A DNA stretch of 64,000 nucleotides from positions 62,001 through 126,000 of the forward strand of contig NZ_BMKK01000005.1 of NCBI RefSeq assembly GCF_014644295.1. The letters are read 5' to 3'. This document shows, in pieces, positions 1-64,000 of the stretch. Position 1 is the stretch's first letter, and every line of letters begins with the position of its first letter. The notes beneath the pieces are model-generated. The model made no database searches, was not told the origin of the DNA, and saw nothing but the letters and a program-made list of their open reading frames with translations. This stretch comes from Emticicia aquatilis (GTDB taxonomy: Bacteria; Bacteroidota; Bacteroidia; Cytophagales; Spirosomataceae). A program made the position numbers and the translations under genes.

Positions 1-306
1 TACATTTTTCCGATTATGGGTATTTTTTTAGCCCCTATTTATCCGACCATCAATTCTGTTATTCTTAGCTCTTTGCCCAAGCATTTACACAGCCCAATGT
101 CGGGTCTGATTGTTGTTTTTTCGGCTTTGGGTGGCACAACGGGGTCTATTATCACAGGTCATGTTTTCGATGCTTTTACTGGACAAACGGCTTTTTATCT
201 TTCACTCATTCCGATGGGTATTCTGATGGTTTGTTTGTTCATTCTCAATTCATTACAAAAGAAATCTAACGCTGAAATTTCTTTTACAAACACGGCTGGA
301 CATTAA
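1..306 (+). CDS. MFS sugar transporter, C-terminal fragment
   Basis: The frame is open from the first base, so the gene starts upstream of the window and only about 101 C-terminal residues are visible. They contain two to three hydrophobic helices with glycine-rich turns (for example GLIVVFSALGGTTGSIITG), as in the last helices of major facilitator superfamily transporters of the FucP/sugar type. Trehalase starts 30 bp downstream on the same strand, so uptake of trehalose or a related sugar is a reasonable inference. The substrate cannot be read from this fragment. Confidence 0.65.
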   Translation, partial: YIFPIMGIFLAPIYPTINSVILSSLPKHLHSPMSGLIVVFSALGGTTGSIITGHVFDAFTGQTAFYLSLIPMGILMVCLFILNSLQKKSNAEISFTNTAGH

Positions 307-336
307 TTTTTTAAGTTTCGAGTTCCTATTATTTAC

Positions 337-1827
337 ATGACAAATTCGATTAAAAATATCTTTGACTTGGGGCTTTTGTTTGAGCGAGTTCAAACCGAAA
401 GTGTCTTTCCAGATAATAAAACCTTTCCTGATTGTATAGCAAAAGATAGTTTAGATGCCATCAACGAAGCGTTTTTGAAAGAAAAAGACGCCGAAGGCTT
501 TGATTTAAAGGCTTTTGTATCAAAATATTTTGAATTGCCTATCAACCGCACGGCAGCTTACGAAAGCGATAAGAATCATTCGATAGACGAGCATCTACAA
601 ACACTCTGGGCAGTACTGACTCGCGAACCCGAACAAGAAAATAGTTCATTGATTCCATTGCCCAAACCCTACATTGTGCCAGGTGGGCGTTTTGGCGAGG
701 TTTATTATTGGGATAGCTATTTCACGATGCTCGGCCTGCGTGCCTCTGGAAAAATAGACATGATTGAATCAATGGTAGATAATTTTTCTTACTTAATTGA
801 TAAAATCGGACATATTCCAAATGGTAACCGAAGCTATTACGTGGGGCGTTCGCAGCCACCATTTTATTCGTTGATGGTAAAATTACTGAGCGAAGAAAAA
901 GGCTTAGGAATGTTGGTAAAACATCTTCCATATTTAAAGAAAGAGTATGATTTTTGGATGCGAGGAAGCGAAGAACTTAGTTCAGAAAACAAAGCCTTAC
1001 ATAGAGTAGTGCTTATGCCAAACGGAGCTATTTTGAATCGTTTTTGGGATGAAAACAATACACCTCGACCAGAATCTTACAAAGAAGATATCGAACTTTC
1101 GCATCAATCTACGCAAGAGGCGAGCGTTTTGTTTCGCCACCTAAGAGCTGCTGCCGAATCAGGTTGGGATTTTAGTAGTCGATGGTTCAAAGAAACCAAT
1201 TCATTTGCCAGTATTCATACAACCGATATTATTCCGATTGATTTAAATTGCTTACTTTATCATTTAGAAGATACGCTTTCGGCTACCTACTCACTGCTCG
1301 ATGATAACGATGAAGCGAACAGATACCAACAATTAGCTCAAAATCGTAAAGTAGCGATTCAACACTACCTTTGGAATGAAACCGAAGGATGCTATTTTGA
1401 TTATGATTTCGTAGAAAATAAGCCCAAAAGTCATTTAACATTGGCAGCGGTTTTCCCACTTTATTTCAAAATTGCCGAGCCGAGTCAAGCACAAAAAATT
1501 GCCGAACTCCTCGAAGACAAGTTTTTGAAGCATGGCGGTTTGCTTACAACCATTGCCCGAACTGGGCAACAATGGGATTCTCCAAACGGTTGGGCTCCAC
1601 TTCAATGGATTGCCTACAAAGGCCTTTTGAATTATAATTTTGATGATTTGGCCAGTAAAATTCGCCATAACTGGCTGCAACTCAACCAAAGGGTGTATGA
1701 ACAAACAGGAAAAATGACCGAAAAATATAATGTAGTAGATAATGGACTTTCGGCAGGTGGTGGAGAATACCCCAACCAAGATGGTTTTGGCTGGACAAAT
1801 GGTGTTTATTTAGCAATGACTCATTAA
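337..1827 (+). CDS. Trehalase (glycoside hydrolase family 37)
   Basis: Hydrolyses alpha,alpha-trehalose to two glucose molecules. Both family signatures are present: PGGRFGEVYYWDSY near residue 115 and QWDSPNGWAPLQW near residue 412. The glycine-rich C-terminal motif GGGEYPNQDGFGWTNGV lies near residue 471. The length of 496 residues fits the family. No signal peptide is seen, so the enzyme is probably cytoplasmic (TreF-like), acting on sugar imported by the transporter encoded just upstream; the 30-bp gap suggests one operon. The stop codon lies at the edge of an inverted repeat that separates it from the convergent haloperoxidase gene. Confidence 0.93.
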   Translation: MTNSIKNIFDLGLLFERVQTESVFPDNKTFPDCIAKDSLDAINEAFLKEKDAEGFDLKAFVSKYFELPINRTAAYESDKNHSIDEHLQTLWAVLTREPEQENSSLIPLPKPYIVPGGRFGEVYYWDSYFTMLGLRASGKIDMIESMVDNFSYLIDKIGHIPNGNRSYYVGRSQPPFYSLMVKLLSEEKGLGMLVKHLPYLKKEYDFWMRGSEELSSENKALHRVVLMPNGAILNRFWDENNTPRPESYKEDIELSHQSTQEASVLFRHLRAAAESGWDFSSRWFKETNSFASIHTTDIIPIDLNCLLYHLEDTLSATYSLLDDNDEANRYQQLAQNRKVAIQHYLWNETEGCYFDYDFVENKPKSHLTLAAVFPLYFKIAEPSQAQKIAELLEDKFLKHGGLLTTIARTGQQWDSPNGWAPLQWIAYKGLLNYNFDDLASKIRHNWLQLNQRVYEQTGKMTEKYNVVDNGLSAGGGEYPNQDGFGWTNGVYLAMTH

Positions 1828-1903
1828 TTGAGAATTAAAAATTGATAATGGATAATTTTAAAAAGTCAAAAAACTTCAATTCTCCATTATCAATTCTCAA
1901 TTA
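1824..1903. repeat. Dispersed intergenic repeat family A, inverted pair
   Basis: The left arm (1824-1852, containing ttgagaatt and attgataatgga) is repeated in inverted orientation at 1880-1903 (tctccattatcaattctcaa). The element fills the gap between two convergent genes. Similar AATTAAGAATTAAGAATG-like inverted pairs occur at 36391-36517 and 40216-40430. It may double as a bidirectional terminator. Confidence 0.6.
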
Positions 1904-1907
1904 ATCA

Positions 1908-3290
1908 TTATTTTGTCCACTTCAAATTATTGATATTTTGACCTATTTTACGGCCTTCGGTCAAACCAGTATCATTATCGCTGCGGCAGTGAATTCCTCC
2001 CAAAAATCTCGAATAAGCCGATTCTTCGGCAGCTTCCCAAAACGAACCATACGAACGATTTTTATAGAAAATAAATGTGAGTGGGTCTTGACCACGACCT
2101 TCGTGTGAATCATCGGTATATTTAAACTCATTGCCATAAAGCTTTGTAAGAACGGTTGCCGAAGCAGCCGATTGCACCGAGTGGCCTGAATAAAACGCAG
2201 GGAACGGTGGTTCTGGCCAAAACGATAACCATGAGCCATCAATATAGGTTCTGATAAACGTTGAAGGACGCTCTGCATTATAGGTATATTTTGCTTTCCA
2301 GCAATTTGTAAACGCATCAGCTATCGACATCCCAACCATTGCATAAGTCTGTGCGGCTTTGATAAGAGTTGGTTTGGCAGTTTTTACAGCAATACGTGCG
2401 ATACTATACGAATGTCCTGGAGGCGTAAAAGTACGGCTTGGGTCATCTCCCCAAAACAAGGCTATTTCTTTTTCTTCTTGTGTCAAAACCTTATTTTTAG
2501 CATAAACCTCTAAAAACTGAGCATAATATTGCGAATACGGGCTGGCATTATACGCAATCGGTTTTGGAATCGGCAATGTATTATTTGCTGTTGCAAACGT
2601 TCTGTTTTTACCCCAGTATGGATGCAAGGGTAATGTACTTGCCGATTGGCTAAAACTCGGTGTTCGCCAATAACCCAAACCAACAGGTACCATGTAGTCA
2701 GTTGTAAAATTTCGGTTATAACCTTGATAGCCACCATCAGTTTTTGACCACTCAAAAATTGCTTTCGCTACATCTTGCCCATATTTTACCGAACGGTCGA
2801 TTATATCTTGCTTTTCGGCTTTATATTCGGCTAAAATCTTACTTTCGAGCGAATCAATCGACTTTTTATTTACATCAGATGTTTGCTCGTAAACATTTTT
2901 GATAATCCAAGCTTGGCCAGCATTGAGACTCAAAGCCCAATTATATTTCTGAGTTGTATCAATTTTGGGTAAAGAAGTCAAACCATTGAGTTGTCCCGCC
3001 ATTGATAAATAAGCCTTATTTCCACCAACAATACTTTCATACATCGTAAGGCCAATATAGCCAAAACCTCTCGAAGCGTACGTTGGTGTATTTCCTGGGG
3101 TTTTCTCGGCAATAACGAGTGTCATTTTGCCCCATCTGATTGCCGTACTGGCAGTGGTAGTATCAACCACAGCAACAGGTGCAGGGTCTTCTTCTTTAGT
3201 TTTATTACAACCATTCATAAAAAGCCCACTTGACAATAAGCCAATGGCAATGATTGCAACCTTAAATTTTCTTTGGTAATAACTTTTCAT
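1908..3290 (-). CDS. Vanadium-dependent haloperoxidase / PAP2-family lipoprotein
   Basis: The 460-residue protein starts with a lipoprotein signal (hydrophobic stretch ending FMNGC), so it is predicted to be lipid-anchored. The three active-site motifs of the vanadate-binding PAP2/haloperoxidase fold are visible: KYTYNAERP (K-x6-RP) near residue 330, FYSGHSVQSA near 365, and SRFLGGIHCRSDND (SR-x5-H-x3-D type) near 423. The family either oxidises halides with peroxide or hydrolyses phosphate esters, and the sequence alone does not decide which. It is transcribed alone and converges on the trehalase gene. Confidence 0.85.
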   Translation of the reverse strand: MKSYYQRKFKVAIIAIGLLSSGLFMNGCNKTKEEDPAPVAVVDTTTASTAIRWGKMTLVIAEKTPGNTPTYASRGFGYIGLTMYESIVGGNKAYLSMAGQLNGLTSLPKIDTTQKYNWALSLNAGQAWIIKNVYEQTSDVNKKSIDSLESKILAEYKAEKQDIIDRSVKYGQDVAKAIFEWSKTDGGYQGYNRNFTTDYMVPVGLGYWRTPSFSQSASTLPLHPYWGKNRTFATANNTLPIPKPIAYNASPYSQYYAQFLEVYAKNKVLTQEEKEIALFWGDDPSRTFTPPGHSYSIARIAVKTAKPTLIKAAQTYAMVGMSIADAFTNCWKAKYTYNAERPSTFIRTYIDGSWLSFWPEPPFPAFYSGHSVQSAASATVLTKLYGNEFKYTDDSHEGRGQDPLTFIFYKNRSYGSFWEAAEESAYSRFLGGIHCRSDNDTGLTEGRKIGQNINNLKWTK

Positions 3291-3382
3291 TCCCTCAATA
3301 TTTAATAAATTATATAGCAGTTTGCTTCAAAAATTGTACCATTTGTATCAATTTTTGCTTAATATTAATTTTCAAAATTACA

Positions 3383-3418
3383 CAATTTCGGAAATAACAC
3401 AAATTAAATCCGAAATTG
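3383..3418. other. Inverted repeat in the sdaA-haloperoxidase gap
   Basis: CAATTTCGGA (3383-3392) and TCCGAAATTG (3409-3418) form a perfect 10-bp inverted repeat with a 16-nt loop. It lies just after the sdaA stop codon and about 95 bp upstream of the haloperoxidase start. There is no clear U-tract, so it could be a weak terminator or an operator for the haloperoxidase gene. Confidence 0.4.
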
Positions 3419-3426
3419 CGGAAAAA

Positions 3427-4803
3427 TTAACACTCAGTGGCACTCAAAGCCAAACCTGCTTGTGAGGTTTCTTTGTATTTTTTCGACATATCACGACCCG
3501 TGGCTCTCATTACTTTTATAACACTATCAAGCGAAATCTTCTGTGCCGAAGCATTTCCCGACGATGACAGTAAGTAAGCATTATAGGCTTTAATTGCTCC
3601 CATGGCGTTACGCTCGATGCACGGAATTTGCACGTACCCGCCAATTGGGTCGCAGGTCATGCCTAAATGATGCTCAATCGCAATTTCAGCGGCCGCTTCT
3701 ACAATTTCGATGCTTTTTCCTGCACAATAAGCCAACATTGCAGCGGCCATTGCCGATGCTGAGCCAATTTCACCCATACAACCCATTTCAGCACCCGAAA
3801 TACTGGCATTGTGCTTAATCAGAAAGCCGACCGCAGCGGCAGCCAACATTCCTTCACGGAGACGTTGTTTATCATAATGATAATGATTACGTAGCAAGAA
3901 AAATACCCCAGGAATAACGCCAGATGCTCCCGAAGTAGGAGCTGTGACAACGATATTTCCAGCGGCATTTTCTTCCGAAGCAGCCATGCAATAAGCATTC
4001 AGAAAAATCATGAAACTATCGCTCGTTGAAGCAAGGTTTTTGGCTTGTTCGTACAAAACAGGGGCTTTTCTACGCAATTTGATTGTACCAGGCAATAACC
4101 CTTTATGACGCAAACCTCGTTTGACAGCTTTGTGCATTGCTTCCAAAATATCATCAATTTTCTGAAAAATCTCTTTTCGTGAAAGCCCCGTCAAAGCCTC
4201 TTCATTGGCAATCATCAAGTCAGTCAGCGTAATTTTATTCTTCAGTAAATGCTCCTTCAACTCCTTCATAGTCGTAAAGGCATACTTTGGCATTTTATCA
4301 TTCTCGATACTCAAATCTTCTCCTTTTCGTTGAATAAAGCCCCCTCCTACTGAGTAATATTCTTCTTCTAATACAATCTCATTGGCACTTATCAGCTTAA
4401 AGACTAAAGTATTTGGGTGCGGAGACTCGTAGCGTTTTTTTTCAAAGACAATACTTTTGGCTGTGAGTTGCACCTGACTGTCAGCTACTTGGGTTTTATA
4501 GGTATCGGTTTCATTTTTTAATAGTGCTGTAAAAGCCGTTGGCTCGCAAGTGTCTGGCAACCAACCCAACAGCCCTGCAATCACGGCTCGGTCAGTACCA
4601 TGTCCTTTGCCAGTGGCACTCAATGAGCCGTACAAATGAATCATAATCTGTGGAGTTTCGAGCGATTGTATAGCTGCCAAAGCATTGGCTCGTTGCAGAA
4701 AATCATAGGCTGCTTTCATTGGGCCTATCGTGTGCGAACTCGACGGCCCCGGCCCAATCTTGAATAAATCAAAAATTGATGTTTTGATAGGTTCGTTTAA
4801 CAT
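3427..4803 (-). CDS. sdaA: L-serine dehydratase, iron-sulfur dependent, single chain
   Basis: Deaminates L-serine to pyruvate and ammonia using a [4Fe-4S] cluster. The N-terminal beta domain begins with GPGPSSSHTIGPM (residues 17-29). The catalytic alpha domain has the conserved TSGASGVIPG segment and cluster cysteines in GCMGEIGS (about 341), CDPIGGY (about 384) and PCIERN (about 395). The protein has 458 residues and ends in a cysteine, as in the Legionella pneumophila enzyme, where the C-terminal Cys enters the active site as a fourth iron ligand. The start at 4803 gives a full N-terminus. It is divergent from the GH9 gene. Confidence 0.93.
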   Translation of the reverse strand: MLNEPIKTSIFDLFKIGPGPSSSHTIGPMKAAYDFLQRANALAAIQSLETPQIMIHLYGSLSATGKGHGTDRAVIAGLLGWLPDTCEPTAFTALLKNETDTYKTQVADSQVQLTAKSIVFEKKRYESPHPNTLVFKLISANEIVLEEEYYSVGGGFIQRKGEDLSIENDKMPKYAFTTMKELKEHLLKNKITLTDLMIANEEALTGLSRKEIFQKIDDILEAMHKAVKRGLRHKGLLPGTIKLRRKAPVLYEQAKNLASTSDSFMIFLNAYCMAASEENAAGNIVVTAPTSGASGVIPGVFFLLRNHYHYDKQRLREGMLAAAAVGFLIKHNASISGAEMGCMGEIGSASAMAAAMLAYCAGKSIEIVEAAAEIAIEHHLGMTCDPIGGYVQIPCIERNAMGAIKAYNAYLLSSSGNASAQKISLDSVIKVMRATGRDMSKKYKETSQAGLALSATEC

Positions 4804-4950
4804 ATAGTTTTTATGATGAAGTTTTTTGTCGAATTTCTGTAAGAAACCTACCCTTTGTTTCCAAAGGAGTATATCCCGAAAATAAAAATTCGATTTTTAA
4901 TGCAAAGTACGTATTTTCACAAAAAAAACCTTCAATTCATACATTTCACT

Positions 4951-7413
4951 ATGAAATTCATCAATACACTATTCTTTATTCTAACCTTCACACTTCTCGG
5001 AACTGCTCAAAGTTACATTCGGGTCAATCAGTTGGGATATTTACCCAACTCGATAAAAGTGGCCGTAGTAATGAGCAACCCAAAAAGCCCAATCCAATCT
5101 TTCGAAATCCGTGATGCTTTGAGTGAGAAAATAGTTTTGCGTTCGACCAAAGTAAGGCCAAGTGGACAATTTGGTAATTTTGCAGCTACTTATCGCTTAG
5201 ATTTTTCCACTCTCCAAAAAAACGGCATTTATTATATACAAACTACTGATAGTCAATCGCCTAAATTCAAAATTTCAGAAGATGTATATGCAGGAAGTGC
5301 CGATTTTTTATTGAAATATATGCGTCAACAACGATGTGGCTATAATCCATTTTTAAAAGATTCTTGTCACATTCACGATGGTTTTAGGGTTTATCATCCC
5401 GACCCCAGAAAAGATTCAACTTTCATCGACGTAAAAGGAGGTTGGCATGATGCTTCTGATTATCTGCAATACACCACCACAACCGCCAATGCCGTTTATC
5501 AAATGCTTTTGGCCTATAAAAGCAATCCTGCGGCCTTCAAAGACCTATACGATGCTCGTGGTTTAGAAGGCAAGAATGGTATTCCTGATATAATCGACGA
5601 AATAAAATGGGGTATTGATTGGCTTGTAAAAATGAACCCTGCTTATGGCGAAATGTATAACCAAATTGCCGACGACCGTGACCACCAAGGCCTAAGACTA
5701 CCCAACAATGACCCTACCTCCTACGGAAAAGGCAAAATGCGACCAGTATATTTTTGCACAGGCAAACCACAGGGAGCATTTCAGCACAAAAGTAGAGCAA
5801 CGGGCATTGCCTCAACCGCAGGGAAATATGCTTCGACCTTTGCCTTAGGAGCAGACGTTTTGCAGAAATTTTATCCGACACTTTCAAAAACATTAAAAAC
5901 CAAAGCATTAGAAGCCTACGATTGGGGTAAGAAAAATCCAGGGGCTTGCCAAACTGCTCCTTGTCGAGCTCCCTATTTTTATGAAGAAGACAATTGGACT
6001 GATGATATGGAATTAGCCGCTGCCGAGCTTTCTAAACTTACAGCCAACAAAACTTATCTGAAAGATGCAGTCAGCTTTAGTAAGGAGGAAACCGTTACGC
6101 CTTGGATGATAAACGATACTGCTCGCCACTATCAATGGTACCCGTTTATGAATGCGGGTCATTATCAAACAGCAAGCCAACTAACTGATAATAAAGCTTT
6201 TATCACTTACTATCAAAAAGGCCTAAGTGCCATTGAAGCTCGGGCCAAAAAGAACCCATTTTTGAATGGAATTCCTTTTATTTGGTGTTCTAATAACTTA
6301 GTAACTGCCACTCTTACCCAACTAAATTTATACCGAAAAATTGGAGGTAAAGGTTTCGACGAAATGGAGGCTTCGCTCCGAGATTGGCTTTTTGGCTGTA
6401 ATCCGTGGGGAACAAGCATGATTGTAGGTTTACCCAAAACGGGTGATTTTCCAGAAGACCCACACTCGGCATTTACTTACTTGAAACAATACCCGATTGA
6501 TGGAGGATTGGTCGATGGCCCCGTCAGAAACTCCATTTTCAAAGGCTTAAAATACGTAGCTTTGCGTTTCCCCGATGAATATGTGAGTTTTCAATCAAAT
6601 ATGGCTGTTTATCACGATGATTTTGGCGATTATTCGACCAATGAACCAACAATGGACGGAACGGCTGCACTGACTTATTATCTGTCGAGTTTAGAGACCA
6701 AAAAGCCTTTACCCACTCCCACCAATCTGACCATCAGCAAGGGAGCAATCACACGATTCGATACAAAAACTAAAACGATTCGTTTGGTATTTACGGGGCA
6801 TAATTTTTATGAAGGAGGCGAGAAAATTCAACAAACATTAAACAATGAAAAAATCAAGGCCTCTTTCTTTTTTACAGGAGATTTTTACCGAAATCCTGAG
6901 TGTAAATTGCTGATTACGAAACTAATCAATGATGGACATTATTTGGGAGGGCATTCGGACAAACATTTGCTCTATAATGATTGGACAAAGCGAGATTCTC
7001 TGCTCGTAAGCAAGCAACAATTTGAAGATGATTTAAAAGCCAATTATGCTGCCATGAGTACCTTTGGTATTAGCCAGCACAAAGCTTCTTATTTTATGCC
7101 TCCTTTTGAATGGTACAACGAAACAATCGCCAACTGGACAAATGCTTTTGGACTTAAACTAATCAATTTTACGGCTGGAACAGGTTCAAACCGAGACTAT
7201 ACTTACCCCGAAATGGGCAATAAATACGCTAATAATCAGACGATTATGAGTGATATTATAAAATATGAGCAGACAAGTCAAGATGGATTAAATGGGTTTA
7301 TATTGTTGGTTCATTTAGGAACTGACCCTCGACGAAAAGAAAAATTTTATGACCAACTCGGCGAACTAATCAAAGATTTCAAGAAGAAAGGTTATAAATT
7401 TGAGCGTTTATGA
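4951..7413 (+). CDS. GH9 endoglucanase fused to a polysaccharide-deacetylase-like domain
   Basis: I chose the ATG at 4951 because it places a good signal peptide (MKFINTLFFILTFTLLGTAQ) at the N-terminus; the frame is open upstream to 4855. After the signal comes an Ig-like CelD_N domain (to about residue 110). A GH9 catalytic domain follows, with GGWHDASDY near residue 164 and NEPTMDGTAALTYYL near 563, the region of the general acid. From about residue 600 the chain continues into a NodB-like fold with GGHSDKH (the HxxxH metal motif) near 666. The usual TFDDG motif is replaced by VFTGHNF, so deacetylase activity is doubtful. The product is probably secreted or periplasmic and acts on beta-glucans. 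Confidence 0.88.
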   Translation: MKFINTLFFILTFTLLGTAQSYIRVNQLGYLPNSIKVAVVMSNPKSPIQSFEIRDALSEKIVLRSTKVRPSGQFGNFAATYRLDFSTLQKNGIYYIQTTDSQSPKFKISEDVYAGSADFLLKYMRQQRCGYNPFLKDSCHIHDGFRVYHPDPRKDSTFIDVKGGWHDASDYLQYTTTTANAVYQMLLAYKSNPAAFKDLYDARGLEGKNGIPDIIDEIKWGIDWLVKMNPAYGEMYNQIADDRDHQGLRLPNNDPTSYGKGKMRPVYFCTGKPQGAFQHKSRATGIASTAGKYASTFALGADVLQKFYPTLSKTLKTKALEAYDWGKKNPGACQTAPCRAPYFYEEDNWTDDMELAAAELSKLTANKTYLKDAVSFSKEETVTPWMINDTARHYQWYPFMNAGHYQTASQLTDNKAFITYYQKGLSAIEARAKKNPFLNGIPFIWCSNNLVTATLTQLNLYRKIGGKGFDEMEASLRDWLFGCNPWGTSMIVGLPKTGDFPEDPHSAFTYLKQYPIDGGLVDGPVRNSIFKGLKYVALRFPDEYVSFQSNMAVYHDDFGDYSTNEPTMDGTAALTYYLSSLETKKPLPTPTNLTISKGAITRFDTKTKTIRLVFTGHNFYEGGEKIQQTLNNEKIKASFFFTGDFYRNPECKLLITKLINDGHYLGGHSDKHLLYNDWTKRDSLLVSKQQFEDDLKANYAAMSTFGISQHKASYFMPPFEWYNETIANWTNAFGLKLINFTAGTGSNRDYTYPEMGNKYANNQTIMSDIIKYEQTSQDGLNGFILLVHLGTDPRRKEKFYDQLGELIKDFKKKGYKFERL

Positions 7414-7495
7414 TTCATATTTTTTAAAACTTTGTCAAACTTTCTATTCAATTTCTTAGTTATCAAAATAATTTTAACCAAAATAAATTCTAATC

Positions 7496-7963
7496 ATGGC
7501 ATTAAAAGTAGGCGACCAAGCACCCGATTTCAAATTATTCAACACCGATAAAGCAGAAATTAACTTGGCTGATTATCGTGGTAAAAACGTAGTAGTTTTA
7601 TTTTTCCCTTTGGCATTTACAGGCGTATGTACGGCAGAACTTTGCCAAATGCGTGACGATATAGCAACTTATTCGGGCTTAAACGCCGAAATCTTAGGTA
7701 TCTCGGTTGACTCTATCTTTACTTTGGGTAAATTCAAAGCAGAGCAAAATCTTCCTTTCAATTTATTATCAGACTTCAACAAAGAAACTGCACAGGCTTA
7801 CGGAGCATACTACGATACTTTCGTTTTCGGAATGCACGGTGTAGCCAAACGTTCGGCTTTTGTAATTGATGCAGAAGGTGTTATCAAATACGCCGAAGTA
7901 TTAGAAAGTGCAGGTGATTTACCAAATTTCGACGCTGTGAAGGCAACCTTAGAGAGTTTGTAA
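7496..7963 (+). CDS. Peroxiredoxin (AhpC/TSA family)
   Basis: Thiol peroxidase that reduces hydrogen peroxide and organic hydroperoxides in the cytoplasm. The 155-residue protein has the thioredoxin-like fold and the peroxidatic motif [13 protein letters not shown], with Cys45 as peroxidatic cysteine; a second cysteine at 50 lies in the same helix, as in AhpE/BCP-like proteins. No signal peptide is present. The gene is monocistronic and is followed by a bidirectional terminator at 8053-8097. Confidence 0.92.
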
Positions 7964-8052
7964 CCCGAAATGATTTTAATCGTTTCTACTAAAATAAATT
8001 CCATTGTTCCCTTAGTCAGTGATTTCAATCGCTGGCTGGCTATCATAACAAC

Positions 8053-8097
8053 AAAAAGTCCATTGTCAGAGAAATTATCTTCGACAATGGACTTTTT
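8053..8097. terminator. Bidirectional intrinsic terminator
   Basis: A 15-bp perfect stem, AAAAAGTCCATTGTC against GACAATGGACTTTTT, with a 15-nt loop and A/T tracts on both flanks. It lies between the convergent peroxiredoxin and holin-family genes. Confidence 0.85.
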
Positions 8098-8112
8098 ACT
8101 ATTTAGCAATCA

Positions 8113-8451
8113 TTAGTCTTGGAAAGTACCCACCACACTATTCACGATTGAAAGAATAAAACCAAAAATCAATGGTTGAATAAAACCACTTACTTTGAAG
8201 CCATCAACCAAATAATCACACAGATAAACAATAACTACGTTGATAACCAACGAAAACAGCCCGAGGGTAAGAATTGTAATCGGCAAAGAAAGTAGTTTGA
8301 GTATCGGTTTGACGAATGTATTCAGAAAACTCATTACCAACGCAACAATCAAAGCCGTTGTGATGGTATCAACTCTGATTGCATTCAAAAATTGGGGCAT
8401 GAAATAAACCGCAGCGGCACAACACGCCAAACGAATCAAGTAATTTATCAT
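8113..8451 (-). CDS. Phage holin family / DUF360-like membrane protein
   Basis: A 112-residue protein made of four hydrophobic helices (for example TITTALIVALVMSFLNTFV and LLSLPITILTLGLFSLVINV) with the FVKPILKLLSLP turn typical of the family annotated as phage holin family 4 superfamily IV (PF04020-like). These are common chromosomal inner-membrane proteins in Bacteroidetes and are not evidence of a prophage. Function unknown. The assignment rests on recognisable sequence pattern and topology. Confidence 0.75.
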   Translation of the reverse strand: MINYLIRLACCAAAVYFMPQFLNAIRVDTITTALIVALVMSFLNTFVKPILKLLSLPITILTLGLFSLVINVVIVYLCDYLVDGFKVSGFIQPLIFGFILSIVNSVVGTFQD

Positions 8452-8576
8452 AAAATCTACTATTGAGTGAGTGAATGTTAGAATGATTGAATATAAAGTT
8501 AATGAAGTATTATCATTTCATCAAAAATTTTCTCAAATCATAAAATTCTATCATTCGCTAATTCTATCAATCAAAA

Positions 8577-9179
8577 TTATTTGTGACGCTTAATTAGCAC
8601 ATCAAGCACCTCATCGAAGGTATAATTCTTTTGTTCCAATAACACCAAATAGTGATAAAACAAATCGGCAGCTTCGCCCAAAAACAATTCTTTATTATCG
8701 TCTTTAGCTTCTATTACCAACTCAACGGCCTCTTCACCAACTTTCTGAGCAACTTTATTTACACCTTTCTTGAATAACTCCGTCGTGTAAGATTTATCCG
8801 ATGGATTCAATTTACGGTCTTTGATTACAGCTCGTAAACGATTGATAAACAATACTTTTCCATCATTAACTTCCTGAAAACAAGTATCATCACCCGTATG
8901 GCAAGTTGGTCCATCTGGCGAAGCATAAATCAAAATCGTATCGCCATCACAATCGACCAATACATTTTTTACGTGCAGAAAATTGTTTGATGTCTCTCCT
9001 TTAGTCCAAAGTCTTTGCTTACTGCGGCTAAAAAAAGTTACAATTTTATCGGTTATTGTTTTCTCATACGCTTCGGCATTCATGTAGCCAAGCATAAGCA
9101 CTTTGCCCGTAATCGAATCTTGGATAATCGCAGGAATCAATCCATCGGGCGATTTATCAAAAGCTATTGTTCTATCCAT
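8577..9179 (-). CDS. hisIE: Bifunctional phosphoribosyl-AMP cyclohydrolase / phosphoribosyl-ATP pyrophosphatase
   Basis: Catalyses steps 2 and 3 of histidine biosynthesis in the cytoplasm. The N-terminal HisI domain (about 1-110) carries the metal and zinc motifs VDCDGDTILI and GPTCHTGDDTCF. The C-terminal HisE domain (about 115-200) has the EEAVELVIEAK and EAADLFYHYLVLL helices of the MazG-like all-alpha pyrophosphatase fold. The 200-residue length is normal for the fusion. No other his gene is seen nearby, so it is transcribed away from any his operon. Confidence 0.95.
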   Translation of the reverse strand: MDRTIAFDKSPDGLIPAIIQDSITGKVLMLGYMNAEAYEKTITDKIVTFFSRSKQRLWTKGETSNNFLHVKNVLVDCDGDTILIYASPDGPTCHTGDDTCFQEVNDGKVLFINRLRAVIKDRKLNPSDKSYTTELFKKGVNKVAQKVGEEAVELVIEAKDDNKELFLGEAADLFYHYLVLLEQKNYTFDEVLDVLIKRHK

Positions 9180-9320
9180 TTATTGAATTACAATTTTAAA
9201 GAATCTTATCAAAAGACTTCCAAATATCATATTTAGATAATTAGCTAAATATTTTTAAAACTAAATTTTCCTATTATTTTTGCAAAAGTACAGATGTTAA
9301 AAACTTAAACTCACAAAAAC

Positions 9321-9770
9321 ATGAAAAAAATATACTTCATTGCCCTTTTTTGCTGCTCGTTGGTAAATACGGCTCAAAAAAGCACCGCTGATACGCTGAT
9401 TTATACAACCACTGATGTCGCACCAAGCTATCCACAAGGCTACCAAGCACTTTACTCGTTCATTTGTGCGAACGTTAGTGTACCAGTTTCTGAAATTCCG
9501 ACCGAAAAAAACAAGAATACCGTTTTCATCAAATTTGTTGTAGAAAAAGATGGAAGTACAAGTAACTACGAAATAATGAAAGGAATCAATAAAACTTGCG
9601 ATGCCGAAGCGATGAGAGTGATAAAATTAATGTCCAATTGGAATCCAGGCGGCACGACTAAATATAATAAATTCCAGCCATTGAGAATGTACATGACAAT
9701 TCCGATAAAATTTTTTCAAAATTTTTCAGCGTGCGAAGCATCTTATAATCAGATATTTACAAAAAAATAA
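9321..9770 (+). CDS. TonB C-terminal-like secreted protein
   Basis: A 149-residue protein with a cleavable signal (MKKIYFIALFCCSLVNTAQ) and a single domain that looks like the TonB C-terminal fold: VFIKFVVEKDGSTSNYEIMKG, then CDAEAMRVIKLMSNWNPG, then MYMTIPIKF. Such stand-alone domains are common in Bacteroidetes and are usually called energy transducers, but this one has no N-terminal transmembrane anchor or proline-rich spacer, so it cannot act as a classical TonB. A TATTTTTG box (9275-9282) matches the Bacteroidetes -7 element upstream. Confidence 0.75.
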   Translation: MKKIYFIALFCCSLVNTAQKSTADTLIYTTTDVAPSYPQGYQALYSFICANVSVPVSEIPTEKNKNTVFIKFVVEKDGSTSNYEIMKGINKTCDAEAMRVIKLMSNWNPGGTTKYNKFQPLRMYMTIPIKFFQNFSACEASYNQIFTKK

Positions 9771-9802
9771 TAAAAATTTTACAACTTTTTTGTTTCAAAC
9801 AC

Positions 9803-9833
9803 TTGACAAGTAAGAAATCTCGCTGTACCTTTG
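9803..9833 (+). promoter_or_regulatory. Bacteroidetes-type promoter of the tRNA pair
   Basis: TTG at 9803-9805 and TACCTTTG at 9826-9833 are separated by 20 bp. This matches the -33/-7 consensus TTG-N19/20-TAnnTTTG of Bacteroidetes primary sigma factors. It lies about 45 bp before tRNA-Gly. Confidence 0.75.
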
Positions 9834-9878
9834 CACCACATTAAGACAGAGACACCAAGTCAAAATCAAAAATGTAAT

Positions 9879-9951
9879 GCGAAAGTAGCTCAGTTGGTAG
9901 AGCGTAACCTTGCCAAGGTTAAGGTCGCGAGTTCGAGACTCGTCTTTCGCT
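9879..9951 (+). tRNA. tRNA-Gly (anticodon GCC)
   Basis: A 73-nt cloverleaf: acceptor GCGAAAG/CTTTCGC, anticodon stem TAACC/GGTTA with loop TTGCCAA, and T arm with TTCGAGA. The anticodon GCC reads glycine GGC/GGU codons. The CCA end is not encoded. Confidence 0.96.
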
Positions 9952-9961
9952 CGAAAATATC

Positions 9962-9988
9962 AAGCACCTCATCGGTGCTTTTTTTTTC
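9962..9988 (+). terminator. Intrinsic terminator after tRNA-Gly
   Basis: AAGCACC and GGTGCTT form a 7-bp stem with a 5-nt loop followed by a run of T. It lies between the two tRNA genes, so read-through or a second promoter must supply tRNA-Leu. Confidence 0.75.
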
Positions 9989-10010
9989 AAGAATAAGGTC
10001 AAACTTGTTC

Positions 10011-10096
10011 GCCGAGGTGGTGGAACTGGTAGACACGCAGGACTTAAAATCCTGTGAGCTTTTAAACTCGTACGGGTTCGATTCCCGTCCTCGGTA
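10011..10096 (+). tRNA. tRNA-Leu (anticodon TAA); integration target
   Basis: An 86-nt class II tRNA with a long variable arm. The acceptor stem is GCCGAGG/CCTCGGT and the anticodon loop CTTAAAA sits between CAGGA and TCCTG, giving anticodon UAA (reads UUA). CCA is not encoded. The 3' end, from the T arm onward, is the left attachment site of the island, which restores an intact tRNA. Confidence 0.95.
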
Positions 10097-10097
10097 C
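10081..10097 (+). other. attL core (17-bp direct repeat)
   Basis: attcccgtcctcggtac at the 3' end of tRNA-Leu is repeated exactly at 26888-26904, next to the integrase gene. This is the expected crossover repeat of a tRNA-targeting tyrosine recombinase. Confidence 0.9.
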
Positions 10098-10131
10098 AAA
10101 TCCTGCAAAATAAAGGCAGAAAAAAACAAAA

Positions 10132-10176
10132 AAAAAGAGTGTAAAATGTTGATTATCAGCAATTTACACTCTTTTT
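10132..10176. terminator. Long hairpin terminator just inside attL
   Basis: AAAAAGAGTGTAAA pairs perfectly with TTTACACTCTTTTT (14 bp). Inside is a second helix, TGTTGA-TTA-TCAGCA, across one A-A mismatch. A-tract and T-tract flank it, so it can terminate in both directions. It probably ends tRNA transcripts in the integrated state and insulates the island. Confidence 0.8.
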
Positions 10177-10210
10177 CTTTTTAGGTTCTTTATTTTTGTT
10201 TTGTTATTTT

Positions 10211-10262
10211 TTGTAGAAGAATTGTAGAAGAATTGTAGAAATTTTTTTTTAAAGTTGTAGAA
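10211..10262 (+). repeat. Putative integrase arm-type sites, left end
   Basis: Four copies of TTGTAGAA start at 10211, 10222, 10233 and 10255, so they are spaced 11, 11 and 22 bp apart, in helical phase. The same octamer recurs at the right end. Apart from these sites and the hairpin at 10132-10176, the roughly 430 bp between tRNA-Leu and hsdS hold nothing I can identify. Confidence 0.65.
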
Positions 10263-10535
10263 AAAATTAATTACATTTAAAATATTAGTAAAACACTATC
10301 AAATCAAACAAATATATTAATTTACACATACTTTTAGAAAGTAGTTTAATTGTAATTATTTACCTTTTAACTTATTATTTACGAGTATAATCTATCCTAT
10401 AACGTTAACAGAAATGTATGATAAATAAGTAACAATTAATTTTCATCATACAGAAGCCATGATTTACATATAGAAGCATTGTATAAGTTATTGTAGAAAC
10501 CTAAATTTACGATTAAAAATAACTCAAATCTAAAC

Positions 10536-12053
10536 TTGAAAAAGACAAAAAATATACCTAATACTTGGGAATGGGTTACTATTAAAGATATTGCTATAAC
10601 AAGTAGTGGTGGTACTCCTGATAGGAACAATGCAAGTTATTTTAAAGGAGATATTCCTTGGGTTAAATCAGGCGAACTTAACTATAACACAATTGTTCAA
10701 ACAGATGAGTATATAACACAAGAGGCATTAGATTCTTCAAGTGCTAAAGTTTTTACTAAAGGTTCATTATTAATTGCCTTGTATGGTAATACTGTTGGAA
10801 GAATGGCTTTTTTGGGTATTGATGCCGCTACCAATCAAGCTATTGCATCTATTAAGCCATTTAGAATAAACCCCAAATATTTATATTATTACTTAATAAA
10901 CTCAAAAGAAGAGTTATTAAATAAACGAGAAGGTAGTGCACAACCTAACATTAGTCAAAAAGTATTAAATGATTTCTCATTCCCTCTTGCCCCAATTGAA
11001 GAGCAAAACAGAATTGTTGAAAGAATTGAAGAGTTATTTAGTGAATTAGACAAAATAACAGCAGAACTCAATGAAGCAAAAACTAAAGCAAATCTTTTAC
11101 TTAGAGCTTTGTTGAATAACTCTTTCTCAAATGTTAACACCTATTTTGATATTAGAAAATTAGAGGACTTATGTGAAAACATTACAGATGGTTCTCACTT
11201 TTCACCTGAAACAACTTTAGAAGGATTTCCCTATATTACAGTTAAGGATGTAAAAAATGATAGAATAGATTTTGAAAATTGTAAAAAAATTAGTGAAGAA
11301 TCATTTCTGAAATTAAAAATTAGCGGATGTAGTCCTAAGTTTAATGATTTATTATTTTCTAAGGATGGAACAGTTGGTAAAGTTGTTATTAATGATTACA
11401 AATCTGATTTTGTTGTATTATCTTCTTTAGCCATTCTAACACCTAATCAAAATAAAATTTTACCACAATATTTATTTTATTATCTAAAATCTGATTTATT
11501 CCTTAATCAAGCCTTAAACTCAAAAAGGGGGGTTGCAATTAAACGTATTGTTTTGAGGGATTTAAAAAAATTGAAAATTAAGATACCAACAAATCTTAAC
11601 ACACAGTTAGATATTGTTACTAAAATTGAAGAAGGATTTTCTAATATTAACACGTTAATTGAAGAAATAGCATCAAAAATACATTCAAATGACAATTTAA
11701 TTAAAAAAATCCTCAAAGATGCTTTTCAAGGGAACTTATCATCTCGCCTAAATACAGATACATCAGTTAAAATTTTGTTAGACGAAATAAATACAGAAAA
11801 AACAGAATATTTAGTTCAACAACACGAGATAAATAAGAGTCGTCCCAAATTCAAAAAGGTAGAATCAGAATCTTTAGTACATATTATTAAAAAAAATTTC
11901 ATGTCCAAAAGTTTTAGTTTTCACGAATTAGTAGATAAAGCTATTACAACAAATAGTGAATTTGAAAAAGAGTTTGATTTATTAATGAGTGAAAATATAT
12001 TGTCAAAAATGTATGATGAAAAATCAAAATCAATAAAATTTAGGTTAAAATGA
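10536..12053 (+). CDS. hsdS: Type I restriction-modification specificity subunit with C-terminal extension
   Basis: DNA-recognition subunit. Two target recognition domains alternate with conserved helical spacers: TRD1 (about 1-150), spacer APIEEQNRIVERIEELF, TRD2 (about 205-365), then a second spacer ending LKDAFQGNLSSRL. About 95 further residues follow, longer than usual for HsdS, and end in a segment (FSFHELVDKAITT) that could be a small winged helix. The start is TTG at 10536; an in-frame stop at 10494 and the lack of any earlier ATG leave little choice. It overlaps the ATPase gene by 4 bp. HsdS comes first in this operon and HsdM last, the reverse of the usual order. Confidence 0.92.
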   Translation: MKKTKNIPNTWEWVTIKDIAITSSGGTPDRNNASYFKGDIPWVKSGELNYNTIVQTDEYITQEALDSSSAKVFTKGSLLIALYGNTVGRMAFLGIDAATNQAIASIKPFRINPKYLYYYLINSKEELLNKREGSAQPNISQKVLNDFSFPLAPIEEQNRIVERIEELFSELDKITAELNEAKTKANLLLRALLNNSFSNVNTYFDIRKLEDLCENITDGSHFSPETTLEGFPYITVKDVKNDRIDFENCKKISEESFLKLKISGCSPKFNDLLFSKDGTVGKVVINDYKSDFVVLSSLAILTPNQNKILPQYLFYYLKSDLFLNQALNSKRGVAIKRIVLRDLKKLKIKIPTNLNTQLDIVTKIEEGFSNINTLIEEIASKIHSNDNLIKKILKDAFQGNLSSRLNTDTSVKILLDEINTEKTEYLVQQHEINKSRPKFKKVESESLVHIIKKNFMSKSFSFHELVDKAITTNSEFEKEFDLLMSENILSKMYDEKSKSIKFRLK

Positions 12054-13606
12054 AATTAAGAAAATTAGTCATATATGATATTGATTACAAACCTTTAATA
12101 AAAGGCATTGAATTGTTCTTTCCTAAAAGTGACGAAAATTATATTAATGCAAACTGTTTTATTGGAATAAATGGTTCTGGTAAATCACAAACTCTTGAAA
12201 TTATAGCTGAAATCTTTTTGTTTTTGGAAAATGTATTTAGGAAGGAAAACAAAAAGAATAATTTATTTTCTCCATTTGGATTTAGAATCGAATACGAAAT
12301 CACAAAAGAAAATATTGAATATTTGATGATTTTTGATTGTGAAGAAATTAAAACAAAAGAAAAAGATATTCAAATTGAAATTTACAAAAAAGATAATGAG
12401 GACTTTTCTGCAATTGACATAATTGGTTTAAATATTTATGAGTTTCTGCCAAGCAAAATCATAGGTTATAGTTCAGGTGCTAATGAAACAATAAGTCTTC
12501 CTTTCGACTCTTATTATGATGAATATGCAGAATATACTTATAATAGAGCCTTTGGAAAAGTTATAGGAGATGACTATGACCCAAATATGTATTTTATGAA
12601 TTATAATACAAATTTAGGAATTGCAATAAGTAGCTTAATTTTTAGAGAAGATATTCCTAATATTGATAAAATTTTATCAATATTACAGATAGAGGATTTA
12701 ATTAGTTTCCAAATAACAATTCAAACATTTCCACCTGATACCCCAAACAAACAGCAAGGGGGAGTAATACTAACACCAGAATTAGAAGAATGGAAAAATA
12801 GATTGATAAAGCTCGCTGATAAACCATTTTATGAGGAAAAACATAAGAAATATATTCTAAAATACAATCTTGACGATATTACAAGAATGGCTTTTAAAGC
12901 TAACTTTGCCAACGCTTTTGAATTATATACATGTCTTTATAAATTTGAATTGTTGAATAATTTAATAGTTGATAAAACCACTAAAGAAAAAATTAAAAAA
13001 GAGAGAAAGCAAAGACGACTATTAACAAAAATGCCAATGGTCTCTGACATAAATAAGGTTTTATGTTATTCTGAATTAAAACTAAAACTTAAAAATGAAA
13101 ATAAAGTTGACTACCTTAGTTTAAGTGATGGAGAGCATCAATTTTTAAATGTTTTTGGAACATTATTAATGATAAATCAAGATAACTGTTTATTTCTCTT
13201 AGATGAACCTGAGACACATTTTAATCCAAAATGGAGAAGAACGTTTATTAGTACACTAAAAGACATTACTGAGGGGCGTAAACAAGATATGATAATAACT
13301 ACACACTCTCCATTTGTTGTTTCAGATTGTAAAAAAGAAAATGTTTATATTTTTAAAAAAGAAAATAATGTTATAGATATTGAAAACCCTCAAAAAGAGA
13401 CCTTTGGGGCATCATTTGATAACATTTTAGACATGGCTTTTGATATAAAAATTCCAATTTCAGAAGATTCACTAAATGAGATTAATAAATTAAATAAAGA
13501 GAATGACCCCAGCATAATAAATGATAAACTCCATGATTTTGGAGAATCAATGGAAAAAATCAAACTATTAAGTAGAATAATTTTGTTAAATTCTAAAAAG
13601 GAATAG
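12050..13606 (+). CDS. Restriction-system-associated AAA (ABC-type) ATPase
   Basis: A 518-residue ATPase of the OLD/PtuA-like ABC class. Walker A is GINGSGKS (residues 39-46), the ABC signature-like segment is LSDGEHQFLNV near 357, Walker B with D-loop is FLLDEPETHFNP near 383, and the H-loop is ITTHSPFVVSD near 417. The middle (100-340) is helical and family-specific. There is no TOPRIM domain, so it is not a complete OLD nuclease; the nuclease is likely the HNH protein encoded 2 bp downstream, as in Septu PtuA-PtuB pairs. It starts inside the hsdS stop codon (ATGA), implying translational coupling. Confidence 0.85.
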   Translation: MKLRKLVIYDIDYKPLIKGIELFFPKSDENYINANCFIGINGSGKSQTLEIIAEIFLFLENVFRKENKKNNLFSPFGFRIEYEITKENIEYLMIFDCEEIKTKEKDIQIEIYKKDNEDFSAIDIIGLNIYEFLPSKIIGYSSGANETISLPFDSYYDEYAEYTYNRAFGKVIGDDYDPNMYFMNYNTNLGIAISSLIFREDIPNIDKILSILQIEDLISFQITIQTFPPDTPNKQQGGVILTPELEEWKNRLIKLADKPFYEEKHKKYILKYNLDDITRMAFKANFANAFELYTCLYKFELLNNLIVDKTTKEKIKKERKQRRLLTKMPMVSDINKVLCYSELKLKLKNENKVDYLSLSDGEHQFLNVFGTLLMINQDNCLFLLDEPETHFNPKWRRTFISTLKDITEGRKQDMIITTHSPFVVSDCKKENVYIFKKENNVIDIENPQKETFGASFDNILDMAFDIKIPISEDSLNEINKLNKENDPSIINDKLHDFGESMEKIKLLSRIILLNSKKE

Positions 13607-13608
13607 CA

Positions 13609-14700
13609 ATGCTGTATAAATATGAATTTGTTAAGCATAGAAAGTTAAGAGAGCTTAACTTCCATTTCCTTTATTTTATCAGAAAGATAAAAGGCATAAA
13701 AAAAAGTACGCCTTTTACTCCTAAAATTTACTTTCACCAAAGTTTTCTTAATCAATCGGGGCAAATTGCTCCTAAAGGCACATTTAATAAAGAAATTCAT
13801 TCAAAATTTAATTTATTTTTTAATGATTTTAAAAAATTAAAACAAGACTCTAAAAATGAATTTTATAATTTAGTTGTCTTTTCAAACGATATTCATCTAT
13901 ATTTTGAAGACAATAGTATTAATGAAGTTAAGTCATTAAAAATTGAAAACATTAAAAAGATTTTAAAATCTGATTCATTTAAAAATTTGATGGATTCCTT
14001 ATGGAAATATTTAAAGTCAACAGCTTGGGAAATAGATAAACATTATGAAGAATTTTATAACAAACTTCCTAATTCAAAAATGTGTCCATTTTGTGGCTTA
14101 AATGAAATTTCAAATCAAACGTTATTTAAGGCGGACTATGACCACATAGCTAATAAAGCAAAATATCCTATATCTTCTATAAACCTGAAAAACCTTGCAC
14201 CATCTTGTTCTGAGTGCAATCAAAAATTCAAAAGCGATAAAGATGTATTTTATAAAAATAATATTAGGAGAGTTTTCTTATATCCATATCTTTTCAATAG
14301 TAAATTTCAAAATCAACATATTGAAATAGATTTAACTGGTAGTATAATTCCAAATACCGATAGTAACAATATGGATGGGAAATGGCTTGTTAATATACAT
14401 CCTACTAATAACTTTAATCAAACATGGAATGAAATTTATTCTGTAAAGAAAAGATACTGTTTCTCTTTATATTTAAAACATTATAAATGGCTTCAAGAAT
14501 TTACCCACTCACTAAAAATAGCAAATATCAATTTTGCAAATCAAGTCGAGCTTATAGAGTATTTATCAAGTTATAAAGAAATGTTTAATCCGAATGATAG
14601 TTTACATACGGAATATCATTTAAAATATTCATACTTTAAATATTTAGAAATTTCATTTAATGATGTGTTATTCAATCAAATAAATATGATGTGTGCATGA
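13609..14700 (+). CDS. HNH endonuclease with zinc-finger core
   Basis: A 363-residue protein. The nuclease core lies at about residues 160-215: CPFCGLNE (first Cys pair), KADYDHIANKAKYP (catalytic DH), NLKNLAPSCSECNQ (second Cys pair plus Asn) and KSDKD. This is the layout of HNH nucleases of the PtuB/McrA type. The N-terminal 150 and C-terminal 150 residues are not recognised. It lies 2 bp after the ATPase gene and overlaps hsdM by 4 bp, so the four genes must be co-translated. It is longer than typical PtuB proteins. I infer that it is the DNA-cleaving effector replacing HsdR. Confidence 0.82.
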   Translation: MLYKYEFVKHRKLRELNFHFLYFIRKIKGIKKSTPFTPKIYFHQSFLNQSGQIAPKGTFNKEIHSKFNLFFNDFKKLKQDSKNEFYNLVVFSNDIHLYFEDNSINEVKSLKIENIKKILKSDSFKNLMDSLWKYLKSTAWEIDKHYEEFYNKLPNSKMCPFCGLNEISNQTLFKADYDHIANKAKYPISSINLKNLAPSCSECNQKFKSDKDVFYKNNIRRVFLYPYLFNSKFQNQHIEIDLTGSIIPNTDSNNMDGKWLVNIHPTNNFNQTWNEIYSVKKRYCFSLYLKHYKWLQEFTHSLKIANINFANQVELIEYLSSYKEMFNPNDSLHTEYHLKYSYFKYLEISFNDVLFNQINMMCA

Positions 14701-16193
14701 TAAAAAATACTTTAGTAGCAAAAATATGGTCATTTTGTGATACATTAAGGGATGATGGAGTAAGTTATGGTGATTATTTGGAACAAATAACATACCTATT
14801 ATTTCTTAAAATGGCTGATGAATACTCAAAGCCACCATTTAATAGAAACTTTAATATACCCCAAAATTGTGATTGGCAATATTTTCTAAATCATCCTTTA
14901 GATGGATTAACTTTAGATTATGTAAATGCTTTGAATGCTTTATCAAAATCAGGTAAAATGTTGAGCAAAATTTTTACTGGTGCTCAAAATAAAATTCACG
15001 ACCCATACAAACTAAAAAAACTAATTGAACTCTTAGATGAGGATAATTGGGTTTCAGAATCTGTCGATATAAAAGGAGATATTTATGAAAATCTTCTTCA
15101 AAAAAGTGCTGAAAGTAGTGGTGCAGGCCAATACTTTACACCTCGTTCGATTATTAAAGCAATTGTTGAGTGTATAGACCCTAAACCATTAGAAACAATT
15201 TCTGACCCTACTTGTGGTACAGGAGGATTTTTTCTTGGAGCTATTGAATATTTGAATAAAAACTACCAAGAAGAATTATCAATAAAACAAAATAAAGAGT
15301 TTTTGCAGTTTAAAACTTTTCATGGTTGGGATATTGTTCCATCAACTGCACGACTATGCTTAATGAATTTGTTTTTACATGGGATTGGAGACTTAAAAGA
15401 GAGCCCTGAAATTGATGTTATTGACAGTTTAATAGAACCTCCTAAAGAAAAAGTTAAAATAGTTCTTGCTAATCCTCCATTTGGAAAAAGTAGTACTTAT
15501 ACAATTACAAATGATGAAAAGTTAGCTAAACAAGAGGCATACATATACAGAGATGATTTTTGGACAACAACGAGTAATAAACAACTTTGTTTTGTGCAAC
15601 ATATAATAAATATGTTAGATTCTGATGGACGTGCTGCTATTGTACTGCCTGATAATGTTTTATTTGAAGGCGGTGCGGGAGAAATTATTAGAAAGAAATT
15701 ATTAGAAGAGACTAATTTACACACTATTTTAAGACTCCCAACTGGAATTTTTTATGCTAATGGTGTAAAATGTAATGTTTTATTCTTAGAGAAGCAAAAA
15801 ACAATAAAACGGGCATTAACTGATGCAATTTGGTTTTATGATTACAGGACAAATGTACATCATACATTAAAAAAACACTCTTTACAATTTAAACATTTAG
15901 AGCCATTTGTAAAATGTTATCATTCTAAAGATAGAGAACAAACTGCTGAAACATGGAGTGAAAAGAATATAAATGGAAGATTTCGTAAATATTCATATTC
16001 AGAACTAATAGCAAGGGATAAAACTAATTTTGATATTACTTGGTTAAAAGATAATAGCTTAGTTGATTTAGATAGCCTTCCAGAGCCAGAAATATTAGCA
16101 CAAGAAATTGTAGATAGTTTAGAAAGTGTATTAAACAGCTTTAGAGAGGTTGTTAGAAGTCTTTCAAAAAATGACAATTTGCTAAATGATTAA
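14697..16193 (+). CDS. hsdM: Type I restriction-modification DNA methyltransferase subunit
   Basis: N6-adenine methyltransferase. The HsdM N-terminal helical domain (residues 1-130) contains YLEQITYLLFLKMADE. The catalytic domain has the SAM motif ISDPTCGTGGFF near residue 168 and the catalytic LANPPFGK near 257; GQYFTPRSI precedes them as usual. I chose the ATG at 14697, which overlaps the HNH stop as ATGA, over a GTG two codons earlier. With HsdS it should methylate a bipartite site. No hsdR gene exists anywhere in the island. Confidence 0.94.
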   Translation: MIKNTLVAKIWSFCDTLRDDGVSYGDYLEQITYLLFLKMADEYSKPPFNRNFNIPQNCDWQYFLNHPLDGLTLDYVNALNALSKSGKMLSKIFTGAQNKIHDPYKLKKLIELLDEDNWVSESVDIKGDIYENLLQKSAESSGAGQYFTPRSIIKAIVECIDPKPLETISDPTCGTGGFFLGAIEYLNKNYQEELSIKQNKEFLQFKTFHGWDIVPSTARLCLMNLFLHGIGDLKESPEIDVIDSLIEPPKEKVKIVLANPPFGKSSTYTITNDEKLAKQEAYIYRDDFWTTTSNKQLCFVQHIINMLDSDGRAAIVLPDNVLFEGGAGEIIRKKLLEETNLHTILRLPTGIFYANGVKCNVLFLEKQKTIKRALTDAIWFYDYRTNVHHTLKKHSLQFKHLEPFVKCYHSKDREQTAETWSEKNINGRFRKYSYSELIARDKTNFDITWLKDNSLVDLDSLPEPEILAQEIVDSLESVLNSFREVVRSLSKNDNLLND

Positions 16194-16313
16194 AAACCTT
16201 AGTTACAATTCAATAATTTCCACATTCATTTTCAGGAGTTTTGTAATCAAGGGTAAAACTGTCTCAAAAGAAGTGGGCAACAAAATACAGCATAACCCCC
16301 ATTGTAGCTACTA

Positions 16314-16350
16314 AATAAGGAGTTAAGATATTTTCCTAACTCCTTATTAT
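16314..16350. terminator. Bidirectional terminator
   Basis: AATAAGGAGTTA (16314-16325) pairs perfectly with TAACTCCTTATT (16337-16348), loop 11 nt. It lies between convergent hsdM and the DUF3871 gene. Confidence 0.75.
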
Positions 16351-16351
16351 T

Positions 16352-17332
16352 TCAATTCAAAAACCAATTACCCTGTTTACTTTCAAGTGCTTGTACTACA
16401 CTATTAGTAAAATCAAAGGCATTTACCCCCCTATCAAGAAAAGTATCAATGTATGATTGTTTATTAGCACCAGTGAATAGATTATAAGTATTCCATAAAC
16501 TAATGCTACCATCATCATTTCTACAAAATGACTTATCTTGATAGTAATCTCGTGCTACCATGTTGATTTGTGAATCTCCAAATGATAATAGTGGTAATTC
16601 TTTCTTTTCTTTTACTGGTAGATAATTATACAACTTAGATTTACCAATCAATGTAGCAAACTGATGCTCTGTCAATGAGTAGTTCATTAAATTCTGTAAT
16701 GCTAATAATTGTTGCTCGGCTCTGTAATTAGTAATAAGTTTGTAAATCTGTTGCATTAACTGATTTACATTATTAGCTTTTAAATTACCTACAAATCCGT
16801 CTGACCATACACAAAGATTACAGCATACTTTGTTCTGAAAGCCAATGAATACTTTAAAATGTTCATCACCTCCTTTTTTACTGTATAGATTATCAAGACT
16901 ATATGACTTAACACCTCCAATAGTTAGATTTAATGTATTACCATTAACATTATCTCTAATTGTAGGTATTTCTATTACAAAAGCCATTCTTTCATAATAG
17001 ATAGTCTTTTCATGTTCTAATAAATCTTTTGCAGGTTTATCTTTAGCTTCAGGTGTACGTCCTTTTATTGGATGTGATACTCTAATAGCAGGATGTAATA
17101 TCTGTTCATTCTTATACACATGATTTACTACTTCTAAGGTAGAATTAATAAAATCTTGATGGGATATTACTGGCTCATTGTCTTTCACATAGACAGGTAT
17201 TAAATGATTATGTTCGACATCATACATACTCATTGGTTCTGTATTAGCTTGGATAAATACGTTATCGGTTGACACTTGATAATTATCTAATACAAGTGTT
17301 GGTTGTGGTTTAAATAATGTTTGAAGCTCCAT
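16352..17332 (-). CDS. DUF3871-like protein
   Basis: A 326-residue soluble protein that resembles the DUF3871 family found on Bacteroidetes plasmids and integrative elements. Recognisable stretches include HPAIRVSHPIKGRTPEAK and ENVCCNLCVWSDG-like residues around VCCNLCVWSDGFVG. The role is not known; the family often sits beside single-strand DNA-handling genes, and here the Sak4-like ATPase gene lies 7 bp upstream in the same operon. It ends at a terminator shared with hsdM. Confidence 0.6.
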   Translation of the reverse strand: MELQTLFKPQPTLVLDNYQVSTDNVFIQANTEPMSMYDVEHNHLIPVYVKDNEPVISHQDFINSTLEVVNHVYKNEQILHPAIRVSHPIKGRTPEAKDKPAKDLLEHEKTIYYERMAFVIEIPTIRDNVNGNTLNLTIGGVKSYSLDNLYSKKGGDEHFKVFIGFQNKVCCNLCVWSDGFVGNLKANNVNQLMQQIYKLITNYRAEQQLLALQNLMNYSLTEHQFATLIGKSKLYNYLPVKEKKELPLLSFGDSQINMVARDYYQDKSFCRNDDGSISLWNTYNLFTGANKQSYIDTFLDRGVNAFDFTNSVVQALESKQGNWFLN

Positions 17333-17339
17333 TGTAGTA

Positions 17340-18191
17340 TTATTTTGATAATGAGTGATTAACTGTTAATTGTAGTAGGTATTTCTTTTGATTAAATGCT
17401 TGTTTATAATCGTTTTGTATTTCAGGTGTAGAGCTTAAATACAATTCTCTTAACTCGTCCATTGTAACACAAGATTTTATCAGTAATAAGATATTATCAT
17501 TATTGTCATCTGAAAAAGAAGAATTTGGTTGTTTACACCATTGTACTATTTGTTGACCTATTTCAGCATTTAGTTTAAAGTCAGATTTATTCATAAATAA
17601 ACCTGTACGGTCTTTACTGGCAGTAGCATTATGTTTACAATCAATATCAAATACTAATGTAAATTCATAATCTATGCCTTCACGTTGAATAGGTTTTAAT
17701 CCTACTTTCTCAGGAATTTGTTTACCATTCTTTTCTTGTAATACATAATCTTGTTTAGTACGAATAGTACAAATAACATGAGCATTAGCTTGTAGAATGG
17801 TATTAATAAACTGATTGTGTCGAGGTGTAAATTTTGACCAGTTGGTATATGAATTACCTGCTAATGCTCCATGCTGCTCTAAAATATAGTCCCATTCGTG
17901 AGAGATAGAATCTATAATAATAACCTCCATTTGAGCCTTTAAACAGACGTTTATAGCTTCTTCATACTTTTCAGGTGAAAATGGTTCTTCAATATTCAAA
18001 ACATTGTAAGAACCTAAATGTGAGTATAATTCAGCACTATGATTTTCAGTATCAATGATGGCTATTTTAGACCAGTCATTAGTCATACCATAAGCTAATA
18101 ATAAAGCAGACATTGATTTACCTGAACCTGAACCAGCTTGTAAACCAATTTTAATCTTAACATTTTGTCGTTTTGCTACTTGTAATTGCAT
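17340..18191 (-). CDS. P-loop ATPase, Sak4/RecA-like
   Basis: A 283-residue ATPase with Walker A AGSGSGKS at residues 19-26 and Walker B VIIIDSISHEW near 90. The sequence around IDTENHSAELYSHLG and the compact RecA-type core match phage NTP-binding proteins of the Sak4 class, which anneal single-stranded DNA. On a mobile element this suggests help in replication or recombination, as inference. It is the first gene of a minus-strand operon with the DUF3871 gene and sits directly downstream of an intrinsic-terminator-like hairpin in its own leader (18216-18246). Confidence 0.7.
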   Translation of the reverse strand: MQLQVAKRQNVKIKIGLQAGSGSGKSMSALLLAYGMTNDWSKIAIIDTENHSAELYSHLGSYNVLNIEEPFSPEKYEEAINVCLKAQMEVIIIDSISHEWDYILEQHGALAGNSYTNWSKFTPRHNQFINTILQANAHVICTIRTKQDYVLQEKNGKQIPEKVGLKPIQREGIDYEFTLVFDIDCKHNATASKDRTGLFMNKSDFKLNAEIGQQIVQWCKQPNSSFSDDNNDNILLLIKSCVTMDELRELYLSSTPEIQNDYKQAFNQKKYLLQLTVNHSLSK

Positions 18192-18215
18192 ATTGATTAA
18201 GGTTTAGATATTAAT

Positions 18216-18246
18216 AAAAAAAGGGACATAACTAATGTTATATCCC
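18216..18246 (-). terminator. Terminator-like hairpin in the leader of the Sak4-like gene
   Basis: Read on the minus strand, GGGATATAAC pairs with GTTATGTCCC (10 bp with one G-U pair), loop of 4 nt, followed by seven T and then the start codon about 25 nt later. No gene upstream on this strand needs termination, so this is either an attenuator or the 3' end of a leader RNA or small RNA. Confidence 0.65.
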
Positions 18247-18714
18247 TCGATTACATAAATGAGTTTGTTGATAAATAGAACCTTAAAGGTTATTGTAGAT
18301 TTACTACTTTACTACATATTCATACCTATACTAACCAATTTTCAAAGTATATATAATAAGGTAGCTTAGAACTAAATATATGATACTACTTTTTTAAAAT
18401 CAATGATAAAATACTTTATTCTTTGTGAATAGATACTGTTATAAATTAGTGGGGGGGATAGAAAAAAATATTCGTATAGGGGGGAGGGGGCTAATATTAA
18501 CATATACATGTATGTATATGTTAAAAAGTGACATTTTTTAATCCTGTACAGTTTTGTTTATAATTTAACTGAATAACATAATTGAGTGATTAATTTGAGA
18601 TTCACATTAATTGCATATAAGACTTTTTTTTTTCATTTTTGATATTAGAAATTTACGATAGTCAGCCTCTTCCATTATATTAATCCTTTTTTGCTACTAT
18701 AATTAACATATAAA
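18247..18714. other. Structured non-coding region between divergent genes
   Basis: About 470 bp with no credible ORF. It holds a small palindrome AACCTTAAAGGTT, three G-runs in otherwise AT-rich DNA (G7 at 18451-18457, then G6-A-G5 at 18479-18490), and a perfect 13-bp inverted repeat with a 2-bp centre at 18497-18524 (half-site TTAACATATACAT). Such clustering is seen in replication or transfer origins and in operators; which applies is not clear. Confidence 0.5.
18497..18524. promoter_or_regulatory. 28-bp perfect inverted repeat
   Basis: TTAACATATACAT is followed by GT and then its exact reverse complement. The spacing and symmetry fit a dimeric DNA-binding protein site or an origin-associated palindrome. 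It lies beside the G-tracts and roughly 190 bp before the DUF3800 gene. Confidence 0.5.
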
Positions 18715-19857
18715 ATGAAAAATTTACTTGCGTATGCAGATGAGTCAGGAAATAATTCTTTTGATTTTGAGAAACAAAGTACACATTTTATTATTGCAGC
18801 TATCATAATAAAAAAAGAGAATGTGTCTAAAATAGAAAATGAAATTGAACAAATTAGAAAAAAATATTTCCAAACTGGTGAAATGAAATCTTCTAAAGTT
18901 GGGGATAATCATCAGCGTAGACTAAAGGTACTTAATGAAATTAGCAAAGTAGATTTTTCAATTTATGCCATTGTGGTAGATAAAAGAGAGCTATTCAGTG
19001 AAGGCTTTAAATATAAAGGGTCATTTTATAAGTTCCTAAATAGATTAGCTTATACTGAATTATTCAGAGCCTATCCTGATTTGCATCTAATGGTAGATGA
19101 ACATGGTTCAAATGATTTTATGAGGGGTTTTAAGAAATATATCCTCAAACATCATGTAATGGATTTATTTACTGAATCTGATTTTAATTTTATACAAAGC
19201 CCCCAAAGTGTTTTAATACAGTTAGCTGATTTTATTGCAGGTACATTAGGAAGATACTACGATGAGTCTAAAAAGTCAGAATTTAGTAGTCAATTTCTTG
19301 AAGTTTTAAAACCAAAAATAGCAAGTTTAGATATATTTCCACTCAAATTTCAATCTTCTCAAATCAACATTGATGAAAATGAAAGAGATTATCATAAAGT
19401 TATTGCAGATTTTGGATTAAGAAAAGCAATGGAATTTATAGATACAAAAAAAGTTATTAGCCAAGAAGATTCAGACCAAATTGCTTGCTTAAAAGTTTTA
19501 ATGCTCTATTTCCGTGTATATGACTACAAAAAATATATTTCAACTAAAGAAATTATCAATCATTTGCAAATAGGAAGAAAAGAACCACTTAATGAACACT
19601 ATTTTAGAACCAAAATTATTGCTAAACTAAGAGATAGTGGCGTACTAATTACCAGTAACAGTGCAGGTTATAAACTACCATCTTCAACAAGTGACTTATA
19701 TAAATTTATTCAACATGGAAACAGTGTTATCTCTCCAATGATTTCAAGGATAAAAAAATGCAGAGATAGTATAAAGCTCGCAACCAATAATGAGATTGAT
19801 ATACTTGATAGACAAGAATTTAAAAATTTACGAATTATGTTAGAATTAGTGGATTGA
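18715..19857 (+). CDS. DUF3800 domain protein with C-terminal extension
   Basis: A 380-residue protein. Residues 1-185 match the DUF3800 (RNase H-like fold) pattern, with the opening YADESGNNS acidic motif, LMVDEHGSND in the middle and IQLADFIAGTLGRYY at the end. These supply Asp/Glu residues where RNase H-like enzymes bind metal. The remaining 190 residues (DQIACLKVLMLYFRVY onward) are helical and may include a winged helix (YISTKEIINHLQIG, then VLITSNSAGYKLP). DUF3800 genes are frequent on mobile elements, with no settled function. It appears to be monocistronic. Confidence 0.75.
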   Translation: MKNLLAYADESGNNSFDFEKQSTHFIIAAIIIKKENVSKIENEIEQIRKKYFQTGEMKSSKVGDNHQRRLKVLNEISKVDFSIYAIVVDKRELFSEGFKYKGSFYKFLNRLAYTELFRAYPDLHLMVDEHGSNDFMRGFKKYILKHHVMDLFTESDFNFIQSPQSVLIQLADFIAGTLGRYYDESKKSEFSSQFLEVLKPKIASLDIFPLKFQSSQINIDENERDYHKVIADFGLRKAMEFIDTKKVISQEDSDQIACLKVLMLYFRVYDYKKYISTKEIINHLQIGRKEPLNEHYFRTKIIAKLRDSGVLITSNSAGYKLPSSTSDLYKFIQHGNSVISPMISRIKKCRDSIKLATNNEIDILDRQEFKNLRIMLELVD

Positions 19858-19972
19858 AATGACCTCCTAAGTTTACAATTCAATAACTTTAACTGTATAA
19901 GAGTATAGTTTTTTGGTTAATGTACTTTAATTTCTAATTACAAAAGCAGTAAAGCCATATCTATAAAAAATC

Positions 19973-20067
19973 AATCTGAAAAAAGAAAATTTTCGCTATA
20001 CAAAACATAGTAACTATATAATACATATAGCAAAATACATCATTGTAAAATCTTCTTTTTTCAGATT
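19973..20067. repeat. 21-bp inverted repeat
   Basis: aatctgaaaaaagaaaattt at 19973 onward is matched in inverse by 20047-20067 with one mismatch over 21 bp; the loop is 53 nt. A related cttttttttcagatt stretch recurs at 20424-20439. It sits between convergent genes and may act as a bidirectional terminator or a small mobile repeat. Confidence 0.5.
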
Positions 20068-20091
20068 ACAATACTACAATATCATAATAAA

Positions 20092-20391
20092 TTATTTATT
20101 TTTAATAGTAAATACACCAAAAATGTTTAATATTAATCCAATTCCTACTATTAAATCAATAGTATTCCAAAGAGTTCTTCCAAGTGATATTTTTATCAAT
20201 GGCTGAAATAGAATAGCTAATACTATATAAATAATAGTTTCTATATCTTTCTTTTGTTGGTTAGAATCAAATGCTAAATATCCAAATCCTATTAATGCTA
20301 AGAATCTTACAAATTGATAAAATCCATAAGGCATTTTAAATAAACAAAGGAGAAGTAATATAGATAAGGCTAATTTTATGATTTTATCCAT
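20092..20391 (-). CDS. Small membrane protein (DUF6804-like)
   Basis: 99 residues with four hydrophobic segments: ALSILLLLCLFKMPYGFYQ, FVRFLALIGFGYLAF, IIYIVLAILFQPLIKI and LIVGIGLILNIFGVF. The MPYGFYQFVRF and FQPLIKISLGRTLWN segments recall the DUF6804 family, which often occurs as cargo on mobile DNA. No function is known. Confidence 0.6.
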   Translation of the reverse strand: MDKIIKLALSILLLLCLFKMPYGFYQFVRFLALIGFGYLAFDSNQQKKDIETIIYIVLAILFQPLIKISLGRTLWNTIDLIVGIGLILNIFGVFTIKNK

Positions 20392-20571
20392 TGTGAGATT
20401 AGTTATTGGTACAATAGCACATATCTTTTTTTTCAGATTGTAGTGCTACTGTACTAATTGATTTCGGTTATATTTTATAATAGAAACTGAGTATAATTTT
20501 AGAAATTTACTCTGTCAGAATCCTTATATTAATCCAAAAGGTTGTTAATTTCTATTCTTCTTAGTAAAGTT

Positions 20572-20799
20572 TTATGGCTTCTTTTTTATATAATTTCTGT
20601 ACAAGTAAACAATTAAAGCTATTACTAATCCCAAAAAATATAATCTAACAGTACCCAAATCATCATCAAGTGATTCTTCGGGATAATCTTTTCCTTTAAA
20701 TATCATTCTTATTGAAAATAAACCCGATATTATAAGAAATGCAATTACAGCAATAAATAAACAGCCCGACCCATCATTTTTTTTATCATCATTTTCCAT
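20572..20799 (-). CDS. Small two-helix membrane protein
   Basis: 75 residues with two predicted transmembrane helices (CLFIAVIAFLIISGLFSI and LYFLGLVIALIVYLYR) separated by an acidic loop (YPEESLDDD), and a basic C-terminus. Not recognised. It is one of four short genes on this strand that look like cargo. Confidence 0.5.
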   Translation of the reverse strand: MENDDKKNDGSGCLFIAVIAFLIISGLFSIRMIFKGKDYPEESLDDDLGTVRLYFLGLVIALIVYLYRNYIKKKP

Positions 20800-20915
20800 A
20801 AATATTATTGAATAATATCTGTTCTTATTTTAGCTATTTGAACACTTTCGTTGTCTTATCTTATTATTTGATTGAGACTTATTCCCTGTCAATGTAAAGC
20901 TCTGATAGAGTTTAG

Positions 20916-21314
20916 TCATTGTTTTATGTGAAATTTTATCATAACAGTAAAACTTTTATCATCTTCCATATATTCTGAAATTGTTTTAGAACCATCATTA
21001 TAAGTGATAGTTTCACCAAATTTTGTTGCTTTTCTATTCATATTAGGCGTTAATTTTATGAATAGGTTATCAGCCTCTATAATATTTAGCTTTTCAAAAA
21101 ATATAGCTAATAATTTCTCACTTTGTTTATCAAACAAATAGACATTCTTTTTATTATATTGATTATTATTTGAAAGAGTAACTTTTATGAACTTATCAGT
21201 TCGAGTAGTATTAATGTTATCATAAGAAGGAACTACATCTTTCTTGAAGTCTTGAAAATCTGATTGACCAAAACATTTTATACTAAATACTATGAAAAAC
21301 AATAATTTATTCAT
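20916..21314 (-). CDS. Secreted protein of unknown function
   Basis: 132 residues starting with a signal peptide (MNKLLFFIVFSIKCFGQ). The mature part is mixed charged with a possible beta-rich C-terminal half (KFGETITYNDGSKTISEYMED). Not recognised. It is transcribed away from the XRE regulator, with the other secreted gene about 120 bp upstream. Confidence 0.5.
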   Translation of the reverse strand: MNKLLFFIVFSIKCFGQSDFQDFKKDVVPSYDNINTTRTDKFIKVTLSNNNQYNKKNVYLFDKQSEKLLAIFFEKLNIIEADNLFIKLTPNMNRKATKFGETITYNDGSKTISEYMEDDKSFTVMIKFHIKQ

Positions 21315-21431
21315 TTCTATTTTTTAAAAGTTATTAAAAAAACATTTAGTTTTCGTCTTATAAGGGCATAATAATACCTTTGTAGTAGAAGGATTAAAAA
21401 TAATTATTGCACTTAAATATCTCTTCTACAT

Positions 21432-21863
21432 TTAATTAAGCTGTTTTAATTCTTTATTGGCAGTATTAATAATATTATTCAATCTGTCAATTACATTGTT
21501 AAATATGTTTGAGTTGCTGTAATCTCTTGGGTTACTATTCAAATCATTTATCAAATAAGTTATTGATGCTCCCATCTTAACACCTATTGCTTGAATATCA
21601 GCATCATTGTTATTAGTTAGTTTATTGGCTTCATTTGAACAATAATTAATATTATCACGTATTGTTTGTACGTTTTTATCAAATTGTCTCTGTCTTTCAG
21701 CTAATGCTTGATACACATTATTTCTATCTCTACCATATACAGCATTTCTATCATAAGGTTCAATATAATCTGAGCCTTTGACTGTTTTAGAAAGATAACT
21801 TGATTGTGAAAATGCTTCATCTAAAGTGAAAAACATTATCAATGCTATTGCAATTTTTTTCAT
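21432..21863 (-). CDS. Secreted helical protein of unknown function
   Basis: 143 residues with a signal peptide (MKKIAIALIMFFTLDEAFSQ). The mature chain has a Tyr/Asn-rich linker (YDRNAVYGRDRNNVYQ) and then two helical stretches (RQRQFDKNVQTIRDNINYC, then RLNNIINTANKELKQ) that suggest a short coiled coil. Not recognised. It is divergent from the XRE regulator gene, so the palindromes at 21991-22040 could control both. Confidence 0.55.
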   Translation of the reverse strand: MKKIAIALIMFFTLDEAFSQSSYLSKTVKGSDYIEPYDRNAVYGRDRNNVYQALAERQRQFDKNVQTIRDNINYCSNEANKLTNNNDADIQAIGVKMGASITYLINDLNSNPRDYSNSNIFNNVIDRLNNIINTANKELKQLN

Positions 21864-21990
21864 TTTAATATCAGTTTGAGAGTGTAATAATTAAATTAGT
21901 TATATGTATTTGTGATAATGGTATTTGTGGATTAATTCAACTTTTGTTTCTTATAACTATTATTAATAACAATAAAAGAAAAAATAAAAT

Positions 21991-22040
21991 ACCCAATATA
22001 TTGGGTGGATTAGGGTAAAAATTAAGCCCACTTTTGGGCT
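21991..22040. promoter_or_regulatory. Two palindromes upstream of the XRE gene (putative operators)
   Basis: ACCCAATATATTGGGT (21991-22006) is a perfect palindrome, and AGCCCACTTTTGGGCT (22025-22040) is a 6-bp inverted repeat that abuts the GTG start codon. Both share CCCA...TGGG half-sites. Their placement fits autoregulation by the XRE protein encoded next to them. Confidence 0.55.
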
Positions 22041-22277
22041 GTGAATAATGTACGAAATAAAGAGCTACTAATAAGATTTGGGTTAAATCTTAAAAGGCTA
22101 AGAGAACAACAGGGTCTTAGCCAAGAAGAACTTTATTATCGGGCTAATTTATCAAAAAATCAAATAGGTAATATTGAAAGAGGAGAAGTAAATACGACAA
22201 TCTCCACAGTTTATGTCATAGCAAAAGCTCTTCAAATTGATGTTAAAGAGTTATTTATGTTTGAAAATGAACTTTAG
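22041..22277 (+). CDS. XRE-family helix-turn-helix regulator
   Basis: A 78-residue single-domain DNA-binding protein. The HTH core is LRIRFGLNLKRLREQQGLSQ-like: FGLNLKRLREQQGLSQEELY followed by NLSKNQIGNIERGEVNTTI. The start is GTG at 22041; the frame has no nearby ATG that would keep the first helix. Likely a transcriptional repressor controlling island genes, possibly itself and the divergent secreted protein. Confidence 0.85.
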   Translation: MNNVRNKELLIRFGLNLKRLREQQGLSQEELYYRANLSKNQIGNIERGEVNTTISTVYVIAKALQIDVKELFMFENEL

Positions 22278-22341
22278 ATTATTATTGTTAACGAAATTTC
22301 ATTCCCATAACGTATAGTGATAAAAATAAAATTCTTTGGTA

Positions 22342-22662
22342 TTACACACTTTCTAAATCATTTGAAGGTACTACAAATAATTTTACACCTAAATATGATT
22401 CAATTAAATAAAGGGTTTCTAAAGTAAAATTGTGAGTACCTGATAGCCACTTTGTTACTTCTGATGGGTTTTTGTGCATAACTACTGCTAATTGCTTTTT
22501 ACTCCAGCCCTTAGCTTTAAGTGCATCATCAATTAATACCGCTATCAGCATATTTCTTTTAGTTTTATCAAAATCATTAGAGCTTCTACGTGCTATAAAA
22601 TTTGATACTACTGGACTTTTATATTTTCGTGCTTGATTTTCCATAGTTTTACTTTGTTTCAA
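22342..22662 (-). CDS. HTH antitoxin (HigA-like)
   Basis: A 106-residue protein with an XRE-type HTH: LIDDALKAKGWSKKQLAVVM followed by KNPSEVTKWLSGTHNFTLETL. It lies downstream of a gene that resembles a HigB/RelE-type toxin, in the toxin-first order typical of higBA. The partner role is inference from order and fold. An internal ATG 6 codons in (MENQARK) is an alternative start. Confidence 0.7.
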   Translation of the reverse strand: MKQSKTMENQARKYKSPVVSNFIARRSSNDFDKTKRNMLIAVLIDDALKAKGWSKKQLAVVMHKNPSEVTKWLSGTHNFTLETLYLIESYLGVKLFVVPSNDLESV

Positions 22663-22722
22663 TTCCTGAATGGTGCGATTTATGTATGTGTTTTATTAAT
22701 TAATATTCATATTAAACATTAA

Positions 22723-23205
22723 TTAATCTTCAAAAATCATATTACCTTCTAATTTTTTACCATCATCAGACCACCACAATTCTCTGTCCTTTAATGCTTC
22801 TGTTATCTTTTTAGAAATATATCTGAGTAAATAGTTCTCTGTCTTTAACTTTTCATCATCTTGTAAAGCTCTAACATTTTTTATTCCACCACCTCCTAAT
22901 ATTATGCAAGTTGAGCCATATCTGATACAATAAAGACGTAGCTTTTTATCAGGAGAGTCATATAAAGCACAAATTCCATCACCAAGTGTACCTTCATTTG
23001 GTTTAAAAAATTGCTCTCTTGCTCCTGTCATATTACCAATTAATTCTAATCTATCAGTAATTGAGCCAAGTTCATTAGTATATGAATTTTCATTTTCCTC
23101 TACAAATTGGTCAAAAAGCGTTTTTTCCATGCTATCTATCCAAATAGAATAAACACTTGCTTTTTTGCCTGAAAATTCATCAAGTTCAACAATTTCAAAT
23201 TTCAT
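22723..23205 (-). CDS. HigB/RelE-like toxin (phage Gp49-like)
   Basis: A 160-residue protein. Its C-terminal half (FKPNEGTLGDGICALYDSP, LRLYCIRYGSTCIILGGGG, then KTENYLLRYISKKI) follows the strand-helix pattern of RelE/HigB-type ribosome-dependent mRNA interferases. The HTH antitoxin gene follows 60 bp downstream. A 20-bp perfect palindrome and a TATATTTG -7 box (minus strand, 23210-23217) lie immediately upstream of the start, which fits an autoregulated toxin-antitoxin promoter. Confidence 0.6.
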   Translation of the reverse strand: MKFEIVELDEFSGKKASVYSIWIDSMEKTLFDQFVEENENSYTNELGSITDRLELIGNMTGAREQFFKPNEGTLGDGICALYDSPDKKLRLYCIRYGSTCIILGGGGIKNVRALQDDEKLKTENYLLRYISKKITEALKDRELWWSDDGKKLEGNMIFED

Positions 23206-23220
23206 AATACAAATATAGAA

Positions 23221-23240
23221 ATTTTACTTTAAAGTAAAAT
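23221..23240. promoter_or_regulatory. 20-bp perfect palindrome, toxin-antitoxin operator
   Basis: ATTTTACTTTAAAGTAAAAT lies 16 bp before the toxin start codon and directly upstream of the TATATTTG -7 element, so a bound repressor would block the promoter. The rest of the 333-bp gap (23206-23538) holds only the terminator at 23331-23364. Confidence 0.65.
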
Positions 23241-23330
23241 ATTGATTATGTTTTTTTCAGATAACAGTATTTTTGTAATAATTATCTTTGAAAATTTTCG
23301 TAATAACAAAGTCATAATTTTGATAATTAT

Positions 23331-23364
23331 AAAAAAATAGCTTGGCTGTATGTTAACCAAGCTA
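23331..23364 (-). terminator. Intrinsic terminator of the rep-like operon
   Basis: TAGCTTGG and CCAAGCTA form an 8-bp stem; read on the minus strand it is followed by seven T. It lies about 175 bp downstream of the replication-initiator-like gene. Confidence 0.7.
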
Positions 23365-23538
23365 CGAAATAGAGCAATTAAATAAGTTACCAATTAAAAA
23401 CCACTATTATTTGCGGTAATTTATATGGTTAATATCTTCTTTTATCTATCAGATATTACATAACCTTTCAATATATTTCTTGTAAGTGCTACTTATTTAC
23501 CATTCAAGTATAGTGTCAATAAGTAATCATTTTAACAA

Positions 23539-24375
23539 TTATAATAAACTTAAACTAATCCATTTATCCTTAATAATATCTTTAGTTCTATCTTGAATCA
23601 AATCTGAATATTGACTTACAATTTTTTTATATTGCTTCAATTCCCTATACCTTTTATTCTTTTCTAAATGTAACCAGTAATTACTATCCTTCCATCTATG
23701 TAATTGTAGCTGTCTTTTATTAGTAAAACTGTCAATATTAATAGATTTATCAAACAATAGTATTTTATCCCACTCATATAATAGTACATCTTGAATTAAG
23801 TCAATCCAATGATTTTCTTGTAAATCACTTAACTTTCTAATACCTAATTTCTTTAATCTTTCCATCTTAATAAATTTCAATTCAAATCTCATTAGTTGTC
23901 CTGAAAGATTATATTGATTGGCTTTATTATAGACTTTTAGGTAATATTGACTATGGTGTGCTTGTTTGTAGAAACCTCTTTTTCTTGTATCAAAATCTTT
24001 GTTTTTATGTACAACTAAGCCCTCTATTATTGATTGGGTATTAATCACAGGAACAATATTAACACCGAGTTCGATATTCTGTAAATAGCAATCATCTAAA
24101 TTAAAATGGAATTTGTTTTGTAAATCCTCAACAACTAATTGCAACATAGAGAAAGTAAAATCATTATGATTGTGTTCTCCTTCATTATAATATTTGTGTA
24201 AACTTCCTGATACAATTAGATAACCTGAATCGAAACTTTTAAATGTAAAACCATTGTAATTAGCTTCTTTATGGCTTTTGGTTTTATCTTTATTCTGTTT
24301 ACAAATAAATTTCAACAATGAATTAGTAGTAATTTCCTTGAAATTAGCTACTTTAAATTTTACAAAATCAACCAT
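23539..24375 (-). CDS. Replication-initiator-like protein (filamentous-phage gpII / Phage_CRI-like)
   Basis: 278 residues. The segments SLHKYYNEGEHNHNDFTF, LQNIELGVNIVPV, YYLKVYNKANQY and LMRFELKFIKMERLKKLGI follow the pattern of rolling-circle initiators of the gpII/Phage_CRI type found in small phages and integrative elements; EHNHND could hold the metal-binding histidines and Tyr residues near YYLKVY are candidate nucleophiles. I cannot prove the HUH motif. It overlaps the excisionase-like gene by 8 bp, so initiator and excision factor are co-expressed, which suits an element that excises and then replicates. Confidence 0.5.
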   Translation of the reverse strand: MVDFVKFKVANFKEITTNSLLKFICKQNKDKTKSHKEANYNGFTFKSFDSGYLIVSGSLHKYYNEGEHNHNDFTFSMLQLVVEDLQNKFHFNLDDCYLQNIELGVNIVPVINTQSIIEGLVVHKNKDFDTRKRGFYKQAHHSQYYLKVYNKANQYNLSGQLMRFELKFIKMERLKKLGIRKLSDLQENHWIDLIQDVLLYEWDKILLFDKSINIDSFTNKRQLQLHRWKDSNYWLHLEKNKRYRELKQYKKIVSQYSDLIQDRTKDIIKDKWISLSLL

Positions 24376-24706
24376 TTCTCTTTAATTTCAATTTATTGGT
24401 CAATTCTGTTTTTGTTAGTTTCCTTCCGTTCTTTAACCACTCATTTAATTCATTCTTTGAGAAGTAAAGCTTTTTTTGTCCATCTATTTTATTAAATGGT
24501 ATGCTCCTTTTATTAACCATTGAATAGATAGTTGGAACTGCTAAATTTAACATTGTAGATGCCTCTTGAATTGTTAAAAATTCATTCTGAAAGGTATCAT
24601 CAACCCTTTGGGGTATAGAGAAATGTAGAACTGCTGTATTTACAGCTTTTTCAATGAGACTGTAAAGTTCATTAGGAGTAGTTACTATAATTTGATTTGC
24701 TATCAT
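24368..24706 (-). CDS. Excisionase-like helix-turn-helix protein
   Basis: 112 residues from the ATG at 24706; the frame is open to 24769, but the longer N-terminus looks non-coding. The C-terminal half is a MerR/HTH_17-type winged helix: FLTIQEASTMLNLAVPTIYS then KIDGQKKLYFSKNELNEWL. Proteins of this kind direct excision or control transcription in Bacteroidetes integrative elements. The gene overlaps the initiator-like gene. Confidence 0.75.
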   Translation of the reverse strand: MIANQIIVTTPNELYSLIEKAVNTAVLHFSIPQRVDDTFQNEFLTIQEASTMLNLAVPTIYSMVNKRSIPFNKIDGQKKLYFSKNELNEWLKNGRKLTKTELTNKLKLKRNG

Positions 24707-24790
24707 TTTGTGAATGTTTAAGTGTTTCACAAATGTGATAGAATGTAGAATATGTATTTGTTGAGTCAATATTGACTCAATATTAGATTT

Positions 24791-25585
24791 TTATTTATTT
24801 TTATCATTGTATTGTTCAGTTGCGGTTTTTAACAATTTTTCAAATATTTTCAAATAGGTCTCTTTGGGAACATTAAAATTGATATGTGCAGAATATCTAT
24901 CAAAATTATTGTTAAATAATTTACCAAAATAGTCCATAAATTCTTTTTGAGTAGGAAAACTATCATCTTGATTATAAATGAGTTTTAAATCATGTAAAGC
25001 ATAGAGTAATCTTATAATATCAACTTTAGCACCATCCTTTAATTTAAAAGGATAATTGGTTTGAGTATTAATAATTTCACTTTCAATAAGGAAATGTCTT
25101 TTAATTTTATCAATCTCTTGTTTCAAAAACATGAATGAGCCTTCTATATCTTCATAGTATGGCTTCAAATAATCTAAATCTTTTGCAACTGATTCAAAGT
25201 AAGATAACTTTTCACTTACACTATCTATTTCAGATTTTGTATCTTTGAAATCTATTAATTTTAGCCTCCAAGTATGAAATTCATCTTTTAGGATATTGAT
25301 ACTATCTTTGATGAATCTATCATAAAATTGTTGTTTTACATCTTCAATACTAACTTTATTACTATAATCTATTTCTGTAATCTCTGTCCATTTTGGTTGT
25401 GGCTCTAATGTATAATAATGGTCTTCGGCACTCCAAAAGAAAATTTTATTGTTTTGTATAACCTTTTTATAATTTAAAGGTAATTGGTCAATAAAATTAT
25501 CCAAAGACCCATATTTTAGTTGAGTTATTAGTTCATGCGTTAATTGATTTGCAGATAATATGTTTTTATAAAAAGTGAAGTTCAT
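24791..25585 (-). CDS. RteC-like protein
   Basis: 264 residues from the ATG at 25585. A TTG at 25651 that overlaps the integrase stop codon would add 22 residues and is possible. The C-terminal part (KVDIIRLLYALHDLKLI, then FPTQKEFMDYFGKLFN and a following helix) resembles the C-terminal domain of RteC, the regulator of excision and transfer genes of Bacteroides conjugative transposons. The N-terminal half contains a long coiled-coil-like stretch (SEIDSVSEKLSYFESVAKD). The gene lies between the integrase and the excisionase-like gene, in the same orientation. Confidence 0.55.
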   Translation of the reverse strand: MNFTFYKNILSANQLTHELITQLKYGSLDNFIDQLPLNYKKVIQNNKIFFWSAEDHYYTLEPQPKWTEITEIDYSNKVSIEDVKQQFYDRFIKDSINILKDEFHTWRLKLIDFKDTKSEIDSVSEKLSYFESVAKDLDYLKPYYEDIEGSFMFLKQEIDKIKRHFLIESEIINTQTNYPFKLKDGAKVDIIRLLYALHDLKLIYNQDDSFPTQKEFMDYFGKLFNNNFDRYSAHINFNVPKETYLKIFEKLLKTATEQYNDKNK

Positions 25586-25647
25586 AGAGTTTCTTTTAAT
25601 CTCTAAATTTTTTGAATTATAATTAAATGATACATTTATTATCAACT

Positions 25648-26727
25648 TCAATAGTTAGGTATAGCATTTACAGCTTTCTTTTTCATTTCATCAGCTATCC
25701 TTATATATTTCATTGTGTGCTTTAATGATGTATGCCCCATAAGTTTACTTACAGTAACAATATCACTTCCATAGAAAGCTAATAACGTACCAAATGTGTG
25801 CCTTGCACAATGGAATGTAATATGTTTATCTACCCCTGCTGTCTTTGCCCAGTTTTCAAGGTTTTTAATTGTTGCATTATGGCTTGGTAAATTAAACACG
25901 AAATCATCATCTTTTTTACGTTCAGGTAAAAATTTCTTTGCATTTGCATTCAAAAATAAATTTACTGTTATGTCTGTTTTAGCTTGATTCATTTGTAATG
26001 AGTCACCCTTTATGTATTTCCATTTAAGTGCTTTTATATCAACAAATCGCAAACCTGTATTACAAGCAAATAAGAAAGCATTCTTTACGTTCTCATTACC
26101 ACAATAGCTTACTGTCAATAATTTCAATTCATCAATATTCAAAACCTCCTTTTCTATACTCTTTTCCTGTTTAGTATTTTTTACATCCTCAGTCGGGTTT
26201 TGCTTAAAAATTCGATTTTTACCTTTACTTGAATATGTTATAAATTTTTTAAACCTTGCAAAATATGTGTGAGGGGTTTCACCATTTAATTTTTTGTCAA
26301 GATAGTTTTTGAATTTAATACATAAGTTTTCATCAATTTGATTAATGGAGATAGGTGGAGGTGCAAACTCTTTAAACTGTTGATAAACTGCCACCATTAC
26401 TCTTTTATCCTTCTGTGTATAGTCTTTAAGATAGTTATCAAAATAAGTATAAAAGTCTTGATTTTTAGTTTTCTTTTGTTCAAGTATCTCATCAATCTCA
26501 TTACTAAATAACTGTTTTTCTCGTTCAACTCTAAGAGCTTCCACTTTAATCTTAACTTCCTTATTATGTTGTTTTTCGAGTACCCCTTTAGGTGTAATAA
26601 AAAGAAATTCATCAGTAGCCTCCCACGTTCTCTTATTAAGCTTATATAATAGGTAAAGCCTTTCTCTATTAGTAGAGGTAACTTTACTTACAATTTTAAC
26701 TCGGTATTTAGTAGATTGCGTTTCCAT
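25648..26727 (-). CDS. Tyrosine recombinase / integrase
   Basis: I chose the ATG at 26727 (METQSTKYRV), giving 359 residues; the frame extends to 26796 without a plausible start. An arm-binding N-terminus and SAM-like core-binding domain (YFDNYLKDYTQKDKR onward) precede the catalytic domain. The catalytic residues are Arg in NTGLRFVDI, His/Arg in FHCARHTFGT, His in LMGHTSLKHT and the Tyr nucleophile in MKYIRI. It should recombine the 17-bp tRNA-Leu repeat. It is located about 160 bp inside attR, as usual for site-specific elements. Confidence 0.94.
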   Translation of the reverse strand: METQSTKYRVKIVSKVTSTNRERLYLLYKLNKRTWEATDEFLFITPKGVLEKQHNKEVKIKVEALRVEREKQLFSNEIDEILEQKKTKNQDFYTYFDNYLKDYTQKDKRVMVAVYQQFKEFAPPPISINQIDENLCIKFKNYLDKKLNGETPHTYFARFKKFITYSSKGKNRIFKQNPTEDVKNTKQEKSIEKEVLNIDELKLLTVSYCGNENVKNAFLFACNTGLRFVDIKALKWKYIKGDSLQMNQAKTDITVNLFLNANAKKFLPERKKDDDFVFNLPSHNATIKNLENWAKTAGVDKHITFHCARHTFGTLLAFYGSDIVTVSKLMGHTSLKHTMKYIRIADEMKKKAVNAIPNY

Positions 26728-26781
26728 CTTTGATACTCTATATTTATATTTATTTTGCAGTACTATGTAAAGGTAAAAAAA

Positions 26782-26829
26782 GTGTAGAAAAAACAAAAAT
26801 TCTGCAATAATTGTAGAAAAATTGTAGAA
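26782..26829 (+). repeat. Putative integrase arm-type sites, right end
   Basis: GTGTAGAA at 26782 and TTGTAGAA at 26811 and 26822 (11 bp apart), plus an inverted near copy at 26800-26807. They match the octamer cluster inside attL and lie between the integrase start and the attR core. Confidence 0.6.
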
Positions 26830-26887
26830 ATTTTATAAATACAAATACATAAGTATTTGATTATCAACCATTTAACAACCCATGTTT

Positions 26888-26904
26888 ATTCCCGTCCTCG
26901 GTAC
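26888..26904 (+). other. attR core (17-bp direct repeat)
   Basis: Exact copy of attcccgtcctcggtac from the 3' end of tRNA-Leu, here a displaced fragment with no tRNA attached. The native downstream terminator follows at 26911. Confidence 0.9.
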
Positions 26905-26910
26905 CACCGT

Positions 26911-26940
26911 AAAGCCCTGATTATCAGGGCTTTATTTTTT
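26911..26940 (+). terminator. Intrinsic terminator, probably the original tRNA-Leu terminator
   Basis: AAAGCCCTGA-TTA-TCAGGGCTTT is a 10-bp perfect stem followed by a T-rich run. It lies 6 bp after the displaced tRNA-Leu 3' end, where the terminator of the uninterrupted tRNA operon would be. Confidence 0.85.
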
Positions 26941-27054
26941 TACACCCTTCTTCAACACCGATTCACCTCCAAACTCTTATCTCCTCTACACAATTTCGTA
27001 AAAAACTTTCTCGTTTCTATGCTGAATGTTTTCTGTTCCCAAAATCCACATATC

Positions 27055-27375
27055 ATGGCATTTCAAAATAAATTCAGCAACAATCTCAATGTAGAAACCC
27101 TCAAAGGTGCTACCATTGATTTATTATCATTCATGAGTTCAAATGCCAGCTGGCAAGCAAATATCAAGGAAGCACAGTCAGCAATTGCTAAATTAGAGAC
27201 GGCTCAATCAAACGAGCAAGCTACTATTGCTTTATCAAATCTTAAAAAGTTTGCTAATCAGATAAAGGAAGTACGTGATTGGTCGGCTATCACCGCTAAT
27301 GACCAACTAAAGCCTTTGGTTTTAACTGTACAAAAAGTTTTAAACGCAGTCCAGAAACTTCAAAACATAGCCTAA
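27055..27375 (+). CDS. Small helical protein of unknown function
   Basis: 106 residues from the ATG at 27055 (MAFQNKFSNN). The open frame extends back to 26857 across attR, but that part is not conserved coding sequence. The chain is almost wholly helical (SWQANIKEAQSAIAKLETAQ; QLKPLVLTVQKVLNAVQKLQ), lacks cysteine and signal peptide, and resembles small cytoplasmic helix-bundle proteins. Not recognised. Confidence 0.65.
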   Translation: MAFQNKFSNNLNVETLKGATIDLLSFMSSNASWQANIKEAQSAIAKLETAQSNEQATIALSNLKKFANQIKEVRDWSAITANDQLKPLVLTVQKVLNAVQKLQNIA

Positions 27376-27412
27376 TCAATAATTTGCTCTCAATATCAAC
27401 TGAATATTTCCG

Positions 27413-27420
27413 TACCTTTG
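27413..27420 (+). promoter_or_regulatory. -7 element of the helicase gene
   Basis: TACCTTTG matches TAnnTTTG exactly and ends 4 bp before the ATG at 27425, so transcription should start at or next to the start codon (leaderless mRNA). A convincing -33 TTG at the right spacing is not seen. Confidence 0.5.
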
Positions 27421-27424
27421 CTGT

Positions 27425-29326
27425 ATGGATTATTTCAAAAAACTTCTTGATTTACTAAAAACCGAGCGTGAAGAAGACCACGCACAGTACCGTAAACTCA
27501 CTGAACAATCTTCCGTTGCCGAGCGTCGAGCCAATGGCCTTACTTGGTATCCGATTGCCATCAGAGGCTCAGAAATGAGTCGTGGCGATTATTTGACGGT
27601 TGAGGTAGAACGCACTACTCACCATGAGCTTTCGCACCAATTACGTGCTGGAATGCCCGCTGTGTTTTTTGGTAATCATGACCCACAAAAAGACCGTGTG
27701 GAAGGCACAATTTCGCACCTCAATGCCAATCGTTTAAAAATCACGCTCCGCACCGACGAACTTCCTGACTTTGCTCGTGATGGCAAACTCGGAATCGACT
27801 TACTTTTCGATGACAACAGCTACGACGAGATGCAAGCAGCTCTCAAATCGGCGAACGAAATACTTGAAAAACCAGAAGGCAGCTTAGTGAAGATTCTGAC
27901 GGGTGAGAAAACGCCAACTTTCCGAACCGATTTGCACCCAATTTCGATTCCGAAACTCAATGAGTCTCAAAATAATACTTTAAATAAAATACTATCAGCC
28001 AATGAGTTAGCGATTGTTCACGGTCCGCCTGGTACAGGAAAAACCACCACTTTGGTACAAGCAATCAAGGCACTCAGCAAACAAGAAAATAAGGCCCCGA
28101 TTTTGGTGGTAGCCCCAAGCAATACGGCCGTTGATTTATTGAGCGAAAAACTTTCGGAGGAAGGACTAAACGTCTTGCGTATCGGTAATCCTGCCCGTGT
28201 AAGCGAGCGTCTGGTGGCGTTGACATTAGACCATAAAATGACCGACCATCCGATGATGAAAAATGCAAAAACGCTAAAAAAACAAGCAAATGAGTACCGA
28301 AATATGGCTCATAAATACAAACGAAGCTTTGGTAAGTCGGAGCGTGACCAACGAAAAGCTTTGTTTGATGAAGCCCACAAAATAATGAAAGAAGTAGGCA
28401 ATACTGAGCAGTATATCATTGACGATTTAGTGGCAAAAGCTCAGGTAATAACGGCCACTTTGGTAGGGGCAAATCATTACACGATTCGTAATGTAAAATT
28501 TCAAACAACAATTATTGATGAAGCTGGCCAAGCCTTAGAGCCTGCGTGTTGGATTCCGATTCTGAAAGCACAAAAAATAATTCTTGCGGGCGACCATTGC
28601 CAATTATCACCAACAATTAAATCAAACGAGGCTGCAAAGGCTGGTTTAAGTACGACTTTGCTCGAAAAATGTGTAGCACTTCACCCCGAAGCGGTTACTC
28701 TTTTGGAAGAACAATACCGCATGAATGAGCAAATTATGGCACATTCATCTAAGATTTTTTATCAGAATAAATTAAAAGCACATGATTCGGTAGCCAAACG
28801 TTTACTTTTTGCTGATGATTCACCACTTGCCTTTATCGACACCGCAGGTTGTAGTTTCGATGAAAAATTGGATGGAACAAGTTCAACCAACCCCGATGAA
28901 GCGGCCTTTTTAGTAAAGCATCTGAATATTTTTGTAGAAGAATTGAAGAAAAAAATCAGCACGAATCAATTCCCAAGTATCGCCATTATTTCGCCTTATA
29001 AACAACAGATTTCGATTCTGAAAGAACAAGTCGAACACACACCCGAACTACAAGACATTTTGCCACATATTTCGGTCAATACGATTGATAGTTTTCAAGG
29101 CCAAGAACGAGACATTGTTTACATCAGTCTCACCCGTAGTAATGCTGAGGGTGCAATTGGTTTCTTGTCAGATATTCGCCGTATGAATGTGGCCATGACT
29201 CGTGCCAGAAAAAAACTCGTAGTCATCGGCGACAGTGCCACACTGGCAAGTTCTGATTTTTATGAGGAATTTATCAATTATACCCAAGAAATCGGAGCTT
29301 ATCAAAGTGCTTGGGAGTGGATGTAA
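27425..29326 (+). CDS. Superfamily 1B helicase (UPF1/SMUBP-2-like)
   Basis: A 633-residue ATP-dependent 5'-3' helicase-like protein, probably acting on RNA or DNA. An N-terminal beta-barrel region (30-150) precedes motif I VHGPPGTGKTTT near residue 198, motif II IIDEAGQALEP near 363, motif III LAGDHCQLSPT, then EEQYRMNEQIM, motif V NTIDSFQGQERD and motif VI NVAMTRARKKLVV. This is the order of the IGHMBP2/UPF1 group. It is outside the island and monocistronic. Confidence 0.92.
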   Translation: MDYFKKLLDLLKTEREEDHAQYRKLTEQSSVAERRANGLTWYPIAIRGSEMSRGDYLTVEVERTTHHELSHQLRAGMPAVFFGNHDPQKDRVEGTISHLNANRLKITLRTDELPDFARDGKLGIDLLFDDNSYDEMQAALKSANEILEKPEGSLVKILTGEKTPTFRTDLHPISIPKLNESQNNTLNKILSANELAIVHGPPGTGKTTTLVQAIKALSKQENKAPILVVAPSNTAVDLLSEKLSEEGLNVLRIGNPARVSERLVALTLDHKMTDHPMMKNAKTLKKQANEYRNMAHKYKRSFGKSERDQRKALFDEAHKIMKEVGNTEQYIIDDLVAKAQVITATLVGANHYTIRNVKFQTTIIDEAGQALEPACWIPILKAQKIILAGDHCQLSPTIKSNEAAKAGLSTTLLEKCVALHPEAVTLLEEQYRMNEQIMAHSSKIFYQNKLKAHDSVAKRLLFADDSPLAFIDTAGCSFDEKLDGTSSTNPDEAAFLVKHLNIFVEELKKKISTNQFPSIAIISPYKQQISILKEQVEHTPELQDILPHISVNTIDSFQGQERDIVYISLTRSNAEGAIGFLSDIRRMNVAMTRARKKLVVIGDSATLASSDFYEEFINYTQEIGAYQSAWEWM

Positions 29327-29328
29327 TG

Positions 29329-29383
29329 AAAAACGGTGCCTTCGACAACTTCGGCTGTCCGACACGCTCAGGCACCGTTTTTT
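29329..29383. terminator. Nested-hairpin bidirectional terminator, copy 1
   Basis: The outer stem AACGGTGCC / GGCACCGTT encloses an inner hairpin GACAAC-TTCG-GCTGTC and an 11-nt asymmetric segment; A and T tracts flank it. It lies between convergent genes. A near-identical copy occurs at 30106-30164, with a compensatory base-pair change in the outer stem. Confidence 0.8.
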
Positions 29384-29387
29384 AAAT

Positions 29388-30047
29388 TTATTTTAGCAAA
29401 CTCTGTAAAACCTCAAAGTTTAATTTCTCATCAAAAATAGCTCTAATAGGAATTTCAAAGCCTTCAATAACCTTACTTTTTATTGTTCCGTTGCTTGATT
29501 TAAGATTCAATTCGTAGCGTTTTTCTTGTAGCAAATATTGCTCAACTACTTCATTATCAGGGTCTATCATCCAATATTCGGCTACTTTGTGGGTTTCGTA
29601 ATCATCAAACTTTACGCCTCTATCATTCTTAGCAGTGCTTTTTGAAAGAATCTCTACTATAAAATCAGGTACTGGAAAAAGCGTTTGAACTTCTTTAAAA
29701 TCTTTAGCTTTTTCATTTCCGAAAAATACAATATTAGGTTCGTAGTCATTCCGACTAAAAACTGTCATTATTTTCTCGAAGCCAACGAAACCAAGGCTGT
29801 GCTTATAACAGTATATATTCAATAGCTGGTATAACAAGCCAGTAGCTGTATTGTGCCTTTTCATTACAGGAGAATGCACAATCATTTCGCCATTAATGAA
29901 CTCGGCTTTTACAGATTCATCTATATCATTGTAGAATTTTTCTCTACGCTGCCTTTCTTCATTCAGTCGAGTATTTACCTCCTGCATCAATATCGCTGCA
30001 TCGGGTAAATCAAGAATTTGTTCTAATAGGTTTTCGTGAAACATCAA
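29388..30047 (-). CDS. Uma2 family endonuclease-like protein (DUF820)
   Basis: 219 residues with the PD-(D/E)xK-type Uma2 core: VPDFIVEILSKSTAKNDRGV, then KFDDYETHKVAEYWMIDP, then EVVEQYLL. The conserved Asp of PDF, Glu of EIL and Lys residues fit the family active site. Uma2 proteins are abundant in some cyanobacteria and Bacteroidetes and their substrate is unknown. The gene is flanked on both sides by the paired nested-hairpin terminators. Confidence 0.88.
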   Translation of the reverse strand: MMFHENLLEQILDLPDAAILMQEVNTRLNEERQRREKFYNDIDESVKAEFINGEMIVHSPVMKRHNTATGLLYQLLNIYCYKHSLGFVGFEKIMTVFSRNDYEPNIVFFGNEKAKDFKEVQTLFPVPDFIVEILSKSTAKNDRGVKFDDYETHKVAEYWMIDPDNEVVEQYLLQEKRYELNLKSSNGTIKSKVIEGFEIPIRAIFDEKLNFEVLQSLLK

Positions 30048-30105
30048 TCAATCGTTTTACTTTACTAAGTTAAAGCAAAAATTATTCATTGTCAATTCCT
30101 TACGT

Positions 30106-30164
30106 AAAAAACGGTGTCTTCGACAGCTTCGGCTGTCCGATACGCTCAGACACCGTTTTTTTTT
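30106..30164. terminator. Nested-hairpin terminator, copy 2
   Basis: AACGGTGTC / GACACCGTT is the outer stem and GACAGC-TTCG-GCTGTC the perfect inner hairpin with a UUCG tetraloop. On the plus strand it ends in nine T; on the minus strand it directly follows the stop codon of the fatty acid hydroxylase gene. Confidence 0.8.
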
Positions 30165-30990
30165 ACTCCCCTACTGGCTTCCGATACGCCTCAAAAGGAA
30201 TTTTTAGTAAGCTGCCCAAACGTGAATTTTCTTCGGGTTTCATGTGAGTATCAATGCCATAAATAATTTTATCACGGTCGAGTGTCATGTATGTACCGAA
30301 AAGCCTGTCCCAAATAGAAAAGATATTTCCATAATTCGAGTCGGTATAAGGCAACACATAATGATGATGCACTTTGTGCATATCGGGCGAAACGATTACC
30401 CAACTAATAGCATTATCAAGCCATTTTGGAATCACAATATTGGCGTGATTAAACTGCGAAAGTAGCACCGAAATTGCTTGATACATAAATACCATCCACA
30501 TCGGAGCTCCCGCAATCACGATTCCTGCCGTAGTGAAAATAAAACGAAATACGCTCTCACCAGGGTGATGACGGTTAGCCGAGGTAGTATCAACATTAGT
30601 ATCTGAATGGTGAATCAAGTGAAATTTCCACATCCATTTTACCTTATGTTCTGTCCAATGCACAAACCATGCCCCTATCAAATCGAGCAAAAGCAAACCA
30701 ATAATCGTATAAGCCCAAAGCGGCATTTCGGGTAACCACTGTAAAATTCCGAAATTATTATTTACTGCCCATTCGGCCGATTTTAGCAATATAAATGCCA
30801 AAGCAAAGTTAATAACGATTGTTGTCAGCGTAAAGAAAATATTGACTCCTGCGTGCTTGATTTTATTGTATTTGAACTGAAAAAGTGGCACTGCATATTC
30901 TGCCATCCAGAAGAAAGCAATGCCACCAATTAGAATCGCACTTCGGTGCGACGACGGAATTGTGGCGAAATATTCTACTATTTGTTCCAT
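30163..30990 (-). CDS. Fatty acid hydroxylase / sterol desaturase family membrane protein
   Basis: 275 residues from the ATG at 30990 (MEQIVEYFATIP); 20 more open codons upstream look untranslated. Several transmembrane helices surround the di-iron histidine boxes HWTEHKVKWMWKFHLIHHSD (HxxxH and HxxHH) and HKVHHHYVLPYTDSNYGN. Such enzymes hydroxylate or desaturate lipid substrates with O2 and act in the inner membrane. The substrate is unknown. Confidence 0.9.
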   Translation of the reverse strand: MEQIVEYFATIPSSHRSAILIGGIAFFWMAEYAVPLFQFKYNKIKHAGVNIFFTLTTIVINFALAFILLKSAEWAVNNNFGILQWLPEMPLWAYTIIGLLLLDLIGAWFVHWTEHKVKWMWKFHLIHHSDTNVDTTSANRHHPGESVFRFIFTTAGIVIAGAPMWMVFMYQAISVLLSQFNHANIVIPKWLDNAISWVIVSPDMHKVHHHYVLPYTDSNYGNIFSIWDRLFGTYMTLDRDKIIYGIDTHMKPEENSRLGSLLKIPFEAYRKPVGE

Positions 30991-31062
30991 AATGATTATA
31001 AGGGTTTTAGTTTGTAACCCTAAAAATAGTACAAATGTTTCAAACCACAATGCAATCTAATC

Positions 31063-33867
31063 TTATTGCTTTACTATTTTAAATACACTCACACGGCGTT
31101 GTTTATCTGCTATTTTCAAGAAATAAACACCTGCCGAACGCTTCGATAAATCACTATTAAGCTGTTGTTTGATGCTATCCCAAGTGCCATTGCCTTTAAA
31201 AATCATAAACCCTTGTGAATTAGAAAGACTTACATCTAACAACTGCTTGCTTAGCGTTTCGTCTAAGTCAAGGTCAATCACATCAGCGGTTGGATTCGGA
31301 AAAACTCTTGCATTAATCCCCAGTGCAGGTTCGGTAGCAGTTGGTGGTGCTATAAATTGAAAACGTGCAAAAACTGGCAAGTGGTCAGAAGTAGTCGATG
31401 TATAGTTTTTCAAGAACGTGAAAGGCAATGCCACACCTACTGAGCTACTCAAATAACTGGTTTTCAGTTCATTAGAAATCAAAATATGGTCAATCACATT
31501 TTCTTGAGAAACATACGAACGATAACCATCATCACTCAAAGCCTTGGTTAGTGCTTGCCAACGCTCCGCATCATCGATGTATTTTTTATAGCTTGATTCT
31601 TTAGTAGAACTAATCACCGAAACAGTTTCGTCAACATCATCGTTAAAATCACCAGCTATGATAATATTCTCTTTTGGAAACTGAGCATCAAGACTATCTT
31701 TCAGTACCTCAACATCATATTTTCTTTGGCGATACTGCAATTCACGGTCGGCTTCCGTGCCAGTAGTCCCGCCTGTGTTTGCTCGGGCGTGAATACCCAC
31801 GATGTGCAAGCGTTGTTTTACCCCATCAACCGTCACATCGGCAACCATCAAAAATGGCAAACGGCCACTCGCCCAAAAACGAGCAGGGTCTGATGGATAG
31901 TTAGGTAAATTTGTGGCCCCTGTCAATAAAGGTCTCGTAGAAACACTTTTTACAATATCTGTTCTGTAAATAAAACATACTCTCTGAGCATCATCGGCCA
32001 CACCTCCCGCCGAAATAGCCGATGAGCAAACTCCTTCGTAACCCTTCATTTTGGCAACTAAATTCTTGAATGCAGTTGGGTTCGATACTTCCTCCAAAAA
32101 ATACAAATCAGATTTAAGTGAATCTAATACTTGTAGCACATTCGCTTGCTGCAAAGCCTCATCCGAAGGGCCATTGGCTGTATTTCCATACCAGTTGATA
32201 TTCCATGCAGCTACATCAAAGGTTCTATCGACCGAAATACTTAAAACTGCTCCTTGCGGTTTTCCTGTACCTGGAATATCTGCTTGCGAACGAGGGTAAA
32301 TTTGATAGCCATCATTGAAACGCCCAACCACGCCCGAAATCGTAAAAGTTGCTTGTGGTTTTGTACGGCCATCAATGTCAGTTCCTTCCCAAACCCTCAC
32401 GGTAGCATTAGCAGTTCCTTCGGCAATCGTATAATTTGTATTGGGTAGGAAAACGAATTTCTTATCCGCAAAACTTACATCCTTCACCAAAATCAAATTA
32501 CCTTCATTAGCAGCCAATTGGCCGGTTGTAATAGTTTTTGGTGTTAAAACCTTACTCGTTGTTCCGATTTTTGTAAACTCCGAACTTTGTAAATAAAGCT
32601 GCTTACTAATATTTGATAATTTCCCGAAAACTTGCACCGAGTCTCCAACAGCGATTGTAGCCGAAACTCCTCCAATCGGAATACCTCCCGTAGCATCTTG
32701 GATATAAACCAAATTATTAATTTCGCCCGCCGAAGTCACTCGTCCAGCAATTTTTACAGATGTTTGCTCGGCCAAAGTTTTTACTTTACTGATTGCCTGA
32801 ATCTCATTAGCGGGCGGATTCACAATTAACTCTATTGCCACCGCAGGGTTACTTTGAAGCACCTTTTGGTCTAATCTAAATACCAAGTTTGTAGTAATAC
32901 TGCTCGCTTGGGTCTTTGCGATACGCAAATAAACTTTTCCATTATCAACTACTCCACTTTTATCGATTGTGTAAGCTATCAAACCAGTTGTTGATGTCGA
33001 GAAATCCTTCTTTGTTGAAAATTCCAAGCCATTACCCACAACCTCGAAAAGATTTCCAGTTAAATTACTGCCCGAAAACACCAACGAATCAACCACAGTT
33101 GCACTCGTAATTTGCTTCGGGGCTTTGATAATCGTAATACTCGGACTATCATTTTTAACAAACAATTCCTCCCACTTAGTAGCCACCAGAATACCATCAA
33201 TTTTCACGGTTGGAGCATTTGCGGCCGTTCCCTGACGCAAAGCAATCGTACCAATATCGCTATCAGTATCGCTTTCAGCGGCTGGCGTTATCGAAATTGG
33301 CGTTGCTGGTTCTTTTTCGGTAATTGTTGGGTTTACATACAAAACAACCTCATCATCAGTCGAACTTCCACTTTTGAGTGTATATTTTAGTACAAAAAGA
33401 TATGTCTTATTCAATTCATAGACCGTAGTAGCATAATTTGGGGTATTACCCGCCTTCGTAACTCCTACCTGAAAGCCTGTTCCGCTTTTTTTAGCAAATA
33501 CTTTTCCTCTAAAAATTGTACTCAGCGTTGTAGGCCCAAGGTGCAAAAAATAATCACCGGCATCTTGTACGGCCGAAAAATTTGCTAAGAATGCCACATA
33601 AACATTACCATCTTTTACAGCAGGAAAATTTCGGTTGATGTCTTCGCCCGAAGTTGTCAAACTGGCCGCTCCGCCAGTAGTTGTCAACCCCGAATAAGCC
33701 AAACCATCTACCACTTTTATGGCATTTGTACCTGCTCCACTGTGAGCAACCCAACCATTGGCGGTTAATGATGCACCTGTACTATATTTGAAGTCTTCGT
33801 TAAATAATTGTGCTAATAATGTCGTTGAAATAAAGGCCAGCGAAACCGTAAGTAGAGTTTTTAGCAT
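31063..33867 (-). CDS. Secreted endonuclease/exonuclease/phosphatase protein with T9SS sorting domain
   Basis: 934 residues. Signal peptide (LLTVSLAFISTTLLAQ), an N-terminal beta-rich jelly-roll-like part, a DUF5689/OB-like segment (VKIAGRVTSAGEINNLVYIQ near 370), then an EEP nuclease domain from about 550: FDVAAWNINWYG, LYFLEEVSN, IIIAGDFNDDV and STTSDHLPVFARF carry the catalytic Asn, Glu, Asp and His. The last 85 residues (VFPNPTADVIDLDL to the basic end) are a type A type IX secretion sorting domain. Likely an extracellular nuclease for nutrient DNA. Confidence 0.9.
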   Translation of the reverse strand: MLKTLLTVSLAFISTTLLAQLFNEDFKYSTGASLTANGWVAHSGAGTNAIKVVDGLAYSGLTTTGGAASLTTSGEDINRNFPAVKDGNVYVAFLANFSAVQDAGDYFLHLGPTTLSTIFRGKVFAKKSGTGFQVGVTKAGNTPNYATTVYELNKTYLFVLKYTLKSGSSTDDEVVLYVNPTITEKEPATPISITPAAESDTDSDIGTIALRQGTAANAPTVKIDGILVATKWEELFVKNDSPSITIIKAPKQITSATVVDSLVFSGSNLTGNLFEVVGNGLEFSTKKDFSTSTTGLIAYTIDKSGVVDNGKVYLRIAKTQASSITTNLVFRLDQKVLQSNPAVAIELIVNPPANEIQAISKVKTLAEQTSVKIAGRVTSAGEINNLVYIQDATGGIPIGGVSATIAVGDSVQVFGKLSNISKQLYLQSSEFTKIGTTSKVLTPKTITTGQLAANEGNLILVKDVSFADKKFVFLPNTNYTIAEGTANATVRVWEGTDIDGRTKPQATFTISGVVGRFNDGYQIYPRSQADIPGTGKPQGAVLSISVDRTFDVAAWNINWYGNTANGPSDEALQQANVLQVLDSLKSDLYFLEEVSNPTAFKNLVAKMKGYEGVCSSAISAGGVADDAQRVCFIYRTDIVKSVSTRPLLTGATNLPNYPSDPARFWASGRLPFLMVADVTVDGVKQRLHIVGIHARANTGGTTGTEADRELQYRQRKYDVEVLKDSLDAQFPKENIIIAGDFNDDVDETVSVISSTKESSYKKYIDDAERWQALTKALSDDGYRSYVSQENVIDHILISNELKTSYLSSSVGVALPFTFLKNYTSTTSDHLPVFARFQFIAPPTATEPALGINARVFPNPTADVIDLDLDETLSKQLLDVSLSNSQGFMIFKGNGTWDSIKQQLNSDLSKRSAGVYFLKIADKQRRVSVFKIVKQ

Positions 33868-34006
33868 AGTTTTTGAAGTTTTTATTTCAAATATCGGTTT
33901 TTATAATTTATTTATTCCATAAACCCAACAAGAAGAATATTTTTTCAGACATTTATCTGATTTTAATTATATTTTTTCTTTTCTTTGTACTACAAAATAA
34001 TGCTGC

Positions 34007-34525
34007 ATGAAAAAGTGTGTTTTCCTTGACCGAGACGGAGTACTAAACGAAGAACAACACGACTACGTAAGTCGAAAAGAAGATTTTGTGATTAGAGATG
34101 GTGTAGCCGAAGGGCTTTCGTTGCTCAAAAAAGCGGGCTATATGCTCATTGTTGTGACCAATCAGGCGGGTATTGCCAAAGGGCTTTATACCGAAAACCT
34201 CGTGAGAGATTTTCACGAAATACTGCAATCGGCATGTGGAGGAATTATCGACGACCTCTATTTCTCGAAGCATCACCCAAGTTATACTTCAAACTCACTT
34301 CTACGTAAGCCCGATTCGTTGATGATTGAAAAAGCAATAGCAAAATACCAAATTGACTCAACGCAATCGTTTATGATTGGTGATGCCGAACGTGATGTAA
34401 AAGCAGGAAAAAAAGCAGGTGTGAAAACAATCCACATCACTGGTGGAAAAGAAACAACAGACTTAGCTGACTGGCAATTTGGCAGCCTGCTCGAAGCATC
34501 TCGATTTATTACTCAAATTGTATAA
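34007..34525 (+). CDS. HAD-IIIA family phosphatase (GmhB-like)
   Basis: 172 residues with the HAD nucleophile motif CVFLDRDGVLNEE (Asp8, Asp10), motif II LIVVTNQAGIAKG, and motif III/IV MIGDAERDVKAGKKAGVKTI. It matches histidinol-phosphatase/D,D-heptose 1,7-bisphosphate phosphatases in pattern; the zinc-loop cysteines of GmhB are missing (KHHPSYTSNSLLRKP instead), so substrate is uncertain. It stands alone, with a small lipoprotein gene convergent to it. Confidence 0.85.
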   Translation: MKKCVFLDRDGVLNEEQHDYVSRKEDFVIRDGVAEGLSLLKKAGYMLIVVTNQAGIAKGLYTENLVRDFHEILQSACGGIIDDLYFSKHHPSYTSNSLLRKPDSLMIEKAIAKYQIDSTQSFMIGDAERDVKAGKKAGVKTIHITGGKETTDLADWQFGSLLEASRFITQIV

Positions 34526-34527
34526 AA

Positions 34528-34653
34528 TCAAGCGTGTCTTTTATCAACAGTAGTTTTGGGCGTGGTTTTTCCATAAGCTGGACATTGCTGACGCTTGCAT
34601 GAAGCCATTGCTCCTACTACTAAAAAGCTCAAAATCAGTAATTTAACTTTCAT
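34528..34653 (-). CDS. Small lipoprotein (41 residues)
   Basis: The reading frame from ATG 34653 to TGA 34528 encodes a charged start, a hydrophobic stretch (LLILSFLVVGAMAS) and a lipobox cysteine (AMASC), then a short hydrophilic tail with KRQQCPAYGK. This is a textbook lipoprotein signal with almost no mature domain, like other tiny Bacteroidetes lipoproteins. It converges on the HAD gene with a 2-bp gap. Function unknown. Confidence 0.65.
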   Translation of the reverse strand: MKVKLLILSFLVVGAMASCKRQQCPAYGKTTPKTTVDKRHA

Positions 34654-34685
34654 CAGAATTTCAATTTTTGTTCTCTCAATATATA

Positions 34686-34726
34686 ATGGTTTGTGCAGGT
34701 CTTACATTCTGCACAAACCATTTTTT
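34686..34726. terminator. Intrinsic terminator
   Basis: ATGGTTTGTGCAG pairs perfectly with CTGCACAAACCAT (13 bp), loop 10 nt, followed by T6 on the plus strand. It lies 28 bp after the arginine decarboxylase stop and upstream of the small lipoprotein gene. Confidence 0.75.
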
Positions 34727-34753
34727 CTTAAACGTTATTCTTCAATAAATATT

Positions 34754-36241
34754 TTATGAAGCGGTTTCTTCCGTTACTTCCTCAACGGCCTTCTTCACTT
34801 TTTTAACGGTTGTAGTTTTGGGTGCTTCACCATTTCCGTTTGCTTTAAATCCTAAGATTTTCAGCATTGAATCACTATCTTGCTCAGGCGAGAAAAGCTC
34901 AGTTACGATATTGCCATCGTCATCCAAATTTACCAATACGTGTTGCGGTGCAGGAATCAAACAGTGCTGAATACCACCATAGCCACCCAACGATTCTTGG
35001 TAAGCTCCTGTGTGGAAGAAACCGATGTATTGGTCTTCGTTTTCAATATCAAAAATTGGTAAATACAAGTCTTCTGAGTGAGCCTCGGTATTGTAGAAAT
35101 CAGCCGAGTCACAAGTCAATCCACCAAGATTTACCTTTTCATACGGACTATCCCAATTATTGACTGGCATCATGATGTATTTCTGACCAATTCCCCACGA
35201 ATCAGGTAATTGCGTAATAAATGAGCCATCAATCATGTACCACAACTCACGGTCGTTTTGCTGTTTTTTGTCGATAACCTTATAGATAACCGCACCACTT
35301 TCGCCCACAGTATAGCTACCAAATTCGGTAAAAATGTGAGGAACAGGTACGTTATTTTTATTACAAATCCATTGGATATTCTCAATAATTTCGTCAATCA
35401 TCGCTTGGTAATCATAGTTGAAAACCAACGATGTCTGAATCGGTAATCCACCACCAATATCAATCGAATCGAGGTCTGGACAAATCTTCTTCATCTCGCA
35501 ATATTTAAACATAAAGCGAGTTAGTTCCGACCAATAATAAGCGTTGTCTTTGATACCAGCATTGATAAAAAAGTGCAACATTTTGAGTTTAAAGCGTGGA
35601 TTTGGTTTAATTTTCTCCAAATACAGACTATTAATATCATTATAACGAACCCCCAAACGAGAAGTATAAAAAGCAAAGTTTGGTTCTTCGTCAGTCGCAA
35701 TTCTGATACCAACACTCACGGTTTCGGCAGTTGAATGCTCTAAATAATAATCAATTTCTTTCAGATTATCAAGAATCGGAATACAGTTAATGAAGCCATC
35801 GTTATGCAAGGCCGAAATGTCTTCCAAGTATTTTGGACGCTTATAGCCATTGCATATTACGTAAGTATTTTTGTTTATCTTTCCATCATCATACAAAGCT
35901 CTGATGATATTTATATCAAAAGCCGATGAGGTTTCGAGGTGAACGTTACTTTTGAGGGCAGTTTCGATTACAAACCTAAAATGCGATGATTTCGTGCAGT
36001 AACAATACGTATAATTGCCTTTATAGTTATACTTTTTCATAGCATTTCTGAAAAGCAATTTTGCATTATCAATATGCTCTGCTATTTTTGGCAAATAACT
36101 AATTTTCAAAGGCGTACCATACTCCTTAATAATATCGGTCAAGCGAACGTTATTGAAGAGTAATGTATGATTTTCATCAACACCAAACTCACGAGTCGGA
36201 AACTCAAAGGTTTGTTCGATAAGGTCTATATAACGTTTCAT
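34754..36241 (-). CDS. speA: Arginine decarboxylase (fold III PLP enzyme)
   Basis: 495 residues, PLP-dependent, predicted to convert arginine to agmatine for polyamine synthesis. The N-terminal barrel has the PLP lysine region YTYCYCTKSSHFRFV and the glycine-rich phosphate-binding SIDIGGGLPIQ. The C-terminal domain has the active-site segment LTCDSADFY. The length is shorter than E. coli SpeA and close to the Bacteroidetes type, so ornithine or diaminopimelate activity is possible but less likely. A Lys/Thr-rich tail (TTTVKKVKKAVEEVTE) is unusual. Confidence 0.8.
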   Translation of the reverse strand: MKRYIDLIEQTFEFPTREFGVDENHTLLFNNVRLTDIIKEYGTPLKISYLPKIAEHIDNAKLLFRNAMKKYNYKGNYTYCYCTKSSHFRFVIETALKSNVHLETSSAFDINIIRALYDDGKINKNTYVICNGYKRPKYLEDISALHNDGFINCIPILDNLKEIDYYLEHSTAETVSVGIRIATDEEPNFAFYTSRLGVRYNDINSLYLEKIKPNPRFKLKMLHFFINAGIKDNAYYWSELTRFMFKYCEMKKICPDLDSIDIGGGLPIQTSLVFNYDYQAMIDEIIENIQWICNKNNVPVPHIFTEFGSYTVGESGAVIYKVIDKKQQNDRELWYMIDGSFITQLPDSWGIGQKYIMMPVNNWDSPYEKVNLGGLTCDSADFYNTEAHSEDLYLPIFDIENEDQYIGFFHTGAYQESLGGYGGIQHCLIPAPQHVLVNLDDDGNIVTELFSPEQDSDSMLKILGFKANGNGEAPKTTTVKKVKKAVEEVTEETAS

Positions 36242-36390
36242 ATCTTAAAAGTAGTGCAATTGATTGAGTTCCTCAACAAATTCACTGATAGCTTTTTACC
36301 GTTTAGAACGGTCATTGATGGAAATTTGAAAAATATGTGCAAATGTCATATTAAATTAAGAACTTTGCAATGAAATTTGTTTGAAATTAA

Positions 36391-36517
36391 GAATTAAGAA
36401 TGAGGAATTAAGAATGTCATTTTCTTATCCAATTTTTTATTTAGTTTAATGTACAACTTAATACTAACTAAGAGTAAAACCATCATTCTTAATTTTTAAT
36501 TCTTAATTCCTAATTAA
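36391..36517. repeat. Dispersed intergenic repeat family A, inverted pair
   Basis: gaattaagaatgaggaatta (36391 onward) reappears inverted at 36484-36517 (cattcttaat...ttcttaattcc). It lies in the 287-bp divergent gap between arginine decarboxylase and mpl, immediately upstream of mpl. Confidence 0.6.
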
Positions 36518-36528
36518 GTATTTTCTTC

Positions 36529-37998
36529 ATGTCAAAAAAAATACATTTCATAGCTGTTGGGGGTGCTGTAATGCACAATCTTGCCCTTGCATTAAACAAA
36601 AAAGGGTATCAGGTTACGGGTTCAGATGACGAAATAAACGACCCATCGAAAAGTCGTTTAGCGGCAGCAGGTATTCTCCCTGCCGAAATGGGCTGGTTTC
36701 CCGAAAAAATCACGTCTGATTTAGATGCTGTTATTCTCGGAATGCACGCTTTTGCCGATAACCCCGAACTCGCTAAAGCACAAGAGCTTGGTCTTAAAAT
36801 ATATTCTTTCCCAGAGTATATCTATGAGCAGAGTCTTAACAAACAGCGTGTTGTGATTGCAGGTAGCCACGGTAAAACCAGTATCACAAGTATTATTTTG
36901 CACGTATTAAAATATTTTAATCGCAAATTTGATTATTTAGTTGGAGCCCAAATCGAAGGCTTCGATATTATGGTTGAATTGAACGACGATTCACCAGTTA
37001 TCATCATCGAAGGCGACGAATACCCTGAGTCAAAAATTCACCTCAAATCGAAGTTTTTATTCTATCATCCGCATATCGCTTTGTTCAGCGGTATCGCTTG
37101 GGACCACTTCAATATCTTCCCAACTTTCGATAGTTACGTACGTACGTTTGAAGAATTGGCGGATGGACTACCAAAGGCAGGGAGCATCATTTATGACGAA
37201 ACCGATGATATTTTAAAGGTTATTGGCGAAAAAGACCGTGCTGATGTATCGAAGTTTCCGTATAAAGCACACCCGTATAAAATCGAAAATGGTAAGTGTA
37301 TTCTCCAAACCAAAGACGGTGATGTACCGTTAGAAATCTTTGGCGAACACAACATGAAAAACCTCAACGGTGCGAAAATTATCCTCGACCGCTTGGGCAT
37401 TACCGACGAAGAATTCTACGAAGCAATCCAGCATTTTTCGGGTGCTTCAAAGCGTCTTGAAAAGCTCGGAGAAAACGGAAATACCCTTATTTACAAAGAT
37501 TTTGCCCACGCTCCATCAAAACTTGAAGCAACAACCAACGCAACAAAATCGTTATATCCGAGCAGAAGATTGGTTGCTTGCTACGAATTGCATACCTTTA
37601 GTAGCTTAAACAAAGATTTCTTGCCTCAGTATGAGCATAAAATGAATAATGCCGACACGGCAATTGTTTTCTATTCGCCCCATACACTCGAAATGAAACG
37701 TATGCCAATGATTACGCCTGATGATATTAAAAAGGCATTCGGCGATGAAAACTTAATGGTATTTACTGACGCCCAAGCATTGAAAGAGTTTTTGATGAGC
37801 CAAAACTGGTTCCAAACAAACCTCTTGATGATGTCGTCTGGTACGTTCGGCGGGCTTGATTTAGTGCAATTATCAAACGAAGTGCTGGCCAAAGAAGTAG
37901 TAGAAGAATTTCCGAAAGTAAAAGTTATATCACAACCAAAAGAAGATAATTCGTGGTCGGGCTTGCTCTCGACTTTTAAAAAGGTATTTGAAGGTTAA
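36529..37998 (+). CDS. mpl: UDP-N-acetylmuramate:L-alanyl-gamma-D-glutamyl-meso-diaminopimelate ligase
   Basis: 489 residues. A Mur-ligase-family enzyme that re-attaches the recovered murein tripeptide to UDP-MurNAc in peptidoglycan recycling. The N-terminal Rossmann-like domain starts IHFIAVGGAVMHNLALAL; the ATP site is VVIAGSHGKTSITS near residue 110; EGDEYPES follows as in Mpl; the C-terminal domain has KDFAHAPSKLEAT. It is cytoplasmic. The presence of Mpl implies mDAP-type peptidoglycan. Confidence 0.93.
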   Translation: MSKKIHFIAVGGAVMHNLALALNKKGYQVTGSDDEINDPSKSRLAAAGILPAEMGWFPEKITSDLDAVILGMHAFADNPELAKAQELGLKIYSFPEYIYEQSLNKQRVVIAGSHGKTSITSIILHVLKYFNRKFDYLVGAQIEGFDIMVELNDDSPVIIIEGDEYPESKIHLKSKFLFYHPHIALFSGIAWDHFNIFPTFDSYVRTFEELADGLPKAGSIIYDETDDILKVIGEKDRADVSKFPYKAHPYKIENGKCILQTKDGDVPLEIFGEHNMKNLNGAKIILDRLGITDEEFYEAIQHFSGASKRLEKLGENGNTLIYKDFAHAPSKLEATTNATKSLYPSRRLVACYELHTFSSLNKDFLPQYEHKMNNADTAIVFYSPHTLEMKRMPMITPDDIKKAFGDENLMVFTDAQALKEFLMSQNWFQTNLLMMSSGTFGGLDLVQLSNEVLAKEVVEEFPKVKVISQPKEDNSWSGLLSTFKKVFEG

Positions 37999-38045
37999 TG
38001 CCTTCTCACACACTGAAGTTACATAAATAGTGCAGTGACTAAAAA

Positions 38046-38076
38046 CCGTACTTTGTTGATTTTCAGCAATGTACGG
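38046..38076. other. Stable hairpin over a candidate start codon
   Basis: CCGTAC-T-TTGTTGA-TTT-TCAGCAA-T-GTACGG forms a 14-bp hairpin with one T-T mismatch. It contains the ATG at 38069. On the minus strand it is followed by T5. Its inner helix (TTGTTGA/TCAGCAA) is almost the same as the one in the hairpin at 10132-10176. Confidence 0.6.
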
Positions 38077-38104
38077 GTATGAAGGATTTTCTATTCATGA
38101 AATT

Positions 38105-38755
38105 ATGAATACTAAAATTGAATGTAAAATGGAAGAGAAAAAGCATCCCATGCCACCTTTGCGTGCTACGATTAGATTTCATTCTTACCCAAATGAAATC
38201 TGGAGAGAATTTAAACCAGAAGGGGCCAAACGTCGCTACATGGCTTCAAACTTAGGAAGGGTAGCCTCTTTTTATGAAGATTTACACAAAGATGGCTATA
38301 TTCTAAAACTAACTAAAAGTAACCCAATTAGTGGGCTAAGAATTGCCCTAAAAATGTACTACAAAGGCGATAGGCTTAGTAGAAGGGGCGAGCCAATTAG
38401 CGAAGTGAAAAACATTTCTTACCCCGTGCATAATATCATCGCTGAGTTATTTTTAGATAAACCTACCGAAGACCAAGTGCAGGTCATTCACATTGACCAC
38501 GACAAATTTAATAATGAAGTAAGCAATTTGCGTTGGGCTACCAAGAACGAAGCTTGGAAGCACTTCAAATCAAGTGAGCATTACAAGCCTCCACAAAAAG
38601 GGCCGAAATTGACTATTGATAGAGTAAGACTTATCAAACGAAAAATTTTAGAAGGTAAAACAAAACAATCGCTCTTGGCAAAACAATTTGGTTTATCAGA
38701 GATGGGAATTTACCGCATAAAAACTGGTAAACTTTGGGCTCACGTTACGGTTTAG
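38105..38755 (+). CDS. NUMOD4-HNH endonuclease-like protein
   Basis: 216 residues from the ATG at 38105; ATGs at 38069 and 38129 are alternatives, and I avoid 38069 because it lies in a hairpin next to a likely -7 box (GTACTTTG). NUMOD4 segment EIWREFKPEGAKRRYMASN with NLGRVASFY, HNH core VIHIDHDKFNNEVSNLRWAT, and a C-terminal HTH (KTKQSLLAKQFGLSEMGIYR). This is the layout of free-standing homing-type HNH nucleases common as multicopy genes in Cytophagales. No intron or intein host gene is seen nearby. Confidence 0.8.
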   Translation: MNTKIECKMEEKKHPMPPLRATIRFHSYPNEIWREFKPEGAKRRYMASNLGRVASFYEDLHKDGYILKLTKSNPISGLRIALKMYYKGDRLSRRGEPISEVKNISYPVHNIIAELFLDKPTEDQVQVIHIDHDKFNNEVSNLRWATKNEAWKHFKSSEHYKPPQKGPKLTIDRVRLIKRKILEGKTKQSLLAKQFGLSEMGIYRIKTGKLWAHVTV

Positions 38756-38762
38756 CGAATTA

Positions 38763-38826
38763 GTTATTAGCAAATTGGTTACTGGTCAATTGTTTTCAAG
38801 CAACCAGTAACCAATTGCCCAATAAC
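38763..38826. repeat. 24-bp inverted repeat between convergent genes
   Basis: gttattagcaaattggttac (38763 onward) is matched in inverse at 38803-38826 with few mismatches; loop 16 nt. It separates the HNH and CBS genes and could terminate both. The ccagtaaccaattgcc type sequence looks like a dispersed repeat. Confidence 0.55.
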
Positions 38827-38838
38827 CAATCACAAAAA

Positions 38839-39276
38839 TTAGGCATAATTGCCCGAAATGTATCCTTGTAGCGACTCAATCTGCGATTTTTGCTCTTTAA
38901 TTATAGACGAAACCACATCGTTGATTGAAATAATACCTGCCAATACACCACCCTCCATTACAGGTAAGTGACGAATATGTTTATCCGACATTATTTGCAT
39001 AGCTACTTCTAATTTATCTTCCATCTCAATCGTAATCACATTGGCCGTCATTACGTCTTTTACCAATGTATCGTCCGAATGAAGGCCTTTCAATACAATC
39101 TTGCGGGCATAATCTCGCTCCGAAAAAATCCCCGATAGTTTTCCTTCGTCAATAACCAATACAGCTCCAATATTTTTATTAGCCATTTCTACCAAAGCAT
39201 CATATACGGTCGTATCAGAAGTAACCGAAAAAAGGGCATTAATTTTCTTTCCTTGTAGAATTTGACGGATTTTCAT
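38839..39276 (-). CDS. CBS-domain protein
   Basis: 145 residues made of two CBS motifs: residues 8-65 (VTSDTTVYDALVEMANKNIG, SGIFSERDYARKIV) and 75-130 (VITIEMEDKLEVAMQIMSDK, LAGIISINDVVSSIIKEQ). Such Bateman modules bind adenosyl ligands and regulate partner proteins. Nothing is fused, so the partner is unknown. It is divergent from the ribosomal protein genes. Confidence 0.92.
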   Translation of the reverse strand: MKIRQILQGKKINALFSVTSDTTVYDALVEMANKNIGAVLVIDEGKLSGIFSERDYARKIVLKGLHSDDTLVKDVMTANVITIEMEDKLEVAMQIMSDKHIRHLPVMEGGVLAGIISINDVVSSIIKEQKSQIESLQGYISGNYA

Positions 39277-39353
39277 AGAATTCAGGAGTTTAAAGGGATT
39301 GCGAATAATAATTATTACACAATTTGATAAATAAAATCAAATAAAACAATAGT

Positions 39354-39383
39354 TTGAAAAATAAAATTATATCATTAACTTTG
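39354..39383 (+). promoter_or_regulatory. Promoter of rplU-rpmA
   Basis: TTG at 39354-39356 and TAACTTTG at 39376-39383 are separated by exactly 19 bp, a full match to the Bacteroidetes consensus. The leader to the L21 start is about 165 nt and contains a family B repeat, so it is long enough for regulation. Confidence 0.8.
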
Positions 39384-39405
39384 CAGCCCCAAATAGTGTC
39401 TATAA

Positions 39406-39439
39406 ATAGTCAACGGCCAATAGTCGGTAGTCCACAGAG
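39406..39439. repeat. Dispersed repeat family B, copy 1
   Basis: atagtcaacggccaatagtc (39406 onward) continues ggtagtccacagag. Related copies lie at 41622, 46361 and 50625. This copy is in the 5' leader of rplU. Confidence 0.6.
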
Positions 39440-39552
39440 AAATAAAATGCTGTTTATCAGTATTTTTGCCGATTATAAGATTTAGTTAACTATCTAAAGC
39501 AACATCGTTTGGAAATTTCAAATTTGATAATTGTTAATTATAATTCAAAATC

Positions 39553-39864
39553 ATGTACGCAATCGTAGAAATCGCAGGGCAGCAATTTAAAGTAGAAAAG
39601 GGTCGCACACTCTATACACACAGATTAGAAGGTGATGTGAACGCTGCACTTGTATTCGACAAGGTTCTCCTTGTTGACAACGGCGGAACAGTATCAGTAG
39701 GTGCTCCGACCGTTAGTGGTGCTTCAGTAAAAGCAACCATTTTAGAACACTTGAAAGGCGAGAAAGTAATCGTTTTCAAGAAAAAGCGTCGTAAAGGATA
39801 CGTTAAGAAAAACGGTCACCGTCAGTATTTGACTAAAATTCAAATCGACGAAATCGCTGGATAA
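39553..39864 (+). CDS. rplU: 50S ribosomal protein L21
   Basis: 103 residues, standard length. [20 protein letters not shown] at the N-terminus and [14 protein letters not shown] at the C-terminus are diagnostic; the basic [14 protein letters not shown] stretch binds 23S rRNA. First gene of a two-gene operon with rpmA 93 bp downstream. Confidence 0.98.
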
Positions 39865-39957
39865 TCTTCATCGAATTCTAAACAAAGTCATTTAAAATAT
39901 TTATTAATCTCACCTGCAAGTTTCTCAGAAATAAGTAGGTAAATATTTCAAGAAATC

Positions 39958-40215
39958 ATGGCACACAAAAAAGGTGTTGGTTCGTCAAAAAACGGACGTG
40001 AATCAGAAAGCAAACGCTTAGGTGTTAAATTATTTGGTGGCCAAGCGGCTATCGCTGGTAACATCATCGTACGTCAACGTGGTACGAAACACAATGCAGG
40101 TGTAAACGTAGGTATCGGTCGTGACCATACTTTGTTTGCATTAGCTGACGGTATCGTTTCTTTCAAAAAAGGACGTGACGGAAAATCATTCGTAAGTGTT
40201 GAAGCACAAGCGTAA
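39958..40215 (+). CDS. rpmA: 50S ribosomal protein L27
   Basis: 85 residues. It begins [20 protein letters not shown] without the cleavable N-terminal extension found in Firmicutes L27, and has the conserved [19 protein letters not shown]-like core and [12 protein letters not shown]. The N-terminal tail reaches the peptidyl transferase centre. Co-transcribed with rplU. Confidence 0.98.
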
Positions 40216-40430
40216 TTACAATTAAGAATTAAGAATGGAGAATGGAGAATGGTTTTGTGCCAATACTATTTCTATATTCTAATTCATAAGAGATTCTAAT
40301 AAAGAAACCTGTCATTAATGGCAGGTTTTTTTATGCCTTGTTCAAACTAATTTAGTATTATATTTGTTAAAAATTAAGAATATATAGCATGCCAAGAGTC
40401 ATTCTTAATTCTTAATTCTACATTTTTAAT
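40216..40430. repeat. Dispersed intergenic repeat family A around a terminator
   Basis: aattaagaattaagaatgga (just after 40216) is matched in inverse by cattcttaattcttaattct at 40400 onward. The two arms enclose the terminator at 40305-40332. The right arm ends 10 bp before the nfu start codon. Confidence 0.6.
40305..40332 (+). terminator. Terminator of the rplU-rpmA operon
   Basis: AAACCTG / CAGGTTT with further pairing inside (TCATTAATGG) and a following T-run. Confidence 0.85.
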
Positions 40431-40439
40431 TCAAAACTC

Positions 40440-41036
40440 ATGTTGCAACGCCAAACAATGATTTATACTGAGCTTAGTCCAAATCCAAATTCGATGAAAT
40501 TTGTGTTGAACTTTGAGCTTGCTCCCGAAGGTCTTACATTCGATTACCCAACCTTGGCTTCGACCATCGACGAATCAAAAGCATCACCTTTGGCTGGCGA
40601 TTTATTCCAGTTTCCTTTCGTAAGACGTATTTTTATTGCTTCAAACTTCATCACTATCACGAAAGATGATGAAACCGAATGGGAAGATGTGGTATATGAC
40701 ATCAAGAAATTTATCAAGATATTCTTTGAGCAAAATAACCCAGTTTTTGCTCAAAAAACCATTGATAAAAATACATTAATCATTGACGCTAACGATTCGG
40801 CGGTTATTGCCAAAATCAAATCAACACTTGACCAATACGTACGTCCTGCAGTAGAATCTGATGGTGGAGCAATCAACTTTGCTTCGTTCGATGAGATTTC
40901 TGGACAAGTAAAGGTTTATCTTCAAGGCTCATGCAGTGGTTGTCCGTCATCAACGGTTACACTCAAAGATGGCATCGAACGTTTGTTAAAAACGATGGTT
41001 CCAGAAGTGAAAGAAGTCGTAGCAGAAGGAGTTTAA
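40440..41036 (+). CDS. NifU-like Fe-S scaffold/carrier (Nfu type)
   Basis: 198 residues. The Nfu N-terminal domain (TELSPNPNSMKFVLN to about residue 95) is followed by the NifU C-terminal domain with VRPAVESDGGAINFASF and the cluster-binding CxxC in GSCSGCPSSTVTLKDGIE. It delivers [4Fe-4S] clusters to apoproteins in the cytosol. A second ATG at 40458 (MIYTELSPN) may be the true start. Confidence 0.93.
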   Translation: MLQRQTMIYTELSPNPNSMKFVLNFELAPEGLTFDYPTLASTIDESKASPLAGDLFQFPFVRRIFIASNFITITKDDETEWEDVVYDIKKFIKIFFEQNNPVFAQKTIDKNTLIIDANDSAVIAKIKSTLDQYVRPAVESDGGAINFASFDEISGQVKVYLQGSCSGCPSSTVTLKDGIERLLKTMVPEVKEVVAEGV

Positions 41037-41056
41037 TTCATTAATACTAAGCATAT

Positions 41057-41094
41057 AAGACCTGTGAGGAATATCAAGACCTTGCAGGTCTTTT
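41057..41094 (+). terminator. Terminator after the nfu gene
   Basis: AAGACCTG and CAGGTCTT form an 8-bp stem with a 20-nt loop and T4. It lies 10 bp before the mogA start, so partial read-through may occur. Confidence 0.6.
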
Positions 41095-41103
41095 CGTAAA
41101 AAT

Positions 41104-41625
41104 ATGATAAAAATAGGTGTTATCAATGTCTCCGACCGTGCGAGTGCGGGTATTTATGAAGATATTCCAGGAAAGGCGGTTGTAGAAACATTGAAAGAAT
41201 ATTTGATTTCGGAGTTTGAGACTGTTTATCGAGTTATTCCCGACGAACAGGATTTAATCTCACAAACGCTTATCGAAATGGCCGATGTACATGGTTGTTG
41301 CTTAATCGTAACGACTGGCGGAACTGGCCCAGCCTTGCGTGATGTTACGCCCGAAGCTACCGAAGCGGTCTGTCAGAAAATGATGCCAGGTTTTGGAGAA
41401 TTAATGCGTCAGGAAAGTTTAAAATACGTTCCAACGGCTATTCTTTCACGCCAAACGGCGGGTATTCGTAATCATTCATTGATTGTGAATCTTCCGGGAA
41501 AACCAAAGGCTATTCGCCAATGCCTCGATGCTGTTTTTCCTGCTATCCCCTACTGCATTGATTTGATTGAAGGCCCGTATTTGGTTTGTAATCAGGAAGT
41601 AATGAAAGAGTTTAGACCGAAATAG
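41104..41625 (+). CDS. mogA: Molybdopterin adenylyltransferase
   Basis: 173 residues. Adenylylates molybdopterin before molybdenum insertion. The MoCF fold motifs are clear: IGVINVSDRASAGIYEDIPG at the N-terminus, CLIVTTGGTGPALRDVTPEA near residue 75, and NHSLIVNLPGKPKAIR near 135. No other moa/moe gene lies in the window. It is followed by a family B repeat that overlaps the stop codon. Confidence 0.92.
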   Translation: MIKIGVINVSDRASAGIYEDIPGKAVVETLKEYLISEFETVYRVIPDEQDLISQTLIEMADVHGCCLIVTTGGTGPALRDVTPEATEAVCQKMMPGFGELMRQESLKYVPTAILSRQTAGIRNHSLIVNLPGKPKAIRQCLDAVFPAIPYCIDLIEGPYLVCNQEVMKEFRPK

Positions 41626-41653
41626 TCAACGGTCAGTGGTCAACAGTCCATAG
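41622..41653. repeat. Dispersed repeat family B, copy 2
   Basis: atagtcaacggtcagtggtc then aacagtccatag, starting in the mogA stop codon. A partial inverted copy (tctgtggactatc) lies at about 41733-41745, on the other side of the terminator. Confidence 0.55.
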
Positions 41654-41678
41654 AAAATACAGTTTATATTCTATATGC

Positions 41679-41714
41679 AAAAAGCCCCGATTCTACGAAG
41701 AATTGGGGCTTTTT
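41679..41714. terminator. Bidirectional terminator
   Basis: AAAAAGCCCCGATTCT pairs with AGAATTGGGGCTTTTT across a 4-nt loop, with T-rich tails both ways. It lies between convergent mogA and the Lys-rich gene. Confidence 0.88.
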
Positions 41715-41744
41715 ATATGGTCTATGACAATCATCTGTGGACTA

Positions 41745-42317
41745 TCATAATTTACTATCAGCTTTCAAATAAGTTTTATTACCATTTGAATTGATGTAAT
41801 ATTGTCCACCACGTGGGCCTTGGAAGATTGTACGGCCTTTTTCGTCTTTACCGATTTGCTTGTCAGCACCAGCAACTTTTTTCTTTGTAGCAGCATCTGC
41901 TTCTTTGCCATCATCTTTAGTATTTGGCTTCGGAGCTGGCTTAATAGTATTATCCTTATCTGCTGCTTTTTTCTCTTTCTTATCTACTTTCTCAGTAGTT
42001 TTTTCTTTCTTGTCAGTTGCTTTCTCCTTTTTGTCGGTCGCTTTTTCTTTTTTATCAGTAGCTTTCTCTTTAGCGTCGCCTTTTTTATCTGCTTTTTCTT
42101 TTTTATCGGTAGTTTTTTCTTTTTTCTCTGGCTTCTCTTTCTTTTCAGTTTTTTCAGCCTTTTCTTTCTTTTCTGGTTTTTCTTTTTTCTCAGCTTTTTC
42201 AGTTTTTGCTTTTCCTTTCGAACCGCCTTTAGAGCCTTTTTTGTCGTCTTGAGCTGTTGTAGTTAAAACAGCCAAACTCAAAAAGCACATAAATAATAGT
42301 GAAAACAAATTTTTCAT
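41745..42317 (-). CDS. Secreted Lys/Glu-rich repeat protein with basic-adaptor-like tail
   Basis: 190 residues. Signal peptide (LFMCFLSLAVLTTTAQ), then residues 25-125 of low-complexity KKEK, PEKKEKAEK and at least four ATDKKEK repeats, then a folded tail from about 148: GKDEKGRTIFQGPRGGQYY and INSNGNKTYLK. The tail matches the short PBCV-type basic adaptor motif (GPRGG-YYIN-G-K-YLK). The exported, highly basic repeat could bind DNA or polyanions at the surface. Repeat number is likely to vary between strains. Long ORFs on the opposite strand are artefacts of the repeats. Confidence 0.8.
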   Translation of the reverse strand: MKNLFSLLFMCFLSLAVLTTTAQDDKKGSKGGSKGKAKTEKAEKKEKPEKKEKAEKTEKKEKPEKKEKTTDKKEKADKKGDAKEKATDKKEKATDKKEKATDKKEKTTEKVDKKEKKAADKDNTIKPAPKPNTKDDGKEADAATKKKVAGADKQIGKDEKGRTIFQGPRGGQYYINSNGNKTYLKADSKL

Positions 42318-42478
42318 TTCGTTAATTGGTTTTGATTTTTGGTGAAATACTCGGATACTTAAATTTTGGAACTACCAATAATTTTGTCAAATGTAAGTAA
42401 ACTATAAAAAAAGATGCAATACTTTTGAGCATATTTTTATGTTTAAACGTTAATAATTAAAGATTTGTAGCAAAATAT

Positions 42479-43678
42479 ATGAAATTTAACTCCTTTTTAA
42501 TCTTATTATTGTTTCCGAGTATAGTTTTTTGTCAGGGATACGCTTCAATTTCGGGAAAAGTAGTAGATAAAAATACTCAAAAAGGAATCCCTCATGCTTA
42601 TTTGAGTATTCCGAGTAAGGGTTTTTCGAGCGAAACAAATACCCTCGGTGAGTTTAAATTTTTCTTCCCCAAAATCGACTTAGATTCTACTGTCATAGTT
42701 TCGGTGATTGGCTATAAGAGCTTTTCAAAAAAAGCCTCTGCTTTTGATTCTTCGTCCGTAGTCGAACTCGAACCTGCCGAGCAATTGGCTTCAGTACAAG
42801 GTGGCGACCCAAAAACTATCATTAAAGAGGCCCTTGCCAACGTTAAGAAAACATTTCCTGTTTATGCCAATTATCAGTTAGGTTATTATTTAGAAACTGT
42901 CGAGATGGATAAGTTAGGTTTTGTGAAAGTAAAAGAAGGTATTATAAGAATCGAACGCACGCACACACAAAAAAACGTTGATATTGAGCCAGAAAAAATG
43001 AAACTACTCAAATCTCGGAAGTATGAGTGGACTGGTCAAACCGCCAAACTCAACGGTTGGGGTTTTGGCAATGGAGCGGCAATCGTAACTCGTTCGCTCG
43101 AAACGAGCGTTCCTGACTACTTAGATAGAGGTAGCATCAACGACTACGATTTTAAGATTGATTCTTTGATGACATATTTTGGCGATAGCTTGGTTTATTC
43201 GATTAGTTTTAAGCCCGTTGGTAAGAAAGTCAAGGCAGGCAGAAATGGGAAAATTTATCTCACGCAAAATTCGCAGAGTATCGTCAGGATTGAGTACGAA
43301 ATGACACCAGAAGGCATAAAAAGTGTGATTAAAGGAAATATTACTGACAATACAAAGATTGAAGGTAGGAGTGTAAAAGGCTATAATCAATATTTACCCA
43401 TGAACGGCCTTTGGCGATTGCAAGATACAAAATTGATTTTCGATGCAAAATTTGAGGATAAACTTGAAAAGAAGTTTGCGACCGAAGCCACAATGACCGT
43501 GCAATTTATGGCCAATGAGAGTCTAAGAATGGGTAATCGGTCTGCGATTCAGTTGGGAGAAGAATTACTAACAACCGAGAATTTTGCGAGAGGTGGAAAA
43601 TTTGAGGAATCCTTTTGGGGAACATCAAACTATTTGATTCCTACTCCTGCCATGTTGAAGATTGCAGATAAGAGATAA
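42479..43678 (+). CDS. Carboxypeptidase-regulatory-like domain outer membrane protein
   Basis: 399 residues. Signal peptide (MKFNSFLILLLFPSIVFCQ), an N-terminal CarboxypepD_reg-like domain (SISGKVVDKNTQKGIPHAYL to about residue 105), then DPKTIIKEALANVKKTFPVY typical of DUF5686-like proteins, and a beta-rich C-terminal region. It lacks the full surface-antigen barrel of DUF5686 proteins and is much shorter. Probably located in the periplasm or outer membrane. Function unknown. Confidence 0.75.
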   Translation: MKFNSFLILLLFPSIVFCQGYASISGKVVDKNTQKGIPHAYLSIPSKGFSSETNTLGEFKFFFPKIDLDSTVIVSVIGYKSFSKKASAFDSSSVVELEPAEQLASVQGGDPKTIIKEALANVKKTFPVYANYQLGYYLETVEMDKLGFVKVKEGIIRIERTHTQKNVDIEPEKMKLLKSRKYEWTGQTAKLNGWGFGNGAAIVTRSLETSVPDYLDRGSINDYDFKIDSLMTYFGDSLVYSISFKPVGKKVKAGRNGKIYLTQNSQSIVRIEYEMTPEGIKSVIKGNITDNTKIEGRSVKGYNQYLPMNGLWRLQDTKLIFDAKFEDKLEKKFATEATMTVQFMANESLRMGNRSAIQLGEELLTTENFARGGKFEESFWGTSNYLIPTPAMLKIADKR

Positions 43679-43689
43679 TGCCCCTATCC

Positions 43690-43739
43690 TTAAATCCCTT
43701 TCCGCATAGGCGGGCCGACCCAATGGGAAAGGGACTTAA
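43690..43739. terminator. Inverted repeat between convergent genes
   Basis: ttaaatccctttcc (43690-43703) and ggaaagggacttaa (about 43726-43739) pair with a single G-U. It lies between the DUF5686-like gene and ychF and may terminate both. Confidence 0.6.
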
Positions 43740-43748
43740 AATTACTTG

Positions 43749-44852
43749 CTATACATTAAATCTAAAGTGCATTACATCGCCATCAGCCACAACGTATTCT
43801 TTTCCTTCGATACGTAAACGACCTGCTTCACGACAAGCGGCTTCTGAGCCATACTTAATAAAATCTGCGTAGGCAATAACTTCGGCTTTAATGAAGCCTT
43901 TCTCGAAGTCAGTATGAATTACACTGGCTGCTTGTGGGGCTTTCCAACCTTGCTGGATTGTCCAAGCTCTTACTTCCTGCACACCAGCCGTGAAATACGT
44001 GCGTAAGTCGAGTAAAGTATAAGCCGAACGAATCAAACGATTAAGACCCGGCTCAGCCAAACCATACTCTTCTAAAAACATTAGTTTATCTTCTGGGTCT
44101 TCGAGTTCGGTGATTTGAGCCTCAACTGAGTTATTGAGAACAATCATCTGAGCTTTTTCGGCGTCAGCTACTTTCTGCAATGCTTCCGAATACTTATTAC
44201 CTGAGTGCATCGAAGCTTCATCAACATTAGCAACATAAAGCACTGGCTTGATTGACAACAAGAATAAATCAGCAATAGCTGGCATTTCTTCTTTCGTAAG
44301 ACCCAACGACCTGATGCTTTTTCCTTGCAACAACCACTCTTGGCAACGCTTCAAAACATCAAACTCGGCTTTTGCTTTGGCATCGCCACCCACACGGGCT
44401 TGTTTCTCAATTTTTTGTAGCTTCTTTTCTACACTATCCAAATCCTTCAACTGAAGCTCAGTATCAATGATTTCTTTATCGCTTACTGGGTTTATGTCGC
44501 CTTCTTCACGCAAGATATTTTCATCTTCAAAACATCTTACTACGTGAATAATGGCATCTACTTCACGGATATTCCCCAAAAATTTATTTCCCAAACCTTC
44601 GCCCTTACTTGCTCCACGTACTAAGCCCGCAATATCAACGATTTCGATTTGTGTTGGCACAATTCGGTTAGGTTTCACCAGTTCTGATAATTTATTCAAA
44701 CGCTCATCTGGCACATCAACCAAGCCCACATTTGGGTCGATTGTACAAAAACGATAGTTGCTTGCCTGAGCCTTAGCACTATTTGATACTGCATTGAAAA
44801 GTGTCGATTTCCCAACATTGGGCAAACCTACGATACCGACTTGTAAAGCCAT
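43749..44852 (-). CDS. ychF: Redox-regulated ATPase YchF (Obg family)
   Basis: 367 residues. P-loop [16 protein letters not shown] near residue 8, switch region [16 protein letters not shown]3 [18 protein letters not shown], and [10 protein letters not shown] in place of NKxD, as in YchF, which prefers ATP. The C-terminal TGS domain ends in [16 protein letters not shown]. It binds ribosomes and is highly conserved in bacteria. Confidence 0.97.
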
Positions 44853-45175
44853 ATTTGTATTTCGGATTATCTAATTTGCAATTTTAAGAATCAGATAAAT
44901 CCTTTGTTTAGTTTATTTATTAGAATGAGGGTGCAAAATTACGACAAGTAATTGATAATGAATAATTGAAAATTGAAAATTTCGTAAAATACGGCAAGCG
45001 TCAAACAGAATAGTATCAAAATAATTGTGGCACATTTAGAAAATGTGCCACAATTGCTCGGATTCATACAAAAAAAATATCTTCTCAAACACCCCAAATC
45101 GAAAGGTATTCAAAAAGATATTTGGGTGAATGAGCTGAGTGTTACTCAATCACTGGAAAAACTGGTGTAGAGATA
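44853..45175. other. Intergenic region with a strong inverted repeat
   Basis: 323 bp between ychF and the PUR-domain gene, both on the minus strand. The notable element is a perfect 15-bp inverted repeat at 45023-45055 (half-site AATTGTGGCACATTT, loop AGA). A second, weaker pair (caccccaaat / atttgggtg) lies at about 45090-45124. No ORF is credible. Confidence 0.55.
45023..45055. other. Perfect 15-bp inverted repeat
   Basis: AATTGTGGCACATTT-AGA-AAATGTGCCACAATT. On the minus strand it is followed by attattttga, a weak U-rich tract, so it could terminate the PUR-domain gene transcript; the lack of a true U-run and the symmetry also fit a regulator site upstream of ychF. Confidence 0.6.
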
Positions 45176-45538
45176 CTATTCCCACTTTAGGTCTGAGCCA
45201 CTACTTGCGTAATCGTCGTTGTCGGCATCAACGGCCTCGGTATTACCGCTACCAAGCTCATCGTGCTTAAATTGGTCGAAATCGTAATCGGGCATTAATT
45301 CGCTCTTGATGTGGTCAACGGTTTCTTGAAGAGCCTCAAGGAATTTGTTAAAATCCTCTTTGTAAACAAACATTTTGCTCTTCTCGAACACAAATCCACC
45401 ATCTTTTTGAAAACGACGGCTTTCAGTAATAGTTAGGTAGTAATCGCTCGAACGAGTGCTTCTTACATCGAAAAAGTAAGTACGTTTACCCGCTCTTACA
45501 CGCTTGGAGTAAATTTTGTCTCTGTCTTCTCTTTCCAC
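45176..45538 (-). CDS. PUR-alpha-like nucleic-acid-binding protein (DUF3276)
   Basis: 120 residues. Residues 8-85 match the Bacteroidetes/spirochaete PUR domain (KIYSKRVRAGKRTYFFDVRS, DYYLTITESRRFQKDGGFVF, MFVYKEDFNKFLEALQ), which binds single-stranded DNA or RNA; an acidic tail follows (DADNDDYASSGSD). It is monocistronic and probably highly expressed. Confidence 0.88.
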   Translation of the reverse strand: MEREDRDKIYSKRVRAGKRTYFFDVRSTRSSDYYLTITESRRFQKDGGFVFEKSKMFVYKEDFNKFLEALQETVDHIKSELMPDYDFDQFKHDELGSGNTEAVDADNDDYASSGSDLKWE

Positions 45539-45765
45539 AATCCTTTTAGGTTTTAGAGTTTAGAATGAATCTCAAATATATGATTTAATTATTTTTATGA
45601 AAAATTTTTATAACGTTTTTTAGTTAAAAATAATATTATTTTCATTTCAAATGAAACAAAACCAACACAGAAGAATGTTTTTTATAGAAGCACGAAATAT
45701 ATTTTTGTTTCGGTCATTGCAAAAAAATTCGTAACTATGCAGTTCGTAACCAATTTCAGCGAATA

Positions 45766-46353
45766 ATGATATTGAAGAAATTTATCTTTTTTTTCCTCTT
45801 TTGCTTAGTAAAACCCCTATTTTTATACAGTCAAACCCCAGTTTTAGGCTCAGAATCGTTTGGTATGGCTTCATACTACGGTACTAAATTTTATGGTAGA
45901 AAAACCGCTAATGGAGAAATTTTAAAGAAAGGAGACCTAACTTGTGCTCATCCAACGCTACCTTTTGGTACGATGCTTGAAGTAACAAACTTGGCCAACA
46001 ATAAATGGTGTGTTGTAAGGGTTAATGATAGAGGGCCGTTTAGTAGAAGTCGGATTTTAGACGTCTCGCATGAGGCAGCGGCTCGACTCGAGATGTTTGG
46101 TAGTGGTACGGCGAAAGTAAAAGCAATGGTAGTGGGTGACAATGGTGTAACGATGATTACTCGCCCAGAAAGTATCATTGAAAACTCAATGGAACTTGTG
46201 GGGCCGCCCGAAGAAGAGGAAATTACAGTTATAAAACCTCCGATTGTTGCTAAAAAAAGCCCAACAAAAGCACCCAAAAAGAAGCCAACGCAAAAAACGA
46301 AAACAAAGAAGAAAACAAGCTCAAAACCGAGTGTAAAAAAGAAAAAGAAGTAG
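45766..46353 (+). CDS. RlpA-like septal ring lytic transglycosylase / DPBB protein
   Basis: 195 residues with a signal sequence ending near YSQTP. The double-psi beta-barrel domain (about 28-125) contains GMASYYGTKFYGRKTANGE, AHPTLPFGTMLEVTNL and VRVNDRGPFSRSRILDVS, the RlpA pattern. No SPOR domain follows; instead there is a Lys-rich tail (APKKKPTQKTKTKKKTS). RlpA enzymes cleave glycan strands lacking stem peptides; the basic tail may bind cell wall or surface polymers. Confidence 0.88.
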   Translation: MILKKFIFFFLFCLVKPLFLYSQTPVLGSESFGMASYYGTKFYGRKTANGEILKKGDLTCAHPTLPFGTMLEVTNLANNKWCVVRVNDRGPFSRSRILDVSHEAAARLEMFGSGTAKVKAMVVGDNGVTMITRPESIIENSMELVGPPEEEEITVIKPPIVAKKSPTKAPKKKPTQKTKTKKKTSSKPSVKKKKK

Positions 46354-46360
46354 GTTGATA

Positions 46361-46466
46361 AGTAGTCAATGGTCAATAGGCGACAAGTCCACGGTAAGGC
46401 AATAAGCTTATAAACAGCCATTTAGCTATTTACAAAATTATCGATTATGATTATTATGTTACTTAT
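46361..46466. repeat. Dispersed repeat family B, long copy 3
   Basis: agtagtcaatggtcaatagg continues cgacaagtccacgg and then about 70 bp (tttagctatttacaaaattatc region) that align with copy 4 at 50625-50727. It occupies the gap upstream of the DUF58 gene. Confidence 0.6.
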
Positions 46467-46501
46467 AGAAAAACCCTTCTTGTAAAACCACATTTGTAAT
46501 T

Positions 46502-47398
46502 ATGTTAGATTTAGCGAAAATACGTGAATACGGCAATGTCGAGTTTTTGGCTAAGCAATTGGTAGAAGGGTTTATTACGGGCCTTCATAAATCACCTTTT
46601 CATGGATTTTCGGTAGAATTTGCTGAGCATCGACTTTATAATACGGGCGAAAGTACTCGTTACATCGACTGGAAAGTTTTTGGGAAAACTGACCGTTTAT
46701 ACGTGAAACGTTACGAAGAAGAAACAAATCTCCGTTGTCATATTTTGATTGATACGTCATCTTCGATGTATTATCCCGAAAAAACTAATGGCAAAATCAC
46801 GTTTAGCACGATGGCCGCAGGGGCATTGGCATATATGCTTCAAAAACAACGTGATGCCGTAAGTTTGCTTACATTTTCCGATGAAATTGAGATTCAGACT
46901 CCTATAAAATCTACGCCGTCGCATATTCATAAGATTTTTATGGATTTGGAGTCGCTTTTGCAAAAGCCTAAACCTCAAAAAAGAACTTCGGTCGTTGAAA
47001 CCCTACACGAGATTGCTGAGAAGATTCATAAACGCTCATTGGTTGTGATTTTCAGTGATATGTTCGATGATATAAATAATTCAGAAAGGTTGTTTTCGGC
47101 CATGCAGCACTTACGCCATAATATGCACGAAGTTTTGCTATTTCACGTGACCGACCGCAACACCGAAGAAGATTTTAATTTTGAAGAACGCCCATACGAG
47201 TTCGTTGATTTAGAAACTGGCGAAAAAGTAAAAGCCCAACCATCGCAAGTAAAAGAACAATACCAAGCTGCAATTAAAGAGTTTTATCATGACCTTAAAC
47301 TCAAATGCGGACAATATAAAATTGATTTCATCGAGGCCGACATCAATCAAGGATTCGACCCAATACTTTCGGCATTTTTAGTAAAACGAAGAAAATAA
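46502..47398 (+). CDS. DUF58 / von Willebrand factor A-like protein
   Basis: 298 residues. The DUF58 signature GESTRYIDWKVFGKTDRLYV is at about residues 50-70, followed by a vWA-like domain with the MIDAS-type HILIDTSSSMYY and VVIFSDMFDD. Such proteins usually work with MoxR AAA ATPases in stress or protein maturation; no moxR gene adjoins here, so it may be encoded elsewhere. Cytoplasmic. Confidence 0.9.
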   Translation: MLDLAKIREYGNVEFLAKQLVEGFITGLHKSPFHGFSVEFAEHRLYNTGESTRYIDWKVFGKTDRLYVKRYEEETNLRCHILIDTSSSMYYPEKTNGKITFSTMAAGALAYMLQKQRDAVSLLTFSDEIEIQTPIKSTPSHIHKIFMDLESLLQKPKPQKRTSVVETLHEIAEKIHKRSLVVIFSDMFDDINNSERLFSAMQHLRHNMHEVLLFHVTDRNTEEDFNFEERPYEFVDLETGEKVKAQPSQVKEQYQAAIKEFYHDLKLKCGQYKIDFIEADINQGFDPILSAFLVKRRK

Positions 47399-47457
47399 GT
47401 CGAATCAGCCGAAAACCTTATTTTTCCATTTTTTGGACAAAAAGAAATATATTAAAA

Positions 47458-47490
47458 ACTTCACTAAAACAACATTAGTGAAGTTTTTTT
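47458..47490 (+). terminator. Intrinsic terminator of the DUF58 gene
   Basis: ACTTCACTAA and TTAGTGAAGT form a 10-bp perfect stem followed by T7. The remainder of the 334-bp gap to 47732 shows nothing else recognisable. Confidence 0.88.
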
Positions 47491-47732
47491 GTTTTATAAC
47501 TTACTGATAATCAAGCATGTTATCTTTTTTTTCAATTAATCCACCAATTTACTTCTTCAAAATACATTTTTAGCATGGTTTTTGGAAAGAAAAAAGCATG
47601 ATTCGATTGTATTAGTGTGTTTATGTAATTTCTATTATCCGATGGTATTTACCTCGGAATGCCTTCTTGGCTGTAAACACTCACTATACAGGCGTGCGAT
47701 TGTCAAATTTCCCATAACCACTAAATTTTGTC

Positions 47733-48704
47733 ATGGCTATCAAAAAAACGTTTTGCTTATGTATGATAACCTTTACGATTGCATTGCATGAAACAACTTT
47801 ATATGCCCAAAGAAAAACTGATTCTATATTTAGAGAAATAGAAAAACCGACAACATTGTTGGCATCAAATTCGCCAATAATCATGGAGAAAGACACCTCC
47901 GAAATGTCGTTTTTTTCGTTTGAAGAAGGAAGAGCAGTACCTTACTATCGTAAATTTGTAAATACCGAAGATTCAAAAACTTCGACGGTATATGTCTGTG
48001 AAAATAACAGCATTGTGCTATCGACCCCTGATTTTGGGCAAGATGCCATCTATTCTTGGAAAGGGCCTGCGGGGTTCTCGTCGCTTTCACAGCAAATTAG
48101 ACTTGAAAAAATAACACCTTTTCAGGCTGGTTTCTATAATTTCACCATCAAGAAAAATGGCTCGACAACAATCGGGAAAGTAAAATTGATGGTTAAAGAA
48201 AGACCTAAAGCAATAGCCATAGGGGGACAGTTTTGTTTGGGTGAACCAGTAAAACTAACATCGGCTGATGCTGGAGTTGGGGTCAGCTACCGTTGGACCC
48301 TCCCTCCTACTGATTTTTCGGCGTACACACCCGAAATCACGGTGGAGAATTTATCAGTCGGGCATTATACTTACTATTTGAGTGTTGCCAAAAATGGTTG
48401 TAAATCTATTGATACCGCAAAGGTTGAGATTAAGAATATCCCTGTGGCAATAGCCAATAATGCTACTATCAAGGTAGGGCAAACTGCCAAATTAGAAGCC
48501 CATGATGCTGGAAATGACGCATTGTATTCTTGGAAAGGTCCATTTATTAATACAATCAACGAAAAAGTAGCAACATTAAGTGGGTTAACAGCGGGTAAAT
48601 ATGTTTATGTTTTGAAAGTGCTTAAAAATGGTTGTGCGTCAATGAATATTTCGACGGTTGAGGTCCAGAAAGACGACACCAAAGCATCGGCTAAGAATGA
48701 GTAA
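47733..48704 (+). CDS. Secreted Ig/PKD-like repeat protein
   Basis: 323 residues. Signal peptide (LCMITFTIALHETTLYAQ). Three similar beta-sandwich domains follow, each with a YSWKGP or YRWTLP core: about residues 85-155 (AIYSWKGPAGF), 160-230 (VSYRWTLPPTDF) and 235-312 (ALYSWKGPFIN). Each ends in a GxYxFxxxKNGxxS pattern, as in PKD/Ig-like domains of Bacteroidetes surface proteins. No T9SS domain is present. Likely a surface-exposed adhesive or structural protein. Confidence 0.75.
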   Translation: MAIKKTFCLCMITFTIALHETTLYAQRKTDSIFREIEKPTTLLASNSPIIMEKDTSEMSFFSFEEGRAVPYYRKFVNTEDSKTSTVYVCENNSIVLSTPDFGQDAIYSWKGPAGFSSLSQQIRLEKITPFQAGFYNFTIKKNGSTTIGKVKLMVKERPKAIAIGGQFCLGEPVKLTSADAGVGVSYRWTLPPTDFSAYTPEITVENLSVGHYTYYLSVAKNGCKSIDTAKVEIKNIPVAIANNATIKVGQTAKLEAHDAGNDALYSWKGPFINTINEKVATLSGLTAGKYVYVLKVLKNGCASMNISTVEVQKDDTKASAKNE

Positions 48705-48727
48705 CCTTTTTATAATAAGTGCAAAAG

Positions 48728-48752
48728 GCCAGTTTAAGGACTGGCTTTTTTT
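48728..48752 (+). terminator. Intrinsic terminator
   Basis: GCCAGT-TTAAGG-ACTGGC followed by T7, just after the Ig-like protein gene. Confidence 0.85.
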
Positions 48753-48844
48753 GTTTTATGCGGTGCTGATTTGTTGAATGCTTTTAGTAAACTTTTTACA
48801 TTCTATCACCTTGTAGTTCATCTTTCTCACTTTCCCCAATAAAT

Positions 48845-48888
48845 AACCAAAAAGCCTGACAATGAAATCATTATCAGGCTTTTTGGTT
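48845..48888. terminator. Long near-perfect hairpin terminator
   Basis: A 21-bp stem with one mismatch (left arm starts aaccaaaaagcctgacaat) and a 2-nt loop. With its U-tract on either strand, it lies 14 bp after the stop of the minus-strand membrane protein gene. Confidence 0.85.
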
Positions 48889-48902
48889 GAAGAAATATTA
48901 TT

Positions 48903-49247
48903 TTAACTTTTTTTGTATCTATTCAATAAATCGGTTCTTTGGGTGATGATTATGTAACCTAAAATAAAAACTATAATCGGTACACAACTCCACAAACACC
49001 CTATTTTGTAATCTCCGTTTATTACACTCGACCACGCCCACCAATAACTTCCCCCAACTACAAATGGATACGAAAATATCAAAAAAACAAACACCCAAGG
49101 CAAAAACTTTCGGATGGCACTGGGCCTATCAAAAACCATGAATGATAAGCCAGCAATCATAAACCAAGGTATAAAAGTTAGTCCGCCACAAATTTGTAAA
49201 ATAATCATTAAAATACGCATACAACAGCTTTTTTTATCAAAATTCAC
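48903..49247 (-). CDS. Small membrane protein of unknown function
   Basis: 114 residues with three hydrophobic helices (ILMIILQICGGLTFIPWFMI, FLPWVFVFLIFSYPFVVG, GCLWSCVPIIVFILGYIII). An internal ATG nine codons in (MRILMI) may be the start. Not recognised; a Trp/Cys-rich loop (YWWAWSSVINGDYKIGCLW) is notable. Monocistronic. Confidence 0.65.
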   Translation of the reverse strand: MNFDKKSCCMRILMIILQICGGLTFIPWFMIAGLSFMVFDRPSAIRKFLPWVFVFLIFSYPFVVGGSYWWAWSSVINGDYKIGCLWSCVPIIVFILGYIIITQRTDLLNRYKKS

Positions 49248-49404
49248 TCAATAAATAACGAAAAGCAACCTTTCGAGATAAATCTTATCTAATGGGTGAA
49301 GTACAAAAAAAGTGCCATAATACCTTTTAATAACTATAATCCAGTAAGTGGTAGGTTATTAGGCGTAAGTGGATGAAATACCTTACTTTTGGTAAAATCG
49401 GTGC

Positions 49405-50595
49405 TTACAAAGCCAATTCTCTAATTGCAAGCCATGACATTAGCCCTGGGCCGATTTCGAGAGCAGCTTCATCAATATCAAAAGTTGGTGTATGAACACC
49501 CGAGATGATTCCACGAGCTTCGTTGCGAGTTCCGAGTCTATAAAAACATGAATCAACTACTTGCGAGTAGAAAGCAAAATCTTCACCAGCCATCCAGAGG
49601 TCGAGGTCGATGATATTTTCAGCACCCATAAAAGTTGTTGCTTCGGCTTTTATTCTACGAGTAAGTTCAGGATGGTTTTTCAAGAAAGGATAACCCTTCA
49701 CGATTTCAAAATCACAAACGCCACCCATAGCTTCGGTGATACCTTCGGCCATTTTCTTCATTCTACGCAAACCATCTTCTCTCCATTCTTCATCCATACA
49801 ACGGAACGTTCCTTGAATCGTTACTTCGTTCGGAATGACATTCGTCACGCCATCGGCAATGAAACGGCCAAACGATAGCACCGAAGGGTTGGCTGGTTTG
49901 CGATTACGAGAAATGATTTGTTGGAGCGAAACTATCACGTGCGAGGCAATCAAAACTGGGTCGATGAGTTGGTCGGGCATGGCACCATGTCCGCCCTTGC
50001 CTTTGATGGTCATGTAAATTTCGTCGGTGCTGGCCATGTACATTCCTTCACGGAAACCGATTTTTCCGACAGGAATATTAGGTGCTACGTGTTGCCCAAG
50101 CATACTTGCGGGTGCGGGGTTTTCGAGTACACCTTCTTTAATCATGATTGATGCTCCACCCGGTGCTTTTTCTTCGGCTGGTTGAAATACGAGTTTTACT
50201 GTTCCTTCAAACTCATCTCTCAATTGGTGCAAGATTTTTGCCGTACCGAGCAATGATGATGTATGAGCGTCGTGTCCGCAGGCGTGCATGACACCTTCGT
50301 TTTGTGATTTATAAGGTACATCATTTTTCTCGAAAATCGGTAAGGCATCCATATCGGCACGCAAACCAATAACTTTGCTCGATGGGTTCCGTCCTTCGAT
50401 GAGTGCAACTACTCCAGTATTAGCTACTCCTTCTTGTGGAGTAAGGCCAATATCTTTAAGTTTTTGTGCCACAAATTTGGCCGTATTGTATTCCTGAAAC
50501 GACAACTCAGGATTTGTGTGCAAATAACGGCGATTGGCCACTACCTCAGCCGCATAGTCTTTGGCGAGTTGCTTTATTTTTAAGTCGATTGACAT
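49405..50595 (-). CDS. M20 family amidohydrolase (N-acyl-amino-acid / hippurate hydrolase-like)
   Basis: 396 residues. Metal-dependent peptidase-fold hydrolase with the metal-binding GVMHACGHDAHTSSLLG near residue 100, VFQPAEEKAPGGASIMIKEG near 137, and a C-terminal AGEDFAFYSQ. The pattern fits IAA-amino acid/hippurate hydrolases rather than DapE. No signal peptide, so cytoplasmic. It probably releases amino acids from N-acyl derivatives. Confidence 0.92.
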   Translation of the reverse strand: MSIDLKIKQLAKDYAAEVVANRRYLHTNPELSFQEYNTAKFVAQKLKDIGLTPQEGVANTGVVALIEGRNPSSKVIGLRADMDALPIFEKNDVPYKSQNEGVMHACGHDAHTSSLLGTAKILHQLRDEFEGTVKLVFQPAEEKAPGGASIMIKEGVLENPAPASMLGQHVAPNIPVGKIGFREGMYMASTDEIYMTIKGKGGHGAMPDQLIDPVLIASHVIVSLQQIISRNRKPANPSVLSFGRFIADGVTNVIPNEVTIQGTFRCMDEEWREDGLRRMKKMAEGITEAMGGVCDFEIVKGYPFLKNHPELTRRIKAEATTFMGAENIIDLDLWMAGEDFAFYSQVVDSCFYRLGTRNEARGIISGVHTPTFDIDEAALEIGPGLMSWLAIRELAL

Positions 50596-50624
50596 CCTTT
50601 ATTAATGTAAAATGAATAATGAGA

Positions 50625-50727
50625 TTAGTCCACAGTCAATAGTCGACAAGTCCACGATGAGATAATAAACTTACAGACAACTATTTAGCTACATAGAATT
50701 GTCGATAATATTTATCTCTTGACTTAT
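50625..50727. repeat. Dispersed repeat family B, long copy 4
   Basis: ttagtccacagtcaatagtc, then gacaagtccacga and about 70 bp that align with copy 3. It lies upstream of the M20 gene (minus strand), while copy 3 lies upstream of the DUF58 gene. Confidence 0.6.
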
Positions 50728-50797
50728 CTGATTACAAAATTACGATGTATTGAATCACTTAAAAACTATTTCTTTGATTTCTATGGCGAAGCCACAA

Positions 50798-51778
50798 TTA
50801 GTGTTCAAGTGGGCGTTTTTTTATCATACCACCTTTGGTATCTTTTACGCTGCTCATTACTACAAACGAATTAGGGTCGATTTTCTCGATTTCAGTTTTT
50901 AGCTTGTTCAACTCCAAACGAGTAATAACCGTATAAACAATGTCTCGTTCTTTCGATTCTCCACCACGACCAAAGCCTCTTTTGCCCGAATAGACCGTTA
51001 CGCCACGCCCCATTGTTTCGACAATCATTTGGCGAATGTCTTCGCTGTGTGGTGAAATAATCGTTACTCCCGTATATTCTTCGATACCTTCAATGAAAAA
51101 ATCGAGGGTTTTTGAAGCGACCAAATAGGTTATCATCGAATAAAGTGCGGCTTCGACTGAAAGAAAATAAGCTGCTGCCGAGAAAATGATAATGTTGATA
51201 CCGATGATAATATCACCGAGAGTTGTTCCGAGTTTTCGGCTCAAGAAAATCGCTAAAACCTCTGTTCCGTCAATAACGGCACCGCCTCTTACCGAAAGCC
51301 CGATACCCGCACCCAAGAAAAATCCACCAAAAACGGCTACTAATAGTTTATCGTGGGTCACTTCTTGAAAGTGAATCGTGGCAATACAAATGGATAAAAG
51401 TCCGATAGCTAAAGCGGTCTTTAGAGCAAAGATTTTTCCAATTATGTTGTAGGCTAATATAATGAAAGGAATATTGATAACGAGAATGAGCATCCAAAGA
51501 GGAACGCCACTTAACTCGCTGATGAGTAGTGAGATACCCGTAGCTCCACCATCAATAAAACTATTAGGCATCAAGAAACTTTCCAACCCAAATGCTGCCG
51601 AAGCGATTCCGAGTGAGATAAGAACGAAGTCTTTTAGGTATCGAATTGTTTCGATTTTAAGCTCTCTGAAACCTTTGGCTAATTCGAATCTTGTATATTT
51701 TGTTTCGCCGAGAACCTTGTGTCTGTTTTTGTGTTTGAGAACCCTCTCAATGATTAGTTTAGTCAGAAATGAATTCAT
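50798..51778 (-). CDS. YitT family membrane protein (DUF161/DUF2179)
   Basis: 326 residues. After a basic cytoplasmic N-terminus come about five transmembrane helices (for example WMLILVINIPFIILAYNII) with the family motif GGATGISLLISELSG and SVRGGAVIDGTEVLAIFLSR. The C-terminal soluble DUF2179 domain (VTIISPHSEDIRQMIVE, then VYSGKRGFGRGGE) follows. Function unknown. Divergent from the rhodanese-thioredoxin gene. Confidence 0.88.
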   Translation of the reverse strand: MNSFLTKLIIERVLKHKNRHKVLGETKYTRFELAKGFRELKIETIRYLKDFVLISLGIASAAFGLESFLMPNSFIDGGATGISLLISELSGVPLWMLILVINIPFIILAYNIIGKIFALKTALAIGLLSICIATIHFQEVTHDKLLVAVFGGFFLGAGIGLSVRGGAVIDGTEVLAIFLSRKLGTTLGDIIIGINIIIFSAAAYFLSVEAALYSMITYLVASKTLDFFIEGIEEYTGVTIISPHSEDIRQMIVETMGRGVTVYSGKRGFGRGGESKERDIVYTVITRLELNKLKTEIEKIDPNSFVVMSSVKDTKGGMIKKRPLEH

Positions 51779-52086
51779 AATTTTTATATTAAGTTTATGG
51801 AAAATATCAGCCCAAAGCTGCGTTAGGAATAAAAAAAGAATAGCATCGGGTGATAAAAAATACCATCCGAAAATCAGTAGAAATATCTGTTGCTTTATTA
51901 TTACAACTACAAAAAGTACAATTTAGTGCCTCAAATCTTGAAAAAGCAATAATTCTAACACTAATCTAATGCTCAATGAAAGAATCAAGACACATCGAAC
52001 GTTTAAGAGAATACACTCAATTATGGTTTTAATTGGCTTGAAATTTGCTATTTCTTTGTTATTAATTTAATCAATTTCTCTATCAG
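51779..52086. other. Divergent intergenic region
   Basis: 308 bp between the start codons of the YitT and rhodanese-thioredoxin genes. It must hold both promoters, but I see no exact TTG-N19-TAnnTTTG match, no repeat and no credible small ORF. Confidence 0.4.
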
Positions 52087-52803
52087 ATGAAACGCTTTCT
52101 TATTATCGGTTTTCTACTTTTTGTAAGCAATGTTTTTGCCCAAAATAAAGATAAATATCTACTATCTATTAATGATTTCGAGGCAAAACTCCGAGAAAAT
52201 ACTGGCATTGCCCAGTTGGTAGATGTACGCACACCCGAAGAATATATGCGTGGCCACCTCAAACGTGCCATTAATCTGAATTTCAATGATGATAATTTTG
52301 AAGATATTGTAAAGGCTAAATTGGATAAAACTCGCCCCGTATTTGTGTACTGTTTTTCGGGCAGACGCAGCACTGATGCGGCTGCATTTTTGCGTGATTT
52401 GGGCTACAAAGAAGTATATGACATGGCAGGAGGTTTTGCAAAATGGACGTCTTCGAGTAAGCCTTATGCCTCAGATAATACTACTACACAGCCAATTGCG
52501 GCTTTTACCCTCGAAAACCTCGACCGAGTGGTAAAATCAAATAGCCTTGTCTTGATAGATTTTTATGCCGAGTGGTGCGGGCCTTGTAAGAAGATGAATC
52601 CAATCTTGAATAGAATTGCCGACCAAAATAAGAATGTAAAATTACTGAAAATTGATGCCGAAAAGAGCGATAATATTGCTTCGGTTTTCAAGGTTGAAGA
52701 AATTCCGACCTATGTTATCATCAAAAACGGCCGTCAGGTTTGGCGTAGTGTTGGTGAAATGGAAGAAGCTGAATTGAAAGAAGTTTTGGCAAAAATGAAA
52801 TAA
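52087..52803 (+). CDS. Periplasmic rhodanese-thioredoxin fusion
   Basis: 238 residues. Signal peptide (MKRFLIIGFLLFVSNVFAQ). Rhodanese domain (about 25-125) with QLVDVRTPEEYMRGHLKRA and the catalytic loop VYCFSGRRSTDAA. Thioredoxin domain (about 135-238) with VLIDFYAEWCGPCKKM and the cis-proline at VEEIPTYVI. The fusion probably couples sulfur transfer or persulfide formation on the rhodanese Cys to dithiol exchange. Monocistronic, ending in a good terminator. Confidence 0.92.
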   Translation: MKRFLIIGFLLFVSNVFAQNKDKYLLSINDFEAKLRENTGIAQLVDVRTPEEYMRGHLKRAINLNFNDDNFEDIVKAKLDKTRPVFVYCFSGRRSTDAAAFLRDLGYKEVYDMAGGFAKWTSSSKPYASDNTTTQPIAAFTLENLDRVVKSNSLVLIDFYAEWCGPCKKMNPILNRIADQNKNVKLLKIDAEKSDNIASVFKVEEIPTYVIIKNGRQVWRSVGEMEEAELKEVLAKMK

Positions 52804-52825
52804 AAATACCTATTAACTGATAGTG

Positions 52826-52858
52826 AAAGATGCAGAACTACAATCTGCATCTTTTTTT
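52826..52858 (+). terminator. Intrinsic terminator
   Basis: AGATGCAGA and TCTGCATCT pair perfectly, loop 7 nt, followed by T7. Confidence 0.88.
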
Positions 52859-52864
52859 ATTTTT

Positions 52865-53002
52865 ATGGTTTCCCAAATTTCTCCCCAAATCGACCGAATT
52901 TCAGATAAAACCAACCAAATACTAAATGTAGTTTCGCATATAGAGGCATACCTAATATCTTTGACTACAAACGATATAGCCTTAACTGCTCATAATGATT
53001 AA
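52865..53002 (+). CDS. Possible 45-residue small protein
   Basis: An ATG-to-TAA frame of 45 residues (begins MVSQISPQIDRISDKTNQ) that overlaps the start of the LytS-like gene by 8 bp. The chain is amphipathic and helical, and the overlap suggests translational coupling, but there is no homology I recognise. It could be chance. Confidence 0.3.
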   Translation: MVSQISPQIDRISDKTNQILNVVSHIEAYLISLTTNDIALTAHND

Positions 53003-53594
53003 TCCGACTTTTCTCATAACCTTAGTAGTCACATCCGATTTGCTTTGGTATGGGCTTATTTTGCTCTTGGCTATGGTTGGTTTAGTGCTGAGTCTTTTGA
53101 AATATTACAAGAAAAAAAGCGAAACGGGGCTGCTGGAGAAAATAAATGAGTTGGAGGGTATTATGGGAAATCAACAGTTTTTATATGGAAATCTGAATTC
53201 TATCAAGCAATATATTTTGCTGCATAGCCCTATGGAAGCTGCTCAGTATCTAACTGAGTTTACAAATCTGCTGAAAACCCTTTCAAACAGCTCAAAACAA
53301 AAAAGTATTTCGCTCGCTCAAGAAATAGAAACAATTTTGCTTTACCTCGAACTGGAAAAGAAAAGAATTGGCGAAAAATTTACTTTTTTTCAAGAAATTG
53401 AAGCCAATATCAAGACCGAGGCGATTCAAGTAAAACCTTTGTTTGCTTTCAAGCAAGTGGAAGAAATTATCAGAAAACAACAAAATCAGCTAAAATTATA
53501 TCTGATTATCAAGCAAGTAGGCGAAAAGCTTAATTGTAAAGTAGAAAACGATGCTTCGAGTACAAGTTTTGTGATTGAGATTCCGAGTAAATGA
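52995..53594 (+). CDS. Degenerate LytS/YehU-type histidine kinase-like membrane protein
   Basis: 199 residues. One N-terminal transmembrane helix (LLWYGLILLLAMVGLVLSLL), then a dimerisation/phosphoacceptor-like part: NQQFLYGNLNSIKQYI and ISLAQEIETILLYLELEKKR, which align with the His_kinase module of LytS. The phosphoacceptor His (normally in PHFLFN) is replaced by Gln, and the ATPase half with the N-box is missing. It therefore cannot be an active kinase; it may act as a partner or regulator, or it is a remnant. Confidence 0.7.
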   Translation: MINPTFLITLVVTSDLLWYGLILLLAMVGLVLSLLKYYKKKSETGLLEKINELEGIMGNQQFLYGNLNSIKQYILLHSPMEAAQYLTEFTNLLKTLSNSSKQKSISLAQEIETILLYLELEKKRIGEKFTFFQEIEANIKTEAIQVKPLFAFKQVEEIIRKQQNQLKLYLIIKQVGEKLNCKVENDASSTSFVIEIPSK

Positions 53595-53600
53595 AATTCA

Positions 53601-53839
53601 AGTTCGACTCTTTCAGAGTCGATTACTACGTTTCAAACATTTATTCCTCGAATTACATTCGAGGCTACTCAAGTTCGACCACTTCGTGGTCATCTAATCA
53701 TACAAAACTCTTGACCATAAAGGTAGTCTTGATTCCACATTTTAATGAGACCACAAAGTGGTAAAACATGAATAGCCGTGAATGAAATTCATGGAAACTA
53801 TTACGATGTAGTAAACGACTCTGAAGGAGTCGAACTTCA
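53601..53839. repeat. Mirrored array of six short hairpins
   Basis: Six hairpins, most with 3-nt loops: 53604-53622 (TCGACTCT/TTC), 53646-53664 (CCTCGAAT/TAC), 53677-53691 (GACCAC/TTC), 53750-53762 (ACCAC/AAA), 53776-53794 (CCGTGAAT/GAA) and 53816-53832 (CGACTCT/GAA). Hairpins 4, 5 and 6 correspond to the reverse complements of 3, 2 and 1, so the whole block is a palindrome of a three-hairpin unit. It lies between convergent genes. Confidence 0.75.
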
Positions 53840-53855
53840 AATAATAATTTCTTCC

Positions 53856-55442
53856 TTATTTCTTCTTCGGACCAGCTTTATTCACTTGAATTTTCAATGA
53901 AGTTTCGGCACTTTCGCCTTGACTGTCGCTCGCTTTAAGTCTCACTTCATAATTACCTACTTTTGTAAATGTGTATTCGGGGTTTTGCTCTTTGATTTTT
54001 ACAGTAGTAGTACCAATGATGCTCCATTCAAAACTCAAGCCATCTTTTGCATCATAATCGACCGAACCTTCTGACGATAATTTTACTTTCAAAGGTGCAT
54101 TTCCCGACAAAACATCGGCCGAAGCAATGGCAATTGGCTTTCGGTTTTTCTCAGCGTAATCAATCTTCGATAAGCGACTATTTTCTAAAAGATATAATTC
54201 TCCATCTGCCCCAAAAGCCATGTCTTTGATAAAATCAAAACGAGTATTCGATAAAAACGGCTCGACGTTCTTCACATTGCCATCTTCATCAAGTGTCTCT
54301 ACCACAAAACCTTGTTCGTTATCAAATCTGAATGATTTTCCTGCAAAATATTTGGGTAAACGATAAGCCTCGCTGTTATATTTATCAAATTCGTACGTAA
54401 TACTCTTCGACAAAGGCGTAGTTGATTGACTCGAAAAATCGCTCATTGTCGCAATGCTGTCGCCCATGAGTTGCATTCTGCCGATTTTATATTCGTTAGC
54501 AACGGTTTCTGAAAAAGTATAAACATAACCATTTTCGGCAAATTCGGGGTCGAGTTTGATGGCTTTCAGATTCGTCGCATCAATTTTTCCGATTTGATTG
54601 GTTTTGCGTTTTTGAGTATCAAAAATCTTTACTTTACCATTTTGTTCAACCCAAACCACGTTTCGAGTGGGCAAAGTGGCCAAAGCCAATGGGTTTTCTA
54701 AATTATCAGATAATATTACTTTCAAAAAATTACTTTCTGACGGTAAAGCCGTATCAGCAATTTTGGCGTAATCAGGTAAGTTTTTAGAGGAAACTTCTTC
54801 AATACCTGACCAAATATGAGCCAATAAATTTGGATTCTGAAAGGCAGAAGGCTCGCCACCCAAAGCCGTATAAAACATTTTTCCGCCCTCTTCGGTCGTG
54901 TAATACCACGCCCAAGTCTTGCCCATTACATCCAACAAAACTGGCTTGCATCTAACAGGCACACTGCTCATTACCAAAGGTTTATCATCTATTTTCCAAA
55001 GTGGAGGCAGTTCGCTTTTTCCGATTGCAGCATTGGTAATGAGGCTCAATTGCACTTTATCGGTAAATTGATTTTCGGCCAAAACGCCACCAATCATTTT
55101 ATTATACCAAAGCCATTTGTAGTTTTTTTCGATAGCTCCTCCTACTCCTACAAAACCGCCTCCTGCCTGCAAAAAACGCTGCAATTCGGCTGATTGTTGA
55201 AAACTGAGGGCATTTACCGAAGTATTTAAAAACACTACGGCATTATAACTTTTGAGGTTTGAATCGCTGATTTTTGCAGGATTTGAAGTAGTATCAATCA
55301 AGCGTTTTTTAATTTGGGCATCATCCCAAAGTGCCTTTGCTTCTGTCGAATTTGAAACTGGATAAAAAAATAAGGTTTTACTCTGCCCAAACACAACATA
55401 AGTACTCAGAAAAACAAAAGCTAATGATATAATTTTCTTCAT
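53856..55442 (-). CDS. ThuA-like protein with beta-propeller and PKD domain
   Basis: 528 residues from the ATG at 55442 (MKKIISLAFVFLSTYVVFGQ signal peptide). Residues 25-220 follow the ThuA-like glutamine-amidotransferase-type fold (AVVFLNTSVNALSFQQSAEL, GGGFVGVGGAIEKNYKW, MFYTALGGEPSAF). A propeller-like region of glucose/sorbosone dehydrogenase type follows (AFGADGELYLLENSRLSKI), and a PKD domain (EGSVDYDAKDGLSFEWSI) is at the C-terminus. Such multidomain proteins are common in Bacteroidetes carbohydrate-degrading loci. Downstream of the sulfatase gene, probably one operon. Confidence 0.8.
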   Translation of the reverse strand: MKKIISLAFVFLSTYVVFGQSKTLFFYPVSNSTEAKALWDDAQIKKRLIDTTSNPAKISDSNLKSYNAVVFLNTSVNALSFQQSAELQRFLQAGGGFVGVGGAIEKNYKWLWYNKMIGGVLAENQFTDKVQLSLITNAAIGKSELPPLWKIDDKPLVMSSVPVRCKPVLLDVMGKTWAWYYTTEEGGKMFYTALGGEPSAFQNPNLLAHIWSGIEEVSSKNLPDYAKIADTALPSESNFLKVILSDNLENPLALATLPTRNVVWVEQNGKVKIFDTQKRKTNQIGKIDATNLKAIKLDPEFAENGYVYTFSETVANEYKIGRMQLMGDSIATMSDFSSQSTTPLSKSITYEFDKYNSEAYRLPKYFAGKSFRFDNEQGFVVETLDEDGNVKNVEPFLSNTRFDFIKDMAFGADGELYLLENSRLSKIDYAEKNRKPIAIASADVLSGNAPLKVKLSSEGSVDYDAKDGLSFEWSIIGTTTVKIKEQNPEYTFTKVGNYEVRLKASDSQGESAETSLKIQVNKAGPKKK

Positions 55443-55486
55443 TCTTTGGGCAAGCAAATTTAATACTTCAATATTTTCCCTTAAAA

Positions 55487-56998
55487 TTAATCAAATTTGA
55501 CTTTATTCCCTGCTATTTTTTTCATCGAAGCCTTCATTTCTTCAATTTTCTGCGGAAACTGCTTCGCTAAATTGTTTTTCTGAGCCAAATCTTTCGATAA
55601 ATCATATAGTTGATATTCGGACGAATTTCCTAACTCTATTCCCTCTTCTTTCGATACCGCCGAGCCTTTGTACGGTGGAATCATCACGAAATTACCTTCT
55701 CTGAATGCCAATCTACCCGATGCTTCAAGCACTAAATTGGCTCGCCCTTGCTTCGATTTCCCGAGCATTACGTTGAGCAAATTTTGGCTATCGGTCGAAT
55801 AACTTTCAGCACCAATCAATTGAGCAAACGATGACGCAAAATCTAACTGACAAAGCATCGCATCCGATACAGCAGGTTTGATTTTACCTTTCCAATAAGT
55901 AATAAAAGGTACTCTCGTACCTGCTTCGTATAAACTATATTTTCCGCCACGAAGTCCACCAGCGGGTGTATGATTACCCAGTTTTTCGGCGGCATCATCA
56001 TAATAACCATCATCAAGCACAGGGCCGTTATCGCTCGAAAAAATCACGAGTGTGTTTTCGAGTAAACCATCCTTTTCTAACTTTTTTATGATTTCACCTA
56101 CACACCAATCGGCTTCTAAAATGGCATCGCCACGAGGCCCCATACCCGATTTTCCAACAAACCGAGCGTGCGGAACTCGTGGCACATGTGGCTCGTGCAA
56201 GGCATAATATAAGAAAAACGGCTTACCAGTTTTGCTCGGTTGATGATTATCAATAAATGCTTTTGCTCTTCCAAAAAAAATATCGGCCATGTCTTCATCA
56301 ACCCACAGTGCAGACTTTCCGCCTTTCATATAACCAATACGTGGAACGCCATTCGTAACGCTAAAGTTATGCCCAAAATGCCATTTTAGTTTGGTCATTA
56401 GTTCGGGATTTGTGATGGCAGTTGGTTCGCCTTCAAAGTTTTGTTTGTAATTGACATAAATCGGGTCGGCGGCTTCAAGCCCAACAACTTTTCGGTTTTC
56501 TACAAAAACAGTAGGTACTCGGTCGTTGGTGGCAGCCATAATATACGAATAATCGAAGCCAATATCATTGGGCGAAAACGTTATTGATTTATTCCAATCC
56601 AACGCCCCATTGCCAAGTCCTAAGTGCCATTTGCCAACAACTCCCGTTTGATAACCTGCTTTTTTGAGCATTTTTGGGAGTGTCATTGAGGTCGTATCTA
56701 TCAATAATGGAGCATCACCGGGTAATACTTTTGTTCCTTCGGTTTTCCATGGATACTTGCCCGTCAGTAGTGCAAATCGGCTTGGGGTACAAGTGGCAGA
56801 AGTTGCATAACCATTCGTAAAACGAATTCCACCATTGGCCAATTTATCTATGTTGGGTGTTGGTAGCGTTCCTTTTTTATAAGCACTCACATCGCCGTAG
56901 CCCAAATCATCGGCATAAATGATTAGGATATTGGGCTTTGGAGTTGGCTTTTGAAAGCTGAATAGCCCAACCAGCAAAACTGACAAGAGGTATCTCAT
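55487..56998 (-). CDS. Sulfatase (formylglycine-type arylsulfatase)
   Basis: 503 residues. Secreted or periplasmic by its N-terminal hydrophobic segment. The sulfatase core begins NILIIYADDLGYGDVSA (metal Asp residues), and the maturation motif is CTPSRFALLTGKYPW with Cys70, which must be converted to formylglycine. VGKWHLG and IFSSDNGP provide further active-site residues. It hydrolyses sulfate esters, possibly of algal polysaccharides. First gene of an operon with the ThuA-PKD protein. Confidence 0.94.
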   Translation of the reverse strand: MRYLLSVLLVGLFSFQKPTPKPNILIIYADDLGYGDVSAYKKGTLPTPNIDKLANGGIRFTNGYATSATCTPSRFALLTGKYPWKTEGTKVLPGDAPLLIDTTSMTLPKMLKKAGYQTGVVGKWHLGLGNGALDWNKSITFSPNDIGFDYSYIMAATNDRVPTVFVENRKVVGLEAADPIYVNYKQNFEGEPTAITNPELMTKLKWHFGHNFSVTNGVPRIGYMKGGKSALWVDEDMADIFFGRAKAFIDNHQPSKTGKPFFLYYALHEPHVPRVPHARFVGKSGMGPRGDAILEADWCVGEIIKKLEKDGLLENTLVIFSSDNGPVLDDGYYDDAAEKLGNHTPAGGLRGGKYSLYEAGTRVPFITYWKGKIKPAVSDAMLCQLDFASSFAQLIGAESYSTDSQNLLNVMLGKSKQGRANLVLEASGRLAFREGNFVMIPPYKGSAVSKEEGIELGNSSEYQLYDLSKDLAQKNNLAKQFPQKIEEMKASMKKIAGNKVKFD

Positions 56999-57165
56999 AA
57001 CGAAGGCGTTTTTTAGTATCTACTTTTCTACTTACGAAGAAACAATAATTCTTCTACAAATTGTAAAATGATTCGCTGCAAAATTTAGTTTTTCGGGCCG
57101 AACCTGCATTTTATCATTGTTTCTTCGGCAAATTAGAATTTTCTTTGCAGAAAAAATCAGATTAC

Positions 57166-57858
57166 ATGCAAAAGATTACCATTGCCGTTGACGGCTATTC
57201 GAGTTGTGGCAAAAGTACGACCGCCAAAAAAGTAGCTGCACGTTTGGGATATAGTTATATTGATACTGGAGCGATGTATCGGGCTGTAACCCTATATTTT
57301 CATCAGCATTTGGTAACGCTTACCAACGAAAAAGAAGTAGCAAAGGCACTTGATAATATTCAGATTGAGTTTCGTAGAAACCCCAATGATGGCCGAAATG
57401 AAACTTTTCTAAACGGACTAAATGTAGAAGACGAAATCAGAAAACTTTATATTGCGAATCAGGTCAGTGAAGTGAGTGCGATTGCCGAAGTACGCCACGC
57501 AATGGTAGCTCAACAACGCAAAATGGGCAAAAAGAAAGGTGTTGTGATGGATGGCCGAGACATCGGCACGGTTGTTTTTCCTGATGCCGAACTGAAGATT
57601 TTCATGACCGCCGACCCAATAATCAGAGCGAATCGCCGACAAATTGAACTAAACGAAAGAGGTGATTTAGTTGATATTGAGGAGATTATCGAAAATATCA
57701 AAAAACGTGACTTGATTGACACCACTCGTAAAGAAAGCCCACTTCGTAAGGCCGATGATGCTATTGATATTGACACATCATATATGACTCTCGACGAGCA
57801 AGTAGAGATGGTTTGCCTTTTAGCCGATGAGGCTTTGAGCAAAGCAATTAGAAAATAA
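57166..57858 (+). CDS. cmk: Cytidylate kinase
   Basis: 230 residues from the ATG at 57166; a TTG at 57145 in the same frame is unlikely. Phosphorylates CMP and dCMP. P-loop DGYSSCGKSTTAKKVA at the N-terminus, YIDTGAMYRAVTLYF, the lid region MDGRDIGTVVFPDAELKIFM and RRQIELNERG are typical. Cytoplasmic and likely essential. The oxidoreductase gene follows 42 bp downstream. Confidence 0.95.
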   Translation: MQKITIAVDGYSSCGKSTTAKKVAARLGYSYIDTGAMYRAVTLYFHQHLVTLTNEKEVAKALDNIQIEFRRNPNDGRNETFLNGLNVEDEIRKLYIANQVSEVSAIAEVRHAMVAQQRKMGKKKGVVMDGRDIGTVVFPDAELKIFMTADPIIRANRRQIELNERGDLVDIEEIIENIKKRDLIDTTRKESPLRKADDAIDIDTSYMTLDEQVEMVCLLADEALSKAIRK

Positions 57859-57900
57859 ATTTTTACTTTAATAAAACCCATAAGGTTTTAACTTCGGATA

Positions 57901-58965
57901 TTGAAAAATCTTGATTATATAGTTGTTGGACAAGGAATTGCGGGGTCGTTGCTGGCTTATCAGCTAATGAAAGCTGATAAAAAAGTAATGATTTTGAATG
58001 ATGAAACTTTGCCTACTTCATCGACAGTAGCGGGTGGAATTTTTAATCCAATCACGGGTAAAAACCTTGATAAAACTTGGCTTGCCGACAAAATTTTTCC
58101 TTATTTAAGAACATTCTACACTTCGCTCGAAAAAGAATTTCACGCAAATTTTTATCACGAAACTAATCTTTATCGTCCGTTTGCCAACGAACAGCAGCAA
58201 AGGCATTTTATGAGATTGACGGATGAATATGATTTGGGGAATTACCTTAAAATTATTCAACCAAATCAATCTGATTATGAGCAAGTTAGCAATGAATTGG
58301 GTGGACTTTACACCTCATCAGCAGGTTGGGTAAATGTTCCGAAAATGCTTGATTGCTTTAGAGATTTTTTCAAAAAAAGCGAAACTTATCAAGCAGAAAG
58401 AGTAGATTTTACTGAACTGAAAACCGCCGAAAACAACGTTTTTTATAAAGATTTAGCAGCAAAAAGAATCATTTTTTGCGAAGGTTTCTATTCAACCCAA
58501 AACCCATTTTTTAGTTGGATTCCGTTTAATCCTGCCAAAGGCGAAACACTTTTGGCGGATGTAGAAGGCTACAAAATCAAAGAAATTATCAATCAAGGCT
58601 TTTGGATTATTCCACTTGGCGAAGGCAAATGTCGCTTTGGCTCAACCTACATTTGGGATAATCTCGACTGGCAAGCCACCGAAAGTGGCCGAGAATTGAT
58701 TGCTTCTAAAGTTAGTAAATTCTTATCTCTCCCCTATCAAATCACTGGCCAAGAAGCCGGAATCAGACCTACCACCAAAGACCGCCGACCGTTTATGGGC
58801 AACCATCCGCACCATAATAACGTATATATATTTAACGGCCTCGGCACCAAAGGAGTATCGCTTGCCCCCTATTTTGCCGAAGAAATGCTCGGTTTTTTAG
58901 AAACTAATAAAGTTTTAATGTCAGAAGCTAACATTGAGCGTTTTTATTCGTTATATTCGTTGTAA
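57901..58965 (+). CDS. FAD-dependent oxidoreductase (DAO family)
   Basis: 354 residues starting at TTG 57901, which is required to include the FAD-binding motif YIVVGQGIAGSLLAYQL at the very N-terminus. The C-terminal part contains GQEAGIRPTTKDRRPFMGNH and NGLGTKGVSLAPYFAE, as in D-amino-acid oxidase/glycine oxidase-like and MnmC-like proteins. The substrate is unknown. Probably co-transcribed with cmk. Confidence 0.85.
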   Translation: MKNLDYIVVGQGIAGSLLAYQLMKADKKVMILNDETLPTSSTVAGGIFNPITGKNLDKTWLADKIFPYLRTFYTSLEKEFHANFYHETNLYRPFANEQQQRHFMRLTDEYDLGNYLKIIQPNQSDYEQVSNELGGLYTSSAGWVNVPKMLDCFRDFFKKSETYQAERVDFTELKTAENNVFYKDLAAKRIIFCEGFYSTQNPFFSWIPFNPAKGETLLADVEGYKIKEIINQGFWIIPLGEGKCRFGSTYIWDNLDWQATESGRELIASKVSKFLSLPYQITGQEAGIRPTTKDRRPFMGNHPHHNNVYIFNGLGTKGVSLAPYFAEEMLGFLETNKVLMSEANIERFYSLYSL

Positions 58966-59117
58966 GGTTTTGTGCATTTTTTTCTTTAAAATTGCATAAA
59001 ATGCTGCAATCGACAGCGAATAAAATTCGTCTATGGTTTTGTGTACGTAAAACTGTTGATTCTTTTATCGTTAAGGTTGACTTACTGAAATCTGTATTCT
59101 TGGAAATATACAAAGGC

Positions 59118-61433
59118 ATGGAAAATTTATTTACTCTTCGTCGAATAAGCACAGGAGCTTGCTTAATGCTTGCATTAGGTATGGGTCGTGCATCTGCACA
59201 AAGCTACTTTTCGTCAACCCAAGAAGAGTTTGGGAAAAGCCGTATTCAATACAAAAGATTTGAATGGCTTACGATTAGGAGTAATAATTTTGAGTTTAAC
59301 TACTACAGAAGCGGCGATAAAATTGCCCAAAATGCCGCCAAAATAGCCGAAGGCGAATATGACCGCATTACGGAGTTGTTGGGTTATACGCCCTTCACGA
59401 CTATGAAGATATTTTTGTATAATTCGCCACAAGAATTGGAGCAAAGCAACATCGGCCTTACGGCTCCGATTGATTTAGATGGGAGTATTCTGAACTTGGC
59501 AAAATCTCGTGTGCAGATAGCCTACACGGGCAACGAAGAGCAATTTAAGCAACAATTGATACAGCAAATTGCCCGTTTGTTTGTCTATGATATGCTTTAT
59601 GGCGGTAGTCTGAAAGAGGTTTTACAAAGCTCGCTTTTGTTGACAGTGCCTGAATGGTACATGGCCGGAATCTCGGCTTATATTTCGGGTGATAACGATA
59701 ATCCACTTATTTTGGACAGAATGCGTACAACGATTCTGAAAAATAAAGACAAAAAAATTGAAACCATTCAAGGCAAGGATGCCGAAATAATCGGCCAGTC
59801 AATCTGGAATTATATTGCGGTTCGCTATGGAAAAGATAATATTTCTAACATTCTGAATCTTACTCGCATCATTCGTACCGAAGAATCGAGCATTACAAGT
59901 ACGTTGGGGATTTCGTACAGCCGATTTATGAAGGAGTGGCGAGAATATTATGCTAATAGCCAGTATGCTTCTGCTGAAGAGAAAACTCCTGATAATTCAC
60001 AAAAAAAGCCTGAGATTTCTACTAATAATTCGTTGGTTGAAACCAAACAAAAACTCGAACTCCGACCTGGTGAAGTTGATACTGATAATTATGAATTTGA
60101 TGCAGAAAACATTATCAAATCGTTAGCAGCCGAAACGGCAAAAGCCAAAGGCGAAACAACCGACAAAACGATTCCAAAACCAGGTAGATTTAAAGAAACA
60201 TTAAAAATAAAAGGTCCTTTTGCTTACGAAAATATCGTCATTGCGAACGATGTAAAATCAGAGTTTTTGGTTGACCCAGTAAGAAGAATGGGTATGAAAA
60301 ATACCCTCGTGATGAATGATTTGCTCGAAAATCACAGCATCAAATTGGGGCTTTTTATTACGCCTGTTTTACGCAATCATGATGTATATTTAGGATATAA
60401 TAATAATGTACGACGAGTTGACTGGGGTGTAGATATTCAACGACGTTCGATTTCGCTTAGCGAATTAGACAATCGTAGCCTATATCTGTTCCGCCCATTA
60501 AACATCAATACACCACAAACAACCGTTTTGAGTATTGACCGACGCCTATATTATAATCGTTTTTCGGCATTTGCATCTTATCCATTTAGTCAATATTTGA
60601 AGGCCGTAATATCGCCAAACCTTACTTCTACCTCTGATATTGACGTATCGGATTTGGGCAGAAAGAACCTCCAATCTATCTATTTGGGTTTCCGTGGCGA
60701 ATTAGTTTATGATAATACTACACCATTATTTAGTAAGGTATTGGTTGGTACTCGTGCAAAAATTCGTCTTGACCGCTCATATAGCTTCAAAACCAGCAGC
60801 GAAAACTTTAGTCGTATGGTAATTGATGCCCGTCATTACCGTAAATTATTTGGTAGCCTTATTCTTGCAGGAAGATTATCTTATAGCCGTTCGCTTGGAA
60901 AAGCTCCAAAAGTGACAATTCTGGGTGGCGTTGAAAACTCTATCAATCGTTCAATCGAGCCAACTAATGGCCAAGCCGTTGGTGTTCCGAGAGATTTAAG
61001 AGATATACTTTTCTATGATTTTGCTGGTAATCTCAGAGGTTTCAACTTTGCAAAACTTTATGGTACAAGCCATTTATTAACCAATTTAGAGCTACGTTTA
61101 CCATTGGCACAATACGTATCGAAAGGCTCATTGACCTCTAATTTCCTTCGTAATTTACAGTTTGTAGGGTTTACGGATGTAGGTACAGCTTGGTATGGAA
61201 ACAAAGGGCCATTTAACCGACAAAACAGCTTAAATACTGAAATCGTTGGTGGTGGTCAGAACCCTTTCAGAGCAACTGTTACCAACTTCAAAAATCCTTT
61301 TTTAGTGGGTTATGGTTTTGGTGTCAGAACGACTATTTTGGGCTACTTCGTAAAAGCCGATTATGCTTGGGGGCTTGAAGATAAAGAAGTTAACCCTCCA
61401 AAATTATATTTATCGTTGGGCTACGACTTTTAA
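59118..61433 (+). CDS. Outer membrane protein: peptidase_MA-like domain plus surface-antigen barrel
   Basis: 771 residues from the ATG at 59118 (MENLFTLRRISTGACLMLAL signal); the frame is open to 58992. The N-terminal domain (40-330) looks like a metallopeptidase-like (peptidase_MA) fold without the HExxH zinc motif (LTVPEWYMAGISAYI replaces it). A linker follows, then a C-terminal beta-barrel (about 430-771) with AGNLRGFNFAKLYGTSHLL and a terminal Phe, as in BamA/D15-type surface antigens. It belongs to a Bacteroidetes family often annotated only as hypothetical. Predicted role in the outer membrane. Confidence 0.75.
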   Translation: MENLFTLRRISTGACLMLALGMGRASAQSYFSSTQEEFGKSRIQYKRFEWLTIRSNNFEFNYYRSGDKIAQNAAKIAEGEYDRITELLGYTPFTTMKIFLYNSPQELEQSNIGLTAPIDLDGSILNLAKSRVQIAYTGNEEQFKQQLIQQIARLFVYDMLYGGSLKEVLQSSLLLTVPEWYMAGISAYISGDNDNPLILDRMRTTILKNKDKKIETIQGKDAEIIGQSIWNYIAVRYGKDNISNILNLTRIIRTEESSITSTLGISYSRFMKEWREYYANSQYASAEEKTPDNSQKKPEISTNNSLVETKQKLELRPGEVDTDNYEFDAENIIKSLAAETAKAKGETTDKTIPKPGRFKETLKIKGPFAYENIVIANDVKSEFLVDPVRRMGMKNTLVMNDLLENHSIKLGLFITPVLRNHDVYLGYNNNVRRVDWGVDIQRRSISLSELDNRSLYLFRPLNINTPQTTVLSIDRRLYYNRFSAFASYPFSQYLKAVISPNLTSTSDIDVSDLGRKNLQSIYLGFRGELVYDNTTPLFSKVLVGTRAKIRLDRSYSFKTSSENFSRMVIDARHYRKLFGSLILAGRLSYSRSLGKAPKVTILGGVENSINRSIEPTNGQAVGVPRDLRDILFYDFAGNLRGFNFAKLYGTSHLLTNLELRLPLAQYVSKGSLTSNFLRNLQFVGFTDVGTAWYGNKGPFNRQNSLNTEIVGGGQNPFRATVTNFKNPFLVGYGFGVRTTILGYFVKADYAWGLEDKEVNPPKLYLSLGYDF

Positions 61434-61492
61434 AATCCAAAGCATATTTTGTATCGTATATAATAACGATTATAATAAATTTTTATCTACTA

Positions 61493-61520
61493 AACATCCG
61501 CCTATTAAGCGGATGTTTTT
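61493..61520 (+). terminator. Intrinsic terminator
   Basis: AACATCCGC and GCGGATGTT pair perfectly across a 7-nt loop, followed by T6. Confidence 0.9.
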
Positions 61521-61813
61521 TGCTTTATAGACCAATTTGGCATAGTTTTAGTTATTCTATGCCAAACATTCTTCCAGAGTAAACATTTTTCTTTTTTTTC
61601 TGCTACATAGGCTCCTCTACCCCATTTTTTATTAAACGGCCACGCAAATAGTTTTGGCACAGTTTTGGATACTATCATAACTGAATATAGTATTTGTATG
61701 CCTAAACTAATTCAAGACGAAGATGATTTAGCTGAAAAATCATGTTTTTCGTGGATTTATTAAAAAAAGTAAGTACCCAAATACTACACGTGAATTATTT
61801 AAAATACTTGCAA
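61521..61813. promoter_or_regulatory. Long leader region of the adhesin gene
   Basis: About 290 bp. It holds a perfect 10-bp inverted repeat TTTGGCATAG / CTATGCCAAA (61536-61566) and a related direct copy TTTTGGCACAGTTTTGG at about 61652. A candidate -7 region with a TATAGTATTTG box lies near 61686-61696. A 21-codon ORF (61698) and an earlier in-frame ATG (61742) for the adhesin also lie here. Confidence 0.45.
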
Positions 61814-64000
61814 ATGAAATACAATTTTACCGAAAGTGGTGTCCCAATGCCAATAGAGGGGTATTCACAACAACGCCAATCAGACAAAGACACCAAAGTG
61901 TTGGAGTTTGTGCAGAAAATTGTCAGTGTTATTAGTCTATTTTTTAAGCCAAAAAATAGCCATAAGGCCGTGGATGTACCTCAGGTTCAAAAGAGTGTGG
62001 ATACGAAGCCTCATGGAAAGCTATTCGCTGAAAGTAGTTTGCAAGAATATTTTGCTGACAAGTTTCCTCCACAATTAAGTACAAATAAAGTCAAATCTGT
62101 GCCTGATTTAATAACAAATCAAGATTTAACCATGAATAAGCTTTCCCTTAACAGCAGTTCAACGGTCAAGGAATACCATTTGGGTAGTCAATTTGATGAA
62201 AAGTTGAAACGATGGACTCCTTCATTCTCTTCTCCGAAAAAGATATATGACGGAGATGATGATTACCCTAAAAACTCATTTTTTAAGGGATTCGCAACAA
62301 CAATTCTGTTGGTGCTTATTAGTGTTTTAGGGCTTACCGCTCAAACTCAAAGCTCAATTGATTTATCGCTACGCAAAACGATTGATAAGTCATTGCCAGC
62401 GTTGAACGAAAACGTCAAGTACACACTATGGTTGAAAAACTCTGGCCCTTCGGCAGCCAGTTCGATTGTAGTAAAAGATAATTTCCCGATTGCAGGTGCG
62501 GTGTTGAACACTCACACTGGAGGAGCAAATTTCACATATAGCCCATTGACGGGTATTGGCACGTGGAATGTTGCGACTTTGGCAGCGGGCGATTCTGTAA
62601 AATTAGAAATTACAGCAACCGTTACGCAACAAGGGGTATTCTTTAATACTGCCGAAGTATTTTCGGTTGGAGCAGGTCAAGAAGATTTAGACTCTACTCC
62701 AAACAACTCAAAACTTTATGAAGATGATATTGCAGCGGCTTGTTTCTCTGTGCCTCTCTACTGGTATCCAGGTGAGGAATACACAGTTTCGGTTCCTGCA
62801 CCATACAAATATGGTTCGACTATTAAGTGGTTTAATGGTACAACCGAAATTAGTCCAAGTTCAAAGATTGCTGTTGTTAATGCCGATTCGTCATTAACGA
62901 TTAAAGCTCCAGGTACATTTACTTTTACGACTAACGTAACTAATTGTCCTGCACAAGGTTGTTGTGCAGTTCAAGTTGTTGAAGGGCCTTACGGAAGTAT
63001 TGGTGATTATGTTTGGAGAGATACAAACAATGATGGAAAACAAGGACCAACAGCTACCGAACCTCCAGTGGCGGGTGTGAAGGTATATTTGTTGAGTGCT
63101 TCGGGTACTAAACTTGATTCAACTATTACTGATGCTCAAGGAAAATATTTATTCGATAGCTTAACAACTGATAGTTATCGAGTACAATTCGTAAAACCTG
63201 TTGGTTATGACTCTTTCACTACTCAAAATTCGGGTACTGATGATACCAAAGATAGTGATGTAGGTGCAACGGGGCTTTCGCAGTTAATTAATATTGATAC
63301 TTCAAAATTACCATCAGATACCTTACGTAATAATCTAAACATTGATGCAGGTTTGAAACCAAATTATGGTTCAATTGGTGACTATGTTTGGACTGATGTA
63401 AATAATAATGGTCAGCAAAATTCGGGAGAAGCTCCTATTGCGGGTGTGAAAGTTTACTTGTTAAGTGCCTCGGGTACTAAACTTGATTCGACTGTAACTG
63501 ATGCAAGCGGAAAATACCTTTTCGATTCTCTTGCGAGCGGAACATACAAAATACAGTTTGTAGCTCCAGTTGGAACTATCGCTGCTAAACAAAATACTGG
63601 TGCTGATGTAACTGATAACGATGCTAACAAAAACGGTATTTCGCAGTTGATTACTATCGACACTGCTAAACTTCCAAGCGACACACTTCGTAATAATCTT
63701 AACATCGACGCTGGTTTCGTACCTGTTGGTTCGATTGGTGATTACGTTTTCGCTGATAATAATAGCGATGGTATCCAAAATACAGGTGATACTCCTGTGG
63801 CTGGTATTAAAGTTTACTTACTCGATGCTAACACAGGTGCTAAACTTGATTCTACCGTAACTAATGGTGCTGGTAAATATCTTTTCGATAGTTTATTGGC
63901 AGGTAGTTACAAAGTGAAGTTTGTACTTCCTACGGGTAGCGAAGCAACGGGTAAACTTCTCGGTGTTGATACTACTAAAGATAGTAATATCAACCCTGAT
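61814..64000 (+). CDS. SdrD-like repeat surface adhesin, 3'-truncated by the window
   Basis: The frame is open from ATG 61814 (ATG 61742 is also in frame) past the window end, giving at least 729 residues. The first 155 residues are hydrophilic. A hydrophobic segment (FATTILLVLISVLGLTAQ) follows at about 158-176, then a DUF11-like domain (SLRKTIDKSLPALNENVKYT), an Ig-like part with CPAQGCCAVQVVEG, and SdrD B-like domains starting with GSIGDYVW at 62993, 63368 and 63728. The repeats are 125 and 120 residues long and nearly identical in their KVYLLSASGTKLDST and KYLFDSL parts. A large cell-surface protein, probably exported and attached by domains beyond the window. Confidence 0.85.
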   Translation, partial: MKYNFTESGVPMPIEGYSQQRQSDKDTKVLEFVQKIVSVISLFFKPKNSHKAVDVPQVQKSVDTKPHGKLFAESSLQEYFADKFPPQLSTNKVKSVPDLITNQDLTMNKLSLNSSSTVKEYHLGSQFDEKLKRWTPSFSSPKKIYDGDDDYPKNSFFKGFATTILLVLISVLGLTAQTQSSIDLSLRKTIDKSLPALNENVKYTLWLKNSGPSAASSIVVKDNFPIAGAVLNTHTGGANFTYSPLTGIGTWNVATLAAGDSVKLEITATVTQQGVFFNTAEVFSVGAGQEDLDSTPNNSKLYEDDIAAACFSVPLYWYPGEEYTVSVPAPYKYGSTIKWFNGTTEISPSSKIAVVNADSSLTIKAPGTFTFTTNVTNCPAQGCCAVQVVEGPYGSIGDYVWRDTNNDGKQGPTATEPPVAGVKVYLLSASGTKLDSTITDAQGKYLFDSLTTDSYRVQFVKPVGYDSFTTQNSGTDDTKDSDVGATGLSQLINIDTSKLPSDTLRNNLNIDAGLKPNYGSIGDYVWTDVNNNGQQNSGEAPIAGVKVYLLSASGTKLDSTVTDASGKYLFDSLASGTYKIQFVAPVGTIAAKQNTGADVTDNDANKNGISQLITIDTAKLPSDTLRNNLNIDAGFVPVGSIGDYVFADNNSDGIQNTGDTPVAGIKVYLLDANTGAKLDSTVTNGAGKYLFDSLLAGSYKVKFVLPTGSEATGKLLGVDTTKDSNINPD

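Follow-up and report, generated by a model that had tools for sequence, protein, structure and literature searches.

The window, that is the whole 64-kb stretch of DNA analysed, carries at 10536–16193 four head-to-tail coupled genes, for HsdS, an AAA ATPase, an HNH nuclease and HsdM. The first, hsdS (10536–12053, + strand), encodes a type I specificity subunit of 505 aa from a TTG start (Methylase_S, 1.3e-39). The gene of the PtuA-like AAA/ABC ATPase (TIGR04435; 12050–13606, + strand; 518 aa) begins at 12050 in an ATGA overlap with hsdS and is followed, after a 2-bp gap, by that of the PtuB-like HNH nuclease (13609–14700, + strand; 363 aa). The last, hsdM (14697–16193, + strand), encodes an N6-adenine methylase (N6_Mtase, 4e-72; HsdM_N, 7e-15) with an intact NPPF motif; its ATG at 14697 overlaps the HNH stop in a second ATGA (14691, an in-frame GTG, is its start in the ORF list). 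The coupling and the gene identities are those given in the initial annotation, and both hold, the identities by profile matches (Pfam, PADLOC and NCBIfam); every motif quoted there is found in the four proteins. The HsdM and HsdS of a type I system are both present (Pfam profile matches). The HsdS product has two target-recognition domains, coiled coils and a C-terminal extension; its AF2 model (mean pLDDT 88) has HsdS 1yf2 as best Foldseek match (E 4.7e-28). Against three near relatives, dN/dS is 0.13–0.19 for the ATPase, 0.12–0.23 for the HNH protein and 0.07–0.08 for HsdM, and higher for HsdS (rough values, with dS >1 and the S of L065 omitted); the ratios point to purifying selection.

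The operon lies in an island with att-like direct repeats of one family (D1) at its left (10206–10245, + strand) and right (26795–26834, + strand; empty site in L217) ends and a tyrosine integrase gene (25648–26796, − strand; Phage_integrase, 2.9e-17). A congener (L215) has the island without this cargo (10255–16228, + strand): its sequence follows the chromosomal flank to window position 10254, continues with 14 bp, and then matches window 16229–18196. The four gene products find no protein match in it better than E 0.48. The four-gene unit is present or absent as one piece.

The ATPase matches TIGR04435, the “restriction system-associated AAA ATPase”, with 394 bits (cut-off 300) over positions 1–564 of 568, and AAA_21 with 6.3e-20 (motifs GINGSGKS and LDEPETH); it stands beside type I hsd genes, and the earlier remark that such ATPases are known near type I genes is correct. 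The PtuA/PtuB-like layout proposed for the pair is supported as well, tentatively for the HNH protein. The ATPase matches PADLOC PtuA (1.6e-54), and its profile solved PtuA chains (E about 1e-13); with NCBIfam PtuA it reaches 69 bits, below the 500-bit cut-off. The HNH protein matches PADLOC PDC-M01B (6.6e-13) and PtuB (1.9e-9), and Pfam HNH below cut-off (0.019). Its motif reads CPFC...DH...N...CSECN, with C159, C162, D178, H179, N195, C203 and N204 invariant in 25 aligned proteins. In Foldseek the only matches of its model are four PtuB chains, at non-significant E values (0.56–3.9), and seven matches of the alignment profile to solved structures were all judged chance. Phage records hold nothing that matches the ATPase at 1e-15.

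The absence of HsdR from the locus, claimed from the start, extends to the whole window: tblastn with 16 HsdR proteins finds none at E 1e-4 (positive controls recovered), so that M and S are here encoded without the third type I subunit. Decay of a former hsdR nearby finds little favour in the same search, since 29 of 31 R-less loci (window included) give no match at E 1e-4. The other two are L089, where 45 residues of a former HsdR remain some 1 kb upstream of hsdM, and L119, with a helicase-like match on the opposite strand at the locus edge. A 35-bit helicase-like frame in L065, also at the edge and on the opposite strand, was not scored as R.

In the HsdM tree, the window protein falls in a clade of nine (support 98/99); all nine are R-less and all have an ATPase–HNH pair, of two unlike kinds that are interspersed. 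A second R-less clade (n=4, support 100/100) likewise mixes both kinds. The trees support R-lessness as an apparently stable lineage trait (9/9 HsdMs in one clade, 4/4 in the other), and the cassette belongs to a recurring lineage; it is not a local accident. Within the HsdM lineage of the window, an HsdR gene is present in 1 of 10 pair-bearing operons vs. 13 of 13 pairless ones (Fisher 1.2e-5, kinship ignored), a value that overstates the case because the two groups differ in search origin and the R-less clade possibly goes back to a single event. Eight of the ten pair-bearing operons (window counted) come from the ATPase search, the 13 others from the HsdM search. The comparison comprises the window, seven further loci and 15 loci kept from a set of 27 other genomes in which HsdM has a relative: L158, a 3.3-kb contig, was not used, and from the remaining 26 loci, eight without a visible S and three with S at the edge were dropped as not assessable for R. 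Relatives of the window HsdM at 50–60% identity mostly come from operons of the form R-(x)-S-(x)-M, with unlike genes in the slot between S and M (e.g., SLFN_AlbA_2 or DUF6615). The initial annotation had singled out S preceding M as unusual; this does not stand, as R-S-X-M is the usual order in this lineage.

The wider TIGR04435 family qualifies the idea that the pair replaces HsdR. In 84 of the 87 loci of the family tree (drawn without L105, which is the same contig stretch as L046, and without the distant L050–L056), the ATPase starts at most 150 bp from an hsdS end. HsdR is retained in 45 of the 76 assessable loci (11 with <5.9 kb upstream set aside). The pair does not, therefore, generally need R gone, and a constant substitution of HsdR by ATPase–HNH is ruled out. 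The four-gene order without hsdR does recur in L057, L058 (where the contig ends 4.1 kb upstream of S), L060, L064, L065 and L068, and complete Hymenobacter and Priestia plasmids carry an R-less M-S-ATPase-HNH form. The association of such ATPases with restriction was already known through TIGR04435; the R-less form is nonetheless real. The question is a practical one, since 96 of the 5426 E. coli genomes available as complete sequences match DNA of the ATPase–HNH pair from an R-containing version. Counts from those genome searches for relatives in which up to three best candidates per genome were scored are lower bounds.

The C-terminal extension of HsdS (about residues 445–505; 11868–12050, + strand) is predicted from the AF2 model to be a winged-helix tail, and we propose it as the docking element for ATPase–HNH. 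In the model it runs helix-helix-helix-strand-strand (block pLDDT 64–88). The tail model is matched by 81 of 85 held-out S proteins beside TIGR04435 pairs (L105 and L135 excluded) vs. 0 of 17 controls, S proteins without such a pair. Some of these controls come from S genes that are split or cut at an edge, and L167 has a long extension of another sort. In a reverse search through the S genes of 395 genomes, the only matches are eight TIGR04435 loci, a lower bound, as are all counts from tail searches of genomes, with only the best candidates (up to 15 or 8 per genome) scored. The held-out S partners that fail, at <10 bits, are those of L130, L072, L071 and L068; in L130 no HNH gene is recognised, and the S of L068 does score with another tail model, made from near relatives and including L068 itself. 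Two of four further S partners match, and the other two, on plasmids, score <10 bits. By these profile scores, the tail is not universal among partners of the pair. It occurs with R and without R. The tail profile finds nothing useful among solved structures, and Foldseek with the whole S model returns winged-helix regulators only at E ≥0.05, which is not significant.

The reading we prefer, and to which we give about an even chance, is that the operon is a type I-derived defence cassette without HsdR, in which MS senses self and gates a PtuAB-like effector through the S tail. HsdM and HsdS, judged by family and intact motifs, would methylate a bipartite site, and the HsdMS complex would act as the self/non-self sensor. 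The PtuAB-like ATPase–HNH complex would be the effector, standing in for HsdR, and we infer that the MS complex holds and gates it via the winged-helix tail. The trigger may be the encounter of MS with unmethylated sites on incoming DNA, or the disabling of MS by an anti-restriction factor. ATPase–HNH, freed or activated, would then cut nucleic acid, with foreign DNA or host RNA (e.g., tRNA) as candidate targets. Against this reading speak the weak HNH–PtuB match (best fold E 0.56), the retention of R in most assessable family loci, and the tail missing in 4 of 85 held-out and 2 of 4 further S partners.

The main rival is a guard mode of the PrrC kind, since the tRNA nuclease PrrC may occupy the same slot. 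In this model the nuclease would be toxic but kept latent by sequestration in the type I complex (MSR in loci with R, otherwise MS). Its release by an anti-restriction protein of the phage would make the cell abort the infection, for example by tRNA cleavage, without any action on unmethylated DNA. PrrC is described as sequestered in this way and freed when T4 Stp inhibits the complex (PMC3874165, PMC12707154), and PrrC170 is listed as HsdR, HsdS, PrrC and HsdM (PMC11555353), four genes that, if the list is the gene order, put PrrC in the same S-X-M slot. Retron-Eco7 PtuAB is described as depleting tRNA-Tyr and Septu EcB88 as cleaving it. The coexistence of the pair with R in most assessable relatives, and of the tail with both states, also fits a guard. 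Whole HsdM clades, however, keep the pair without R, and with R gone a pure restriction guard is pointless, unless MS itself is guarded; nor is any PrrC or anticodon-nuclease family among the matches listed for the window proteins. We regard the guard mode as somewhat unlikely, and as the rival that deserves most attention.

That an ordinary Septu-like two-gene system happens to sit, functionally unconnected, within the operon of a solitary methylase seems to us improbable. The PtuA/PtuB likeness of the two proteins, the unlike genes that fill the S-M slot in relatives and the S partners missed by the tail model are compatible with it; against it stand the constant closeness of the ATPase gene to the hsdS end, the special S tail of its partners vs. 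controls, and the coincidence of tail matches with TIGR04435 loci across the 395 genomes. Slightly less probable still is an HsdR acting in trans, with ATPase–HNH an accessory. In its favour, a check for hsdR elsewhere in the genome, suggested with the initial annotation, does return two others, one on C7 and one on C1, besides a 158-aa frame that also matches HSDR_N; the C1 gene is accompanied by HsdM and an S fragment of just 129 aa. Moreover, 10 of 12 genomes with R-less relatives have an HSDR_N frame of at least 779 aa elsewhere. But both HsdRs have an HsdM of their own nearby, which is far from that of the window (C1, 35% identity over 293 residues; C7, partial sequence, about 30% over 124), and of the 12 genomes one has no HSDR_N match and one only frames of 355 and 171 aa.

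To return to the gated cassette, a broader and more tentative proposal, which we hold as a little less probable than the cassette itself, is that HsdMS without HsdR serves as an interchangeable methylation-aware sensor, with its own HsdM lineages, to which at least two unlike kinds of PtuAB-like effector dock via HsdS tails. This would be an epigenetically gated Septu, parallel to the msDNA-gated PtuAB of retrons. Effectors of the PtuAB type are known to act on their own, as Septu, and as components controlled by retrons. Should HsdMS be a further gate for them, sensors with unrelated logics would have one effector module in common, and the methylating part of a type I enzyme would be of use even where the motor-nuclease is missing. 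The HsdS tail offers a concrete, deletable candidate for the coupling element, and apparent orphan type I methylase operons may be armed.

Among the titles and abstract openings listed in searches of the open-licence literature, we found no paper on an HsdR-less HsdMS–ATPase–HNH system or on TIGR04435, an absence that is weak evidence. MADS, the methylation-associated defence system, combines a methylase, an HsdS-like subunit and an ATPase, as does the window (names after NCBIfam). Its gene set differs, and the window proteins score far below the MAD2, MAD3 and MAD5 cut-offs (116 of 720, 34 of 420 and 67 of 400 bits). BREX is rejected too, with PglX below cut-off at best (16 of 400 bits). PrrC is one protein that carries its own RNase domain. 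Systems of the PrrC/EcoprrI type likewise carry an ATPase-linked nuclease inside an hsd operon (for PrrC170 the gene list has it after hsdS and before hsdM, like the window pair), but EcoprrI and PrrC170 retain HsdR, which the window lacks; the matches listed (Pfam, PADLOC, NCBIfam) give no ground to place the pair in the PrrC family. With Septu PtuA–PtuB and the PtuAB of retron Ec78/Eco7, the window shares a PtuA-like ATPase followed by HNH, with resemblance in profile and, below significance for the HNH protein, in fold. It differs from them in having no reverse transcriptase and in the pair being embedded between hsdS and hsdM rather than forming a stand-alone two-gene system, and the HNH protein, of 363 aa, is longer than the four solved PtuB chains matched (205–234). 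The TIGR04435 cassettes (e.g., of Escherichia coli CFSAN064036, with R-M-S and then ATPase and HNH) have in common with the window the ATPase family, the HNH gene, the tailed hsdS and the gene coupling; most of the assessable ones have HsdR and M before S, whereas the window is without R and its HsdM, of another lineage, comes last.

The segment 10536-16193 holds four genes on one strand in the ORF list, coupled by the overlaps that the initial annotation had described. The first encodes HsdS and the fourth HsdM, both recognized in profile searches. The second encodes a PtuA-like AAA ATPase that scores 394 bits against the NCBI family TIGR04435 (cut-off 300), and the third an HNH protein near PDC-M01B of PADLOC and the Septu protein PtuB; PDC-M01 and PDC-M62 are given as duplicates of Septu in PMC11811056. 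The claim that the island has no hsdR gene holds for the whole 64-kb window, where 16 HsdR queries find nothing at E 1e-4, with matches at 71-87% identity in four control loci. Two other HsdRs occur elsewhere in the genome, one on contig C7, with HsdS between that HsdR and its HsdM, and one on contig C1, with its own HsdM and an HsdS piece of 129 residues; a third HSDR_N match is a frame of 158 aa. At the C1 locus (L005:7876-12751), HsdR and HsdM are 74% and 61% identical to those of L047, i.e., related to R-M-S-ATPase-HNH cassettes, and a methyladenine glycosylase gene follows the HsdS piece. Despite this relationship, the ATPase-HNH pair was not found at that locus.

A low-GC island (10206-26834) adjoining a tRNA-Leu has the operon at its left end. 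This island has att-like repeats at its two ends (10206-10245 and 26795-26834) and carries a tyrosine integrase (25648-26796). A congener (L217) has an empty chromosomal site, where the matches to window 8094-10101 and 27403-29333 are separated by 59 bp. In a second congener (L215), the flank extends to window 10254 and is followed, after a 14-bp gap, by a match to 16229-18196, which represents two island backbone genes without the four cassette genes. The latter have no protein match better than E 0.48 in the 19.7 kb of L215, which cover the left part of its island. Since the L215 island lacks the four genes and the L217 site is empty, they look like one unit of ∼6 kb without hsdR. The same island encodes, at 18715-19857, a DUF3800 protein matching the PADLOC candidate PDC-M04A (1.7e-14).

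In the family search, 8 of 395 genomes of the phylum exceed the TIGR04435 cut-off, the ATPase of the window scoring lowest of the eight. The scan of GTDB species genomes contributed 80 loci (the best 80 of 479 confirmed); together with 14 further stretches and the window itself, this made 95 loci for reading gene order. Without one duplicate and seven distant ones, 87 remained for counts. HsdR is present in 45 of the 87 and absent from 31 (in 26 of these, the stretch reaches 8.5 kb or more upstream of the ATPase and 6 kb or more downstream); the upstream part is too short in 11. The end of hsdS is at most 150 bp from the ATPase start in 84/87 loci, and on a quick ATPase tree the presence of HsdR changes at least 11 times and the position of HsdM twice. 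The order S-ATPase-HNH-M without HsdR, for which a count had been proposed, recurs in six of the 95 loci besides the window (L057, L058, L060, L064, L065, and L068, with one extra gene ahead of HsdM in L058). A similar two-gene pair, which may be an AbiE-type toxin-antitoxin, is present upstream of the cassette in L058 (2447-4095) and L060 (6709-8403). In L059, the order is R-S-ATPase-HNH-M; this locus looks recombinant, because its HsdM groups with that of the R-containing L167 (100/100) and its HsdR is 80% identical to the L167 HsdR. One R-less locus retains, ∼1 kb ahead of its hsdM, a 45-residue HsdR remnant (L089:5821-5955, 56% identity), perhaps from a recent loss.

Cassettes with M-S-ATPase-HNH are found on the Hymenobacter plasmid pHsw2 (L206; complete, 41.6 kb, typed mobilizable) and on one Priestia plasmid (HNH model 105 and 191 bits). 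The 19-20 kb around them contain no HsdR match; a gene annotated "restriction endonuclease" is at the edge of the Priestia stretch, on the opposite strand. The cassette of a Sphingobium plasmid has HsdR. The one E. coli genome read (L203, NZ_CP028166.1) has R-M-S-ATPase-HNH, adjoining genes annotated as belonging to an integrative conjugative element. When the DNA of the ATPase-HNH pair from a Citrobacter relative (L125) is compared with 5426 complete E. coli genomes, 96 of them match.

In comparisons with L057, L065, and L068, the ATPase has a dN/dS of 0.13-0.19, HNH 0.12-0.23, and HsdM 0.07-0.08; HsdS, with its fast-changing recognition domains, has 0.55 (L057) and 0.34 (L068). All values are rough because dS exceeds 1. 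With and without HsdR, respectively, the loci keep Walker A (45/45 and 28/31), NPP[FYW] (45/45 and 30/30), and the HNH DH (42/44 and 30/31). Six HNH proteins (L059, L061, L063, L064, L066, and L067) have Gly for the first Cys of the second CxxC, with the DH and CN residues kept.

With the window HsdM as query against 395 genomes from the class, 28 match at E 1e-100, counting the source genome, and 15 of 26 HsdM-relative loci allow a judgement. Among the 15, HsdR is present in every one of the 13 loci that lack the ATPase-HNH pair, mostly as R-S-M with other genes between. In L167 (7850-9358), the X between S and M of an R-S-X-M operon is SLFN_AlbA_2 (Pfam), and the same holds, judged by a similar N terminus, for L170 and L177; DUF6615 is among the genes between R, S, and M in L175. 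The 13 include L173 (a distant ATPase, no recognized HNH, HsdR cut by the stretch edge) and L184 (M ahead of S). The other two of the 15 (L165 and L187, the latter with split frames) have S, a pair of another kind, and M, without R; this second, unlike kind occurs beside HsdMS in L050, L053, L165, and L187, R-less in all four. Adding the window and seven TIGR04435 loci to the 15, HsdR is present in 1/10 operons with the pair (the exception being L059) versus 13/13 without it (Fisher 1.2e-5, kinship ignored); eight of the ten were reached via the ATPase, and the HsdM search alone gives 0/2 versus 13/13. Eight loci have no S; in four of them (L166, L169, L176, and L180, the last with an HsdR fragment), the models used recognize only M within 14-20 kb.

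In the HsdM tree, a clade of nine (98/99) is entirely R-less and always with the pair; the seven pairs of TIGR04435 type and the two of the other kind are intermingled in it. Both kinds also occur in another R-less clade, of four (L053, L062, L063, and L066; 100/100). Against a strict rule of pair without R counts L051, where HsdR is present with a second-kind ATPase and a weak HNH match, and where HsdM is outside both R-less clades.

The HsdS proteins beside TIGR04435 pairs run past the usual C-terminal end. In the AF2 model of the window HsdS, residues 447-504 form three helices and then two strands, a winged-helix order (block pLDDT 64-88). With tail models built from one half of the loci, 81/85 held-out HsdS partners exceed 10 bits and the best of 17 HsdS proteins without the pair reaches 5.3, the two halves sharing relatives and thus not being independent. 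In four further loci, the full model scores the HsdS of E. coli at 57 bits, of Priestia at 20, of Sphingobium at 7, and of Hymenobacter at −1, so that 2/4 exceed 10 bits; an extension is visible by eye in all four, that of pHsw2 without a match to the model. In 395 genomes, 265 with an S domain, a 34-row tail model has ten matches. Each of the eight TIGR04435 ATPases has one of them in the S gene immediately before it (seven of these S genes lie outside the model; that of the window is in it), and the two weakest are outside S genes by the models used. Partners of the other-kind pairs also have a C-terminal extension, with a motif common to 3/4. From these sequences we infer that the tail may couple HsdS to the effector.

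The best account is that HsdMS would be a methylating sensor and the PtuAB-like pair the effector taking the place of HsdR. The leading alternative would be a PrrC-like guard: PrrC170 is given as HsdR, HsdS, PrrC, HsdM in PMC11555353, and the type I complex is described as sequestering PrrC (PMC3874165). Whole HsdM clades without HsdR make an effector working through HsdMS somewhat more probable than a pure restriction guard. Retron-Eco7 PtuAB is reported to deplete tRNA-Tyr and an E. coli Septu PtuAB to have nicked DNA as substrate (PMC11555353), and Septu EcB88 to cut tRNA-Tyr (PMC13096335), so that the target could be DNA or tRNA. The association of such ATPases with restriction systems is already known, since an NCBI family is named for it ("restriction system-associated AAA ATPase"). 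What would be new is the lineage without HsdR, which has HsdM clades of its own, effectors of two exchangeable kinds, and the HsdS tail, and which was not found in the open-licence papers searched.
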